A stretch of DNA of 41,384 bases. Origin: a virus. Both the position numbers and the translations under genes were made by a program. Shown here piece after piece: positions 1-41,384 of this stretch. Location of the stretch: positions 1 to 41,384 of the IMG/VR virus record IMGVR_UViG_3300010885_004342, one strand, 5' to 3'. The notes below the pieces were generated by a model. It worked only from the letters and a program-made list of their open reading frames with translations, was not told the DNA's origin and searched no databases. Within the stretch, counting starts at the first letter, position 1. Each line of letters opens with the position of its first letter.

Positions 1-24
1 GCCGTTAATTTGATGTAGTACCAG

Positions 25-53
25 TTGACACCTCCTTCGGGAGGTGTTATACT
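25..53 (+). promoter_or_regulatory. sigma70-type early promoter with a hairpin in the spacer
   Basis: TTGACA at 25-30 and TATACT at 48-53 are separated by exactly 17 bases, a near-perfect host sigma70 promoter. It lies about 30 bases before the first gene, which has AGGAG at 73-77. T4-type early genes use such host promoters. The spacer is almost entirely an inverted repeat (28-47), so the site may also end transcription from upstream. Confidence 0.8.
28..47 (+). terminator. C(UUCG)G hairpin, possible terminator or mRNA-stability hairpin
   Basis: ACACCTCC (28-35) pairs perfectly with GGAGGTGT (40-47) across a TTCG loop, giving the extra-stable C(UUCG)G tetraloop known from T4 intercistronic hairpins. 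Only a short, interrupted T run follows (TTATACT), so intrinsic termination is uncertain. It probably marks the end of an upstream transcript whose gene lies outside the window; one reading frame could end at TAG 16-18. Confidence 0.6.
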
Positions 54-83
54 ATATACATAGTAAACATTCAGGAGCATTAA

Positions 84-1277
84 ATGTCACATCATCTAGA
101 TCCAATTATTGATAAAATTATTGTAGCAAGAGTTGGACTGTTGCTTCGCCATCCATTCTTTGGTAATATGGCTACACGCCTTAAACTTGAAGAAGCCAAG
201 GATTGGTGTAGTACAGCAGCCACTGATGGCCGAGCAATGTATTTTAACAGAGAATTCTTTGAAAAATTAACTACAAAAAATGTAGAATTTGTAGTAGCAC
301 ACGAAATCTTGCACAACGTATTTGATCATATGGGCCGTTGTGAAGGTCGTAATAAAGGTATTTGGAATGCCGCTGTTGACTATGCTGTTAACGGACAGTT
401 GATTCGTGACAGGATCGGTGAGCCTCCTAAAGATATTCAAATCTTTCATGATCCTAAGCACTATGGTAAAAGTGCAGAACAAATCTATGACGAAATTTAT
501 GAAAAGATGGATGAAGAGCAATTGGCTGCTTTAGGTCAATTGTTGGATCAACACTTAGATCAAGACGGTAGCGGTGACGGTAAAGATGGTAAGCCGCAGT
601 ACACTAAAGAAGAGTTAAAACAAATCCGTGACGAAGTTCGCGATGCTGTTATGCAGGCTGCTAGTGCTGCCGGTGCAGGCAATGTTCCTGCTAACATTCA
701 GCGTATGATTAAAGAACTTACTGAACCTAAGATGAACTGGCGTGATATTTTACGTCAACAAATTCAAAGTACTATCCGTAATGACTTTACCTTTGCTCGT
801 CCTAGTCGCAAGGGCTGGCACACTGGTGCTATTCTTCCAGGTATGAACTTTGAAGAAACTATTGATATCTGTGTTAGTATTGATATGTCAGGTTCAATTG
901 GTGACGAACAAGCCAAAGACTTCCTAAGCGAAATTAAAGGCATTATGGAAGAATACAAAGACTTTAAAATTAAATTATGGTGCTTTGACACTCAAGTTTA
1001 CAACGAAGCCGACTATGACGGTTATTCAATGGACGAATTTGATGAATACGAACCTGCTGGCGGCGGCGGTACTGAGTTTATGGCAAACTGGGAATATATG
1101 AAAGAGCACGATATTGTTCCTAAAAAGTTTATCATGTTCACAGACGGTTATCCATGGGGCTCATGGGGCGATGAAGATTATTGCGATACAGTATTCATCA
1201 TTCATGGCAATAATACTATTGTTCCGCCTTGGGGCAGTTACGGATATTATGAACAAAACGGTACGACTAGCGACTGA
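84..1277 (+). CDS. VWA-like metallopeptidase-type protein (DUF2201 family)
   Basis: A 397-residue protein with two recognisable parts. Near the N-terminus is a zinc-binding HExxHxxxxH motif (H73, E74, H77, H82), as in the putative metallopeptidase domain of DUF2201-type proteins. The C-terminal third is a von Willebrand A-like domain with a complete-looking metal site: D267-x-S269-x-S271, T330 and D354 in FTDG. An acidic linker (about residues 140-175) separates them. Bacterial relatives are usually encoded beside a MoxR-type AAA+ ATPase and act as its partner; such a gene could lie just upstream but is not visible. The start has AGGAG six bases before ATG and sits directly behind a strong promoter. 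The end overlaps the next gene by 29 bases. The family is clear by motif; the role in the phage (perhaps remodelling a host complex) is unknown. Confidence 0.85.
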   Translation: MSHHLDPIIDKIIVARVGLLLRHPFFGNMATRLKLEEAKDWCSTAATDGRAMYFNREFFEKLTTKNVEFVVAHEILHNVFDHMGRCEGRNKGIWNAAVDYAVNGQLIRDRIGEPPKDIQIFHDPKHYGKSAEQIYDEIYEKMDEEQLAALGQLLDQHLDQDGSGDGKDGKPQYTKEELKQIRDEVRDAVMQAASAAGAGNVPANIQRMIKELTEPKMNWRDILRQQIQSTIRNDFTFARPSRKGWHTGAILPGMNFEETIDICVSIDMSGSIGDEQAKDFLSEIKGIMEEYKDFKIKLWCFDTQVYNEADYDGYSMDEFDEYEPAGGGGTEFMANWEYMKEHDIVPKKFIMFTDGYPWGSWGDEDYCDTVFIIHGNNTIVPPWGSYGYYEQNGTTSD

Positions 1278-1800
1278 TGCGTTCAGTGCCGGCCAAGTTG
1301 AAAGTAAAATTTGGGCGGCAGAAGAATTAGAAAAAGTAGCGGCTCATATTCATATTCTTAAGATTGACATTTTAGGAGGATGGTATGGGTTGTTACACTT
1401 TATTCTTAAAGTACGGGGTCGCCAACAAATTGAATGGTGTCGTAGTTATGACCTAGATCCTAGTGCATGTTCAGTTGCCAATGTTATTAATAACACTTGG
1501 GAAATGAGAGAATGGGCATTTAAGAGTTATCCTCAGGATGCTAATCTTATCCCGCACACTGAAGCTAATTGCATTGTCAACACTGCTACTGAACATTTTG
1601 CCAGTAACGAATGGTTTAATAATATCAAAGAAGGTGTATTATGTCTGTTCCAAGGCAACGATCTAATCATTGAGGATCATGTACAACGTCCACATAATTT
1701 AGAACATTTTAAAACAATGTTTCCACTTTCAGTAATATTATTTGAAGGTGAGAAAAAATTTGATACATATACTCGATACATGATTATTGGACACAAGTAA
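1249..1800 (+). CDS. possible SAM-methyltransferase-like phage protein
   Basis: A 183-residue protein. The frame is open further upstream to an ATG at 1114, but that would overlap the metallopeptidase gene by 164 bases; the ATG at 1249 gives a 29-base overlap and is preferred. The pattern resembles a small class I methyltransferase fold: a glycine-containing turn (ILGGWYGLL, 41-49), an acidic strand end (SYDLDPSA, 66-73), and a later INT-x-x-EH-like strand (VNTATEHF, 110-117) followed by W122. This likeness is from memory of similar phage proteins and not from a strict signature, so substrate and even activity are open. The stop TAA overlaps the next start as TAATG, indicating translational coupling. 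Confidence 0.6.
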   Translation: MNKTVRLATDAFSAGQVESKIWAAEELEKVAAHIHILKIDILGGWYGLLHFILKVRGRQQIEWCRSYDLDPSACSVANVINNTWEMREWAFKSYPQDANLIPHTEANCIVNTATEHFASNEWFNNIKEGVLCLFQGNDLIIEDHVQRPHNLEHFKTMFPLSVILFEGEKKFDTYTRYMIIGHK

Positions 1801-2084
1801 TGGCAATAAAAAACGGTAAACCTAATCCTTTAAATTATTTTAATCTACGCCGGGTAGATTTTCCTGCAAAGCATTTGCACTACACAACTATACCAAAATA
1901 TACTCCGGTTTTTTTAAAACAAATAAACGAGTGGATTTATCAGAATCTAAACAATCGATATTATATTGGACAGGATATTGTTCTTGATAATACTAACAGT
2001 TTTGTCTATGTAACTAAAATTGGATTCGAGCAAGAGAAAGAAATTAGCTTTTTCAATATTGCCTGTCCTTTTTTAAATCAATGA
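1800..2084 (+). CDS. small hypothetical phage protein
   Basis: A 94-residue protein that I do not recognise. It is rich in aromatic and asparagine residues and has no obvious membrane segment or metal-binding motif. Its ATG shares one base with the preceding stop (TAATG) and there is no strong ribosome binding site of its own, so it is probably translated by coupling. After its stop there are 36 non-coding bases with a possible promoter -10 element. Confidence 0.7.
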   Translation: MAIKNGKPNPLNYFNLRRVDFPAKHLHYTTIPKYTPVFLKQINEWIYQNLNNRYYIGQDIVLDNTNSFVYVTKIGFEQEKEISFFNIACPFLNQ

Positions 2085-2094
2085 TAATTATGTG

Positions 2095-2100
2095 TATACT
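2095..2100 (+). promoter_or_regulatory. weak candidate -10 element
   Basis: TATACT at 2095-2100 is in the short gap before the gene at 2121. The base run 17 bases upstream (TTTAAA, 2072-2077) is a poor -35, so this would need an activator or be a weak promoter. A T4-type middle promoter is conceivable but no convincing MotA box is visible. Confidence 0.25.
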
Positions 2101-2120
2101 TTATGTTATAAGGAGAAATC

Positions 2121-2354
2121 ATGACTAACCAAGTAGAAGAAAAACCAGAATCAGCAGAACTAAACATTAACGATTTAAATGCAATGAAAGCAATCATCGA
2201 TGTTGCTAGTACTAGAGGTGCATTTAAACCTAGTGAAATGGTCTTAGTAGGACAAACTTACACAAAACTAACCGCGTTTTTAGATACTGTTTCTAAGCAA
2301 CAAGCAGCTCAACCTGCACCAACAAATCCAGTAGAACCACAACAAGGAGCCTAA
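2121..2354 (+). CDS. small conserved T4-like marine phage protein, function unknown
   Basis: A 77-residue protein with a good ribosome binding site (AAGGAG, 2110-2115). The core (about residues 17-57) is predicted helical and resembles a small protein commonly seen in marine T4-like phages, with the pattern of a short helix, an ASTRGAFKP-type turn and a second helix. The last 20 residues are rich in Q, A and P and look disordered. It is separated from the next gene by one base, within an early-type operon leading to thyX. Function unknown. Confidence 0.75.
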   Translation: MTNQVEEKPESAELNINDLNAMKAIIDVASTRGAFKPSEMVLVGQTYTKLTAFLDTVSKQQAAQPAPTNPVEPQQGA

Positions 2355-2355
2355 A

Positions 2356-2997
2356 ATGGTAGAATTAAAACACGTAGGTAGAGTTAAGAGTACAGGACGT
2401 AAGTGCTTAGTAGCCTACAGAACTTTGCCAGGCGACGCATATAATTGTTTGATCGTCCCAACGGAGAATCTTGCAGATTCTCAACACGATGCATTAATCA
2501 ATTTAGTCAATAGTACTGCTGGACAAGATGCCTATGAGTTTGCCGAAGTTATGGCTAGGACGAACTTTCCAGACGGAAGCATTATGCTTGCCAATCTGCA
2601 TGTACAAGGAAAGTTAATTAAAGTTGCTACTGATCAAATTGAAATGACTCCAACTACTCAATTTAAAATCAGTCTTGCAGAGCTTAATCAACTTATTGCA
2701 GAACAGAGAGGTGTTAGCGTTCAAGACCTAGCTGTACAACCAGAAAGTCAGGATAAGCCAAGAAACAAAGTCGAAGTACAAGAAATTGGCTCCGCACAAG
2801 ACATTAGTCCAAAAATTGGCGAAGATGTAACTAAGACTGTTGAAGAACGCCGAACAGAGTCTGCTAGTAAAGTAGCATTGACCCCGGAAGAAACAGCATC
2901 TAAATTACGTAGTGAAGCAGATCGTTTGTATAAAGAGGCTGCTAAATTAAGAAAAGAAGCTGAAGAACTAAGTCCAACTAAGAAAAAAGAAAAATAA
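2356..2997 (+). CDS. conserved phage protein with charged coiled-coil tail, function unknown
   Basis: A 213-residue protein with AGGAG ten bases before the ATG. The N-terminal part (1-115) looks compact and beta-rich and resembles a protein of unknown function that accompanies the preceding small gene in marine T4-like phages. From about residue 120 the sequence is charged and low in complexity, and residues 170-213 are repeated K/E/A heptad-like helix typical of a coiled coil. The stop and the next start overlap as TAATG. The paired occurrence suggests a joint role with the preceding gene, but nothing shows what it is. Confidence 0.75.
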   Translation: MVELKHVGRVKSTGRKCLVAYRTLPGDAYNCLIVPTENLADSQHDALINLVNSTAGQDAYEFAEVMARTNFPDGSIMLANLHVQGKLIKVATDQIEMTPTTQFKISLAELNQLIAEQRGVSVQDLAVQPESQDKPRNKVEVQEIGSAQDISPKIGEDVTKTVEERRTESASKVALTPEETASKLRSEADRLYKEAAKLRKEAEELSPTKKKEK

Positions 2998-3314
2998 TGA
3001 CCAAGGGAAAACCATTTCCCAAGGACATCATTGAGCATTGGCCAGAAGTATTTGGTGATATAAAACTTAATGTAGTACCTCTTAGGTACTTAGATGCTAT
3101 TGTCATAAGTTTCAAAGATGGTAAAATTTGGGAAATAAAAACAAGTAAAAAGGACAAAGGACTGTCTTGGGAAGAGTTTGAAGAAAACGTTAGAGAAATG
3201 ATCACCACTTACGAAGATAATATTGATAGCGTAGACTTTAAATTAAACACTGGTAAAGTGAAAAAAGATATCGAAAAAGGTACTCAACAATTTTTAAAGA
3301 AAAAGAAACTATAA
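2997..3314 (+). CDS. small conserved hypothetical phage protein
   Basis: A 105-residue protein starting in the TAATG overlap with the previous gene and ending immediately before the thyX start. It opens with MTKGKPFP, has an alternating beta-like centre (residues 20-50) and a lysine-rich C-terminus (last 12 residues mostly K/Q). The layout recalls short T4-like phage proteins of the same operon, but I cannot assign a function. No membrane segment is visible. Confidence 0.7.
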   Translation: MTKGKPFPKDIIEHWPEVFGDIKLNVVPLRYLDAIVISFKDGKIWEIKTSKKDKGLSWEEFEENVREMITTYEDNIDSVDFKLNTGKVKKDIEKGTQQFLKKKKL

Positions 3315-3998
3315 ATGCATGTCAAACTCTTATCATACTCTCAACCAACTGCTGAATTTAAGGACCTGGGAATCGCAGACGCCCAGGAACTTATTGCCTA
3401 CTGTGCCAGAGTCTCAAACCCAAGCAACCAACTCAACACCGACACTTCCGAAAAACTTATCAAGTATCTCATTAGACACCAGCACTGGAGTCCTCTCGAA
3501 ATGGTCTCAGCTTGCTTGGAGATTACGACAACACGAGATATTGCAAGGCAGATCCTACGACACAGAAGTTTTAGTTTCCAAGAGTTCAGTCAACGATATG
3601 CTGACCCTACAAAGGATCTTAACTTCGTACTACGCGATGCTAGAAGACAGGATACCACTAATAGACAAAACAGCATAGACTATGATCTGACAAACGAAGA
3701 TGATCAATTCTTAGTTTCAGAATGGAATCGTCGTCAACAAGATCTTATTAACTTAGCAAAAGAAAATTACGAATGGGCAATTGATTGTGGTATTGCTAAA
3801 GAGCAAGCTCGTGCAGTTCTACCAGAAGGCCTTATTGAAAGTCGGTTGTATATGAACGGAACACTACGTAGTTGGATTCACTTTATTGAACTACGTAGTG
3901 CTAATGGCACACAAAAAGAGCATCAAGAAGTTGCTGTTTCTTGTGCCAAAGTTATTGCTCAAATATTTCCTATGGCCACTGAGCTAGTTTCAAATTGA
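3315..3998 (+). CDS. thyX: flavin-dependent thymidylate synthase ThyX
   Basis: A 227-residue enzyme that makes dTMP from dUMP using FAD, NADPH and methylenetetrahydrofolate. The ThyX signature RHRxxSxxxxSxRY is complete (R82 H83 R84, S87, S92, R94, Y95), and the C-terminal substrate region with the NGTLRSWIHF helix is present near residues 178-187. Length is normal for the family. It supplies thymidylate for replication and is common in marine T4-like phages. The ATG follows the previous stop directly. Base composition is uneven: rows I counted in the first half (3361-3540) are about 48% GC, against about 33% at 3661-3780, and the first half also uses more CTC/GCC-type codons. The end overlaps the convergent gene by 40 bases, and a terminator hairpin follows 34 bases after the stop. 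Confidence 0.97.
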   Translation: MHVKLLSYSQPTAEFKDLGIADAQELIAYCARVSNPSNQLNTDTSEKLIKYLIRHQHWSPLEMVSACLEITTTRDIARQILRHRSFSFQEFSQRYADPTKDLNFVLRDARRQDTTNRQNSIDYDLTNEDDQFLVSEWNRRQQDLINLAKENYEWAIDCGIAKEQARAVLPEGLIESRLYMNGTLRSWIHFIELRSANGTQKEHQEVAVSCAKVIAQIFPMATELVSN

Positions 3999-5026
3999 CT
4001 ATGTAACCATTCAAAGTCATTTATCTTTGATAATGCCGCTGTGTTAGCGGCATTTTCTTGACCGTATCTTCTTCCAGAATTAGCACCGTCGATAATAAAT
4101 TTTCCAAACGGTTTATCTTCACCAACAGTACACCAGATACGTAGACGTTCTTTAGTTTCTTCGTCGATATGTCCTCGAATAATTCCCGAAGATAATTTAA
4201 CACATTCTCTAAAGGCACTGCGCCATGCACTGAATTCATCAACTGCAAATTTATTATTATTGCTAATTTCTTCTATGACTTTAATTTTAAATCCTATACT
4301 TGTTGTCATATCAACAGTGTCAGGGTCTGCATCTAAAAGTAAATGCTTTGGAATTAATTTAACACCACCGTTTCCATAAATTAAACCATTAACTGGATTT
4401 TTACTTTGCCAAACATGTGTAACATCAAAGTCCCAAGGAGGTACTTCGTAACTAAAATTAAAGTTATCAATTAGCTCTGCATCTGCATCTACAACCCAGA
4501 AAAAATTTGTACTGCTATTTTTTGCAGCTTCTAAGTGAGCATTAAAAATACCCTTTACATCTTTAACCCGTTTAATATTAGGAAATTTTCTTTTTAGTAG
4601 TTCGTAATTCTTTTCTGCATTTGCTTCGTGATAAGATATAAAAAATATGTCATATATACATCTAGAAAATATTTTAAATTCTGTAAATTTTACATCATTG
4701 AAAAATTTCTTTTCAAATTGATCATCTGTAAAATTATGTTCTTTAGGTATTAAGAATAAATCTAAAGTACCTAGTTTTTCATAATGAACATAATTTGCAT
4801 CCCATACGGGCACTTTATATTTTAAAATAAATTTATCAATACTAGCTTCAATAGGAATTAACCAAAACATTGAAGTTTTGATATCTCTAATAATCCTTTT
4901 TGCAGACATTACAAAGTTTCGATCATTGCCAATTTGAATAAAATTTGCAGAAGGAAATTTAATCCTTGTTTTTTCTATTTCTAATTTAGGGTAACCTTCA
5001 GTATAATAAAAAACAATATCGTACAT
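3959..5026 (-). CDS. double-domain glycosyltransferase-like protein with one degenerate domain
   Basis: A 355-residue protein made of two related domains. The second (about 124-355) starts YDIFFISYHEANAEKNY and carries a DxD-like site, FWVVDADAE with D180 and D182, then a GLIYGNGGVKLIPK segment (214-227), closely matching the neighbour at 5026-5940. The first domain (1-120) aligns along its length: YDIVFYYTE at the start, FWLIPIEAS at the DxD position (P58 and E60 replace the aspartates), then KVPVWDANYVHYEK matching EVPPWDFDVTHVWQ. It therefore looks like a tandem duplication whose N-terminal copy lost its metal site. GT-A-type glycosyl transfer, perhaps onto tail fibres or host glycans, is inference. 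The start shares one base with the upstream stop (TAATG); the 3' end overlaps thyX and carries its terminator. Confidence 0.8.
   Translation of the reverse strand: MYDIVFYYTEGYPKLEIEKTRIKFPSANFIQIGNDRNFVMSAKRIIRDIKTSMFWLIPIEASIDKFILKYKVPVWDANYVHYEKLGTLDLFLIPKEHNFTDDQFEKKFFNDVKFTEFKIFSRCIYDIFFISYHEANAEKNYELLKRKFPNIKRVKDVKGIFNAHLEAAKNSSTNFFWVVDADAELIDNFNFSYEVPPWDFDVTHVWQSKNPVNGLIYGNGGVKLIPKHLLLDADPDTVDMTTSIGFKIKVIEEISNNNKFAVDEFSAWRSAFRECVKLSSGIIRGHIDEETKERLRIWCTVGEDKPFGKFIIDGANSGRRYGQENAANTAALSKINDFEWLHSQFETSSVAIGNI
4032..4054 (+). terminator. intrinsic terminator of the thyX operon
   Basis: AATGCCGCT (4032-4040), loop GTGTT, AGCGGCATT (4046-4054) form a perfect 9-bp stem followed by TTCTT. 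It stands 34 bases after the thyX stop. It lies inside the last codons of the convergent glycosyltransferase-like gene, encoding the stretch around residues 325-331 of that protein, so it serves as both coding and terminator sequence. Confidence 0.8.
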
Positions 5027-5940
5027 TATTCTTTCTCCAATGCATTAATACTGATTCGTGTATGGTCAGTATGTACCATTTTAAAAAATTCGCTAGCTTG
5101 TTGATCAAGTATACTAATTGGTAGATGCAATTTGCTTTTTAAATCTTGTCCCAATTTTTCTGCAAACTCAGTTGCCTCTTGATCAGATTTTGGAAGTTTA
5201 TCCCATATACTTTGTAAATGATCAAAATCACGTACATTAACATAATCCCAATGGTTATCAAAATTTGTCATTGAGCATCCTTGACGTGCGCCAAGAATTG
5301 CCCATATACCGTTAGGACTATCAATACCTACATTCATCCACGTTAGTAATCTATGTAAATTTTTCCAATGTATTTTTTTAGAAAAATCGTCAGTGGTAAC
5401 TGGTACGCCTCTATCTAAACTCATTTTAACGCCTTCACGAAATCCGGCTCTCCATGCCTGATATGGTGTTGCATTATTATGTACAGTACTAAAACAACTG
5501 TTCATTTGTATGTATTCAGCATCCCAACAAAAATCAACTTGTGCATTAGGGTCATCCGCAGGTGCATTTTCATGTGTTTTCATATCTAACACATATTGCT
5601 TAGGCCATAATTTTAGGCCGCCATTGCCGTACATTAATCCATTTATTGAATTATATCCGCACCAACTGATCACACACTTAGATAAATCTTTATGCTCATC
5701 AAAGTCTAATTCCTGATTAAAGAAATTTTCGTGTACAATATTATCAGCATCTACTGTAACAAATCTATCAGTATCTGATAAATTAGCACAGGCTTTGTGT
5801 GCAGCATCGCTACCTTTTACACCGTGTACACGTTTAGTCCAAGGTGCCTTATTACATAAGTCTGCGTAATTTTTTTCTGCGTTGGGTTCGTCGTAGCTGA
5901 GATAGATAATGTCAAAATCTATTATTCTAAATTTACTCAT
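5026..5940 (-). CDS. glycosyltransferase-like protein (GT-A, DxD)
   Basis: A 304-residue protein. The N-terminal half has the pattern of a nucleotide-sugar-binding GT-A fold: strand DIIYLSYDEPNAEKNY (10-25), HGVKGSDAAH (39-48) and a DxD-type motif VTVDADN (D64, D66). NGLMYGNGGLKLWPK (100-114) follows. It is clearly paralogous to the second domain of the gene at 3959-5026. The family is widespread in marine phages and often left unnamed; donor and acceptor are unknown. It overlaps the preceding gene by eight bases and shares one base with the following gene, inside an operon of similar enzymes directly downstream of tail-fibre genes, which suggests modification of fibres or surface glycans. 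Confidence 0.8.
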   Translation of the reverse strand: MSKFRIIDFDIIYLSYDEPNAEKNYADLCNKAPWTKRVHGVKGSDAAHKACANLSDTDRFVTVDADNIVHENFFNQELDFDEHKDLSKCVISWCGYNSINGLMYGNGGLKLWPKQYVLDMKTHENAPADDPNAQVDFCWDAEYIQMNSCFSTVHNNATPYQAWRAGFREGVKMSLDRGVPVTTDDFSKKIHWKNLHRLLTWMNVGIDSPNGIWAILGARQGCSMTNFDNHWDYVNVRDFDHLQSIWDKLPKSDQEATEFAEKLGQDLKSKLHLPISILDQQASEFFKMVHTDHTRISINALEKE

Positions 5941-6535
5941 GTTTTAAACTATAGGATTCGAAAAATTTTATCGTTGACAGCATTATTTTAGACAGATCAT
6001 TTTCTAGACTGCTTTCAAACGGAATAATAACTTCTCCATTTTTAATTAGTTCGTCTAGATTAACTGTTACAGTTCTATATAAAAAGTTCTTATTATGCTT
6101 TGAAGTAATAAAAATGTATAACACATAGTCAACAATGTTGTTAGTTAATCGTTTTTGTTCATTGTCTGATAATAATATTTTCCAAGACGAATTAGTGTGA
6201 ACAACATTCAAACAAGAATCCAGAGCTGACAATGAAATAGGTACTAATACTGACGACTTTAAGTCTTGGTTAATAATCTTTGAAACAAGTTCAAATGTGT
6301 TGCTAGGATTAAGAACTACTTTGTACTGTCTTGGATCCTGTTTACCTTCTAAAAAAGGCCTAACTTTTTCAAAATCAATTTCAAAGAAATTTGTAAGGTC
6401 TTTACGTTTTTCGTTTGTCATTGAAAGAATATCGTAGGTCACCGGATCAAAGTAGATCATATACTTTGATATTAATGGTATTGAATACTTTTCAATAAGT
6501 TCAGGAGTTAAATCATTTTCAATAATTTCAAACAT
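5933..6535 (-). CDS. hypothetical protein within the glycosyltransferase operon
   Basis: A 200-residue protein I do not recognise. It has a mixed alpha/beta-looking sequence with no DxD motif, signal peptide or membrane segment. The N-terminus contains a short MTNEKRKDL stretch like the tail-length annotation segments in other phage proteins, but nothing diagnostic. It overlaps both neighbours by eight bases, so it is translated within the glycosyltransferase operon and may assist those enzymes or be a small structural protein. Confidence 0.65.
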   Translation of the reverse strand: MFEIIENDLTPELIEKYSIPLISKYMIYFDPVTYDILSMTNEKRKDLTNFFEIDFEKVRPFLEGKQDPRQYKVVLNPSNTFELVSKIINQDLKSSVLVPISLSALDSCLNVVHTNSSWKILLSDNEQKRLTNNIVDYVLYIFITSKHNKNFLYRTVTVNLDELIKNGEVIIPFESSLENDLSKIMLSTIKFFESYSLKHE

Positions 6536-7367
6536 TATCTAACTCCAATACCTTTAAAATTTGCTCAGTTAAAAATTCATTTTCTACATAATGAAATATT
6601 TTATTCTGTTTAATTTGATTTACAAAAAGTTCAAAATTGTCTGTCATATAAAAATCAGCAGAGTCTGTCCAGCGACTAGGTGCTGGACTCCATTGCTGTA
6701 TATTAGGTTTCATATGAACAAACGTAAAATCAATATTTGGATTAGTAACTTGATCTTCAATACCTAAAATTTTAATAGCAATCGCAGCACTAACGTCCAT
6801 GCTTAACCATCCCTGTGTAACCTTGGGTGTAATATTGCTGTAAAAAGATTGCCAATTTCTTGCTACTAATTCTAATGTTTTATAGAATTCAAAGGCAAAG
6901 GCAGTTTTCTTAAAATAATGCAAAGCAAAATATATATTTGGTAATTGATTTTCAATGAATGTACGTCTATTCTTTAGATCAGTGACGACTCGCTCTTTAT
7001 GATCAAACACTTTAGATGAAAAGAATAGATCATAATTTGATAAATGATCCCATGTTTCAATTAGATCGTTAAAGAATATCATATCACTATCTAGTACAAT
7101 TGTTTCATCGTAAGGACTAGCGTAGATAAACTTCCATCGATTTTCTACTTTCCATAATGTGCCTTCTGCGCTATCTTCCCAAGGAATAGGAATAATATTT
7201 TCAAACGCATGTTTATACTTGTCAGGAACTTCATTGTTAGTTAGTAGACTAACAGACTTATGTTGAGATTGAGTTCTACTGATCGACAGTGCTAAAATGT
7301 ACGCTTGACGAACATAGTCAATGCCGTCACTGTTTTGTGCTAAAATTAAAAATCCTTTATTGCTCAT
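6528..7367 (-). CDS. glycosyltransferase-like protein (GT-A, DSD motif)
   Basis: A 279-residue protein. It opens with GFLILAQNSDGIDYVRQA, a beta strand followed by a helix as in GT-A enzymes that bind nucleotide sugars, and has the metal-binding triad ETIVLDSDMIFF with D93 and D95. The later FVHMKP segment (about 222-227) could supply the histidine often seen as third metal ligand in GT8-type enzymes. It is paralogous to the next gene upstream (7357-8199): both have FAQN/LAQN starts, SPYDET or SPYEET before the DxD, and a YFKK segment. It overlaps that gene by eleven bases. Substrate unknown. Confidence 0.8.
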   Translation of the reverse strand: MSNKGFLILAQNSDGIDYVRQAYILALSISRTQSQHKSVSLLTNNEVPDKYKHAFENIIPIPWEDSAEGTLWKVENRWKFIYASPYDETIVLDSDMIFFNDLIETWDHLSNYDLFFSSKVFDHKERVVTDLKNRRTFIENQLPNIYFALHYFKKTAFAFEFYKTLELVARNWQSFYSNITPKVTQGWLSMDVSAAIAIKILGIEDQVTNPNIDFTFVHMKPNIQQWSPAPSRWTDSADFYMTDNFELFVNQIKQNKIFHYVENEFLTEQILKVLELDNV

Positions 7368-8199
7368 TGATATACCTCGATAAACTATATTTGTTCATAA
7401 CGTGAACATCAAGTTTGTTAGTTTTTAATAAAGTATATTCTCCGTGCTTCTGCTGTTTTTCAACTAAAAATTGCATTGCAGTGTCTTTAACAGATTGTAA
7501 TAAATCTTTATCTAGTGTATAATACAATTTTCCAGGCAATGTAGTAGCAAATAATAAATTTGAACTGCCACTAAACATGTGAATCGCAATGGAAAAGGCA
7601 AAATCGTTTCTAAAAGCCTTTGTATCAATAGAGTACAATAATCTATAGTAAGTCCAATTTGCACGAATATGTTGTATAAATTTAAAGAACGCTTGCGTTA
7701 CTGGAGTTTTCTTAAAATAAAAAACAGTTGCCCAATAAAAAGGAACTGAAAATTGATTCAAATATTTAAATGCAGTAGTATCGCGCCATTGAGCTAGATC
7801 ATAGCTGTCTTTGTATATGGCAAAATCATTATCGTTATTCCATACCTTATCTAAGTTATCAGAATTTATAATAAAGTCTGCATCAATTACCAATGTTTCT
7901 TCGTAGGGGCTAATATCATAGCAATCTGATCTGGAGAAATTTTTCCAATGCAGCATCTTAGACGATAAAGACCCGTCATTAAATTGTTTGTTCTGTAAAA
8001 ATTCACTATTAACATCAATAATATTATCAAACACACCGGAATCTTCACTATATTTTTCCATTAAATATTCACGATTTTCTGTGACTAGAGTCACAGGAAC
8101 ATTCAAATGTTGCTTAACTTGTTTAGCAGAAAATATGGCTATTTGTGTGTAGTCAATATCAGAGTTATTCTGAGCAAATATTAAGACTCCGCGTGTCAT
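7357..8199 (-). CDS. glycosyltransferase-like protein (GT-A, DAD motif)
   Basis: A 280-residue protein with the start GVLIFAQNNSDIDYTQIA and the metal-binding motif ETLVIDADFI (D106, D108), followed by FYFKKTPVTQAFF. It is the paralogue of the gene at 6528-7367 and shares the order of motifs throughout. Its ATG overlaps the stop of the upstream 116-residue gene as ATGA, so it is translationally coupled and would follow that gene's hairpin-controlled translation. Cytoplasmic; no signal peptide or membrane helix. Activity and acceptor are inferred from motifs only. Confidence 0.8.
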   Translation of the reverse strand: MTRGVLIFAQNNSDIDYTQIAIFSAKQVKQHLNVPVTLVTENREYLMEKYSEDSGVFDNIIDVNSEFLQNKQFNDGSLSSKMLHWKNFSRSDCYDISPYEETLVIDADFIINSDNLDKVWNNDNDFAIYKDSYDLAQWRDTTAFKYLNQFSVPFYWATVFYFKKTPVTQAFFKFIQHIRANWTYYRLLYSIDTKAFRNDFAFSIAIHMFSGSSNLLFATTLPGKLYYTLDKDLLQSVKDTAMQFLVEKQQKHGEYTLLKTNKLDVHVMNKYSLSRYINEQ

Positions 8200-8546
8200 A
8201 GTTTAATTAAATCCTCAATTTTTCGTTTAGATTTAATCTCGTTGTAGGTAGTTTGATATAGTGCTGCTGCTGTTGTATATTGATTTAGAATAGATTGATA
8301 AAAATCTTCTAAATCTTCAACAGTTACTGGCACAGTATTATCATCAATAAGTACTACATTCTTTAGAAAACCGCCGTCAATTAATACCTTAACAAAGGTT
8401 ATAAGTTCCCTTGTAATTAAAAAAGACGATCCTTTGGTATAATAAATGAGACTTTGTTGGAATTCTTCAAATGCAACTCTGCGTTGATTTGTTAAGGTAG
8501 CCATAAAATTGGCTGTCTGAAGTGCTTGGTCTAGCTGTCCAGTCAT
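8196..8546 (-). CDS. small conserved hypothetical phage protein under hairpin control
   Basis: A 116-residue, largely helical protein, with a hydrophobic segment LITRELITFVKVLIDGGF (about 42-59) too broken to be a confident membrane helix. I do not recognise a function. It is the first gene of the operon that carries the four glycosyltransferase-like genes. Its ribosome binding site (AGGAG on the minus strand, 8552-8556, five bases before ATG) is inside the 3' arm of a perfect 12-bp inverted repeat, so translation should be blocked in transcripts that read through from upstream. The stop overlaps the next start as ATGA. Confidence 0.75.
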   Translation of the reverse strand: MTGQLDQALQTANFMATLTNQRRVAFEEFQQSLIYYTKGSSFLITRELITFVKVLIDGGFLKNVVLIDDNTVPVTVEDLEDFYQSILNQYTTAAALYQTTYNEIKSKRKIEDLIKL

Positions 8547-8549
8547 GAT

Positions 8550-8596
8550 AACTCCTGATTAATATGCATTTTTACTTATGCTACTAATCAGGAGTT
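8550..8596 (-). promoter_or_regulatory. hairpin that sequesters the ribosome binding site
   Basis: Reading the minus strand, AACTCCTGATTA (8596-8585) and TAATCAGGAGTT (8561-8550) are perfect 12-bp complements separated by 23 bases. The second arm contains the AGGAG of the gene starting at 8546. Within the loop GCAT and ATGC could pair further. A transcript beginning upstream would fold and hide the site; one starting inside the loop would not. Confidence 0.8.
8573..8580 (-). promoter_or_regulatory. near-consensus late promoter inside the hairpin loop
   Basis: CATAAGTA on the minus strand differs at one base from NATAAATA, the pattern found at four other places in this window. A late start about 6-8 bases downstream would lie after the 5' hairpin arm, leaving the ribosome binding site free. 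The single mismatch keeps this uncertain. Confidence 0.5.
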
Positions 8597-8619
8597 AAAT
8601 TAGAATCTGGTTAATTCTA

Positions 8620-9783
8620 TTAGGTCCAAGCTGAGCCAACAAATGTTGGCGTTGGAGCTGGAGTAGAAACATTAGCACCACTTGGACGACCCATAGCTAC
8701 AGCACTGACTAGAGTGCCGTCTACGTTTTCGTCAACACCTGGTCCATATGGAGCTGGTCCATATTGTCCAACTCTGTCACCGCCCGGATCACTATCCTGG
8801 AATTGAATTGAAAAATATACCTTAGTTGCGCCACCCGATGTATTGTTAGCAACGTCACATTTGGCCTGTATTATGTAATGATTTTCTGAGTACGACCCAG
8901 CTGGTGCAGGTTTATCAAATATTGTTTGATAGGTAGTGGTCAATGCATAGAACCCAATAGAATAAGCTGTACCAGTACCTGTTCTACTAGTGGTACTATA
9001 GTTCATCGAAACAATACCCGAGTCGCTTAACATTGTTGTCCAGACAGCATTTTTAATAGGAGATATACCGCTAGTTGTTCCACCAGAACGGCTTGCACTA
9101 ATACGGAAATCGCCGCCAGCATTAAAATATGCTCTAGCAGCAGTGGCACTACTAAATGTAATCATTACTTCACTAGTTTTAGTACCATTCCAAGCTACTG
9201 TACTTGTATTTGTTATAAATGCTTCACCTGTTGCAAGTTGATTTGCAGCAACCGCAAATTTACCGCTAACACATGTATTTGCAAAAGTGTCATATTCAGT
9301 TAAGAATAGATCAGTAACTACTAGATATGCATTAATAGTAATAGGGGATCCAGAGCTAGCAACTGTTTGACTTGTATTAATAGTCCAAGAAGTTCCAGAC
9401 CCTGAATTAATTACTGTACCCGGAGTTATTTGTCCAGCTAGGCCGTATAATGCCATACCTTTTTGTATTGACCCACTAGTTACTGTTACTACTGTTAATG
9501 TTGTTCCGCTAATATATCCTGTGAATGTTGCAGCAGTTGATGCAGTAACATCTACTAAATTTGCACTTTCGCTTACACCTGTTTGATGTTGTCTTGCTCT
9601 TAGTAAGTCATTGCGTAACGCAGTCCAATGACTAGCTCTAATAGCGTCTGTGCTAGTAACTTGAGCACTTGATAGAGTCTGATTATACCCACTTTGTCCA
9701 GATCCGACTCCCATCACACCCGAAATTTTAGTTTGGATATTATTATAATCAGATGCTAATATTGATGTACCTACGCCTGCCAT
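8620..9783 (-). CDS. virion structural / fibre-associated protein with an inserted phage module
   Basis: A 387-residue serine-, threonine- and glycine-rich protein. Residues 1-70 have a conserved-looking start (ASDYNNIQTKISGVMGVG, then IRASHWTALRNDLLRARQHQTG) of a type found in marine phage structural proteins. Residues about 85-150 match a widespread beta-rich phage module (SGTTLTVVTVTSGSIQKGM, then ITPGTVI and SGTSWTIN), which appears inserted. The remainder is beta-rich and ends in a proline-rich tail. It has AAGGAAT before the ATG and lies between fibre genes and the glycosyltransferase operon. Probably a tail fibre or fibre accessory; exact role unknown. Confidence 0.75.
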   Translation of the reverse strand: MAGVGTSILASDYNNIQTKISGVMGVGSGQSGYNQTLSSAQVTSTDAIRASHWTALRNDLLRARQHQTGVSESANLVDVTASTAATFTGYISGTTLTVVTVTSGSIQKGMALYGLAGQITPGTVINSGSGTSWTINTSQTVASSGSPITINAYLVVTDLFLTEYDTFANTCVSGKFAVAANQLATGEAFITNTSTVAWNGTKTSEVMITFSSATAARAYFNAGGDFRISASRSGGTTSGISPIKNAVWTTMLSDSGIVSMNYSTTSRTGTGTAYSIGFYALTTTYQTIFDKPAPAGSYSENHYIIQAKCDVANNTSGGATKVYFSIQFQDSDPGGDRVGQYGPAPYGPGVDENVDGTLVSAVAMGRPSGANVSTPAPTPTFVGSAWT

Positions 9784-9792
9784 ATTAATTCC

Positions 9793-11298
9793 TTATAAAA
9801 TAATAGCTTCAACTAACTTTATGCCTAGCTCATTACTTGATTCTAAGGCAATAGCAAATACTTCAGATGATGGTGTTAGCGATACTGATGCTGTGCCAGC
9901 AGCTCCTGCTACTAATCGTTGTCCTTTTCGAACTACGCCAGAGACTTTGACTGGTACACGACCTTTAAGTGCAATTGGTTGTCCTTCTGCTTCGCTATTC
10001 ATTAAATACGCTGGTTTTTCTGATATTACGCCAATTGCGCGATCGCTAAATGTACATGCAGTAACTTCTTTTTCTCCGCCCACTGCAACTACTGTACCAA
10101 CATCGTACTCTTTATCTGTGGCATAAATCTCAGCCAAGTCAGCGTATCTTGCTGAACTAGCTGTGCCATCAAATAGTGTAGCATATAATTTACCAGTACC
10201 GTCGCGAACTGCAACTGAGTTTGCGTCACTAGATACTTTACCAACTCTTGCATTACCACTAACGTCTAGTGCTGTAGCAAGTGTTGCAGTTCCATTGAAT
10301 GAAGTGGCCCAAACTGTGGCAAATCTAGCTGAAGTTGATCCAAGGTTATTAGTTACTCCGCTAGTGCCTCCTGGCAGAACATCATAACCAACAATATTAA
10401 TAGGGTTAACTGGCGATCCAGTAACTCTAGTTCTAAACTTAATTGTATCGCTGAGGAAATTTTCTACTACAGGAAACGTACCTGATTCGATAGAAATTTT
10501 AAATCTTGGAGTAGTACCTACTGTAAATCCTAAATCTGGAAACTTAACTAAACTTGTAAACACTTGTTCGCCAGTTTTTTGCACAAACTCGCTTGCAGGT
10601 ACAGGCTCTCCGCCAACAATAAGCGAATCAGCACTTGAAGCAGTTCCGTAAAATCTATAATCTGCACTAGCGCCATAGTCAACCGTGTTAATAGTGCTAG
10701 TTTCTGTGTAGGCTAGTGTAAGACCTCTGCGTATTGGCTGATCGTTAAATCCGTCAATAGAGTTACCAGTATCGCCCTTTAGTGTAAATGTCTCTTTAGC
10801 AAGAATAAACACTGTTTGATCATCAACAATACCTTCAATAATAGCATGTTCAGAATCGCCGTCATCTAAAATAGTTCGACTTTTAACTTCTGTTGTACCA
10901 AATCCTGCTACACCTTGTGGCCCGATGATAACAAATTGACTGCCGTTCCAAGCGTTTAGTTGATCTGTATCGGTATTAAACCAAAAATCACCAACAGTTA
11001 AGCCAGTTGGTTCTGATCCGCCTACTTCTGCGCCGCCAGTTGTTCTCCAATTGCCGTTTTTATCGTAAAATTTTAGTTTGCTAGAAGTAGAATCGTACCA
11101 AATTTGGCCTCTTGTTGGTCTAATTGGTTCATCGCCCCCTGCAAAATTTTCTAGTAAATACAAGAAATTCTGGTTCTGAATTTCTCCGTATCCGGCGTAA
11201 TTTTTACCGATCAACTTAAGACTTGTGCTCTGATCAATCGTACCATCAGCAATTGTAGCTAACGATCTGTCATCATAATGATTTATGCTATAAGGCAT
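9793..11298 (-). CDS. tail fibre-like protein 1, C-terminal peptidase-G2-like domain
   Basis: A 501-residue fibre-like protein. Residues 1-130 are the domain shared with the two fibre genes upstream (LIGKNYAGYGE, NFLYLLENFAGG, GQIWYDSTSSKLKFYD, GDFWFNTDTDQL). The middle contains the common fibre motif LGSTSARFATVWATSFNGTA. The C-terminus (about 380-501) runs ARYADLAEIYATDKEYDVGT to IGVISEKPAYLMN and GRVPVKVSGVV, which resembles the C-terminal autoproteolytic or trimerising domains (Peptidase_G2-like) on phage fibres; self-cleavage is inference. It has its own late promoter 22 bases before the start, so it may be expressed apart from its paralogues. Confidence 0.8.
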   Translation of the reverse strand: MPYSINHYDDRSLATIADGTIDQSTSLKLIGKNYAGYGEIQNQNFLYLLENFAGGDEPIRPTRGQIWYDSTSSKLKFYDKNGNWRTTGGAEVGGSEPTGLTVGDFWFNTDTDQLNAWNGSQFVIIGPQGVAGFGTTEVKSRTILDDGDSEHAIIEGIVDDQTVFILAKETFTLKGDTGNSIDGFNDQPIRRGLTLAYTETSTINTVDYGASADYRFYGTASSADSLIVGGEPVPASEFVQKTGEQVFTSLVKFPDLGFTVGTTPRFKISIESGTFPVVENFLSDTIKFRTRVTGSPVNPINIVGYDVLPGGTSGVTNNLGSTSARFATVWATSFNGTATLATALDVSGNARVGKVSSDANSVAVRDGTGKLYATLFDGTASSARYADLAEIYATDKEYDVGTVVAVGGEKEVTACTFSDRAIGVISEKPAYLMNSEAEGQPIALKGRVPVKVSGVVRKGQRLVAGAAGTASVSLTPSSEVFAIALESSNELGIKLVEAIIL

Positions 11299-11319
11299 CC
11301 TATAACCCCTTGTTCTTAA

Positions 11320-11327
11320 TATTTATG
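11320..11327 (-). promoter_or_regulatory. T4-type late promoter CATAAATA
   Basis: CATAAATA on the minus strand matches NATAAATA exactly and lies in the 37-base gap before the gene starting at 11298. Such an 8-base element is read by the gp55-type late sigma factor, which is encoded at 40052-40876. Confidence 0.75.
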
Positions 11328-11335
11328 CTCGAAAC

Positions 11336-13588
11336 TTAAACACTACTAGCTGCACTACTGGTAAAAATCCAAGTATTGCTAGTAACTGTATAAATTTTCA
11401 AAGTTCTTGTGTTCTTTACTACTCCGTCGCCTGCATCGATGGTATTTGACGCTACAACATCCTGTACTACTGTATGACTATCTACGCCAATTGTAAATGT
11501 ATCATAGCTTTTAGTAAGGTTTGCAGTAGGATCTGTATCAGATATGGTAACAGGAATACTGTTATAACTCACTGTAGTAAATGTGCAATGTACTCGACAT
11601 ATTGTTCCTTCGTAATAGTCTTCAGCTGGATATACTTCTTGTATCAATGTAGCAATTTCACCGTTGTCTAGTGCGCCGCCGGTACTATCATTAATATTCA
11701 CTGATAGTCCTAAAGACCTAGATTGTATATAAGTCTCTAAAAATCCTTTGTTCACTGCATCGGCTGCATAAGCTGGATCACCAACATTACTGATAATCTT
11801 TCCGCTAACATTAACAGTATTAATACCAGCCGGTGCTAGTATTAAGTCTCCAGCAGCAGCTGAAATTGTATTACCTGTTATTGTAAAATTAGCAACAGTT
11901 AAATTGTTCAACGCACCTAGGCTGTTAATACCCGGAGCATTGGTAATATTAACTCCTAATGAATCTTCAGTTAGTACATCAACGCCGTCAATCTTGTATG
12001 TTTTTTCGGCTGCAAGATTAAAGTTTTCACTAGAATTCCAATATTGATTTACTGGATCTACTGCATTTCTCCAATTGAGCAGTTTGTCTGTTGTACCTTT
12101 AAGAGTAATGCCGCCACCGTCTGCTAATGTGTCCGAAGGTGATGTATTATCAGAAGGTTTAGCCAATTCAATATTTTTATCAGTGATAGCTAATGTTGAA
12201 GTGTATATAATAGTAGTGTCGCCGAGTACTGTTAAGTTTCCTCGAACCACTGCACTACCATTAACATCAAGTTCAGCAACTGGTGTTTCAGTTAAAATAC
12301 CAAATCTTGGTGATATTACTTTTCCAACAGTACCTTCTGTGCTTTGACTCTGGGTAGTATTGTTTGCAAAAGACACAGTTGTAGTTGTGCAATCTGTTAC
12401 TGTATAAGTTCCTCTATATCCTATTGGAATAATAAAGTTTATTTCAATTAAGTCGCCAATAGCAAATGGAGCAACAAGTTGTTCGTCAAAAGTAATTGTT
12501 GCTGTACTACCATCGCCTGTAGCATCAGTAGTAGTTATACTAAGTGATCCTGGATTGTATAATGTAAACCCTTTAAGTAACGTACCAGTACTTGGTTTTA
12601 GTTTTACTGAGAAATTTTGTCCTACATTATTTCCTCTAATATCAAAACTGTCACTGTCAACACGAATTTCATTATTTTGGCCTGGGCCAAGTATCAATGG
12701 AAAATCACTTTGTAAGGTTAAAGTTCCTTGATCAATTATGCTATCTCCAATTGTTTGAACAAAATTATCTGATGTCAATAGGATACTAACTTTTCCCGAA
12801 CCTGTTCCAGCGCCAGTGGCTGTAAAAGTTAATCCTAGAACATTGTCAGCTGCACCTATTGCTGTAAAGTCAGTAGTACCTAATGAAGTTATTAAATATT
12901 GAAATCCCTCAACAGTATCTATTGCATCAATTTCTGCAGGAGATTTTAGTTTATTTGTAACATCGACTTCAGCTTTAAATTGTAATGGCAATCCTGTGCT
13001 AGGGCTAATATAACTACTGATGTTAAATCCAGGAGAAATATTACCTGCAAAGTTTGTAATTGGTGCAAGAGGTGTAAATTCATCAAGTGAAAAAATTCCA
13101 AACAATGTTCCTGCAACCCACATTTCAGCTACAGTATGGGATTTGTTTAATGTATCTATAATATTACTGATTACAAATCCTGATGTATTCTGATCTTTTG
13201 TATAAACTGGTCCAGTTAAAATCCAAATGCTTCCATCATAGAATTTTAGCTGCTGTGTTTCGTTATTAATCCATAGGTCGCCTGCAACTGGATTTATTGG
13301 TGCTGTAGGTGTTACAATTGTACCGCCTGATACTTTAAAATCGTTACCATCATAAACTTTTAATCTATTCTGTGTAGTATCAAACCATAACTGTCCAGTG
13401 ACAGCATTTAAAGGTTTAGTTCCGTTGGCAAAGTTTTCTAATAGTTTAACAAAGTTTTCATTCATGAATTCTCCGTAACTAGAAGAATTCTTTCCTATAA
13501 GCGTTAAATCTGTAGCAGTCTGATCAACAGTACCGTCAATGACCTCAGTTAATACTGAACCATCTGTTTTGTTTATAATATAACTCAT
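11336..13588 (-). CDS. tail fibre-like protein 2, mosaic of phage modules
   Basis: A 750-residue fibre-like protein. Residues 1-130 share the N-terminal domain of the two neighbouring fibres (TLIGKNSSSYGEFMNENFV, LLENFANGTKPLN, GQLWFDTTQNRLKVYDG, GDLWINNETQQLKFYDG). Two modules common in phage structural proteins follow: about 226-266 (LITSLGTTDFTAIGAADN, then LTFTATGAGTGSGKV) and about 355-425 (TGDGSTATITFDEQ, then GYRGTYTVTDC). Residues 440-560 have a fibre shaft pattern (NGSAVVRGNLTVLGDTTI, ITDKNIELAKP). Its ATG overlaps the upstream stop by four bases. The shared N-terminus suggests the same attachment point on the tail as its paralogues; the receptor is unknown. Confidence 0.8.
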   Translation of the reverse strand: MSYIINKTDGSVLTEVIDGTVDQTATDLTLIGKNSSSYGEFMNENFVKLLENFANGTKPLNAVTGQLWFDTTQNRLKVYDGNDFKVSGGTIVTPTAPINPVAGDLWINNETQQLKFYDGSIWILTGPVYTKDQNTSGFVISNIIDTLNKSHTVAEMWVAGTLFGIFSLDEFTPLAPITNFAGNISPGFNISSYISPSTGLPLQFKAEVDVTNKLKSPAEIDAIDTVEGFQYLITSLGTTDFTAIGAADNVLGLTFTATGAGTGSGKVSILLTSDNFVQTIGDSIIDQGTLTLQSDFPLILGPGQNNEIRVDSDSFDIRGNNVGQNFSVKLKPSTGTLLKGFTLYNPGSLSITTTDATGDGSTATITFDEQLVAPFAIGDLIEINFIIPIGYRGTYTVTDCTTTTVSFANNTTQSQSTEGTVGKVISPRFGILTETPVAELDVNGSAVVRGNLTVLGDTTIIYTSTLAITDKNIELAKPSDNTSPSDTLADGGGITLKGTTDKLLNWRNAVDPVNQYWNSSENFNLAAEKTYKIDGVDVLTEDSLGVNITNAPGINSLGALNNLTVANFTITGNTISAAAGDLILAPAGINTVNVSGKIISNVGDPAYAADAVNKGFLETYIQSRSLGLSVNINDSTGGALDNGEIATLIQEVYPAEDYYEGTICRVHCTFTTVSYNSIPVTISDTDPTANLTKSYDTFTIGVDSHTVVQDVVASNTIDAGDGVVKNTRTLKIYTVTSNTWIFTSSAASSV

Positions 13589-15753
13589 GCCAATACACCT
13601 GTATAAATGATATAATTAATGGTCAAGTAAGGATTCATTGAATTAGCTGGTTGACCTACTAACGGTGCATCAATATTTCCGCTGTGCGGAAGATAATGTG
13701 CCTGGTTAGCTTGGCTAGCGCCAAGATCTAATCTTGCATCTAAGTCAGTTGGAGTACCAGTAGCATTTCTATAAGCGTAATACTGCTGACCTGCGGTTCC
13801 GTCAGCTCTTCTTCCTCGCATATTATGTCTATGGTCTGGAAGGTTGCTTACTGATAATGTAATTGTTTCTGATCCAGTTCCTGCGCCTAATGTATCTGCT
13901 GCAACGTCAGTTACTCTATCAGCTGGGCCGCCGCCGGCATCTGTATATACTGCTGTACCAGTGCCGTTAGCCTCAGCTTCACCCGAAGCTTTTGTTTTAA
14001 TTTGTAATGGAAGATTTGATGCGGAATCCGTATTCTCCATGTTGTCTTTGCCTAATGGGAATCGACCTCTCAAATCTGGTAATGCAAAAGACTGATATCC
14101 CTTTAACAGTGAAAAATCTCTATAGGTGTAACCAATAATTGCAAACAGTTCTCCGTAGGTGCTTCTTGGAACTTCTGCACCATCGCACAATAAAAATCCT
14201 TTTGGAACAACTGATCCAGCAAATGGCAAAATGCCGCCAACTGGAACTGTAGCAACTGAGCTAAAGAAAGTTTCTTTTGTTGTTTTTCTAATTCCAGTAC
14301 CTGGACGATAAATTAAAAACTGATCTGAATTTGTAGAATTTGTTATTTGTGTTTGTCTTGTAAAAAACGTTTCACTAATTACAGTATTAAAAGTGGCTGT
14401 TTGATTTTCTGTTACTCCGTTAAACACCAAAGGAGCTGCTGTAAGAACGTCTCCAGTAATATAAAATGAAGTTGAATCTAACAATTGTCTTGCATACTGT
14501 GAAGTAGTTCCAGAACCTAAAGAACCAGTAAAACTTCCAGTAAAATTACCAACAAAAGTTTTAGCATATACATTATTAAATTTCTTTGTTGAACTACCTA
14601 AATCATAAATGTCAGTAGTACTTGGTAACATTGCAACTAATGGAGTGGATCCTGTGCTGCTAGGAGTAATATTAATAGTCCCGTTAATAGTAGTATCACT
14701 GCCTACTATTAATTTTTTAGTAACTACTGCGCCGCCTGCTGTAACTAAACTTGCAGCATAAGATCCAACAGATCCAGATGCTTCTAATGTTCCAGTAATA
14801 GAAATTTTACCGTCTGTGGCTATATTTCCACTGACATCTAATGCTTCTGTTGGGTTAGTTTTATTAATACCAACAGTTTTTGTACTGTCTACTCTAATAA
14901 CTGTAGCAGTAGTTCCAGAATTATTAACATTTAAATCAATGCTTGATCCTGCAACTGAATTATAAATTACGCCAGCATTGCCATCAACTTGTAGAGATAA
15001 TCGTAAATCACTACCTACAGTTAAACCACCGTCATTTTTAACATAAAGATTATAGTTACTAGTACTTGTTTGATCGCCTCTTAAGAAATTTACAGAAGCA
15101 ACGTCAACGCCATTAACAATTAATGAATTAGCTTTATCAGCTGTTCCCCAAAATTTGTAAGTACTAGAAGAAGATAAAGTAACACCTTGCTTAATAGCTG
15201 TAAATCCAGATACTGTTCCCTTAGGAGTAAACGTACTTTTACTAAAAATTGCTATACGCTCGTTGGCTACATAGCAACTAAGAACTGAATATGGTACGTC
15301 TAATAAATCTGTAATAGTTTCAACTTCAAATCCAGTTTTTGATCCTGCGCTATATTGAGGACCAACTAAAATCCATGAAGAGCCTGTCCAGACTTTAAGT
15401 TGTTGATTTTCTGTATCAACCCATAGATCGCCAATTGTTTTATACACCGGAGCTGTAGCGTTTTTCTTAACACCACCAGTTTCTGTCCATACACTACCGT
15501 CCCATACTTGGAGCTGACTTACGCCTGGACTATTGTTAAACCATATCTGGCCTTCTACTGGATTTAATGGCTCTGTGCTATTAGCAAAATTTTCTAGTAG
15601 GTGTAAAAAGTTTTCTGCAATATACGCAGCATAACCTGCATAATTTTTACCAACAAATGTTAAACTAGTTTCTGTATTAAGTGATTGATCTTCAACAACT
15701 TTGGCAGTTTTTGTTGGATTATTAGTTTCTGTAAATCTAACTGTATAACTCAT
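13585..15753 (-). CDS. tail fibre-like protein 3 with phage tail-collar domain
   Basis: A 722-residue fibre-like protein. It has the shared N-terminal domain (SLTFVGKNYAGYAAYIAENF, HLLENFANSTEPLNPVEGQI, GDLWVDTENQQLKVW), then a shaft region with repeated strand motifs (LGSSTKKFNNVYAKTFVGNF). The C-terminal third carries a phage tail-collar domain (about 497-575): GGILPFAGSVVPKGFLLCDG, then LPDLRGRFPLGKDN. After it comes LSVSNLPDHRHNMRGRR, typical of the receptor-proximal end of short tail fibres such as T4 gp12 and similar proteins. It probably ends in the receptor-contact tip. The ribosome binding site AGGAG is 6 bases before the ATG. It is separated from the next upstream gene by one base. 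Confidence 0.9.
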   Translation of the reverse strand: MSYTVRFTETNNPTKTAKVVEDQSLNTETSLTFVGKNYAGYAAYIAENFLHLLENFANSTEPLNPVEGQIWFNNSPGVSQLQVWDGSVWTETGGVKKNATAPVYKTIGDLWVDTENQQLKVWTGSSWILVGPQYSAGSKTGFEVETITDLLDVPYSVLSCYVANERIAIFSKSTFTPKGTVSGFTAIKQGVTLSSSSTYKFWGTADKANSLIVNGVDVASVNFLRGDQTSTSNYNLYVKNDGGLTVGSDLRLSLQVDGNAGVIYNSVAGSSIDLNVNNSGTTATVIRVDSTKTVGINKTNPTEALDVSGNIATDGKISITGTLEASGSVGSYAASLVTAGGAVVTKKLIVGSDTTINGTINITPSSTGSTPLVAMLPSTTDIYDLGSSTKKFNNVYAKTFVGNFTGSFTGSLGSGTTSQYARQLLDSTSFYITGDVLTAAPLVFNGVTENQTATFNTVISETFFTRQTQITNSTNSDQFLIYRPGTGIRKTTKETFFSSVATVPVGGILPFAGSVVPKGFLLCDGAEVPRSTYGELFAIIGYTYRDFSLLKGYQSFALPDLRGRFPLGKDNMENTDSASNLPLQIKTKASGEAEANGTGTAVYTDAGGGPADRVTDVAADTLGAGTGSETITLSVSNLPDHRHNMRGRRADGTAGQQYYAYRNATGTPTDLDARLDLGASQANQAHYLPHSGNIDAPLVGQPANSMNPYLTINYIIYTGVLA

Positions 15754-15754
15754 A

Positions 15755-16363
15755 TTATACTCCTGCTAAACCGGTTAATGTTTGAATACGCACAGTATAA
15801 TCAATTTGAATTAAACGATTCAAAGATTTTTGTACAGGATGGAAGATAACGTGAGTTAAAAGTAAACTGTTACCAGTTGAACTATAAGATTTTAATCCTA
15901 ATTCATCAAAGACATATGACCCTTGATTATTACTAGAGTTATCAAATGCTTGTTGATCACTTGGCTCACCGTAGTCTAGTAAACAAGTAATAAACACATC
16001 AGTGTAGTTTGTGCCTGATACATGTCGAGTCTCAATGTAATTTCTTGTTGGATCTGTATTAGTGCTAGCTTGGTCGTCTACAACTTTGCTATATGTTTCG
16101 CTGTATAAGCCTGCGCTAGAACCCGTTGAATTTGGTGAAAGATATGTAATAATACCAGTAGGGTCAACGGTGGTTCCACCGTTACCAAAAGCCATTTCAT
16201 AGATAAATCCTTGGCCACTATCAGCAATACTCTGTGCTAGAGCAATACTCATGTTTTCATAATGAATAGCATTACGTTTATTAATGAAGACTTTTTTAGA
16301 TTCTGGATCCCAGATCTTAATGTGTCCTTCTATATGAATTCCCGTTAAATCTTTACTCTGCAT
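15755..16363 (-). CDS. conserved virion structural protein (tail/baseplate)
   Basis: A 202-residue protein with a beta-rich sequence: GIHIEGHIKIWDPESKKVFI (8-27), then a helix AIHYENMSIALAQSI, a MAFGNGGT turn, and a C-terminal VIFHPVQKSLNRLIQIDYTV strand. Similar proteins lie next to the baseplate and fibre genes of marine T4-like phages and are part of the virion. Exact position is not known; an attachment role for the following fibres would fit the gene order. Directly upstream is a consensus late promoter, 21 bases from its start, making it the first gene of the operon with the two large fibres. Confidence 0.75.
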   Translation of the reverse strand: MQSKDLTGIHIEGHIKIWDPESKKVFINKRNAIHYENMSIALAQSIADSGQGFIYEMAFGNGGTTVDPTGIITYLSPNSTGSSAGLYSETYSKVVDDQASTNTDPTRNYIETRHVSGTNYTDVFITCLLDYGEPSDQQAFDNSSNNQGSYVFDELGLKSYSSTGNSLLLTHVIFHPVQKSLNRLIQIDYTVRIQTLTGLAGV

Positions 16364-16383
16364 AGTAATCTCTCGTTATTTTA

Positions 16384-16391
16384 TATTTATC
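16384..16391 (-). promoter_or_regulatory. T4-type late promoter GATAAATA
   Basis: GATAAATA on the minus strand matches NATAAATA and lies in the 48-base gap between the genes starting at 17149 and 16363. It would drive the structural gene and the fibres at 11336-15753. Confidence 0.75.
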
Positions 16392-16411
16392 AACAGTTAT
16401 TATCTGGTAGT

Positions 16412-17149
16412 TTAATGTAAGTCTTCCCACGCTGAGCCGGTATAAACTTGTAATTTTGCAGCTGATGAATTAAACACTACTGCGCCAGCAACTGCTTGGA
16501 TTTGGTCCCTGTCACCCTGAGTGTAGGAAGGAAATACCACAGGACTCTGCATTAGAATTTTCTTATTAGCACCGGCTGTTACTGTGATTTGATCATCAGC
16601 ATCAATTTCTATCACGCTAGACCACGAAGCTGATTCTCCATCAGTTTTTAAAATATATCCATCATTACCCGTTTGACTAGGCAATCCTGTAATCGCTGTC
16701 CAATTTAAAATTGTTCCATCAGTTTGAAGAAATTTACCTCCGTTTGTTGCTCTAGGAGGTAAAGGTTCTGGTAATTCAATATATTCCCAACTAGCAGCAG
16801 CGCCGTTAGTTTTTAAATATTTTCCGCCATTTCCACCTTGTGTTGGCAGTGATGGAGGAATAGTTACGCTTCCCCAACTAATACTACTCCCGTCAGTGGT
16901 TAAAAACTTTCCGCTTTGACCACTTTGAGTAGGTATTTGACTGTCTGCGCTTAACACACCAGTTGGACTAATTGATAATCGGGTTCCAACTTTAATTGCC
17001 CCCAATGCACTACTAGTTGCCTTTGTTAACATTGATGTTCGTAGTGTTGACAGCGTACTAAGGTTAGTTGCATTGTCTGATACAATTACCACCGATAGTG
17101 TATCGTCAAGTGTTTCTAATTTTACTAAATCTTTTAATCGTTTTGCCAT
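16412..17149 (-). CDS. fibre-like protein with four tandem 21-residue repeats
   Basis: A 245-residue protein. An N-terminal part (1-65) starts MAKRLKDLVKLETLDD, followed by four repeats of about 21 residues at 72-92, 101-121, 130-150 and 156-176 with the pattern P-x(4)-GxxGKaLxTDGxxxSW, and a C-terminal segment that ends YTGSAWEDLH. These repeats are typical of phage fibre and neck structures and would form stacked beta elements. It has GGAG before the ATG and is separated from the 4601-residue gene by no intervening base. Likely a short fibre or fibre-connector; partner unknown. Confidence 0.75.
   Translation of the reverse strand: MAKRLKDLVKLETLDDTLSVVIVSDNATNLSTLSTLRTSMLTKATSSALGAIKVGTRLSISPTGVLSADSQIPTQSGQSGKFLTTDGSSISWGSVTIPPSLPTQGGNGGKYLKTNGAAASWEYIELPEPLPPRATNGGKFLQTDGTILNWTAITGLPSQTGNDGYILKTDGESASWSSVIEIDADDQITVTAGANKKILMQSPVVFPSYTQGDRDQIQAVAGAVVFNSSAAKLQVYTGSAWEDLH
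16622..16936 (-). repeat. four tandem in-frame repeats of a fibre protein
   Basis: This part of the gene at 16412-17149 encodes the repeats GKFLTTDGSSISW, GKYLKTNGAAASW, GKFLQTDGTILNW and GYILKTDGESASW, spaced about 29, 29 and 26 residues apart. The nucleotide copies have diverged, so the similarity is held by protein selection and is not a recent slippage. Confidence 0.8.
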
Positions 17150-20100
17150 TTATAGCTCCAAGGGGTTTCCGTTTTCGTCGGCTAAGATTTCGCCGTCCTG
17201 ATCAGTTATATTATTAATTAGTTCTAAATCAAATTTAATAAATTTAGAAATAGCATTGTTAGACTCTGCTAATGAAGATCCATTGTCTTCCCAAATTTTT
17301 CCAGTGCGTTTGATCACAGTAAGGGCAACATTTTCAGATATTAAATCAGTTAAATTGATAACATTTGACGAATTACTTACTGTAAAGTCAGCATCAAATG
17401 TTATATCCCCTTCAGGACTTTCATTATGCAGATAAGAATTATGTACTTCATAGGAATCTTTCTTTAATCGAATATTGCCAATAAAGAACTGCCAGCGAGG
17501 TTCTGCAATTCCAGTTATCTCGTCTACATATTCTAAATCTGCAAAGAACTCACTGCTAGTATGTGATGCTAGACACTTATAAGTATAACTTCCGTAGGTA
17601 ACGAGTTCGTTGACAAGATAAGTTATACCAGTTGCCCATGGTCCTTTAACTATCCAACCGCCAGCAAATACTTCTACTGCACTCTTTGGTAGTAATGCCG
17701 CATCTGTTGATGTTAAATTAGCACCCTTATATTTGTGTGCAGTAGTAAACCCGCCTGGGATTGCTGTCTCAAGAGTATAATTATAACTTGTGCCATCGGC
17801 AATTATCTGTTCAACTATTGTATCATCTTTATAAGGAATTGTTTCTGTTATTCCAATATCTTGAACAACTGTCCCGGCATTATATACTTCTCTAACACCA
17901 GTACCCAATGTACCTCTACGTAGTTGACTTAGTACGTTTCCAGTTTTTAAGAAATATTCAATACGTTCGCCTCGGATTTCAATAATCCCAGGAAGATTTA
18001 AATCTCTATTTGGCAGTGATACCACTCTGTCATCATTAATAACAATTTCAGTATCGTAAAAATGAAGATCATTTTTAAGAGTTGTCTGACGACTCTTTCT
18101 TAATCTCTTATAATGGAATCTGTTTAACATATCTTTAAATTGCATAAAGCTAAACGACTGTTGAACTACATTACTTCCAAATGTCATTACAGTGAATTTA
18201 TCTCCCTCAAGTGGTTCTTTAGCCAAGGTCACTGAAGACAAATTAGCATTTAATCTATAGTCAATACTAGATTGAAGTATGCGGCCATTCTTAATTAACC
18301 ATACTCTACTATCATTAACTACAGAACGATCAAGTTTAATTATTTTTCCAAAAGGTTGATGATAGGTATAGTACTCAAATGTATCTGGTGTTAATGTTGA
18401 ATTTACTAATACATTAATATCAGTTCTTTGAATTTCCATTGATTCGTGTTTATAAAAACTAATCACGTTAATTACAGTACCGTCTGCTGGCGCTTCAGCA
18501 AATGTAATTGAAGAACCGTCACATGTATATGTTGAATATCGATTTACACTGATAGTTAATTGATCGCCTTCGTACTCATGGTATGCACGATTTTTTAACT
18601 TTATTGAAATCTTTGATAAGTCAACTGTATAGTCAGATCCAATTTTTAACTTTTTATTATTAGCAAATACAGAAATTTGATTTACATCTGGTTCGTATGG
18701 TACAAATCTATTTTTAGGGATGTAGTATTCATACTGATCATTTTCAATAGTATAATATGTGCTAGTTGGTGATGTGTAGACTAGAGGTGCTGCATCATCT
18801 TCTGAAGAAGCATATACTAACATATTCTGTTCTAGCGGAAGAGAAGTTCCTACAACGTTTGATAGAAGATACGTTACACTATCTCCGTCAGCGGTAAATT
18901 TTTCAGATTTCATTAAGCTGAAGTTATCAACAGTAGACGATGCTAATACATAATTAATAATCGAATCTACTGGAGGTATAATTGCAAAGCGAATTCCAAC
19001 TAGTCCAACAATTTCGTAACTAGTGTCTGTTTCAAATAACTCATAGGAAACAGTTTCTCCGTTGAGATATATTAATCCGGATACTCCAGTTCCCCATGAT
19101 GCATTAGTTATGAATTCGTTACTAGTACCGTCAGATACAAAATAGTCTATTTCTAGTAAATTTGCTCCGCTGAATCCAAATGTAATTATTGAAATCATCG
19201 ATCCCACTGGTGGTTCAGTAATTAAAATCACTTGTTTATTTGCATAATCAACAGTAAAGTCTACATCAATAACCAATGGTTTAGGATCGTATCGAAGAGC
19301 ATTAGCTGTAGGCGTATCCTTTGCTGGACCTGAAACTAGAACCATTACTGCTTGTTTGTAGCTTAATGGTTGATCAAATGTAAAAGCAGTTGTAACACCG
19401 TCAAATACATAATTGTTATAATCAATATTTGCTGCACCGCTTGATGGTCTAGTTGTAACTTTAACTGCTACTGTGTCGACGATCTGTCCAGGAACAACTT
19501 CTTCTGGACCATGACTAGTGGTTGCATTAACAAACTCGTCACCGTCAATAATAATATCATCTGCTGCAAGACCAGTTGCTGTTGAATAAGCTAGGTTTCC
19601 GCCACTTAGCGAAGTATCATAATCAGTATCTTGTGGTTTAATTGACCCATCACTAGTTGACTTCCTAAAGATAAATGTATCGCCGGGATTAGGTGTTAAC
19701 AGTGTATCTGAAATAAGAATTTTCTTTGTAATTCCGTTACCAATAAATGTTGCAATGATCGTTGTAGTTGTAATTGGATTATCTGCATCGCCTGCATCTA
19801 ATGTTCCGTCAATTACATAAGCCGAATCACCACCTTCAATGATATCAAGGAAGTTTTCAGTTGAAGAAACTCCGCCGTCTTCAGTTATACTAACCGTTGT
19901 ATATGGAGTGCTGTCAATTCTAAAGAATCTTTCTGTACCAAATACTTTGTAGTAAACGTTAATTTCTTCTCCAACTGCTGGAGTGTACGGTAGCGTAAAT
20001 TCATAGTATCCGCTTACTGACTCGAGACCGCCAACTGTAATACTATAATCTTCATAAGTTGGATCTAGCGAGTCCCAAGCATCGGTAAACCAAGGAGTTG

Positions 20101-23100
20101 ATCCCCATCCTTGGGTTACTTCAAATCCTAGGCCTATTATCTGTACTCCGCCATAATCAACACCGTGCATTAATTGTGAAGTATCTTTTCCAATTTCTCC
20201 AGTAGCAGGATTGTAGTACCAATTAATTCTATCAGCAGCTGATAGGTAATTAAAATCTTTAATATAGGTAATTGTTACATCTACACCTTTATCTGGAGCA
20301 GTTTCTAATGTTAAAAGACCGTAATAACTAGTATATCCTCTTGTGACGGATTTTTTACTAGTCAAAGAATATGTGCCTTTAATTAATTCAATACCGTTAA
20401 CTGTAACAGTTGAGTTAAGAATATCTGTAGACGGACTCCATTTTAAATTAAATGTTTTTTGTGTAGCGGAAATCGTTGTAAACGTTTCTGTTTCTTGCAA
20501 TTTAGTAATATAATACTGTCCGCTTACTCTGTCAAATTTAATTTTTATGTAATTGGAACGAACAACACTGTCACCAATAGTTGCAATTGCTTTAGCAGCA
20601 ACACCGCCTTCTAAGGCCAAGCCGCCGTCTAAAGTTATTGTTGGAACGCTAAAATATCGTGAGCCAGGTGTTAGTAATACAATTCGATTTACTTTACCCT
20701 GAGAGATATAAGCCTTAGCGGTTGCACCAGTTCCGTATCCTCCGGTAATTCTAACTTCAGGAGCTTTTAAATATCCGCTGCCTCCGTCAATAATTGTAAT
20801 AGAAGTTAATTTAAATCCTGCATTGTCATACCAATTGCGCCAAGGATACTCATACACATCATCAAGATTAGTTAAAATTTCACCATCGACTAATGCTGTT
20901 TCAATTGGCATTAAAATATTATTTAGATAGGTGGTTTGTAAATCAAAGTCAGTGACCATATTGTATGCAGGATCTAACTTATCGTAAGAACTAACAAATT
21001 CTCTTATTTTTGTTCGATATGGCTTGACTTCGGTTACATACGATTCAAAATCTGACAAATTATCATTGTTATATGTTATTTTTTGTTTTAATTGTCCAAC
21101 ATTATGCTGTGCTCTCACAAAACTAGTTTTAAAGATCCAATCAATAAATGTTTGTTCTGAGAACGCATAGCGAACACACGCAAAAAATGCATCTAAGTAA
21201 TCTTGTTTTAAATCATCAATTAAAATTTTATTTCTTAGAGCAGTGAGAATAATTCTTACTTCTATAGCTGCGGTGTTATCATAAATGTCGCCGTCAAATA
21301 AAGGACCATCAAAACCTAAATTACTATTAAAGAAATTGTAAAGATTATCTTTAATTTGTATTGTTCCGTTTTCACGACCTATTACTTTATAAGATTGTGT
21401 ATAGTCAACTGAATTAACATCGGCATATTTTTCTAATAATAACCATCCTCCAGTTCCAACTGAGTTAACTTTAATAACTTGACCAATCTGTGTAGTAAGA
21501 GCTGGCAATTGATACGTTGCATCTACAGTAAAATCAATTAAGGTAAACTGATTATATCCAGACGCATACCAATTAGTATAACTCCAATATTTTCTTACAT
21601 CGTAGTTTTGAGATCTAACTCTTGACCATGCTCTTGTCACTGTGTCATAGGCGTATATACTCCATTGTCCAAGAGCATCTGTATCTGCTTTTACTAGCGC
21701 AGAGAAAGTTCTAATTGATAAAACAGTCGTAGACTCGTTATATCCTTCTCCGCTATTAAGTATAGTTGCACCTACAATTTGTCCGTTGTCGTTTAGTTTA
21801 GCTCTTAATTTTGCGCCAATGCCGGAACCAGTGACTGTAATATAAGGTGCATTAATATATCCTTGTCCAGACGTAACCACTGTTACAGAAGTAATACGTC
21901 CATTTTCAATAGTTGGTGTTAACTCGGCTGTTCTAAAAGTACTAGTACCAATAAATCTTAATTCAGCATCTGTATCAACTACTGTATCGTATAAGCCAGT
22001 AACTGTGCTTGGTTCGACTTCGTATTGGTCCAAATCAGAGATATCTCGATCTTCAACAATTGTATACTTAATCAACACCGAATTAATTCTTTCAATATAT
22101 TGTTTCAGTGCTTCAATTCGATTTATAAACATGCTTTGTCGAGGTCTATTTTCAATACCATATCGCATTTTTGGCGGTAATGAAAAATCTGGCACTACTC
22201 TACTGTTGCTGTCTTTACCACAAAGGCTATCAATCAACTTTTCTTCTATGCTAATTGGAAGGCTACTGTTAGGATCGTTGCTAATGATCTTCCATTGGCT
22301 ATGAGAATTGATACTGTAATCGTCTACAATCCAATATTCAATAGCTAGATTAATATCTGAATGTATTAAACTTTGTGAGATATTTGCTAGACTAAAACTA
22401 TTAGTACCAGTGAAGGCAATAAACTGTAGTCCTTGTCCTTTAGGATCTGCTATTAAGTCAGCAACATTTTTAGCAGAAAGATATCTATCAGTTACATTTG
22501 GCACAATAGTTTTATTCTTGACCCAGAAATAATATGTATTTTTAAAAGTCTTTGATACATTATCATATCGTCTCTTGATACTGTAAACACTATCGCCGTA
22601 CAAACTAATACCACTTATGTTAGAAGCTAATCCAGTTTCTGTATCAGCTAACTTATCCCAAGCACTTGGTAGAACAGATGATTCTACCCATTCATAGATA
22701 TCAATGCTAGCAGTGTCATATAATTTGTTCCATGTAGTGTTTCTATAAACTACATCTCCGTTATTGTAGTCAAGAAATTTTGCTCTACTCATATCCCACC
22801 ACAACATGCCTACTTTTTTATCAGTCCATGCCATGCCGTCATCTACATTAACTGAATCTGTTCCTACAGTATATGTTGCTGGGTCGTAGAATGTCTTAAA
22901 TTTAATTTCTTGTTCTGCAATACCGGCAATGTTACCTTGAAGCGGATCAATAATATCTAAGTAGGTCACAATTGTATTTGTTTTCTTATTATATAAAAAT
23001 ACTTTTTTAATTTTTTCTAAATTAACGACTGGTAGTTGTTCATGAGATCTAGTCCAAGAATATGCATTTGATTTTTTCTCAAAGGAATATACTTTTCCTG

Positions 23101-26100
23101 AAATAATACTTTGATCAACTGCGTTTGGAGCTGAGACAACAACTGTATTTTTCTTAACTGCAAATCCTGTACCAAAGCCGGCTTGAGGAATATCAAATGA
23201 TGCTAGGCTTTCAGAGAATACCCATTTAGAGTAGTACTTGTCATAAACATCTACTCTGCCAGAATCAATAACTTTGTCAAGAACCTTTAATGTATCTCCG
23301 TCAAATGTTGTTGGCAATCCTGACGGTGTTGAATATCCTACCTGATCAACGTCAAATGTTAAAATGTTAGAATTATCTCCGTTGACACTAAAAATTACCA
23401 GGGTGTCATCATTGTTCATAAAGGAAATTTTAGTTCCAAATTGTTCTGATATTTCCGGAATACGGCTCTTTAAAGTTTGATATGGGGTTGTTGAAAATAC
23501 TCCATTAGTTTGTTTAAAAACTTTAACAATACCTTGATCAGTAAATGTATCATCAGCATATCGACTGCTTACAGCAAGATAATGACCGTCACTAGATAAA
23601 GAAATACTTGAACCAAACTGTTCTGTATCATTAAGATCTAAACCTGTTAATGTCTGCGTTAAGCTATATGCGCTATTTGATAAAGAGTAAATGTATGTTG
23701 CACCAGTATCAAGCGATAGTGTAGAAGTATCTTTAGTTGGTGCTGATATTGCTAGATAAGTCCCGTCTGACGATGCTGTAACATCGTGACCGTATCTATC
23801 GTTAGCGGCAGAGCCAACAAGTACAATACTATTCATCGACCACTGATCTACTCCGTTAACTGTAGTGTAATCAAATTGATATACTCTACCTTTACTGCTG
23901 TCGTGCCCAGTTGCTGACACAAACATAGTAGTATTGGTGGAGAATACAATCTTTGAGCCAAACAATTCAGTAGTTGATAATGACGATTGAGTTGGAGAAA
24001 CAATATATGATTGTAAAATAAACTCGCCGGCAGCATTTTTCTTATAAAGAGTAATCATACCTTGTGAAGTGTAAGAACTTGCTACTCCGTTAACTGATGC
24101 CTTTATCGAAGGAGCAGGTCCCCAGAATGTTGAATTACTTGCTGGATTAGTGTTTACTGGAATTGTGCGCAATGCTATGTAGTAATTTCCATTATAACGA
24201 ACAACATCGTTTATCACATAAGTTGTCGTAGAATTACTCCATGTTCCTTTATATTGTGTCTTAACACTTGATGCAGTTGGTGTTCCTATTATTAACCAAG
24301 ATCCGTCTGGACTAAACTCTAATGATTCTCCAAATGCGCCTAGAGAGACAGTTGCTACATCAAGTAAAGTAACAGTTTGTTTTTGAACCCAATTAGCAGA
24401 GGCTGTAGCTTTTTCAAAAATTACAATTTGATTTCTAGTATTTGCAACTGCGGCTGTTAATGCTGATGCAGTTACCGCTATAGTTTTACCGAACGCTAAA
24501 CCAGCTGATGGTTTAGGATTTCTAATAATTTTTTCAGTATAGACATTACTATGGGCATAAACACTCCATTTGCCAGTGCCATTATCATCTACCCATATCA
24601 CTTCGTCTGTTTTTAATCTATTAGGAATTATTGAACTAATATTATCAATATGACTAGCACGTTGTGTAGTAATTTTAAATATCAATAATACACCAGGATC
24701 AACTGTATTTGGATCTGGAAAATCTTTAAATTCTTTATTAATTGTAATTGTAGTTAAATTAACAGATGAGACTTTATGAAACCCTTGAATACTTGTCTCG
24801 TGTAAAATTCCAATAATGTCGTTTGCTGATATGTTAGGAATTATATCTGTAGTCAATGTTAAAACTTTAGTTGTCTTATTATATGAAACAGTTTGAATAT
24901 TAAAAATAGATTTTGTTAGTCTGTAGATATTCCAGTCACGGCCTTCAAACGCACAGTGAATATACGATCCTTCTGAGAATTGCGTAATATCTTTAGAAAT
25001 AATTTCATCTAAAGTATCAATATTAATATCTACTTCATCTGTTTTTACATACCCGGGAGTTCGTAGATAAGGAGTAAAATTCTCGTTAACTGGCCACGGA
25101 GCAGAATTATAATTTAAAGGTTTTAGATAAACGTCATTAGGTGTTTGACGCACAACAAAATCAACACTATTGTTGATAGTTGATGAAACTAATTCGTACG
25201 GCTGAGGATTTAATTTAAACAAACTATCGTTTAATTCAAACTCAATTTGTTCAAATGCTTTTGAACTTCCGTATTGGCCAACACGAACTGCCCACTCTTC
25301 AAAGAACTTAATACTTTCTTTATTATCAGCACTTAGTACATCAAATAATTTGTTAAGAACATTCTGCGTACCCTTTTCAATAATCATACCTTGATAGAAT
25401 TTATATTCTGAAATATCGTCTTGAATGATATTCTCAAGGTACTGACGTTTCTGATAACCAATTAAATGCTGGGCCATTCTTTGTTGGCCAACATCAAAGT
25501 TGTCACTATCTAGGCTGTAGAAATCTTCAAATTGTGCTGCCTTGTAACTCCAATTTGGTATCATTCTTGAAGTAGGTTTTTCTTTTAATTTAATCCAATC
25601 GTTAGAATCAAATTCAAGTACGCCTGGTAAGAAGGCATTGGCACTATAATAAAATTCTTTGTATCTTACAACATCACCAAGATTGTAGTCAGTCCATGCC
25701 GCCCAATTTTTTATTAGAGCTTGGTCATATATAAATCCTGGAATGTCGAATCCGCCTTTCCAATTTGTAGAAATATATCCTGAAACTTTGATTTTTTCTT
25801 GACGATATCCAGTTGTTTGTTCGTAGATTGTATCATTAAACAATGTAGTGTTATCTATCAATAATATGTGTTCTTTTTGTACAAGATAGAAAGTAGCTCC
25901 ATAAATTCCTTCTGTGTTTGCTACAGTATATTCAATTGTATTATCATCTCTAAAAGAATTAATAAATTCAGGTTCTAATTTTTCGCCGTCTGCTTTAAAA
26001 AATTCATAACCGTTAAATTGATCGCGAATATCTTCTAAAACACAGTAAGGTAAATTTGCAATTAGACTTGTAGCCGCAGGACTTAATGCAATAACACTAG

Positions 26101-29100
26101 CGCCAATAGTCGAAAGCTCACCTAATTTATTGTACTGTTCTTCATTAAAAAACACCCCAGAGTTGATATTGTTTTTTACAACATAATAATCGCCGTTGTA
26201 CTGAAGTACTTCACCGCTAACATAATCTTGATTTTCTAACCAATCTGTCCACTTTGTTTCACCTGAGCTCCAGTTTTGTGTAGTCCAGAATAAAAATTCT
26301 TTAGCAGCAGTACGCCAGTCTGTTATTGTTGAAAGGTTATTGTTAAACTCGTCAAATTTAAACCCTTGATCTTTTAAGTATTCACCGTAACCCACTAAGA
26401 AATCAACAACTTCTTGTATTGTTCTAAATTTAGATCCGTAAGCAACTGTGATTAATTCTGTCTTATCCCATCCAGTTCTAATATAAGCATCTCGGCCACC
26501 GACGATAGGAAGTGCTGGTAACTTTTGATAAAAAGTAGAATCAAATGATGACGAAGTAGTATGAGTAACTGTTACTCGATAATATCCACTGTTATATTTT
26601 ACTAGCTTGCCGGAAACATATTGTTGACCAGATTCCCATTCTGAATATGTTTCACTTATTCCGCCAACATTAACTAGATATCCCGCTTGTATCCAAGGGT
26701 AGTAATAGAAATAAGGAGAATTTTTACTATAACCTTTTACTTCATAACCAGTTGATAGTTTAGTAATAATTACACCGCTATATACTAACTTTTTCACCGG
26801 TGAGCTAGTGTTCAATACAATTGAGTAGTTTTCTTGAGGTACAAATACACCTCCAGAGGCTGTTGGATTTTTAGAATCAAGTATTAGATTAAATTTTTCT
26901 TTTTCAGTGAATCCGCCAATTCTGTAGGCTAGTTGTAGGTTTAAATTTTGTAAGTCGTATTTGTATTGTGTAAGTGATTTTAAATTGTCACTCTGAATAT
27001 AGTCAATTAAGTAATTTACAAGACCCGATGTTTGTACTCTAGTATCATCAGAATAAATGTTAGGTAGTACTGCATCTGCTAAACGGAATCTAACTTTTGT
27101 ATCTTTATAAACAATCTGACCAGAAAGATCTCTATAAATTCTTGAACGATCAAATATTCTTCCTACTATAGCTGAAGGGTAAGTTAATAGTAAAGTAGAA
27201 ATTACTGCAAATGGGAAGTACGAACTTCTTCTCCATGCGGCTTCTACTGGGCTTCCGTCACCAAATACAAAATCTCCTCTAGAACTAGGAGTAATTAGGC
27301 CGTCGGCAACATTTGATTCAATTGGAGTTCTTAATAGTCCATCACTGGTAACTGGAATACAGCCTAACAAAAATGGTCTTAAATATTTTGTATTTCTAAA
27401 AATTGGTGCATTTGGATCTCTAACTACACCTTCACTAATATCTTGCCACATTACTAGATTATCACTAGTATATGGTGCTGGTCCGTACTGCTCTTCCCAC
27501 CATGCAGGCATGATGCTAAATCCTAACATTTCCCAAGGACATAGATGAGGTCTATCAGTATCATATATCCACTTGTATATTGCTCTCCAATAGCCCGGAG
27601 TTTCTCTACCATCAGGTGCAGTATGACCTGTATAGTTATATGTAAATGGATCTAGTTTATTGTAGGTCAGCGGTTTAGTAAAATCTCTATCAACTAAATT
27701 AGTCCATTGATAAAAATTTGGTGATAAGATTTCGTTAAATTCTTGTAATGAATATTCACTATTAGAAACGTAGCGAGGAATGTAGTCGTTAATATCAAAT
27801 AAACTAGTGTCGTAGTTAAATTTAATATTGTTAAAAATTCTTAATTCTAATTCTAATAATAATTCGTCTCTGTAATCTGGTGTGCCACCTTCGTCGTATG
27901 TGCCATAAGCTAGTACATGACTGCCGTCGTGTCCTTGGATCATCCAACGACCATTAGGAATGTTTACAGTTGTATCAAGATAAATTTTAGGTTGATACTT
28001 TGGCCATAATCCTAATTTTGTAGGTGTAGAGGGAATAAAACATCCGTCTGTTGTTTCGTATTCAACAATAGTAATTGTATCGTCATTAGCTAGGTTGGAA
28101 TAGTTAATAATAGCAAATCCGTTACCATCAAATGTATAATCAATGCCATAACTTAATTGTAAACCGTTAACATAAATTAGCACCGCTTTTGGACTTAATT
28201 CTCCGATATTAAAATTACTTGATAATGGATAATACTTTGTTCGATAATCAACAACAGTAATGTTAGTTGTTACTGCTGCTCCATAGGGAACCATATCGCT
28301 AAAATAATACGGGAATGTTTTTGGTTTATTCTTATTAATTTCATTAAGGATTGCATCAACAAATTCAACTGTATCAACATCAATGCCTAATGTTTCTGCT
28401 GTTAAAATAAATTGTCTTTTAAACTTTCCGTAGTCATTTTGCGATTGTGTCAATGCTTTAATAAAGTTGTTATCTTTAGAAGTTAAATGATATAATGCTA
28501 ACGGCAATGCACCGCTATGTTGAACAAATTTTGTTCCGTATGGATTAACATTGCCAAGATCTCTAATATTACTTGTGCCTGGGAAATCCCCAGAGAACAA
28601 AGATAAATTATCAATTATTGAATCAACATGATCTACTACTTCACCTAATGTAAATTGAGATACTTCGTTGTTTAATGGATTATTTTGAAGATTTAACGGT
28701 ATTTCATAATACCCAACACTATTTTTAGATTGTCGCGCAAACGATTTGATGGTTAGTACATCAGTTTCAGTAATATCATTAACTAGTGTAACTACCTTGT
28801 AAAGATTGCCATCAGCTACTGACCACAATGACTTATCTAAACGGCGGCCGTTGACATACACTCGAACAACTAAATCACTAAGATCTGTTATATCATCGTA
28901 TACGTCAATGTTAAAATTGTTTGTCTTATTTGAACCTCTATAAATTCTTATGATTGGTTGGTAATTTTCAACTTTACTAATTTCCCAAGCATTAGTATAT
29001 GCTACACTTGAGATTCCGTTAGACTTAATTAATGATCCTGTATTAACAGAAATTGTATTAACATCGTAGATAGTTTTATAAGTGAATGTATCTGATAACA

Positions 29101-30955
29101 GATTAAAATTAAAAAGAATATCTCCTACATTATTGATATTCTTGTAATCAAGAGCAAATCCTAATTCCGAGTCTGCGCTGCCATCGCCAATAGAATAAGA
29201 AAATAATTTAGTCCCAGCGAAAGTTGAGCCTTCATAAACTGTTTTGTCTCCAAAACTATTAAATGTATCATCAACTAAATCAAATAAAGGAGTTTGATTG
29301 TTAGTTGTTTTTGTTTGTCCTAGCAGCCATTCGCTGCCGTTATACCAATACATTAAACCTTGTTTTAGTCTTCCGTATTTTATTAGTGCAGTTTGATGTT
29401 CAACTGGAGTAGATTCTTCTACTAAATGAATCTGGCGTTGACGACTCTCGCCTGGCGGAGTTACTTCGACAAATTCAACTCTATATATTTTGTTTCGAAC
29501 ACGAATATCGGTGTCAGCAGCAAATGCTACACGATGACCGTTTACTAACGAAACTGCATCAATAGCATAGCTAAGTTGACCTTCTACCTCACTAAATGCA
29601 TCAGTTGTAACTGTATCAAGTAAATCAATATCAACTATAGCTTCTAATCCAAAATTAAATAATTTTAATCCAGCTTCAAATTCTATGATTGGTCGAATTG
29701 CACGGGCTGTTTGATCTAAGCTGGCTATTTCTCCGTTTAAAGTTGCACTAGTTTCTATAACATCCTTATGGAACCAACGATTATATCGACTCCACGGATT
29801 GCGATCTTTGCTGGCACGATTAATAACAATGTAATCATTGTTCTTAGGATACGAACTAGCTACTTCAAATGAATTGCTTTCAAAAGGAGTGTCATCAAAT
29901 AAGATTTCAACTGTACTAGAAAAATTGCTAATAATTTCAAGATCTCTCTCAGCAATAAGAGAAATTGCAGAACCAACACCCTCGACATAAAAATAATCAT
30001 TGGCATATTTAGAGGGTGTAACTTCACCTCTAAATTTTACTTTCATACCGTTAGATAAAGAAATTCCATTACCTAATTTATAACTTTTTTTACCAATTAT
30101 TTCTAACTCAACATCAATTTCAGTATTATCTTTTATGTCATAAATTTTAAAAATATTACCAATGTTTGCATCATTTTCACTAACATAGTAAAGCAAGTTT
30201 GGAGCATCATCAGGCACAGTGAAAGTTAAAGTTCCACTTTCTATTGCATACGCAGTATCTGGTCCCCAAGTATATCGTTGGTCTGGCCCTTCAACTTTCT
30301 GTGTCTTGATACTAAACGGTTCTCCAAGGCTATTAATATCAAAGTGATATGTTTGTCCTCTGTATAATTTAATTACAGGATTACGTGTAAGCCCGTTTGG
30401 AGTAAACAAATATTCTTTACTATTGCCCTGATCTTCTATAGTTACAGTATATGTACTAGAAATAGCTCTTTCTTGTCCGTAAACTTCAATGGGTCTAGGA
30501 CCGTAAGGTAGCCAATAGTATTGCTGGAAGTTAACAAACTTATCCCAATCAATATGAGGGTTCCAAGAATAAAATTCTTGACGGTTTAGTCTTTCATGGT
30601 TATCTACCTTTGCACCAAACACACCTAGCTGATTAATATAGTCAATGTAATCTTTATAAAATTCTACGTTTCCTAAATCGTCACTGACTACTAGGCCGGG
30701 CTCTAGTTGATAATTTTTTCTAGTGTCGTCAACAGTTGATATAAAAATATCTTTAGAAGTTGAGGACTTTGCATTTTGGCGCCCAATATAACCGTTGATC
30801 TTTTTAACAACTCCGGGTTGTGTTAATTGATCAATAGTTGCTTGAATAAATTTTTTATTACTATCAGTTCTATAAAATCTAGGGATTAGATCAGAATTTC
30901 GTCTCTTCTGGTCTCCGCCTTTGTATGGAACTGGATTTTCTTTCTGGTTCGCCAT
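17150..30955 (-). CDS. giant 4601-residue tail/baseplate structural protein
   Basis: An uninterrupted 13.8-kb gene, about a third of the window. Its ATG follows the gp6 stop directly (TAAATG), with GGAG upstream inside gp6, so it is in the baseplate operon at the place of T4 gene 7. T4 gp7 is only about 1030 residues, and I cannot show homology. Visible parts: an N-terminal region rich in W, Y and P (about 1-170); core segments such as HLCPWEMLGFSIMPAWWEEQ near residue 1140; five chitin-binding-like modules anchored by W1440, W1572, W1754, W2239 and W4440; a seven-repeat FG-GAP-like propeller (F2155 to about 2630); two pairs of GGxGY-type repeats (around Y3033 and Y3395); many VNGxxL-x(2)-DYT fibre repeats in the last 1100 residues; and a segment near 4290-4360 (FYDTEIVINDD, then GIIEIRGERIEYF) frequent in phage structural proteins. 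A virion role is near certain; polysaccharide contact is inference. Confidence 0.95.
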   Translation of the reverse strand: MANQKENPVPYKGGDQKRRNSDLIPRFYRTDSNKKFIQATIDQLTQPGVVKKINGYIGRQNAKSSTSKDIFISTVDDTRKNYQLEPGLVVSDDLGNVEFYKDYIDYINQLGVFGAKVDNHERLNRQEFYSWNPHIDWDKFVNFQQYYWLPYGPRPIEVYGQERAISSTYTVTIEDQGNSKEYLFTPNGLTRNPVIKLYRGQTYHFDINSLGEPFSIKTQKVEGPDQRYTWGPDTAYAIESGTLTFTVPDDAPNLLYYVSENDANIGNIFKIYDIKDNTEIDVELEIIGKKSYKLGNGISLSNGMKVKFRGEVTPSKYANDYFYVEGVGSAISLIAERDLEIISNFSSTVEILFDDTPFESNSFEVASSYPKNNDYIVINRASKDRNPWSRYNRWFHKDVIETSATLNGEIASLDQTARAIRPIIEFEAGLKLFNFGLEAIVDIDLLDTVTTDAFSEVEGQLSYAIDAVSLVNGHRVAFAADTDIRVRNKIYRVEFVEVTPPGESRQRQIHLVEESTPVEHQTALIKYGRLKQGLMYWYNGSEWLLGQTKTTNNQTPLFDLVDDTFNSFGDKTVYEGSTFAGTKLFSYSIGDGSADSELGFALDYKNINNVGDILFNFNLLSDTFTYKTIYDVNTISVNTGSLIKSNGISSVAYTNAWEISKVENYQPIIRIYRGSNKTNNFNIDVYDDITDLSDLVVRVYVNGRRLDKSLWSVADGNLYKVVTLVNDITETDVLTIKSFARQSKNSVGYYEIPLNLQNNPLNNEVSQFTLGEVVDHVDSIIDNLSLFSGDFPGTSNIRDLGNVNPYGTKFVQHSGALPLALYHLTSKDNNFIKALTQSQNDYGKFKRQFILTAETLGIDVDTVEFVDAILNEINKNKPKTFPYYFSDMVPYGAAVTTNITVVDYRTKYYPLSSNFNIGELSPKAVLIYVNGLQLSYGIDYTFDGNGFAIINYSNLANDDTITIVEYETTDGCFIPSTPTKLGLWPKYQPKIYLDTTVNIPNGRWMIQGHDGSHVLAYGTYDEGGTPDYRDELLLELELRIFNNIKFNYDTSLFDINDYIPRYVSNSEYSLQEFNEILSPNFYQWTNLVDRDFTKPLTYNKLDPFTYNYTGHTAPDGRETPGYWRAIYKWIYDTDRPHLCPWEMLGFSIMPAWWEEQYGPAPYTSDNLVMWQDISEGVVRDPNAPIFRNTKYLRPFLLGCIPVTSDGLLRTPIESNVADGLITPSSRGDFVFGDGSPVEAAWRRSSYFPFAVISTLLLTYPSAIVGRIFDRSRIYRDLSGQIVYKDTKVRFRLADAVLPNIYSDDTRVQTSGLVNYLIDYIQSDNLKSLTQYKYDLQNLNLQLAYRIGGFTEKEKFNLILDSKNPTASGGVFVPQENYSIVLNTSSPVKKLVYSGVIITKLSTGYEVKGYSKNSPYFYYYPWIQAGYLVNVGGISETYSEWESGQQYVSGKLVKYNSGYYRVTVTHTTSSSFDSTFYQKLPALPIVGGRDAYIRTGWDKTELITVAYGSKFRTIQEVVDFLVGYGEYLKDQGFKFDEFNNNLSTITDWRTAAKEFLFWTTQNWSSGETKWTDWLENQDYVSGEVLQYNGDYYVVKNNINSGVFFNEEQYNKLGELSTIGASVIALSPAATSLIANLPYCVLEDIRDQFNGYEFFKADGEKLEPEFINSFRDDNTIEYTVANTEGIYGATFYLVQKEHILLIDNTTLFNDTIYEQTTGYRQEKIKVSGYISTNWKGGFDIPGFIYDQALIKNWAAWTDYNLGDVVRYKEFYYSANAFLPGVLEFDSNDWIKLKEKPTSRMIPNWSYKAAQFEDFYSLDSDNFDVGQQRMAQHLIGYQKRQYLENIIQDDISEYKFYQGMIIEKGTQNVLNKLFDVLSADNKESIKFFEEWAVRVGQYGSSKAFEQIEFELNDSLFKLNPQPYELVSSTINNSVDFVVRQTPNDVYLKPLNYNSAPWPVNENFTPYLRTPGYVKTDEVDINIDTLDEIISKDITQFSEGSYIHCAFEGRDWNIYRLTKSIFNIQTVSYNKTTKVLTLTTDIIPNISANDIIGILHETSIQGFHKVSSVNLTTITINKEFKDFPDPNTVDPGVLLIFKITTQRASHIDNISSIIPNRLKTDEVIWVDDNGTGKWSVYAHSNVYTEKIIRNPKPSAGLAFGKTIAVTASALTAAVANTRNQIVIFEKATASANWVQKQTVTLLDVATVSLGAFGESLEFSPDGSWLIIGTPTASSVKTQYKGTWSNSTTTYVINDVVRYNGNYYIALRTIPVNTNPASNSTFWGPAPSIKASVNGVASSYTSQGMITLYKKNAAGEFILQSYIVSPTQSSLSTTELFGSKIVFSTNTTMFVSATGHDSSKGRVYQFDYTTVNGVDQWSMNSIVLVGSAANDRYGHDVTASSDGTYLAISAPTKDTSTLSLDTGATYIYSLSNSAYSLTQTLTGLDLNDTEQFGSSISLSSDGHYLAVSSRYADDTFTDQGIVKVFKQTNGVFSTTPYQTLKSRIPEISEQFGTKISFMNNDDTLVIFSVNGDNSNILTFDVDQVGYSTPSGLPTTFDGDTLKVLDKVIDSGRVDVYDKYYSKWVFSESLASFDIPQAGFGTGFAVKKNTVVVSAPNAVDQSIISGKVYSFEKKSNAYSWTRSHEQLPVVNLEKIKKVFLYNKKTNTIVTYLDIIDPLQGNIAGIAEQEIKFKTFYDPATYTVGTDSVNVDDGMAWTDKKVGMLWWDMSRAKFLDYNNGDVVYRNTTWNKLYDTASIDIYEWVESSVLPSAWDKLADTETGLASNISGISLYGDSVYSIKRRYDNVSKTFKNTYYFWVKNKTIVPNVTDRYLSAKNVADLIADPKGQGLQFIAFTGTNSFSLANISQSLIHSDINLAIEYWIVDDYSINSHSQWKIISNDPNSSLPISIEEKLIDSLCGKDSNSRVVPDFSLPPKMRYGIENRPRQSMFINRIEALKQYIERINSVLIKYTIVEDRDISDLDQYEVEPSTVTGLYDTVVDTDAELRFIGTSTFRTAELTPTIENGRITSVTVVTSGQGYINAPYITVTGSGIGAKLRAKLNDNGQIVGATILNSGEGYNESTTVLSIRTFSALVKADTDALGQWSIYAYDTVTRAWSRVRSQNYDVRKYWSYTNWYASGYNQFTLIDFTVDATYQLPALTTQIGQVIKVNSVGTGGWLLLEKYADVNSVDYTQSYKVIGRENGTIQIKDNLYNFFNSNLGFDGPLFDGDIYDNTAAIEVRIILTALRNKILIDDLKQDYLDAFFACVRYAFSEQTFIDWIFKTSFVRAQHNVGQLKQKITYNNDNLSDFESYVTEVKPYRTKIREFVSSYDKLDPAYNMVTDFDLQTTYLNNILMPIETALVDGEILTNLDDVYEYPWRNWYDNAGFKLTSITIIDGGSGYLKAPEVRITGGYGTGATAKAYISQGKVNRIVLLTPGSRYFSVPTITLDGGLALEGGVAAKAIATIGDSVVRSNYIKIKFDRVSGQYYITKLQETETFTTISATQKTFNLKWSPSTDILNSTVTVNGIELIKGTYSLTSKKSVTRGYTSYYGLLTLETAPDKGVDVTITYIKDFNYLSAADRINWYYNPATGEIGKDTSQLMHGVDYGGVQIIGLGFEVTQGWGSTPWFTDAWDSLDPTYEDYSITVGGLESVSGYYEFTLPYTPAVGEEINVYYKVFGTERFFRIDSTPYTTVSITEDGGVSSTENFLDIIEGGDSAYVIDGTLDAGDADNPITTTTIIATFIGNGITKKILISDTLLTPNPGDTFIFRKSTSDGSIKPQDTDYDTSLSGGNLAYSTATGLAADDIIIDGDEFVNATTSHGPEEVVPGQIVDTVAVKVTTRPSSGAANIDYNNYVFDGVTTAFTFDQPLSYKQAVMVLVSGPAKDTPTANALRYDPKPLVIDVDFTVDYANKQVILITEPPVGSMISIITFGFSGANLLEIDYFVSDGTSNEFITNASWGTGVSGLIYLNGETVSYELFETDTSYEIVGLVGIRFAIIPPVDSIINYVLASSTVDNFSLMKSEKFTADGDSVTYLLSNVVGTSLPLEQNMLVYASSEDDAAPLVYTSPTSTYYTIENDQYEYYIPKNRFVPYEPDVNQISVFANNKKLKIGSDYTVDLSKISIKLKNRAYHEYEGDQLTISVNRYSTYTCDGSSITFAEAPADGTVINVISFYKHESMEIQRTDINVLVNSTLTPDTFEYYTYHQPFGKIIKLDRSVVNDSRVWLIKNGRILQSSIDYRLNANLSSVTLAKEPLEGDKFTVMTFGSNVVQQSFSFMQFKDMLNRFHYKRLRKSRQTTLKNDLHFYDTEIVINDDRVVSLPNRDLNLPGIIEIRGERIEYFLKTGNVLSQLRRGTLGTGVREVYNAGTVVQDIGITETIPYKDDTIVEQIIADGTSYNYTLETAIPGGFTTAHKYKGANLTSTDAALLPKSAVEVFAGGWIVKGPWATGITYLVNELVTYGSYTYKCLASHTSSEFFADLEYVDEITGIAEPRWQFFIGNIRLKKDSYEVHNSYLHNESPEGDITFDADFTVSNSSNVINLTDLISENVALTVIKRTGKIWEDNGSSLAESNNAISKFIKFDLELINNITDQDGEILADENGNPLEL
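23020..24500 (-). other. FG-GAP-like beta-propeller region in the giant protein
   Basis: Seven copies of an FG- or YG-led strand motif occur at residues 2155, 2208, 2332, 2388, 2447, 2506 and 2594. Examples are FGESLEFSPDGSWLIIGTP, YGHDVTASSDGTYLAISAP and FGSSISLSSDGHYLAVSSR; most are followed by a GxVYxF-type strand. This is the pattern of FG-GAP/integrin-alpha-type blades and the count of seven fits a closed propeller. The interval between blades two and three is about 70 residues longer and holds a chitin-binding-like module (W2239). Confidence 0.7.
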
Positions 30956-33900
30956 TTAAACTCCGCTTGATGAACTGGTGATACTTTGCTGTGTTAGTGC
31001 AGTCACTGGAATAGTAGCATTGCCAACAGTTTTAATACTGCTTGATGTAATGCCGTTTATAATTTCTATGTCGTCCACTGATGCTCCATTGATAAACAAT
31101 TGATCGGATTCAGATTTGATTTCAAATAAACTACCAAAGTTTAATCCGCTGGCCCTAGGTACTATAACAAAATTTGTAATTAGGGGCGATAAATTATTCA
31201 TCACATAAGTTGATAATTCTGAGAAATAAAATGTATCGCCAAAATCCCAATTTTCTAAGGAAAAGAATTCGTTTATAGAAACAAGAACTCTAGATTTAAT
31301 TTCGTTATCACTAGCTACTTGTGCTTGATTCTTAGTCACTCTGAATACTGCTTGTACATCAGTAGAAGCTTCAGATCCAAATAAAACTTTATATTTTACT
31401 GGGTGGTAAATTATCTCATCGCTTATAGATTTTATTAAATTTAAACTTGGTGATAACGATAAAAATAATGCATCAGAACTTGGAGGCAGAGGTTCATAGG
31501 TTCTACTACCCGATAACCATTGTCTAAACTGAATATCATAATTTTTAGTTAATACATATACATCCATTATGTTGCTAACACTTGGGTCAATTCTTGTTTC
31601 ATAATCTGCACTATGCACATATTGAAATTTAAGATAAGGTCTTCCTTGATATACTTTATAATTTAAAGATGCATTTAAATTGCCACGTAATAAGTCTAAT
31701 TGTTTTACTACATCAGCATCAATAAAATAAAAATATTGGCCGTCTGTATAGTTTAGTAAACTACCGGTAGCAGTTTCTGAAGATAAAATTATTACAGTAT
31801 TAGTACTGTTATCAAGGTACCTATAATCTTCTTGCCCTGGTTCAATTGTGTATTTTTCAAGTACAATGTATCGATCTTTGTAGTCAATTAATGAGTTAGT
31901 TGGGTCAACTAAATTTTTAAATATTTCAGGATTATCAACTATGCCGTCGTCATTGTCGTCAGCAAATGTAATCTCAATTTTTTTAGTATCTTTATATCCG
32001 TCAAGGCCTTTAAAATCTGACGAAATTTCCCAAGGAATATCCACTGTAAACGGTATTGTATCGTTAGGCACAGTGTTGATGTTTAATACATTAATTTTAT
32101 CTTTAACAATTAAATTTGTTCTACTATCATATATTTTATTAGTAGCGTCAAAATAAAATCTTACTTTTTTATCGCTTTCAAATACATATCTTAATAGACG
32201 TGTTGTTACAGTATAATACTCATTGTCAGTCGTGAATAATACTAACCAACTAGAGTCTAATTGTTGATTAGTAAAATCGCCAGCTTTACCGTTATTCCAG
32301 TCGCTAGTTTGATTTAAATTTGTTTCAAATATAATCTTCCATGTTCTAGTACCAACAGAATCATAACGTAGACCAAATGGTTTATTTGAAAATATCAAAT
32401 CAATCATTGTAGATATTGTACCAGTTTCTAACGTAGCTCTCCACTTTGGAATAATCTGTGCTAATTCAGCAGATGAAGGGATTGGGATGCTTAAAGTAAC
32501 TGGGCCAAGGCCGGTAGATAATAATCCAGTACCCCCAGCTGTGCCATCACCACTAACGCCAACTACCGTTGCCCATAGTACATCAGTGGTATTTAAATTA
32601 TTAATAGAAGTCAGCTCATTGTTATTATCTTTGTTGAAATAAAAACCTGAAGGCGAATTAAATTTTATTAGTGATCCAATTTCAACATACTTTAAAGTTG
32701 TAACAACATAGCTGCCTATCTTCTTTAGATCAGCTGCATCTAATTTTGAATAAAAATAGCCAGTACTTTCGTTAGTATCTTTAGTTTGCTGGCGCCAGTT
32801 GATGTTTTGTCCTACTGTAGGAATAATATCAAACTTATCGTAATAATAATCTCTTAGACTATTTTTCTTTAAAATATCTAAAATTTGATTATAAATTATT
32901 CCTTCTATATCAGTGCGTGTAACAAAATTAAATCTAAAATCTTCTGTATATTCTTGCTTGTAAATTATACCATCATCGGCAAATAAATTTGTAGAGCTAT
33001 ATTTTCCTGTAGGATCTACTAGATCAAAATATCTGCTAATACCGCTTGAACTTCTATTAACCGCTTTTACTTTTGCAACATCTTGACTAACTGCTAGCGG
33101 ACTGATATTATAGTCTTCTCCAGTAATCATTCTATTTTGTGTGTAGTATGTTTGCGGGGCTTTAGTTTTAATATCTGTATTAGATTCTGTTTCAGAACTA
33201 TTTGAAACAGAAGTTTGTAATCCAAGAGTAATAGTTAATGTTTCTAACTGTCCTACATTAGACACATAAGGAATATCAATTGAAACACCCTTGATGTCTT
33301 TAGGATTAATAGTATAGGTAAGTCCATTGCTTATACGATAGTAAGTTCTAAAAGTACCTAATGGTAGATTTCCAAAAGTGCCGTCGCTGAACACTAGGCT
33401 AATTCTATCGCCTGCTCTAGTTACAACTCCGTATATATTCTTAATATTTTTGCTAAGGCTATTGTAAATGATGTTGTTGCCTTCAAAGCTAGGAACTTTG
33501 GCCCATTGCTCTGATTCTAATCCATTCTTATCTAAACGATATAACCATACATCTGTATCATTAATGTTTACTGCATCAATATCAATGCTCTCATTACTAT
33601 TGGGTTGTGTAATAGTAAATGATCCTTGATTTAATGAACCTTGTCGGAAATGTAGGAAAAATCCAGAAGAAGGGCTTGCTGCACCTTTTCCGTCATCTCG
33701 ATATAAAAATGCTAGATGATTACCTACTGTAGGTGTTTCTTCGTAGATGTAGTCTTGATCTTTAAAGACTGTTGACACTATTTCAAAACTCATAGTTCTG
33801 CCGTCAATTGGTTTTGAAAATGCATATACTGGAACATCAGTATTGCTTGATTGAAAACGATATTGTTCAGTTGGTATTCCAGCAATCGTTGCTTTGTCGT

Positions 33901-34420
33901 CAGGATTTCCAAATTGACGTGCTTGTGGCAGTGCAGAATTTATTATTTTAATAAATTGCTCATACCAATTTGAGTTAGCTGGATCATTCCATACCACAGT
34001 TTGACTTGATAAATTTCTACCGTTGCTATCTAAAACATTCTGTGTTGTTGAAACGCTAGAAAATTTTAAAAGACCGTTACCAGTTTGATTACGCTTTACG
34101 TTATAACTTAGTAGGCGAGCAAGGCGTAATACTGATTCTCTTCGTTCGGCCAGTTCTAAGAAATTTTCACGGGCATTTAAATCAACGCGGAAAGCTATGC
34201 TTTGGCCCAAGAACGCAATAAGGTCAATTAGGGCAAGGTATTCGCTAGATTCAATATAATCGTTGTAGTCTTCAGGATAGTTTTGACGAATGTAGGTAAT
34301 CATAGTCCTACGAAGATTCTCAAAATCGTAACTCTGGAAGTCAGCATTACGGAAAGATTGATATACTTTCTTCCAATCTTCTGCTACTAATAATCTGTTT
34401 TGTCTATCTGTTGATGACAT
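30956..34420 (-). CDS. 6: baseplate wedge protein gp6
   Basis: A 1154-residue wedge protein that forms the ring joining baseplate wedges. The N-terminus is characteristic of the gp6 / J-like baseplate family: AEDWKKVYQSFRNADFQSYD, then YPEDYNDYIESSEYLALIDL and SIAFRVDLNARENFLELAERR. The later half includes an ITGEDYNISPL segment also typical of the family. It is much longer than T4 gp6 (about 660 residues), as in marine relatives. It follows gp25 after a 46-base gap with a consensus late promoter and an AGGAA ribosome binding site, and its stop abuts the giant protein's start, consistent with assembly of wedge parts from one transcript. Confidence 0.9.
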   Translation of the reverse strand: MSSTDRQNRLLVAEDWKKVYQSFRNADFQSYDFENLRRTMITYIRQNYPEDYNDYIESSEYLALIDLIAFLGQSIAFRVDLNARENFLELAERRESVLRLARLLSYNVKRNQTGNGLLKFSSVSTTQNVLDSNGRNLSSQTVVWNDPANSNWYEQFIKIINSALPQARQFGNPDDKATIAGIPTEQYRFQSSNTDVPVYAFSKPIDGRTMSFEIVSTVFKDQDYIYEETPTVGNHLAFLYRDDGKGAASPSSGFFLHFRQGSLNQGSFTITQPNSNESIDIDAVNINDTDVWLYRLDKNGLESEQWAKVPSFEGNNIIYNSLSKNIKNIYGVVTRAGDRISLVFSDGTFGNLPLGTFRTYYRISNGLTYTINPKDIKGVSIDIPYVSNVGQLETLTITLGLQTSVSNSSETESNTDIKTKAPQTYYTQNRMITGEDYNISPLAVSQDVAKVKAVNRSSSGISRYFDLVDPTGKYSSTNLFADDGIIYKQEYTEDFRFNFVTRTDIEGIIYNQILDILKKNSLRDYYYDKFDIIPTVGQNINWRQQTKDTNESTGYFYSKLDAADLKKIGSYVVTTLKYVEIGSLIKFNSPSGFYFNKDNNNELTSINNLNTTDVLWATVVGVSGDGTAGGTGLLSTGLGPVTLSIPIPSSAELAQIIPKWRATLETGTISTMIDLIFSNKPFGLRYDSVGTRTWKIIFETNLNQTSDWNNGKAGDFTNQQLDSSWLVLFTTDNEYYTVTTRLLRYVFESDKKVRFYFDATNKIYDSRTNLIVKDKINVLNINTVPNDTIPFTVDIPWEISSDFKGLDGYKDTKKIEITFADDNDDGIVDNPEIFKNLVDPTNSLIDYKDRYIVLEKYTIEPGQEDYRYLDNSTNTVIILSSETATGSLLNYTDGQYFYFIDADVVKQLDLLRGNLNASLNYKVYQGRPYLKFQYVHSADYETRIDPSVSNIMDVYVLTKNYDIQFRQWLSGSRTYEPLPPSSDALFLSLSPSLNLIKSISDEIIYHPVKYKVLFGSEASTDVQAVFRVTKNQAQVASDNEIKSRVLVSINEFFSLENWDFGDTFYFSELSTYVMNNLSPLITNFVIVPRASGLNFGSLFEIKSESDQLFINGASVDDIEIINGITSSSIKTVGNATIPVTALTQQSITSSSSGV

Positions 34421-34438
34421 AATCGTTCCTATTTTATA

Positions 34439-34446
34439 TATTTATT
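34439..34446 (-). promoter_or_regulatory. T4-type late promoter AATAAATA
   Basis: AATAAATA on the minus strand lies in the gap between gp25 and gp6, 19 bases before the gp6 start. It would drive gp6 and the 4601-residue gene independently of the upstream baseplate operon. Confidence 0.75.
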
Positions 34447-34466
34447 GCTTTTATAAACCGCGTAGT

Positions 34467-34913
34467 TTATTGTGCAAGCAGTCCATTCTTTTGATCAAAT
34501 GTCAACTGCATACTCTGACTAATGTTATACGGCAAATATGTTAAAATACATTCAATTTGAATACCTGATTCGTATGCAGTAACTATAACTTGATCTACTT
34601 TTACTCTAGGATCATAGTTAATAATATCTGTGACATTTTTAGTAATCACTTGCTTAATATCTTCAGTTAACGGTTCAAATAATATATCCCAAATAATTGT
34701 GCCAAACTCTGGATTCATTAGACGTTCGCCCTGACGGACATGGAAATGATTTAATATATCTTGTTTAATTAATTCTAAATCATACAGGCTAAAATTTTCA
34801 GTACTTTGATTTATTGTACTAAAACCTTTGTATGTTTTACTTCTAGGAACATCGGTATTTCTTATAGGAGGGGTTAATACAATTTTGTCGTATAAATTAG
34901 AGTTTGTAGTCAT
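34467..34913 (-). CDS. 25: baseplate wedge protein gp25
   Basis: A 148-residue member of the GPW/gp25 family, the small lysozyme-like fold that anchors sheath initiation and wedge core in T4, Mu-type tails and type VI secretion. The family signature is clear: LIKQDILNHFHVRQGERLMN then PEFGTIIWDILFEPL (about 48-83), with a C-terminal beta hairpin. T4 gp25 is 132 residues. The start shares one base with the gp5 stop (TAATG). No lytic activity is implied by the family name. Confidence 0.95.
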   Translation of the reverse strand: MTTNSNLYDKIVLTPPIRNTDVPRSKTYKGFSTINQSTENFSLYDLELIKQDILNHFHVRQGERLMNPEFGTIIWDILFEPLTEDIKQVITKNVTDIINYDPRVKVDQVIVTAYESGIQIECILTYLPYNISQSMQLTFDQKNGLLAQ

Positions 34914-36271
34914 TACTGTTGCTCCGTATCAGGTGGTTTAATTTTTTCAAATGGATCAGTAACCGTTGTATACTTTTTAAAATATTCAGGTTCGGTTAAT
35001 TCTGGTGCTAAGACTGCTTCTGTTAGATCAGGAGTATGGGATAGCGGATCTAAATTCTCATGCCCTGCCCAAGGCTCTGCTGTAGGGATTCTTGCAGATT
35101 TAGGAGCTTCAGTTGCTGCTGGACCATTCATGTGTATTTGGCCAGCTGTTTCAATATGCTGCTCTGTGCTTTTAATATGCGTTTTTGTTCCGCTAGTTAT
35201 TCGTGTTTCTTTTGTTGAATTAATGTTAAGATTACGTTTAGCCGTTAAATTAATATCTCTGTCTGCGGTAAAATTAATGTCATTTTCACTGTGTACACTA
35301 ATACTGTCTTTAGCATAGATATCAATTTTACCGTTGCTAGTTAATTCAATCCATGTTGTACCTTTAGCATTGCCAATATAAATTAAATCTTCGCTGTTAT
35401 GCAACAGTATTTGATGTCCAGTACGAGTTCTAATTCTCACTAATTCATTATGAGGAATAGTTGGATCGCCGTCAGTTTCGCCGTCACTAGTTGATGCATA
35501 CGCCGGAGGGCCTTCGCTTGCAGGAGTTCTACGTAGAAATTTATCATCGCCATCATCCATTACAAATGTTGTGCCGCCAAGACGACTAACAAATGCTCCA
35601 GGAATTTGATGTTCTTTTTTTCCTACTGTTCCAGTCTTAGCGTCTGATTGTTTATCTATTGGCCCAGGTGTTGATATACCAAATACCATACTTGGTACTT
35701 CTCGTCTAGCACTACTTGTAGTAATACCTCTAATATCGTCTTCTAATAATCCTTGATCCGATAAAACAGTTGTAAGAGGATGTTGGGGTTTTTTAATTTT
35801 AGTTGCATCCGGCTGGGCTGCATCGTTTGATTTTTTATTATATTCGGCTACCGGTGCTCTTTCATATTCGCCTTCAACATTAAACTTTGTTGCTGCAATA
35901 CCAGGAACCATAAAATTTTGATGTTCATCAGGAATACATCCAATCCAATAACCTTTACGAGTATCGCCGTCTATAAAAATTATCATTACTGTAGATCCAA
36001 CATCTGGCGGGACCATCCACATGCCGTAGCTCTTTTGAGTATTGTTATAGTCGTTATCTTCGCCGGTATAGTCAACACTAGTTTGTCCTGCAAAAGGACT
36101 CATATACTTTACTTGATGGAGTGTGCCTTCAGATCCGTCGCCACCAACTAAGTTAAGAATCTCAACTTCAAGCCCGCCCATAAAGTTAGGATCAAGATGG
36201 CTTATAACTTTAGCTAAAAACGGGCCGGGTGTTGGTAGCGGAGCACCGGATGATCTAATTTCTGATGGCAT
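34913..36271 (-). CDS. 5: baseplate hub spike gp5, without a lysozyme domain
   Basis: A 452-residue central spike protein. Residues about 16-125 form the OB-fold of gp5/VgrG proteins: GPFLAKVISHLDPNFMGGLE, then MWMVPPDVGSTVMIIFIDGD and GYWIGCIPDE. Residues about 300-385 are a run of short alternating strands (GKIDIYAKDSISVHSENDIN, FTADRDINLTAKRNLNINS) that build the triple beta-helix needle. T4 gp5 (575 residues) carries a lysozyme domain between these parts; here the intervening stretch (130-290) is a charged linker without a lysozyme-like motif, as also in marine relatives. It shares one base with both neighbours. Confidence 0.9.
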   Translation of the reverse strand: MPSEIRSSGAPLPTPGPFLAKVISHLDPNFMGGLEVEILNLVGGDGSEGTLHQVKYMSPFAGQTSVDYTGEDNDYNNTQKSYGMWMVPPDVGSTVMIIFIDGDTRKGYWIGCIPDEHQNFMVPGIAATKFNVEGEYERAPVAEYNKKSNDAAQPDATKIKKPQHPLTTVLSDQGLLEDDIRGITTSSARREVPSMVFGISTPGPIDKQSDAKTGTVGKKEHQIPGAFVSRLGGTTFVMDDGDDKFLRRTPASEGPPAYASTSDGETDGDPTIPHNELVRIRTRTGHQILLHNSEDLIYIGNAKGTTWIELTSNGKIDIYAKDSISVHSENDINFTADRDINLTAKRNLNINSTKETRITSGTKTHIKSTEQHIETAGQIHMNGPAATEAPKSARIPTAEPWAGHENLDPLSHTPDLTEAVLAPELTEPEYFKKYTTVTDPFEKIKPPDTEQQ

Positions 36272-38688
36272 TAAATTTGAACTCCACCAGTGTTAATAAC
36301 TCCAGGAAGAGACGGTACCTTTGTACTAGTATTAACATTATTATTTTTTCCAGTTATTGAGTTTAATATGTTAATATTAGTAGATGAAATATTTGGTATC
36401 TGTACTGGTTCTGCAGACGGTAATTTTGATGCGGTATTAACTCCCGCAGCCTTGTTGGCAGCAGCAGCTTCTTGTAGCCCTCTTCTATTAAGGTTTAATA
36501 CTTGTGTAAATTTTCCACCGCTGAAGCTATGTTTAACTGTCATAACTTGAAAGATTCCTGAAAAATTTATTAAAAGTTTAGTATCAGCAAAGTCATACAT
36601 ACCGGCACTTTGATTAATGTCTACTGGTGTTCTAAAATTTAAAATAATGTCAACTTCTCCATTTTGATAGTTAACTGTACCGTTAGCATTTAAATTTTGA
36701 TAATTTGTAGGAGGTGCAGTATAATTGCCCTGGCCGCTGTCATTTATGTAATAAGGATCTCCCATAATTTTTAAGTCGGCAGTCATCATATCTGCACCTT
36801 CTGTGACTGCTTCATGGAATTGTCTTGCTACCCTTGTTGATACAGTTTCTGCACCACCGCCGCCTTGCTTGTCAGTACTGGTTGAAGTTCCTACCGGTAA
36901 TACTTTAGATCCAGGAGAACCAGTTACTACAGTCTTTTCACCTTCAGGTTTGTCAATTTTAGAATCTTTTGCGTCTTTGCCTCCGGTATTAGCCTGTGTT
37001 TTTACATCTTGATTGTTATTAAAACTTGAAGCATTAAATTTTGTATAAAATCCTGCACTAATAGAAATATTAAAATCAAGTATATCTAAATTTTTACCTG
37101 TATAAATGTAATTGTATTCTTTAATACATTGCCGTTTTAAATTTTCAAATCCAGGAGCTGGTGTATTAGGAGGCATAATTTTACCAGAATGGACTTTATA
37201 TGGTACAATCCTATAAACTATTAAACTAGGTTTAGTACCTGTTACTGCTAAATTTTCATCACTGGTCAATTGATATAATTGTGTCTCAATTCTCCACCAC
37301 GGTAACATTCCATTTTGATCAATTCCGTCGCCTTTAATTGCTTGACGAGCATAGTCACTTTGTAATAAGATTTGATTAATTGCATTGATCACATCTGTGT
37401 CTTGTCTAAATTTAAATTCACCTTCGGCAGGATCAATAACAACATTTCCTAATGTAACTGTTTTAGTTTTAGGATCGTATGCGCCGGCTTCTTTACCAAA
37501 TGAACTATCTCCTTTTCTTTCAGCATTGAACCCTAGGCTAGCTCTGCCAAGTACGTTGCATGACTCTGGCGCTTGCACTAAATTTTTAGTACTAGTTTCT
37601 GTTACACCTAACTTTTGAAATAGCGTATTATTAGCAGCAGCAGTTGTTGGATTTGAAGTAGCCGAAGAATTATTTTCTTTTGGATTAGGATTAGATGTAG
37701 ACGAAGAACTAGCAACATCAGTTGGAAATACTATTGCAATTTGATCAGCTACCTTGGTCAATCCAGCAGCAACCTGAGACTGATAAAATTGATTCATCAC
37801 TACCTGTAGACTTTTTTCACCGGTTTGAATTACTTCTTGAACTGTTTTACCTTTAACTGAAATATTAGTTTTTAAATTTTTATATCTATCAGAAAACGCT
37901 GCATCGTTCCACGAAGTTGCAGTAATGCTATACACTGCACCTTTGCCCGTTACTTTCATATCAATAGTGTTTAATTTAATAGGTTGATATCTTGTAAATT
38001 GAGGAAGATCAACTGTTTCGTTTTGTTCTGTAAATCCTCTAAATTGAATAGTCAATAGCATAGGAACAGATACAAATGTTCCGCCTGGACTTCTTTGTTG
38101 ACATGCTATTGCAACAGATTGCATGAACAATCCCATGCTGTAGGGCTCAATTACCTGAAAATCTAATGTAGTAGAATTTGTATTTTTAGTAGCTTTATTC
38201 CAACCCATGACACTGTCTATGTTTAAGTTGTCAATAAAAAAATCAAATTGACCGTAATCTGTTTTAACTCTATTTGTTGGATCTCCTGCGGCACTTTTGC
38301 AAATAATAAATTGAGGTATTCCTGCTCGATATGTGCTGTCAGGATTGTTTAAAGATTTATCGTCTAAGACACTTAAGGTAATGATGTAAGTGTAGCTGGC
38401 AAATATTCCTAAGGGATTAGGATAAGGAGGTAATGCATCTGACGGAACTGTTGCTCCGATCATTGAAGGAGCTTTAAGAAGTCCTTTTAGGTCAACATTA
38501 AATGCTCCTAACGGATCTCGTATATTATTTTTCAGTTGTCCTGCAATTTGATTAGATGCTGACTGGATTTGCGCTGAGTTTTTTGCTAAGCCAGCTGACA
38601 AATCTTTTGCCAGAGAACTTTCTGTTAAAGTTTTTTTTGCAGAGTCAACTGCATTAGTTGCTGTTGATATAATATCAAAGACTGCCAT
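36271..38688 (-). CDS. large baseplate structural protein, hub (gp27-like) candidate
   Basis: An 805-residue virion protein between gp53 and gp5. The first 60 residues are alanine- and serine-rich helix. Residues about 95-320 look like a tail-core domain (ASYTYIITLSVLDDKSLN, FDFFIDNLNIDSVMGWNKAT, VPMLLTIQFRGFTEQNETVD). A low-complexity S/N/P/T linker lies near 330-355 and another near 570-620. The end of the folded part (about 700-735) reads GIFQVMTVKHSFSGGKFTQV and LNLNRRG, a pattern of hub proteins of contractile tails (T4 gp27, Mu gp44). Together with its place next to the spike, this supports a hub role, but the assignment is inference. The last 65 residues are linker-like. Confidence 0.75.
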   Translation of the reverse strand: MAVFDIISTATNAVDSAKKTLTESSLAKDLSAGLAKNSAQIQSASNQIAGQLKNNIRDPLGAFNVDLKGLLKAPSMIGATVPSDALPPYPNPLGIFASYTYIITLSVLDDKSLNNPDSTYRAGIPQFIICKSAAGDPTNRVKTDYGQFDFFIDNLNIDSVMGWNKATKNTNSTTLDFQVIEPYSMGLFMQSVAIACQQRSPGGTFVSVPMLLTIQFRGFTEQNETVDLPQFTRYQPIKLNTIDMKVTGKGAVYSITATSWNDAAFSDRYKNLKTNISVKGKTVQEVIQTGEKSLQVVMNQFYQSQVAAGLTKVADQIAIVFPTDVASSSSTSNPNPKENNSSATSNPTTAAANNTLFQKLGVTETSTKNLVQAPESCNVLGRASLGFNAERKGDSSFGKEAGAYDPKTKTVTLGNVVIDPAEGEFKFRQDTDVINAINQILLQSDYARQAIKGDGIDQNGMLPWWRIETQLYQLTSDENLAVTGTKPSLIVYRIVPYKVHSGKIMPPNTPAPGFENLKRQCIKEYNYIYTGKNLDILDFNISISAGFYTKFNASSFNNNQDVKTQANTGGKDAKDSKIDKPEGEKTVVTGSPGSKVLPVGTSTSTDKQGGGGAETVSTRVARQFHEAVTEGADMMTADLKIMGDPYYINDSGQGNYTAPPTNYQNLNANGTVNYQNGEVDIILNFRTPVDINQSAGMYDFADTKLLINFSGIFQVMTVKHSFSGGKFTQVLNLNRRGLQEAAAANKAAGVNTASKLPSAEPVQIPNISSTNINILNSITGKNNNVNTSTKVPSLPGVINTGGVQI

Positions 38689-38689
38689 A

Positions 38690-38989
38690 TTAAATTCCTA
38701 AAATTGTTTTTAAACTATTACCTTTAGGAATATAAATTTTTATTCCCGGAGTAAAGTCAAAAATTGGATCTTGTATAGTATCTAAATTTCGTTGAGTAAA
38801 TACCCACCACAAACTTGCATCACCATATAAATCATAGGCTAGCAAATCTGGTCTATGTGTATATTGAGGTTCAATAGTATATAAAAAATCATCTTCTTCG
38901 GCAGATACTGGACGTATCTGAAAAATGTCAAGATACGTATCGTTCATAGGAGTAGAGTACCATGGACTCTTTGCTGTATATTTGGCCAT
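38690..38989 (-). CDS. 53: baseplate wedge protein gp53-like
   Basis: A 99-residue protein with the gp53-type core: YFxxRPDLLAYDLYGDASLWWVF, seen here as HRPDLLAYDLYGDASLWWVF (about 47-66), then FTPGIKIYIPKG (79-90), which resembles a LysM-like fold. T4 gp53 is about 196 residues, so this is a short version, as usual in marine T4-like phages. The T4 protein clips the wedge to the hub. Its ATG shares one base with the upstream stop; the next gene follows after one base with AGGAA inside its own 3' end. Confidence 0.85.
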   Translation of the reverse strand: MAKYTAKSPWYSTPMNDTYLDIFQIRPVSAEEDDFLYTIEPQYTHRPDLLAYDLYGDASLWWVFTQRNLDTIQDPIFDFTPGIKIYIPKGNSLKTILGI

Positions 38990-39975
38990 TAGATATATCC
39001 TGCTCCGCTGCTTGTCATGTAATCACCATTGACAAATTTATTAAGACTAAATGTTCTTACACTTTCTCTACTATAAGAAGGTTGTAGAGTAATAGTAAAT
39101 TGACTCTTAGTTGGCACATGACTGCTTGCTTTAGAAGTTCCTCCGCCAAGTGAACTAGCACTAGATGATAACAATGCACCTGCAGCCATTCCAACTACAT
39201 TTTGCACTTGTTGTTTAGCATTTTGAAGAGCAGGTAAATTAGATAAAACTCCTCCAATAGAACTTGATTGGTCTGCAGATACAGTTGAAATATAATCAGA
39301 AGCTCCGTCAAGTGATACGCTAAAATTAGTAATTACTACTGGAACATTTTTAAAAACATATTCTCCGTATCCGTTTAATGCCAGTATTGGTGGAGGATTA
39401 CCTGCCGGAGTTGAGTCACCAGTGAACATTTTAGTAACTGCACGTAAAAAATGTACTGTGGCAATCCAGTATTGTGCTTCGGCAGAATTTTCTACTAGGA
39501 AAGGTGCTGTAATTGTCATTTGATCCGGAGAGCTGTTTTGATATGCTTGGAAAGGGTAGTTGTTGTGTACCGGAGTAATTGCATCATACTTTGCACTACC
39601 ACCAATATTGATTGTTGGTGTGTAGGGAAACACTAGGCCGCCGGCGGCTTTCAATGGTGCAAACACTGGGCTTGAGTCAAATATGGTACTACCTGGTACA
39701 GTTAATCGAACACGCCAATCATTGTTAGCGTCTGATCCTCCAAACGTTGCACTAGACTTAAAAATCTTTCCAGTAGCATCGCCACCAATTGGAAGGTTAA
39801 CACTCCGTAATTGACTGAGTAGCTTATTGGGGTTAGATAAATTACTAAGTGCGTCGCCTATTCTTTGTCCGATGTTCTGTGCAGAACCTAATTGCCCAAA
39901 ACCACCGCTAACGCTTGAACCAAACTGTTGAGCAGCACTAGCAATTGAACCTGGATTTACGTCGAATGAACTCAT
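38989..39975 (-). CDS. baseplate tail-tube cap/initiator-like protein (gp48/gp54 type)
   Basis: A 328-residue structural protein. The N-terminus is rich in S, G and Q; the core has DWRVRLTVPG, GLVFPYTPTINIGGSAKYD, then MTITAPFLVENSAEAQYWI and LNGYGEYVFKNVPVVITNFS, a pattern found in baseplate tube proteins of marine T4-like phages. T4 gp48 and gp54 (364 and 320 residues) cap the hub and start the tail tube; length fits either. The choice between the two cannot be made from this sequence. It is the first gene of the baseplate operon, with AGGAG before the ATG and a consensus late promoter 20 bases further upstream. Confidence 0.75.
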   Translation of the reverse strand: MSSFDVNPGSIASAAQQFGSSVSGGFGQLGSAQNIGQRIGDALSNLSNPNKLLSQLRSVNLPIGGDATGKIFKSSATFGGSDANNDWRVRLTVPGSTIFDSSPVFAPLKAAGGLVFPYTPTINIGGSAKYDAITPVHNNYPFQAYQNSSPDQMTITAPFLVENSAEAQYWIATVHFLRAVTKMFTGDSTPAGNPPPILALNGYGEYVFKNVPVVITNFSVSLDGASDYISTVSADQSSSIGGVLSNLPALQNAKQQVQNVVGMAAGALLSSSASSLGGGTSKASSHVPTKSQFTITLQPSYSRESVRTFSLNKFVNGDYMTSSGAGYI

Positions 39976-39994
39976 ATTGAATCTCCTGATACTC

Positions 39995-40002
39995 TATTTA
40001 TT
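39995..40002 (-). promoter_or_regulatory. T4-type late promoter AATAAATA
   Basis: AATAAATA on the minus strand lies 20 bases before the gene starting at 39975 and would drive the whole baseplate operon. Its last base (40002) is also the first base of the divergent sigma70 -35 box of gp55. Confidence 0.8.
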
Positions 40003-40030
40003 TGACAAAATTATCTACGTAGTTTATAAT
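40002..40030 (+). promoter_or_regulatory. perfect consensus sigma70 promoter of the gp55 operon
   Basis: TTGACA (40002-40007) and TATAAT (40025-40030) both match consensus exactly, separated by 17 bases. This predicts strong early transcription by unmodified host RNA polymerase of the late sigma factor and gp47. The spacer contains the palindrome CTACGTAG (40015-40022). A GAGGA ribosome binding site follows before the ATG at 40052. Confidence 0.9.
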
Positions 40031-40051
40031 CTAACATGAGGATCCTATATA

Positions 40052-40876
40052 ATGACTAAAGTTAACTACTTAAACAATAAAGATATATTAGAAGAAATAC
40101 ATCGTTCAAAAAACACCTATTCTAGCTACACAAAACCCGAATATAGCAGATACGATCTTATACTGCCCAATGTTGACAAGATCAACATTAGAACTGTTGC
40201 TGAGGCCAAACGAGCACAGGCTAAACGCCTTGGACAAGAAGAATACCAAAGACGTAAAGCTCTCGGTGAGAAGGTTAAACTAGCCGACTGTGAAGTAGAC
40301 TATAAAAAGATTCCTAAGACAGATGTGGTCTTTAGAATTATGACTTTTGATCATATTCCGTTAAACAACACTAGAAAACGCAATCCAAAGACCTTGGCAG
40401 ATCATAGAGATAAAGTAAACTTTCCACCGTATCAACATTGGAAGTTTGACGAGAATGATCTACTAGTATGTGTGGGTAAAAGCCACTGGAAAGGTGGTAT
40501 TGAAAAGGGTAAGTTTTCAAAAGATCACGGACAAATTACAAATAATCTAGCACGTATGTACATTAAGCTCTGTGAGCGTTATGCTACCCGTGGTAATGTT
40601 CGCGGTTATACTTATAATGACGAAATGAAGGGCCAGGCTATTCTACAATTAACGCAGATTGGTCTACAGTTTGATGAGTCAAAGTCCGACAATCCGTTTG
40701 CCTACTACACTGCTGCTGTTACTAACAGCTTTGTTAGAGTTATTAACATAGAAAAACGCAATCAAACAATACGTGACGATATTTTAGAAATCAATGGTAT
40801 GAATCCCAGCTACTCAAGAACAAGTTCAGGGGAGCATGCCGCAGCAGTTAAACGATTTGATGAAGGTGCTGAATGA
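40052..40876 (+). CDS. 55: late-transcription sigma factor gp55
   Basis: A 274-residue protein of the T4 gp55 family, which recruits host RNA polymerase to the late promoter element with the sliding clamp as enhancer. The conserved sigma-2-like segment is at about 205-250: DESKSDNPFAYYTAAVTNSF then RVINIEKRNQTIRDDILEIN. T4 gp55 is 185 residues; the extra length is mainly an N-terminal region (1-150), including basic ARRA-like stretches (EAKRAQAKRLGQEEYQRRKA) and an aromatic PPYQHWKFDENDL segment, as in marine relatives. It is transcribed from a perfect sigma70 promoter and its stop overlaps the gp47 start as ATGA. The matching late promoters lie on the opposite strand immediately next door. 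Confidence 0.92.
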   Translation: MTKVNYLNNKDILEEIHRSKNTYSSYTKPEYSRYDLILPNVDKINIRTVAEAKRAQAKRLGQEEYQRRKALGEKVKLADCEVDYKKIPKTDVVFRIMTFDHIPLNNTRKRNPKTLADHRDKVNFPPYQHWKFDENDLLVCVGKSHWKGGIEKGKFSKDHGQITNNLARMYIKLCERYATRGNVRGYTYNDEMKGQAILQLTQIGLQFDESKSDNPFAYYTAAVTNSFVRVINIEKRNQTIRDDILEINGMNPSYSRTSSGEHAAAVKRFDEGAE

Positions 40877-41384
40877 GTTTATTCAAGAAAGTTGCTTGTT
40901 TTACAGACATACACTTTGGCTTAAAAAGCAATAGCCAAACACATAATAGAGATTGTGAAGACTTTGTAGATTGGTATATTGCCAAGGCCAAAGAAGAAGG
41001 CTGCGATACAGGCATTTTCTTAGGAGATTGGCATCATAATCGCAATACTCTAAACATCACTACCATGGATTATAGTCTAAGGGCATTAGAAAAGCTGGGC
41101 AAAGCATTTGATCAGTTTTACTTCTTCCCAGGTAATCACGACTTGTACTATAAGGACAAGCGTGATATTCATTCTGTTGAGTTTGGCAAGTACATCCCGG
41201 GTGTTACAGTAGTACACAAACCTACAGTTATAGATGATGTGTTATTATGTCCGTGGCTTGTAGGTGACGAATGGCGTAACATTGGTAAATCAAAGGCTAG
41301 ATATGTGTTTGGACACTTTGAATTACCTAGCTTCTTTATGAACGCCATGGTACAGATGCCCGATCACGGCGAGATACAACTAGA
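40873..41384 (+). CDS. 47: recombination endonuclease subunit gp47 (SbcD/Mre11-like), 5' part
   Basis: The gene runs off the window; 170 codons are visible. It is a metallophosphoesterase with the expected motifs in order: D12-x-H14 (TDIHFG), G51-D52 (LGDWHHN), N88-H89-D90 (PGNHD) and GH at 147-148 (FGHFE). T4 gp47 pairs with the SMC-like ATPase gp46 to resect DNA ends for recombination-dependent replication; gp46 is expected just beyond the window. The start ATG overlaps the gp55 stop (ATGA). No frameshift or odd residue is visible in this part. Confidence 0.93.
   Translation, partial: MSLFKKVACFTDIHFGLKSNSQTHNRDCEDFVDWYIAKAKEEGCDTGIFLGDWHHNRNTLNITTMDYSLRALEKLGKAFDQFYFFPGNHDLYYKDKRDIHSVEFGKYIPGVTVVHKPTVIDDVLLCPWLVGDEWRNIGKSKARYVFGHFELPSFFMNAMVQMPDHGEIQL

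Follow-up and report, generated by a model that had tools for sequence, protein, structure and literature searches.

In T4 the slot directly after gene 6 of the baseplate operon is taken by gene 7, in P2 the corresponding slot is taken by gene I, and in the stretch of DNA analysed here (one IMG/VR contig of 41,384 bases, hereafter the window) it is taken by a gene encoding a chain of 4601 residues. This raises the question of whether the giant protein is the counterpart of gp7 and gpI or another structural protein that occupies their place.

The baseplate operon of the window is of the T4 type, and the giant gene stands where T4 gene 7 belongs. Upstream of the giant gene, in transcription order, lie the genes for a phrog_12050 virion protein, gp53, an 805-aa phrog_11190 hub-like protein, gp5, gp25 and gp6, and downstream lie genes for a 245-aa and then a 202-aa protein, followed by three tail-fibre genes. 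The giant gene abuts both of its neighbours: its first base adjoins the gp6 stop, and its last base adjoins the next start codon. The gp6-type protein, besides its PHROG matches, showed a weak match to T4 gp6 21-111. A gp55-type late sigma factor is encoded at 40052-40876, divergent from the baseplate operon. The three consecutive fibre-like proteins (722, 750 and 501 aa; 9793-15753, minus strand) have in common an N-terminal domain of ~90 residues (phrog_14394/15511), which may be a shared baseplate attachment domain, and the first of them carries a Pfam tail-collar domain.

Several other genes of the window were noted in passing. Just downstream of the fibres are two look-alike gene pairs (3959-5940 and 6528-8199, minus strand), of which the 355/304-aa pair has a common 'DIxxxSYxExNAEKNYxxL' and the 279/280-aa pair resembles glycosyltransferases by eye; neither gave a Pfam match at E 0.01, and they are possibly sugar-modifying genes. 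At 84-1277 (plus strand) is a putative metallopeptidase plus VWA-like protein (Pfam DUF2201_N, DUF2201), for which the PHROGs label 'HNH endonuclease' (phrog_1314) is apparently wrong, and at 3315-3998 (plus strand) a flavin-dependent thymidylate synthase ThyX (Pfam Thy1, 2.9e-45).

ORF calling in the window placed the giant gene on the minus strand as a single open frame from ATG to TAA. The uninterrupted 13.8-kb frame described in an earlier note on this DNA was thus recovered with the same coordinates and length, and we add the strand, which had been left unstated. The plus strand of this interval is closed by hundreds of stops, and the remaining two frames on the coding strand contain 341 and 639 stops. 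The GC content is 43/38/21% over the three codon positions, with GC3 at 0.19-0.25 in each of ten consecutive blocks across the gene. These data indicate that the frame is beyond chance, and the uniform GC3 gives no sign of joined separate genes. No tandem repeats or ambiguous bases were found in the giant gene, no phage record with DNA nearly identical to the window was found, and Rfam and tRNA scans of the window gave no matches. The encoded protein has a calculated mass of 516.7 kDa (~517) and a calculated pI of 4.8.

Because the window phage is represented by a single contig, we considered whether the frame is an assembly artefact joining separate genes, the finding that the earlier note said would overturn its reading, or whether the chain is cleaved into several virion proteins. 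Collinear single-frame orthologs directly after gp6 were found in jumbo phages and in dozens of IMG/VR contigs, and their presence in many independent records rules out an assembly artefact; a chimera of several genes was rejected on the same ground together with the uniform GC3. The published peptides of orthologs are assigned to whole genes and decide neither way on cleavage. Taken as one, artefact or cleavage is scarcely credible.

The family of the giant protein was then delimited. It matches PHROG 10938 ('virion structural protein') with 1083.5 bits in 4 stretches, a family that holds PA5oct gp355, RaK2 ORF070, 121Q gp582, CBB_236, the Atu_ph07 structural protein and phAPEC6 gp245. tblastn with the giant protein returned collinear relatives in 72 phage records, all below 60% identity and mostly at 24-29%, and an N-terminal query reached a coverage of up to 93% at 25-29% identity. 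The relatives include Atu_ph07, Phosso, PA5oct, SCTP-2 and RaK2-like phages, the last of which infect Klebsiella, Escherichia, Salmonella, Erwinia, Pectobacterium, Cronobacter and Xanthomonas. A scan of IMG/VR with the giant family yielded at least 598 matching stretches. The window protein is collinear with those of the PHROG 10938 phages at 25-30% identity, across much of its first 2,000 residues and then once more at ~2640-3400, and has in common with them the single open frame and the place directly after gp6; in every annotated relative examined, the giant ortholog directly follows the gene at the gp6 place. The giant belongs to an already known family, whose giant tail-baseplate proteins occur in many jumbo phages.

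The size of the protein, which had been put forward as its novelty, turned out to be ordinary for this family. Orthologs measure 3857 aa in PA5oct, 4449 in Atu_ph07, 3326 in RaK2, 3340 in CBB and 3323 in 121Q, and those of RaK2, CBB, 121Q, XacN1 and RAS14 together span 3138-3340 aa. In our fetched set, where PA5oct and Atu_ph07 are included, the shortest of the 36 complete orthologs has 3857 aa and the longest 5229, with a median of 4786; a further 16 frames are longer than 4601 aa although they are incomplete, the longest reaching 5343. Since relatives are equally long or longer, 4601 aa is an average size, also within the metagenomic group to which the window belongs, and cyanophage S-MbCM6 encodes a 7022-aa protein directly after its gp6. 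Compared to the RaK2/CBB/121Q types, the giant is ~1,300 residues longer, mainly in the variable region 2000-2600 and in the C-terminal part. Two neighbouring genes in relatives also drew attention. The annotated ORF 141 of Salicola phage SCTP-2, at the gp6 place, has 9,291 bases (3,096 aa), ~3 times the usual gp6 of the group, and the expansion may affect gp6 as well; phage 121Q has a 'group I intron-associated' ORF (2586-3350 in its locus) between the baseplate-operon genes for gp25 and gp6.

Members of the family are present in virions. Mass spectrometry of phAPEC6 virions identified gp245 (381.88 kDa, 17 unique peptides, 7.6% coverage), which directly follows gp244, a 'baseplate wedge' (PMC7247149), and from its mass and place we took gp245 to be an ortholog (compare the 3323 aa of 121Q gp582). 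In the accessible part of the CBB paper, CBB_236 is listed in virions (21 peptides, 7.72% coverage), and the T4 homologs named there are gp6, gp25 and gp53, with gp7 absent (PMC5259590). The CBB record shows CBB_236 following CBB_237, a baseplate wedge, and the record of PA5oct gp355 carries the note 'ESI-MS/MS'. The proposal of a structural protein in the wedge operon at the gp7 position is thus supported, as regards both the virion presence of orthologs and the slot shared with T4 gene 7 and P2 gene I.

Table 1. Features of the giant gene and of its two upstream wedge genes in the window (residues are those of the giant protein).
Feature	Position in window	Strand	Basis
Giant virion structural protein, 4601 aa, PHROG 10938	17150..30955	-	ORF, phrog_10938
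Residues 20-60, LP motif (P25 invariant) then predicted helix	30776..30898	-	conservation + model
Residues 160-280, cupredoxin-like beta-sandwich ('YHYH'-type)	30116..30478	-	AlphaFold2 pLDDT about 75-90
Residues 1121-1180, best-conserved stretch of family ('PWEMLGFSIMPAWW')	27416..27595	-	alignment
Residues 1437-1477, CBM5/12-like motif	26525..26647	-	pattern
Residues 1569-1608, CBM5/12-like module	26132..26251	-	pattern + model
Residues 1751-1789, CBM5/12-like module, small beta module in model	25589..25705	-	pattern + model
Residues 1785-1900, family-wide KGT element	25256..25603	-	F1853-x-x-G1856...K1861-G1862-T1863...E1887-W1888
Residues 2238-2280, CBM5/12-like motif in variable region	24116..24244	-	pattern only
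Residues ~2180-2580, FG-GAP repeats, inferred boundaries	23216..24418	-	Pfam FG-GAP_2
Residues 3014-3092, G-S-G-Y repeat	21680..21916	-	shared with cyanophage structural proteins
Residues 3383-3444, second G-S-G-Y repeat	20624..20809	-	profile + pattern
Residues 3600-4601, less conserved C-terminal part, VNG-type hairpins	17153..20158	-	alignment + pattern
gp6-type baseplate wedge protein, 1154 aa	30956..34420	-	phrog_10646 2e-298, phrog_219 6e-13
gp25-type sheath initiator/wedge subunit	34467..34913	-	phrog_261 1.8e-20, phrog_43 2.4e-17

The chain is a mosaic of conserved and variable regions (Table 1). Residues 1-2000 and ~2600-3600 are conserved in the family, and residues 2000-2600 and 3600-4601 are variable and contain most of the length changes; within the conserved part, residues 1121-1160 show 53% identity to the window across 11 remote jumbo phages. 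AlphaFold2 modelled residues 1-1200 with a mean pLDDT of 80.3. The best structural match of the cupredoxin-like region had a Z of 10.9 (2.5 A over 100 residues), and the region is also similar to the C-terminus of cyanophage gp9. Copper ligands are not conserved in residues 161-280, where a single His occurs and both Cys and Met are absent; the likeness is one of fold only, and the region is unlikely to bind copper. Foldseek against BFVD found the same architecture in further phage proteins, that of Atu_ph07 among them. Pfam CBM_5_12 (PF02839) matched four stretches of the giant at 47.7 bits against a cut-off of 26.2, and patterns suggest five CBM5/12-like sites; one CBM5/12 motif lies at 4440-4467 in the C-terminal part, and 45 residues of the 1569-1608 model superpose at 1.2 A on chitin-binding domains. 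Pfam FG-GAP_2 matched three stretches above its cut-off (39.3 bits, best at 2432-2477) in a region that varies between relatives and that, judged by these repeats, is a probable beta-propeller. In one aligned relative, a Pfam Gp18_dom_I (tail sheath domain I) match of 2.7e-4 lies within the 1480-2180 region, possibly a domain borrowed from the sheath protein.

Two other roles were considered. PHROGs files phrog_10938 under 'head and packaging' and part of the giant resembles phrog_460 'head closure Hc2', which would fit a head or neck structural protein. However, the overlap with phrog_460 consists of the G-S-G-Y repeat, a repeat that several families of baseplate wedge proteins have too, and the gene is in the baseplate operon in every relative seen, making a head or neck role very improbable. 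A tape-measure protein was rejected, as the gene is in the wrong place and the models contain no very long helices.

We next compared the giant with known gp7 and gpI proteins. Neither whole-length nor windowed profile comparison of T4 gp7 (33 gp7 sequences) with the giant gave a significant match, and the gp7-type hit that had been expected at the N-terminus was not obtained. At E<=10, phrog_964 (T4-type gp7) matched neither the window nor any of the complete relatives, with its controls matching in T4 and in the S-MbCM6 giant (E 5e-6), and no gp7-family match was found elsewhere in the complete relatives while the same controls matched. Tail_P2_I (PF09684) had no credible match in the window and relatives; phrog_17744 matched nothing at all, and no conclusion is drawn from it. 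When solved structures were searched by sequence, the single protein and two profiles alike returned only weak CBM-type matches. In structure comparison (Foldseek/VIA), the lists were filled by single domains of the CBM, cupredoxin-like and small beta kinds; gp7 relatives were absent from them, which counts neither for nor against a gp7 fold. Profile comparison is not very sensitive here, since the T4 gp6 positive control itself matched weakly.

Below the significance level, the comparisons converged on one motif. The giant reads FYQGMIIEKGT at residues 1853-1863 followed by EEW at 1886-1888. The form FYxGxI..KG[TS] is present in 84 of the 88 family sequences, and XacN1 and RAS14, the two most remote phages, have the related form FWxxMI..KG[TS]...EFW. 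P2 gpI carries LLP at residues 6-8, KGT in its core and EWW after the KGT. Since the P2 gpI homologs in IMG/VR are all nearly identical and therefore unusable as a profile, the gpI profile was built from six diverse phage sequences, and it was run, together with a T4 plus cyanophage gp7 profile, against a diverse alignment of residues 1-2200 that included 13 jumbo phages. The windows with the KGT element came first for both the P2-gpI profile (20.5, against 15.7 at the next place and 14.0 for the reversed control) and the gp7 profile (17.7, against 14.9 and 13.3), in each case below significance, and the two profiles met the element in one and the same KGT register. When an alignment of full length but lower diversity was used, the KGT element again came first for the gp7 probe, whereas the gpI probe preferred other windows; the hhalign probability at the motif stayed <7%. 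The first half of gpI gave no signal at the LP/helix segment of the giant, and the assignment of residues 20-60 to the first half of a gp7/gpI core is proposed from position and pattern only. Residues 1823-1897 had a pLDDT below 50 when modelled alone though they are among the better conserved parts, which would fit an element that needs gp6 in order to fold, though a low pLDDT can also arise for other reasons. Descent from gp7, or equivalence to it, is thus weakly supported: a significant profile match was not found, and concordant sub-threshold signals at one motif were.

The lack of a significant gp7/gpI match anywhere in the giant, together with a chain made mostly of fibre- or adhesin-type modules (CBM5/12, cupredoxin-like, FG-GAP, G-S-G-Y), would also be expected if the giant were a peripheral, fibre-anchoring baseplate protein unrelated to gp7 and a different, small protein supplied the gp7 core, a kind of module that is short and may be too divergent for profiles. 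However, the giant gene always adjoins gp6, the KGT element is the top spot for both probes with the diverse alignment, and in the relatives that were searched nothing else passed the threshold as a gp7/gpI candidate. We consider such a peripheral protein unlikely.

A further suggestion had been that the giant has taken over the functions of several T4 proteins, that is, of gp7, gp8, gp9, gp10 and gp11 in one chain. The chain is long enough for this, no gp10 match was found in the window, and no convincing T4-type gp8 was found in the window or in nine complete relatives, where the sole gp8 match covers 28 residues in Atu_ph07 (E 0.008). Inside the giant, however, no gp8-11 family was recognised except the widespread G-S-G-Y repeat, fibres are encoded by separate genes in the window, and PA5oct keeps its T4-gp10-like C-terminal domain in the separate downstream gene gp358. 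To our knowledge, the simple baseplates of P2 and XM1 are without gp8-11 altogether, so the absence of these proteins needs no replacement. The takeover is therefore not supported, and we regard such a fusion as quite improbable.

On balance, the giant is probably a gp7/gpI-type wedge subunit (BW3) of a T4-related, jumbo-type myophage. Its gene is directly after the gp6/gpJ wedge gene and ahead of the fibres, as is the gene for BW3, and the gp7 role is supported by this gene order, the conservation of the motif, the two probes at sub-significance and the finding of no other gp7 in complete relatives. About even in our judgement are the chances that a gp7/gpI core has been split by an insertion of ~1,500-1,800 residues, such that one chain of 3,100 to more than 5,300 residues makes up the wedge core and the whole rim.

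In known contractile tails, each wedge consists of one BW3 chain and two gp6-type chains, and receptor-binding proteins or fibres attach to BW3 in T4, A511, pyocin and P2 (PMC10811340). In the gp7 ortholog of XM1, loop 80-106 of the core domain and the C-terminus each hold one set of tail spikes (PMC10457771). The giant has very large additions at the corresponding two kinds of position, inside the proposed core and after it, and on this basis a rim-building and fibre-anchoring function is proposed. In the arrangement that we infer, which covers the pairing with gp6, the division of the core, the attachment of fibres, the number of copies and the contact with the surface, a short helical core of the giant would pair with a gp6 dimer to form the wedge core bundle. 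The halves of this core would be the LP motif and helix at ~20-60 and the KGT half at ~1785-1900, with ~1,700 residues of globular domains between them and a further ~2,700 residues, with the propeller, the repeats and domains of a variable, adhesin-like kind, after the KGT half. The internal insert and the C-terminal part would make up the rim of the baseplate and hold in place the fibres whose genes lie just downstream, residues 3600-4601 would form a peripheral arm, and the long extra domains would probably touch the host surface, where the carbohydrate-binding modules, if they do bind sugar, may aid in holding on. A virion would be expected to contain six copies of the giant.

Like T4 gp7, P2 gpI and XM1 gp17, the giant is encoded after gp6/gpJ, and with P2 gpI it shares a KGT motif followed by an acidic-Trp pair and an LP near the start; the proposed attachment of fibres would be a likeness to all three. 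In contrast, the giant is 4-26 times longer than these proteins, its core, if it is one, is split by ~1,700 residues, and its sequence gives no significant match to theirs. The cyanophage giants that follow gp6 (phrog_701, phrog_2885, phrog_19630 and the S-MbCM6 protein) resemble it in the place of the chain and in both G-S-G-Y repeats, which are common to many cyanophage baseplate proteins, whereas their core sequences are unmatched: segment HMMs of the window protein were significant against the 7022-aa S-MbCM6 protein only in these repeats. Residues 698-725 of that protein match T4 gp7 731-758 ('FYSTKG...LFKxLY', E 5e-6), and, as far as this sequence match goes, it shows that giants placed after gp6 can carry gp7 sequence. 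The S-MbCM6 protein (2093-23161 in its locus), annotated as a structural protein only, looks like a giant gp7 ortholog, and since its gp7 KGT motif lies ~700 residues into the chain, this protein may have a split core too. If the split-core reading holds, the same expansion would have taken place in parallel in the cyanophage giants.

The PHROG 10938 family and the virion presence of its members were already known; what the present analysis adds is a likely equivalence to gp7/gpI, in which the core may be split. The giants of this family rank with the largest proteins of phages and occur widely, yet they are labelled only 'virion structural protein'. If they are gp7 counterparts, residues 20-60 and 1785-1900 are the place of interest for the wedge role, and the giants would explain why RaK2-like jumbo phages seem to be without gp7 and illustrate how a wedge core can accommodate thousands of additional residues.

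Follow-up and report, generated by a model that had tools for sequence, protein, structure and literature searches.

A seven-bladed integrin-type beta-propeller in a slot of a giant baseplate-type phage protein

Introduction

The stretch of viral DNA analysed here (IMG/VR record IMGVR_UViG_3300010885_004342, positions 1 to 41,384; hereafter the window, 41,384 nucleotides) encodes a giant structural protein, and an earlier note based on its letters alone pointed to seven FG-GAP-like repeats inside it. Do these repeats form a propeller like that of integrin alpha chains, how is the domain distributed among related phages, and what might it do on a virion? The note knew of no described role for such propellers in a phage baseplate. 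This was too strong for beta-propellers in general, because the phi11/80alpha receptor-binding protein and phiKZ gp131C contain them. According to passages of PMC7048315 and PMC6115969, the former is a trimeric protein with a five-bladed propeller, for which a role in host binding (GlcNAc) was proposed in phi11, and the latter, located peripherally on the tail, has a seven-bladed one. These are likewise beta-propellers in phage tail or baseplate proteins; in those passages, unlike the domain studied here, they are not described as FG-GAP repeats or as insertions into a giant protein encoded next to gp6. For the FG-GAP type, we found no report of such a propeller in a phage baseplate in the open-licence literature.

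Results

The genes that define the locus are as follows.

34467..34913, minus strand: gp25-like baseplate wedge protein (phrog_261 and phrog_43)
30956..34420, minus strand: gp6-like baseplate wedge protein (phrog_10646 and phrog_219)
17150..30955, minus strand: giant virion/baseplate-type structural protein, 4601 aa (open reading frame; PHROG 10938, 1083 bits; jumbo-phage relatives)

The gene order is gp25-like, gp6-like, giant protein, and the giant gene directly follows the gp6-like gene. The order gp25-gp6-giant or gp6-giant was also found in PA5oct, Atu_ph07, RaK2 and Phosso, and in the PA5oct record the orthologue of the giant protein is annotated with ESI-MS/MS. The position next to gp6 and the match to PHROG 10938 agree with the assignment of the repeats to a giant baseplate-type protein. 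VrlC was reported in place of T4 gp7 in the baseplate module of cyano- and pelagimyophages (PMC7029224); its gene position is comparable to that of the window protein, and we liken the two by position alone. When segments of the giant protein were aligned with T4 gp7 using hhalign, the probability was at most 0.4% for all of them; this comparison is weak because the control, the gp6 family against T4 gp6, was itself marginal (20.5%, E 0.0011).

Pfam analysis of the whole 4601 aa detected FG-GAP_2 and CBM_5_12 only. The CBM_5_12-type stretches number four, the best being at residues 4440-4467. Residues 3010-3107 and 3382-3472 are repeats, the latter of the GYxxxPxVxIxGGxGxGA type, and several copies occur in the giant protein of Synechococcus phage S-MbCM6. 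Residues 3379-3530 match PHROG 460, which is labelled head closure Hc2. The AlphaFold2 model of residues 1100-1990 was poor (pLDDT 63.8, pTM 0.38) and had no match in the PDB at E 0.001 or better.

The FG-GAP assignment by Pfam came out as the earlier note had anticipated: FG-GAP_2 (PF14312) matched with 39.3 bits against a cut-off of 23 (E 7.6e-10), and three stretches passed individually. FG-GAP_3 (PF13517) did not match, and a sequence search of the PDB gave a chance match only. The seven repeat starts given in the note (F2155, F2208, F2332, Y2388, F2447, F2506 and F2594) were exact, and each is followed by G. Its location of the domain, 23020-24500, was also correct but slightly short, the domain spanning approximately 23030-24547. 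The proposed consensus, FGxxxxxxxDGxxLxVxxP, fits blades 2, 4 and 5 best, whereas DG is missing in blades 1, 3, 6 and 7. The parts of the domain are listed below.

23030..24547, minus strand: seven-bladed FG-GAP_2/integrin-type beta-propeller, residues 2137-2642 (Pfam, AlphaFold2, Foldseek, VIA)
24524..24601, minus strand: scaffold hairpin WVDDNGTGKWSVY and closing strand, residues 2119-2144, left edge of the insertion (secondary structure; motif)
24341..24499, minus strand: blade 1, residues 2153-2205, FG at 2155 (AlphaFold2 model; repeat start)
23969..24340, minus strand: blade 2, residues 2206-2329, FG at 2208, with a long B-C loop insert (AlphaFold2 model; repeat start)
24062..24280, minus strand: blade 2 B-C loop insert, residues 2226-2298 (model and comparison with relatives)
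23801..23968, minus strand: blade 3, residues 2330-2385, FG at 2332, main insertion hot spot in relatives (AlphaFold2 model)
23624..23800, minus strand: blade 4, residues 2386-2444, YG at 2388 (AlphaFold2 model; repeat start)
23447..23623, minus strand: blade 5, residues 2445-2503, FG at 2447 (AlphaFold2 model; repeat start)
23183..23446, minus strand: blade 6, residues 2504-2591, FG at 2506, with an extra B-C hairpin carrying a TTFD motif (AlphaFold2 model)
23030..23182, minus strand: blade 7, residues 2592-2642, FG at 2594 (AlphaFold2 model; repeat start)

The closing strand starts around residues 2137-2140, and blade 7 extends to around 2642. The GxVWxD...W-V motif of the scaffold hairpin was seen by eye in PA5oct too.

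The structure of residues 1976-2700 was predicted by AlphaFold2 from an alignment of 80 sequences, comprising the window protein together with homologues found in viral contigs. The model (pLDDT 89.4, pTM 0.87) contained seven four-stranded repeats as assigned by DSSP; the B-C loop of blade 2 bears an insert of approximately 70 aa, and blade 6 has an additional hairpin. The top Foldseek match of the propeller model was integrin alpha (E 2e-12). In VIA-align, integrin-alpha headpieces aligned with Z 36.4 over 354 residues at 3.1 A, covering model residues 162-655 of 662. Integrins made up all 50 of the 50 matches listed, and they were aligned from their first residue to approximately residue 450, including the N-terminal closing strand. 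The end-to-end alignment suggests that the modelled ring would be closed by the N-terminal strand in the last blade, so that structure prediction bears out the seven-blade ring of the earlier note, with closure as a feature of the model. The region almost certainly forms an FG-GAP_2 propeller of the integrin-alpha fold, with seven blades and a closed ring.

The domain resembles integrin alpha (PDB 5e6s, 9ef2) in its seven FG-type blades, its topology and its N-terminal closing strand. In contrast, sequence identity is 12-16%, and the phage domain lies inside a structural protein, has no DxDxDG motif and is not followed by leg domains, none of which was detected by Pfam across the 4601 aa. The DxDxDG calcium motif occurs nowhere in residues 1976-2700 of the window protein and is present in 5 of the 80 aligned sequences. 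Integrin-like calcium binding by the propeller was accordingly rejected, because these loops are absent from the window domain. As in the FG-GAP_2 repeat proteins of Pfam, the domain scores above the curated cut-off; unlike them, it is a single seven-repeat ring with large loop inserts in a 4601-aa baseplate-type scaffold.

Identity to relatives was mostly 35-40% in the propeller, compared with 55-70% for most of the protein next to it. Measured against the window protein, inserts of 20 aa or more were concentrated in blade 3 (56 of the 80 members) and blade 2 (17/80); they were found in nine members in blade 1, eight in blade 4, nine in blade 6, three in blade 7 and none in blade 5. The largest single insert was 191 aa. 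The blade 2 B-C insert of the window protein is missing in relatives or swapped for other inserts. Among close relatives, strand entropy was 1.08 in blade 6 and 1.77-2.31 in the other blades. In 61 more diverged members this advantage of blade 6 was largely gone, while the positions of the TTFD hairpin were still conserved. A regular expression for this hairpin was too strict (55/163). The conserved non-glycine positions include D2569, D2572, Y2574, E2582 and W2634.

The approximately 70-aa blade 2 insert looks CBM_5_12-like by eye.

The propeller is bordered by conserved parts of the giant protein, which define a slot.

25229..25561, minus strand: conserved left anchor, residues 1799-1909 (up to 90% identical among close relatives)
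21956..23020, minus strand: conserved right flank of the slot, residues 2646-3000 (flank HMM and alignment)

The right edge is well supported, as the HMM of the stretch adjoining the propeller matched Atu_ph07, PA5oct, SCTP-2 and RaK2 at 4e-18 to 6e-11. The left-edge HMM gave weak matches only in cultured jumbo phages, so the left boundary of the slot rests on the hairpin motif seen by eye. The left anchor gave no confident model when folded alone. The catalogued phages that match it are jumbo phages (e.g., RaK2, PA5oct and Atu_ph07), and the slot was read in four of them. In a fifth, Phosso, the propeller HMM found no ring.

A tblastn search with the propeller alone against phage records and viral contigs gave no matches; relatives were gathered via the conserved flanks and not via the propeller. 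The first census of slots left 26 without a propeller score, several of which had FG repeats on reading; 14 remained after iteration of the HMM. The propeller was thus present in 163 of 177 distinct slots and absent in 14, a proportion that reflects the best 80 matches per scan and is not a population frequency. The 14 non-carriers were RaK2, PA5oct, SCTP-2, Atu_ph07 and ten contigs. The four named phages share with the window protein homologous flanks and the gene position and differ in having no propeller in the slot. Slot contents in non-carriers ranged from 203 to 1529 aa (RaK2, 203; PA5oct, 316; SCTP-2, 504; Atu_ph07, 1529), and Pfam returned nothing convincing for these alternative contents. 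That of Salicola phage SCTP-2 (L172) looks concanavalin/LamG-type by eye and had no Pfam match. Four other slots (L213, L216, L152 and L087) are 1404-1585 aa, with propeller matches spread along long stretches; they perhaps hold long inserts or more than one ring.

A midpoint-rooted FastTree phylogeny of the flanks separated 161 carriers from the 14 non-carriers by one split (support 0.988), and none of the sampled members of the carrier clade had lost the propeller. The phage collection searched yielded no member of this clade. Because one split separates the two groups, a single gain or a single loss explains the distribution. The best explanation is one gain (or loss) of the propeller, at the point where the clade separates from the RaK2/PA5oct/Atu_ph07 side.

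A similar array was found in Synechococcus phage S-MbCM6 (ACG-2014c), in a 7022-aa structural protein (AIX22631.1) encoded after gp25 and gp6. Pfam detected in this protein an FG-GAP_2 array (E 1.8e-40), Laminin_G_3 and YHYH domains, and the array was also detected by our propeller HMM. Thus, the two proteins share the position after gp25/gp6 and the FG-GAP_2 array. Outside the propeller, in contrast, only the short repeats at residues 3010-3107 and 3382-3472 are common to both, and the slot-flank HMMs did not match the 7022-aa protein. For these two reasons the S-MbCM6 array was probably acquired independently. Most of the other cyanophages among the matches listed match only the stretch before the S-MbCM6 array.

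Three fibre-type genes lie downstream of the giant gene.

13585..15753, minus strand: fibre-type protein, Collar
11336..13588, minus strand: fibre-type protein, unknown beyond its N-terminal part
9793..11298, minus strand: fibre-type protein, Peptidase_G2

The encoded proteins have a related N-terminal part of approximately 190-260 aa (35-41% identity) and differ beyond it. From sequence, they may represent a common attachment module with different tips, and they are separate receptor-binding candidates.

Discussion

The fixed site of the propeller, its presence throughout the clade and its absence in the examined cultured jumbo relatives point to a probable exposed binding module at the tail tip. 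We tentatively prefer the reading that it is an adhesion module exposed on the baseplate or tail tip. The propeller sits in a hairpin of the giant protein of the gp25/gp6 baseplate operon, and in such a mechanism the disc would be anchored where its two ends join, near blades 7 and 1, presumably pointing outward from the tail tip. The far blades 1-4, with their changing inserts, could then bind sugars or proteins of the host surface with low affinity and so support adhesion once the separate fibres had attached. Adhesion is favoured by the fast change of the domain and by the inserts in blades 1-4; the four CBM_5_12 stretches of the giant protein and the precedent of the phi11 propeller also count for it. 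Against it, clade-wide retention fits a structural role equally well, and the low identity of the propeller could reflect relaxed constraint. Further, the conservation of blade 6 is marked in close relatives only, all blades having similar entropy in diverged members. The presence of separate fibres, the Collar and Peptidase_G2 proteins, implies that receptor binding need not fall to the propeller.

The propeller could instead serve as a docking platform for another virion protein, whether a fibre, a connector like gp9/gp10 or an adjacent wedge, and so contribute to building or triggering the baseplate. We consider this possible, if somewhat doubtful; adhesion and docking are close. Integrin propellers bind protein partners, and docking is favoured by retention in all carriers of the clade together with the strong conservation of blade 6 in close relatives and of the TTFD hairpin positions in diverged ones. 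The common N-terminal part of the three downstream fibre proteins fits as well. Yet the remainder of the domain has changed more quickly than the protein around it and accommodates long inserts, and phages on the RaK2/PA5oct side make baseplates without a propeller in the slot. The varied contents of the same slot in the 14 non-carriers would suit a neutral, rigid spacer with interchangeable contents that adds bulk to an enlarged baseplate and has no specific ligand. Such a filler is improbable, as the carrier clade includes no sampled loss and specific non-glycine positions are conserved. Propeller folds include enzymes in other families, and an enzymatic propeller that attacks the host envelope, e.g., as a glycan hydrolase or lyase, is conceivable; we regard it as very improbable, since the top structural matches are integrin alpha chains, which are non-enzymatic.

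On balance we cautiously suggest, short of an even chance, that an exchangeable slot received an integrin-type propeller a single time, that this propeller became a fixed, diversifying disc for adhesion or protein docking in a large uncultured clade, and that a cyanophage independently recruited the same kind of domain into another giant protein encoded at the equivalent place in the gene order. In a widespread uncultured phage group, these results place an integrin-type fold at what is probably the tip of the tail; they also identify a fixed cargo slot in a baseplate protein. The contents of this slot could explain how enlarged baseplates acquire new binding surfaces, and the slot provides a precise domain for expression and testing.

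Beside the fibre genes, the stretch 3959-8199 (minus strand) encodes two pairs of related proteins (3959/5026 and 6528/7357), which look glycosyltransferase-like by eye; glycosyltransferases have been reported from the host-recognition cluster of pelagimyophages (PMC7029224). The window also encodes a DUF2201 metallopeptidase/VWA-type protein (84-1277, plus strand) and a ThyX-type thymidylate synthase (3315-3998, plus strand).

Follow-up and report, generated by a model that had tools for sequence, protein, structure and literature searches.

The late promoters of bacteriophage T4 (TATAAATA), which work with gp55, gp33 and gp45, have no upstream or −35 element according to the available portion of a T4 review (PMC2988020). 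For phage CBB, the accessible text of the genome paper places ATAAATA ahead of structural genes and an RpoD-like promoter ahead of the gp55 gene, and no description of an overlap of the two promoters was found in that text (PMC5259590). Early and late promoters combined at one place have been described for middle genes of RB49, S-PM2 and Syn9, where, as we read the accessible sections, both promoters serve one gene (PMC2984593). The A2b/A2c–A3 region of phi29 holds early promoters together with a late promoter, and the available sections report that protein p4 activates one and represses the others (PMC3100819).

The sequence analysed here, an IMG/VR virus record of 41,384 bp referred to below as the window, represents part of a jumbo myophage genome in which a sigma70-type promoter and a late promoter occupy the same 36 bp on opposite strands. 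A sigma factor of the gp55 family, and a TAAATA core in the −10 position ahead of structural genes, are shared with T4 and with the cyanophage NATAAATA promoters, and the divergent pair of structural gene and gp55 gene is shared with CBB. The difference from T4 is a conserved box upstream of the −10 element, present at three of the four late sites of the window and at their orthologues; the late promoter thus appears T4-like in its working, yet not of the T4 type as regards the upstream element. CBB differs in that no box was seen there, and its −35-like hexamer lies 3–6 nt from TATTTA. Unlike in RB49, S-PM2 and Syn9, the two promoters diverge and serve the gp55 gene and the baseplate operon, respectively. 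As in the phi29 switch, early and late promoters lie in one region, but here the late promoter would use a gp55-type sigma factor and the core promoters themselves interleave. Neither this interleaved pair nor late promoters with an upstream box were found described in the open-access literature, to which the search was confined. The second late element, the box, is the new part.

The gp55-like gene (40052–40876, plus strand, 274 aa) matched phrog_12791 (E 6e-77) and phrog_234 (E 1e-23), and is followed by a gene for a gp47/SbcD-like nuclease subunit (40873–41382, plus strand), which is truncated by the window end. On the minus strand the baseplate operon begins with a virion structural protein gene (38989–39975; phrog_12050, E 2e-45) and continues with genes for a gp53-like wedge protein, a structural protein, a gp5-like hub/lysozyme and a gp25-like wedge protein (34467–38989, minus strand), after which the gp6-like wedge gene follows on the same strand; the T4 gene numbers of the hub and wedges are our reading of the PHROG labels. 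The nearest named relatives of the gp55-like protein are those of the jumbo phages MIJ3 and PA5oct (47–48% identity), followed by Phosso and Atu_ph07 and then by the RaK2-, 121Q- and CBB-like phages.

The gp55-like protein was modelled by AlphaFold2 on 42 homologues (A2) with a mean pLDDT of 88. The best fold match was T4 gp55 (7d7c_F; Foldseek E 0.003; VIA Z 13.9 with 120 residues aligned and an rmsd of 3.3), the top matches of the fold search were sigma-like only, and the PDB 7d7c profile matched the protein with E 1e-9, so that by both sequence and fold it falls in the gp55 late sigma family. The model matches sigma regions 1.2 and 2. The fold matches span from the N-terminal helix, at the position of region 1.2, to residue 235 with only about 90–120 residues aligned, which implies an insert of about 130 aa (residues about 26–160) before the sigma2 part; such an insert is absent from T4 gp55. 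A sigma4-like part after sigma2 was not seen in the model or its fold matches, which makes it plausible, as far as a predicted structure goes, that the box is read by something other than the sigma domains of gp55.

A sequence-only reading of this DNA had placed a minus-strand late element AATAAATA at 39995–40002 and a perfect plus-strand TTGACA-N17-TATAAT at 40002–40030, between a baseplate operon on the minus strand and a gp55-like sigma gene on the plus strand. Both pairs of coordinates proved exact to the base, and the PHROG matches bore out the divergent genes. The plus strand of 39995–40002 reads TATTTATT and the minus strand hence AATAAATA, with the TAAATA core at 39995–40000. The plus-strand promoter has its −35 hexamer TTGACA at 40002–40007 and its −10 hexamer TATAAT at 40025–40030, separated by 17 nt, and thus matches the sigma70 type perfectly; it is the single exact TTGACA-N16-18-TATAAT of the window (shuffle mean 0.07), and the ATG of gp55 starts 21 nt after the end of its −10. 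Its agreement with the host sigma70 consensus suggests that it belongs to the early class.

The word ATAAATA occurs 4 times in the window against 26.8 expected, each time on the minus strand and ending 18–21 nt before the start of an ORF, as expected for T4-type late promoters; a TATAAATA-like element thus precedes late structural genes here, 4/4 of these sites lying before minus-strand ORFs. Besides the one beside gp55, they comprise a boxed promoter before the gp6-like gene (34439–34470, minus strand; box at 34453–34470, register +1), a boxed promoter before ORF 15755–16363 (16384–16416, minus strand; box at 16399–16416) and CATAAATA at 11320–11327 on the minus strand, which has no box. The shorter word TAAATA was found 19 times where 86 would be expected, which suggests that words resembling late promoters are avoided within genes.

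According to the same reading the two promoters share a single base. Base 40002 of the plus strand is indeed common to both, but the sharing extends to 26 bp, 40002–40027, once the late box ATAAACTACGTAGATAAT is counted. This partly palindromic minus-strand box spans 40010–40027 and reaches into the early −10 at 40025–40027. With the late −10 directly beside the early −35 and the box running into the early −10, the promoters interleave, and the steric overlap proposed earlier is strengthened by the newly found box. The conservation of this arrangement was followed in IMG/VR gp55 loci, taken as the best 80 of a longer match list; one without upstream DNA (L050) was left out, and the 79 remaining loci and the window gave 80 sequences. 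Among the matches listed, TATTTA was present in 80/80 and was followed after 0–3 nt by TTGAC or TTGAT in 79/80, the exception being L076, in which TATTTA is kept and the early −35 is absent. When the −10 hexamer was also required the count was 78/80, with L060 (TATAGT) as the second miss. In these 78 sequences, which comprise 55 distinct cores, a single nucleotide (75 sequences) or none (3 sequences) separated TATTTA from TTGAC/TTGAT, and the early spacer was 17 nt throughout. The −35 was TTGACA in 25, TTGACT in 52 and TTGATT in 1, and the −10 was TATAAT in 68. Of the 79 loci, 78 showed a divergent ORF, and the remaining one (L019) has too little DNA. TAAATA lies mostly 16–26 nt from the divergent start, and the early −10 mostly 16–27 nt from the start of gp55, both distances drifting by about 10 nt; values of 0–3 nt at 7 loci in this count represent a CAT adjoining TATTTA. 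The fixed inner spacing, the variable distances to the genes and the conservation in 79/80 together argue that the overlap matters.

The first sign of the box was the presence of early-spacer letters on the minus strand at two other late promoters of the window. The early spacer contains a conserved stretch, GCRTAGTT, ahead of the −10, and a sigma70 promoter has no need of a conserved spacer. The conserved GTAGTTTATAAT was considered as a general feature of the early promoters of these phages and rejected, since nine contigs gave 48 TTGAC-N18-TATAAT sites and none of these but the 6 at gp55 scored above 6 bits. Orthologues were collected for the gp6 promoter (80 loci, TAAATA in 80/80) and for the promoter at 16384 (80 loci, 77 with upstream DNA and 74 with TAAATA), admitting only sites 14–24 nt before the start in these two groups, and 56 gp6, 48 16384 and 69 gp55-region unique sequences were aligned on TAAATA. 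All three groups contained a common, partly palindromic motif of 18 bp, approximately ATWAACTACGCASWTWAT, in a single register at −27 to −10 upstream of TAAATA. The early hexamers (GTCAA adjoining TAAATA and ATTATA at −30 to −25) were conserved only at gp55, and the −35 TTGACA was likewise conserved at that locus only among the promoter groups compared.

With a matrix trained on the gp6 group the gp55 region averaged 13.8 bits at register 0, no other tested offset exceeding 0.5, and the matrix from the 16384 group gave 9.9 against at most −1.3. In cross tests with cluster representatives (30, 42 and 18) register 0 came first in 18/18 and was never reached by shuffles. The left edge of the box was suspect because the TAA stop codon of the upstream gene (gp6, 16384) or the early −10 (gp55) falls there; an artefact of this kind was rejected, as columns −22 to −10 and −21 to −14 alone still ranked register 0 first. 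The exceptional locus L076 keeps the box (11.7 bits at +1).

In a scan of nine contigs including the window, boxed TAAATA sites above 6 bits numbered 2–5 per contig and 11 in the 372-kb contig G001, where several are inside genes and seem to be matches by chance; in the window, G005 and G006 every boxed site lies directly before a gene. The boxed promoters are those divergent from gp55, those of gp6 and of the 16384 type, and one before the gene beside a tail tube-like gene, the latter name being our reading of the protein and not a search match. TAAATA sites lying 14–26 nt before ORFs scored above 5 in 19 of 78 cases in the nine contigs, which indicates that the box marks a subset of late promoters; as the matrices had been trained on orthologues of these promoters, this count represents recognition and not independent discovery. 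In a fourth promoter group, which follows a terminator-like hairpin, 7 of the 10 loci found carry the box, several of the 7 being near-identical, and L387–L389 depart from the pattern.

The best two-fold symmetry had the same centre in the three promoter groups, with values of 4.2, 3.6 and 5.9 of 9 pairs, the largest values in shuffles being 3.05, 2.98 and 3.30, respectively. The symmetry is partial, pair −20/−17 being mostly mismatched, and palindromicity alone does not decide between an operator and a −35 element. A counterpart of the p4-type regulator site of phi29 is limited here to a candidate binding site, suggested by the box symmetry and the conserved arms. T4 MotA boxes lie near −30 of middle promoters, and the box resembles them in its position relative to the start; it differs in sequence and in being paired with a TAAATA late promoter.

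The divergent pair is also found, more loosely spaced, in further jumbo phages. Among ten named phages examined, eight carry the structural gene and gp55 as a divergent pair (PA5oct, MIJ3, RaK2, CBB, 121Q, Vibrio 2.275.O, SCTP-2 and Hallingskeid, the last with a tiny extra ORF annotated), a nucleotidyltransferase gene intervenes in Atu_ph07 and Phosso, and all ten have TATTTA on the right strand. In 14 unique CBB-like sequences the −35-like hexamer lies mostly 3–6 nt from TATTTA, the −35 sequences differ from the window type and a box was not seen. In 39 unique PA5oct-like sequences the early TTGAC usually lies about 36 nt from TATTTA, and the box is found at register +1 with its arms ATAAAM and GTTTAT conserved and its centre not. 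A fragmentary match (L361) was excluded from both counts, and the automatic picks for these loci are partly wrong, gaps of 4 and 29 nt stemming from the search pattern and not from the DNA; L343, L352, L355 and other PA5oct-like loci depart from the pattern. The box scores in PA5oct itself are modest, 7.3 bits at gp55 and 9.7 bits at one other site in the tail region among 611 TAAATA scanned. In this phage the gp55-like gene is gp346 and the baseplate genes are gp347–gp350, and its record includes ncRNA annotations based on RNA-Seq. An exact AAACTA-N16-20-TAAATA was found in 7/11 records and is too strict a pattern. The comparison indicates that in two clades the box accompanies the late promoter and that the place of the early promoter depends on the clade. 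The layout is widely conserved in environmental phages, and its looser versions occur in the culturable PA5oct and CBB. A separate observation is that in most of the PA5oct-like loci L315–L341 the distance from the late TATTTA to the early TTGAC is exactly 36 nt, a second constant spacing specific to a clade.

The reading that we consider probable is that of a divergent promoter pair within 36 bp, used by the host polymerase and then by gp55, with mutual exclusion and feedback on gp55. The host sigma70 polymerase would read the plus-strand promoter and the gp55-like late sigma factor would be made; this would take the host core polymerase to late promoters, including the minus-strand one driving the baseplate operon. 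The baseplate promoter would be held closed while host polymerase occupies the gp55 promoter, and the late holoenzyme, once formed, would block the gp55 promoter and limit the synthesis of gp55. Since the late −10 abuts the early −35 and the box overlaps the early −10, one polymerase would cover both, and from the sequence we infer that mutual exclusion and self-limiting gp55 synthesis are likely, on the assumption that both sites fire and do so at different times. The earlier emphasis was on host polymerase covering the late site; the exclusion could run in the opposite direction, the late holoenzyme shutting the gp55 promoter. A polymerase usually covers from about −40/−55 to +20, and with starts some 6 nt past each −10 the two footprints would overlap by about 45 bp. 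The available portion of the T4 review mentions an unpublished observation in which a gp55–gp33 fusion competed with transcription by sigma70 from a strong promoter (PMC2988020), and this makes competition between polymerases reasonable here. The switch is favoured by the box at the gp55 locus, which matrices built on other promoters predict at exactly register 0 and which L076 retains; against it count the absence of the early −35 from L076 and the usual spacing of about 36 nt in the PA5oct-like phages, which shows that some jumbo phages do without tight interleaving. A box interleaved with the promoter of the late sigma factor itself would constitute a compact early-to-late switch with built-in feedback.

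Part of the spacing could be an inheritance from a common ancestor, with no selection for the overlap. It may also be supposed that independent promoters share scarce intergenic DNA and overlap without any regulatory effect. Intergenic DNA makes up about 2–7% of the nine contigs scanned, and the PA5oct-like relatives manage with the early −35 some 36 nt away; however, the inner gap is 0–1 nt in 78/78 although the outer distances drift, and the CBB-like phages keep the pair within 3–6 nt with other −35 sequences, so that we regard packing alone as an unlikely explanation. As regards the reader of the box, it is possible, if short of probable, that the box binds a separate dimeric DNA-binding protein, which acts on a few tail promoters from some 29 bp before the start and represses gp55 by lying on the early spacer and −10 of that locus. 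The two-fold symmetry about one centre in three promoter groups, above all shuffles, the conserved arms and free centre of the PA5oct-like box, the presence of the box in only a subset of late promoters and a gp55 model that matches sigma regions 1.2 and 2 and in which nothing like sigma4 was seen are all consistent with such a protein, but no regulator of this kind is annotated in PA5oct, the symmetry is only partial, and the fixed register to TAAATA would suit a −35-type contact of polymerase equally well. The switch would then be worked by a regulator and not by polymerase competition alone, and the dimeric protein is compatible with the preferred interleaved switch as an added layer.

The fixed register in three promoter groups, and the position of the box at about −38 to −21 if the start is as in T4, have also to be weighed in terms of a −35-type element read by the late holoenzyme, for example through the gp55 insert of about 130 aa, which T4 gp55 lacks, or through a gp33 counterpart, late promoters then being two-part like those of sigma70. 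T4 gp33 touches upstream DNA according to the available part of one report (PMC7892883), but in the accessible portion of the T4 review it does not recognise sequence (PMC2988020), and the CBB paper, in its accessible text, reports no gp33 or gp45 homologue (PMC5259590). As most late promoters are without the box and the gp55 model shows no sigma4-like domain, a reading by the holoenzyme seems doubtful. It is tempting to speculate, and we do so tentatively while regarding it as a serious possibility, that these phages form a T4-like jumbo phage lineage with two-part late promoters, composed of TAAATA and an 18-bp near-palindromic box near −30, at a few promoters mostly of tail genes, and that a single binding event of a phage factor at the gp55 box, placed over the early spacer and −10, would both switch the baseplate operon on and shut the late sigma gene down. 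A conserved box at only some of the late promoters would give jumbo phages a second level of control, probably over tail assembly.

Some minor features of these genomes may be added. At L117 (14611, minus strand) and L380–L386 (near 600) the TAAATA of a boxed late promoter, directly after a terminator-like hairpin, ends 4–5 nt before the ATG, and the mRNA would be leaderless. The late region of the window contains a single minus-strand ORF of 4601 aa (17150–30955). Another near-perfect sigma70 promoter of the window, with one mismatch, is located at 25–53 on the plus strand before ORF 84–1277; its 17-nt spacer is a strong hairpin, ACACCTCC-TTCG-GGAGGTGT, and a promoter with an inverted repeat in its spacer also occurs in a relative (G008, 8060–8088).
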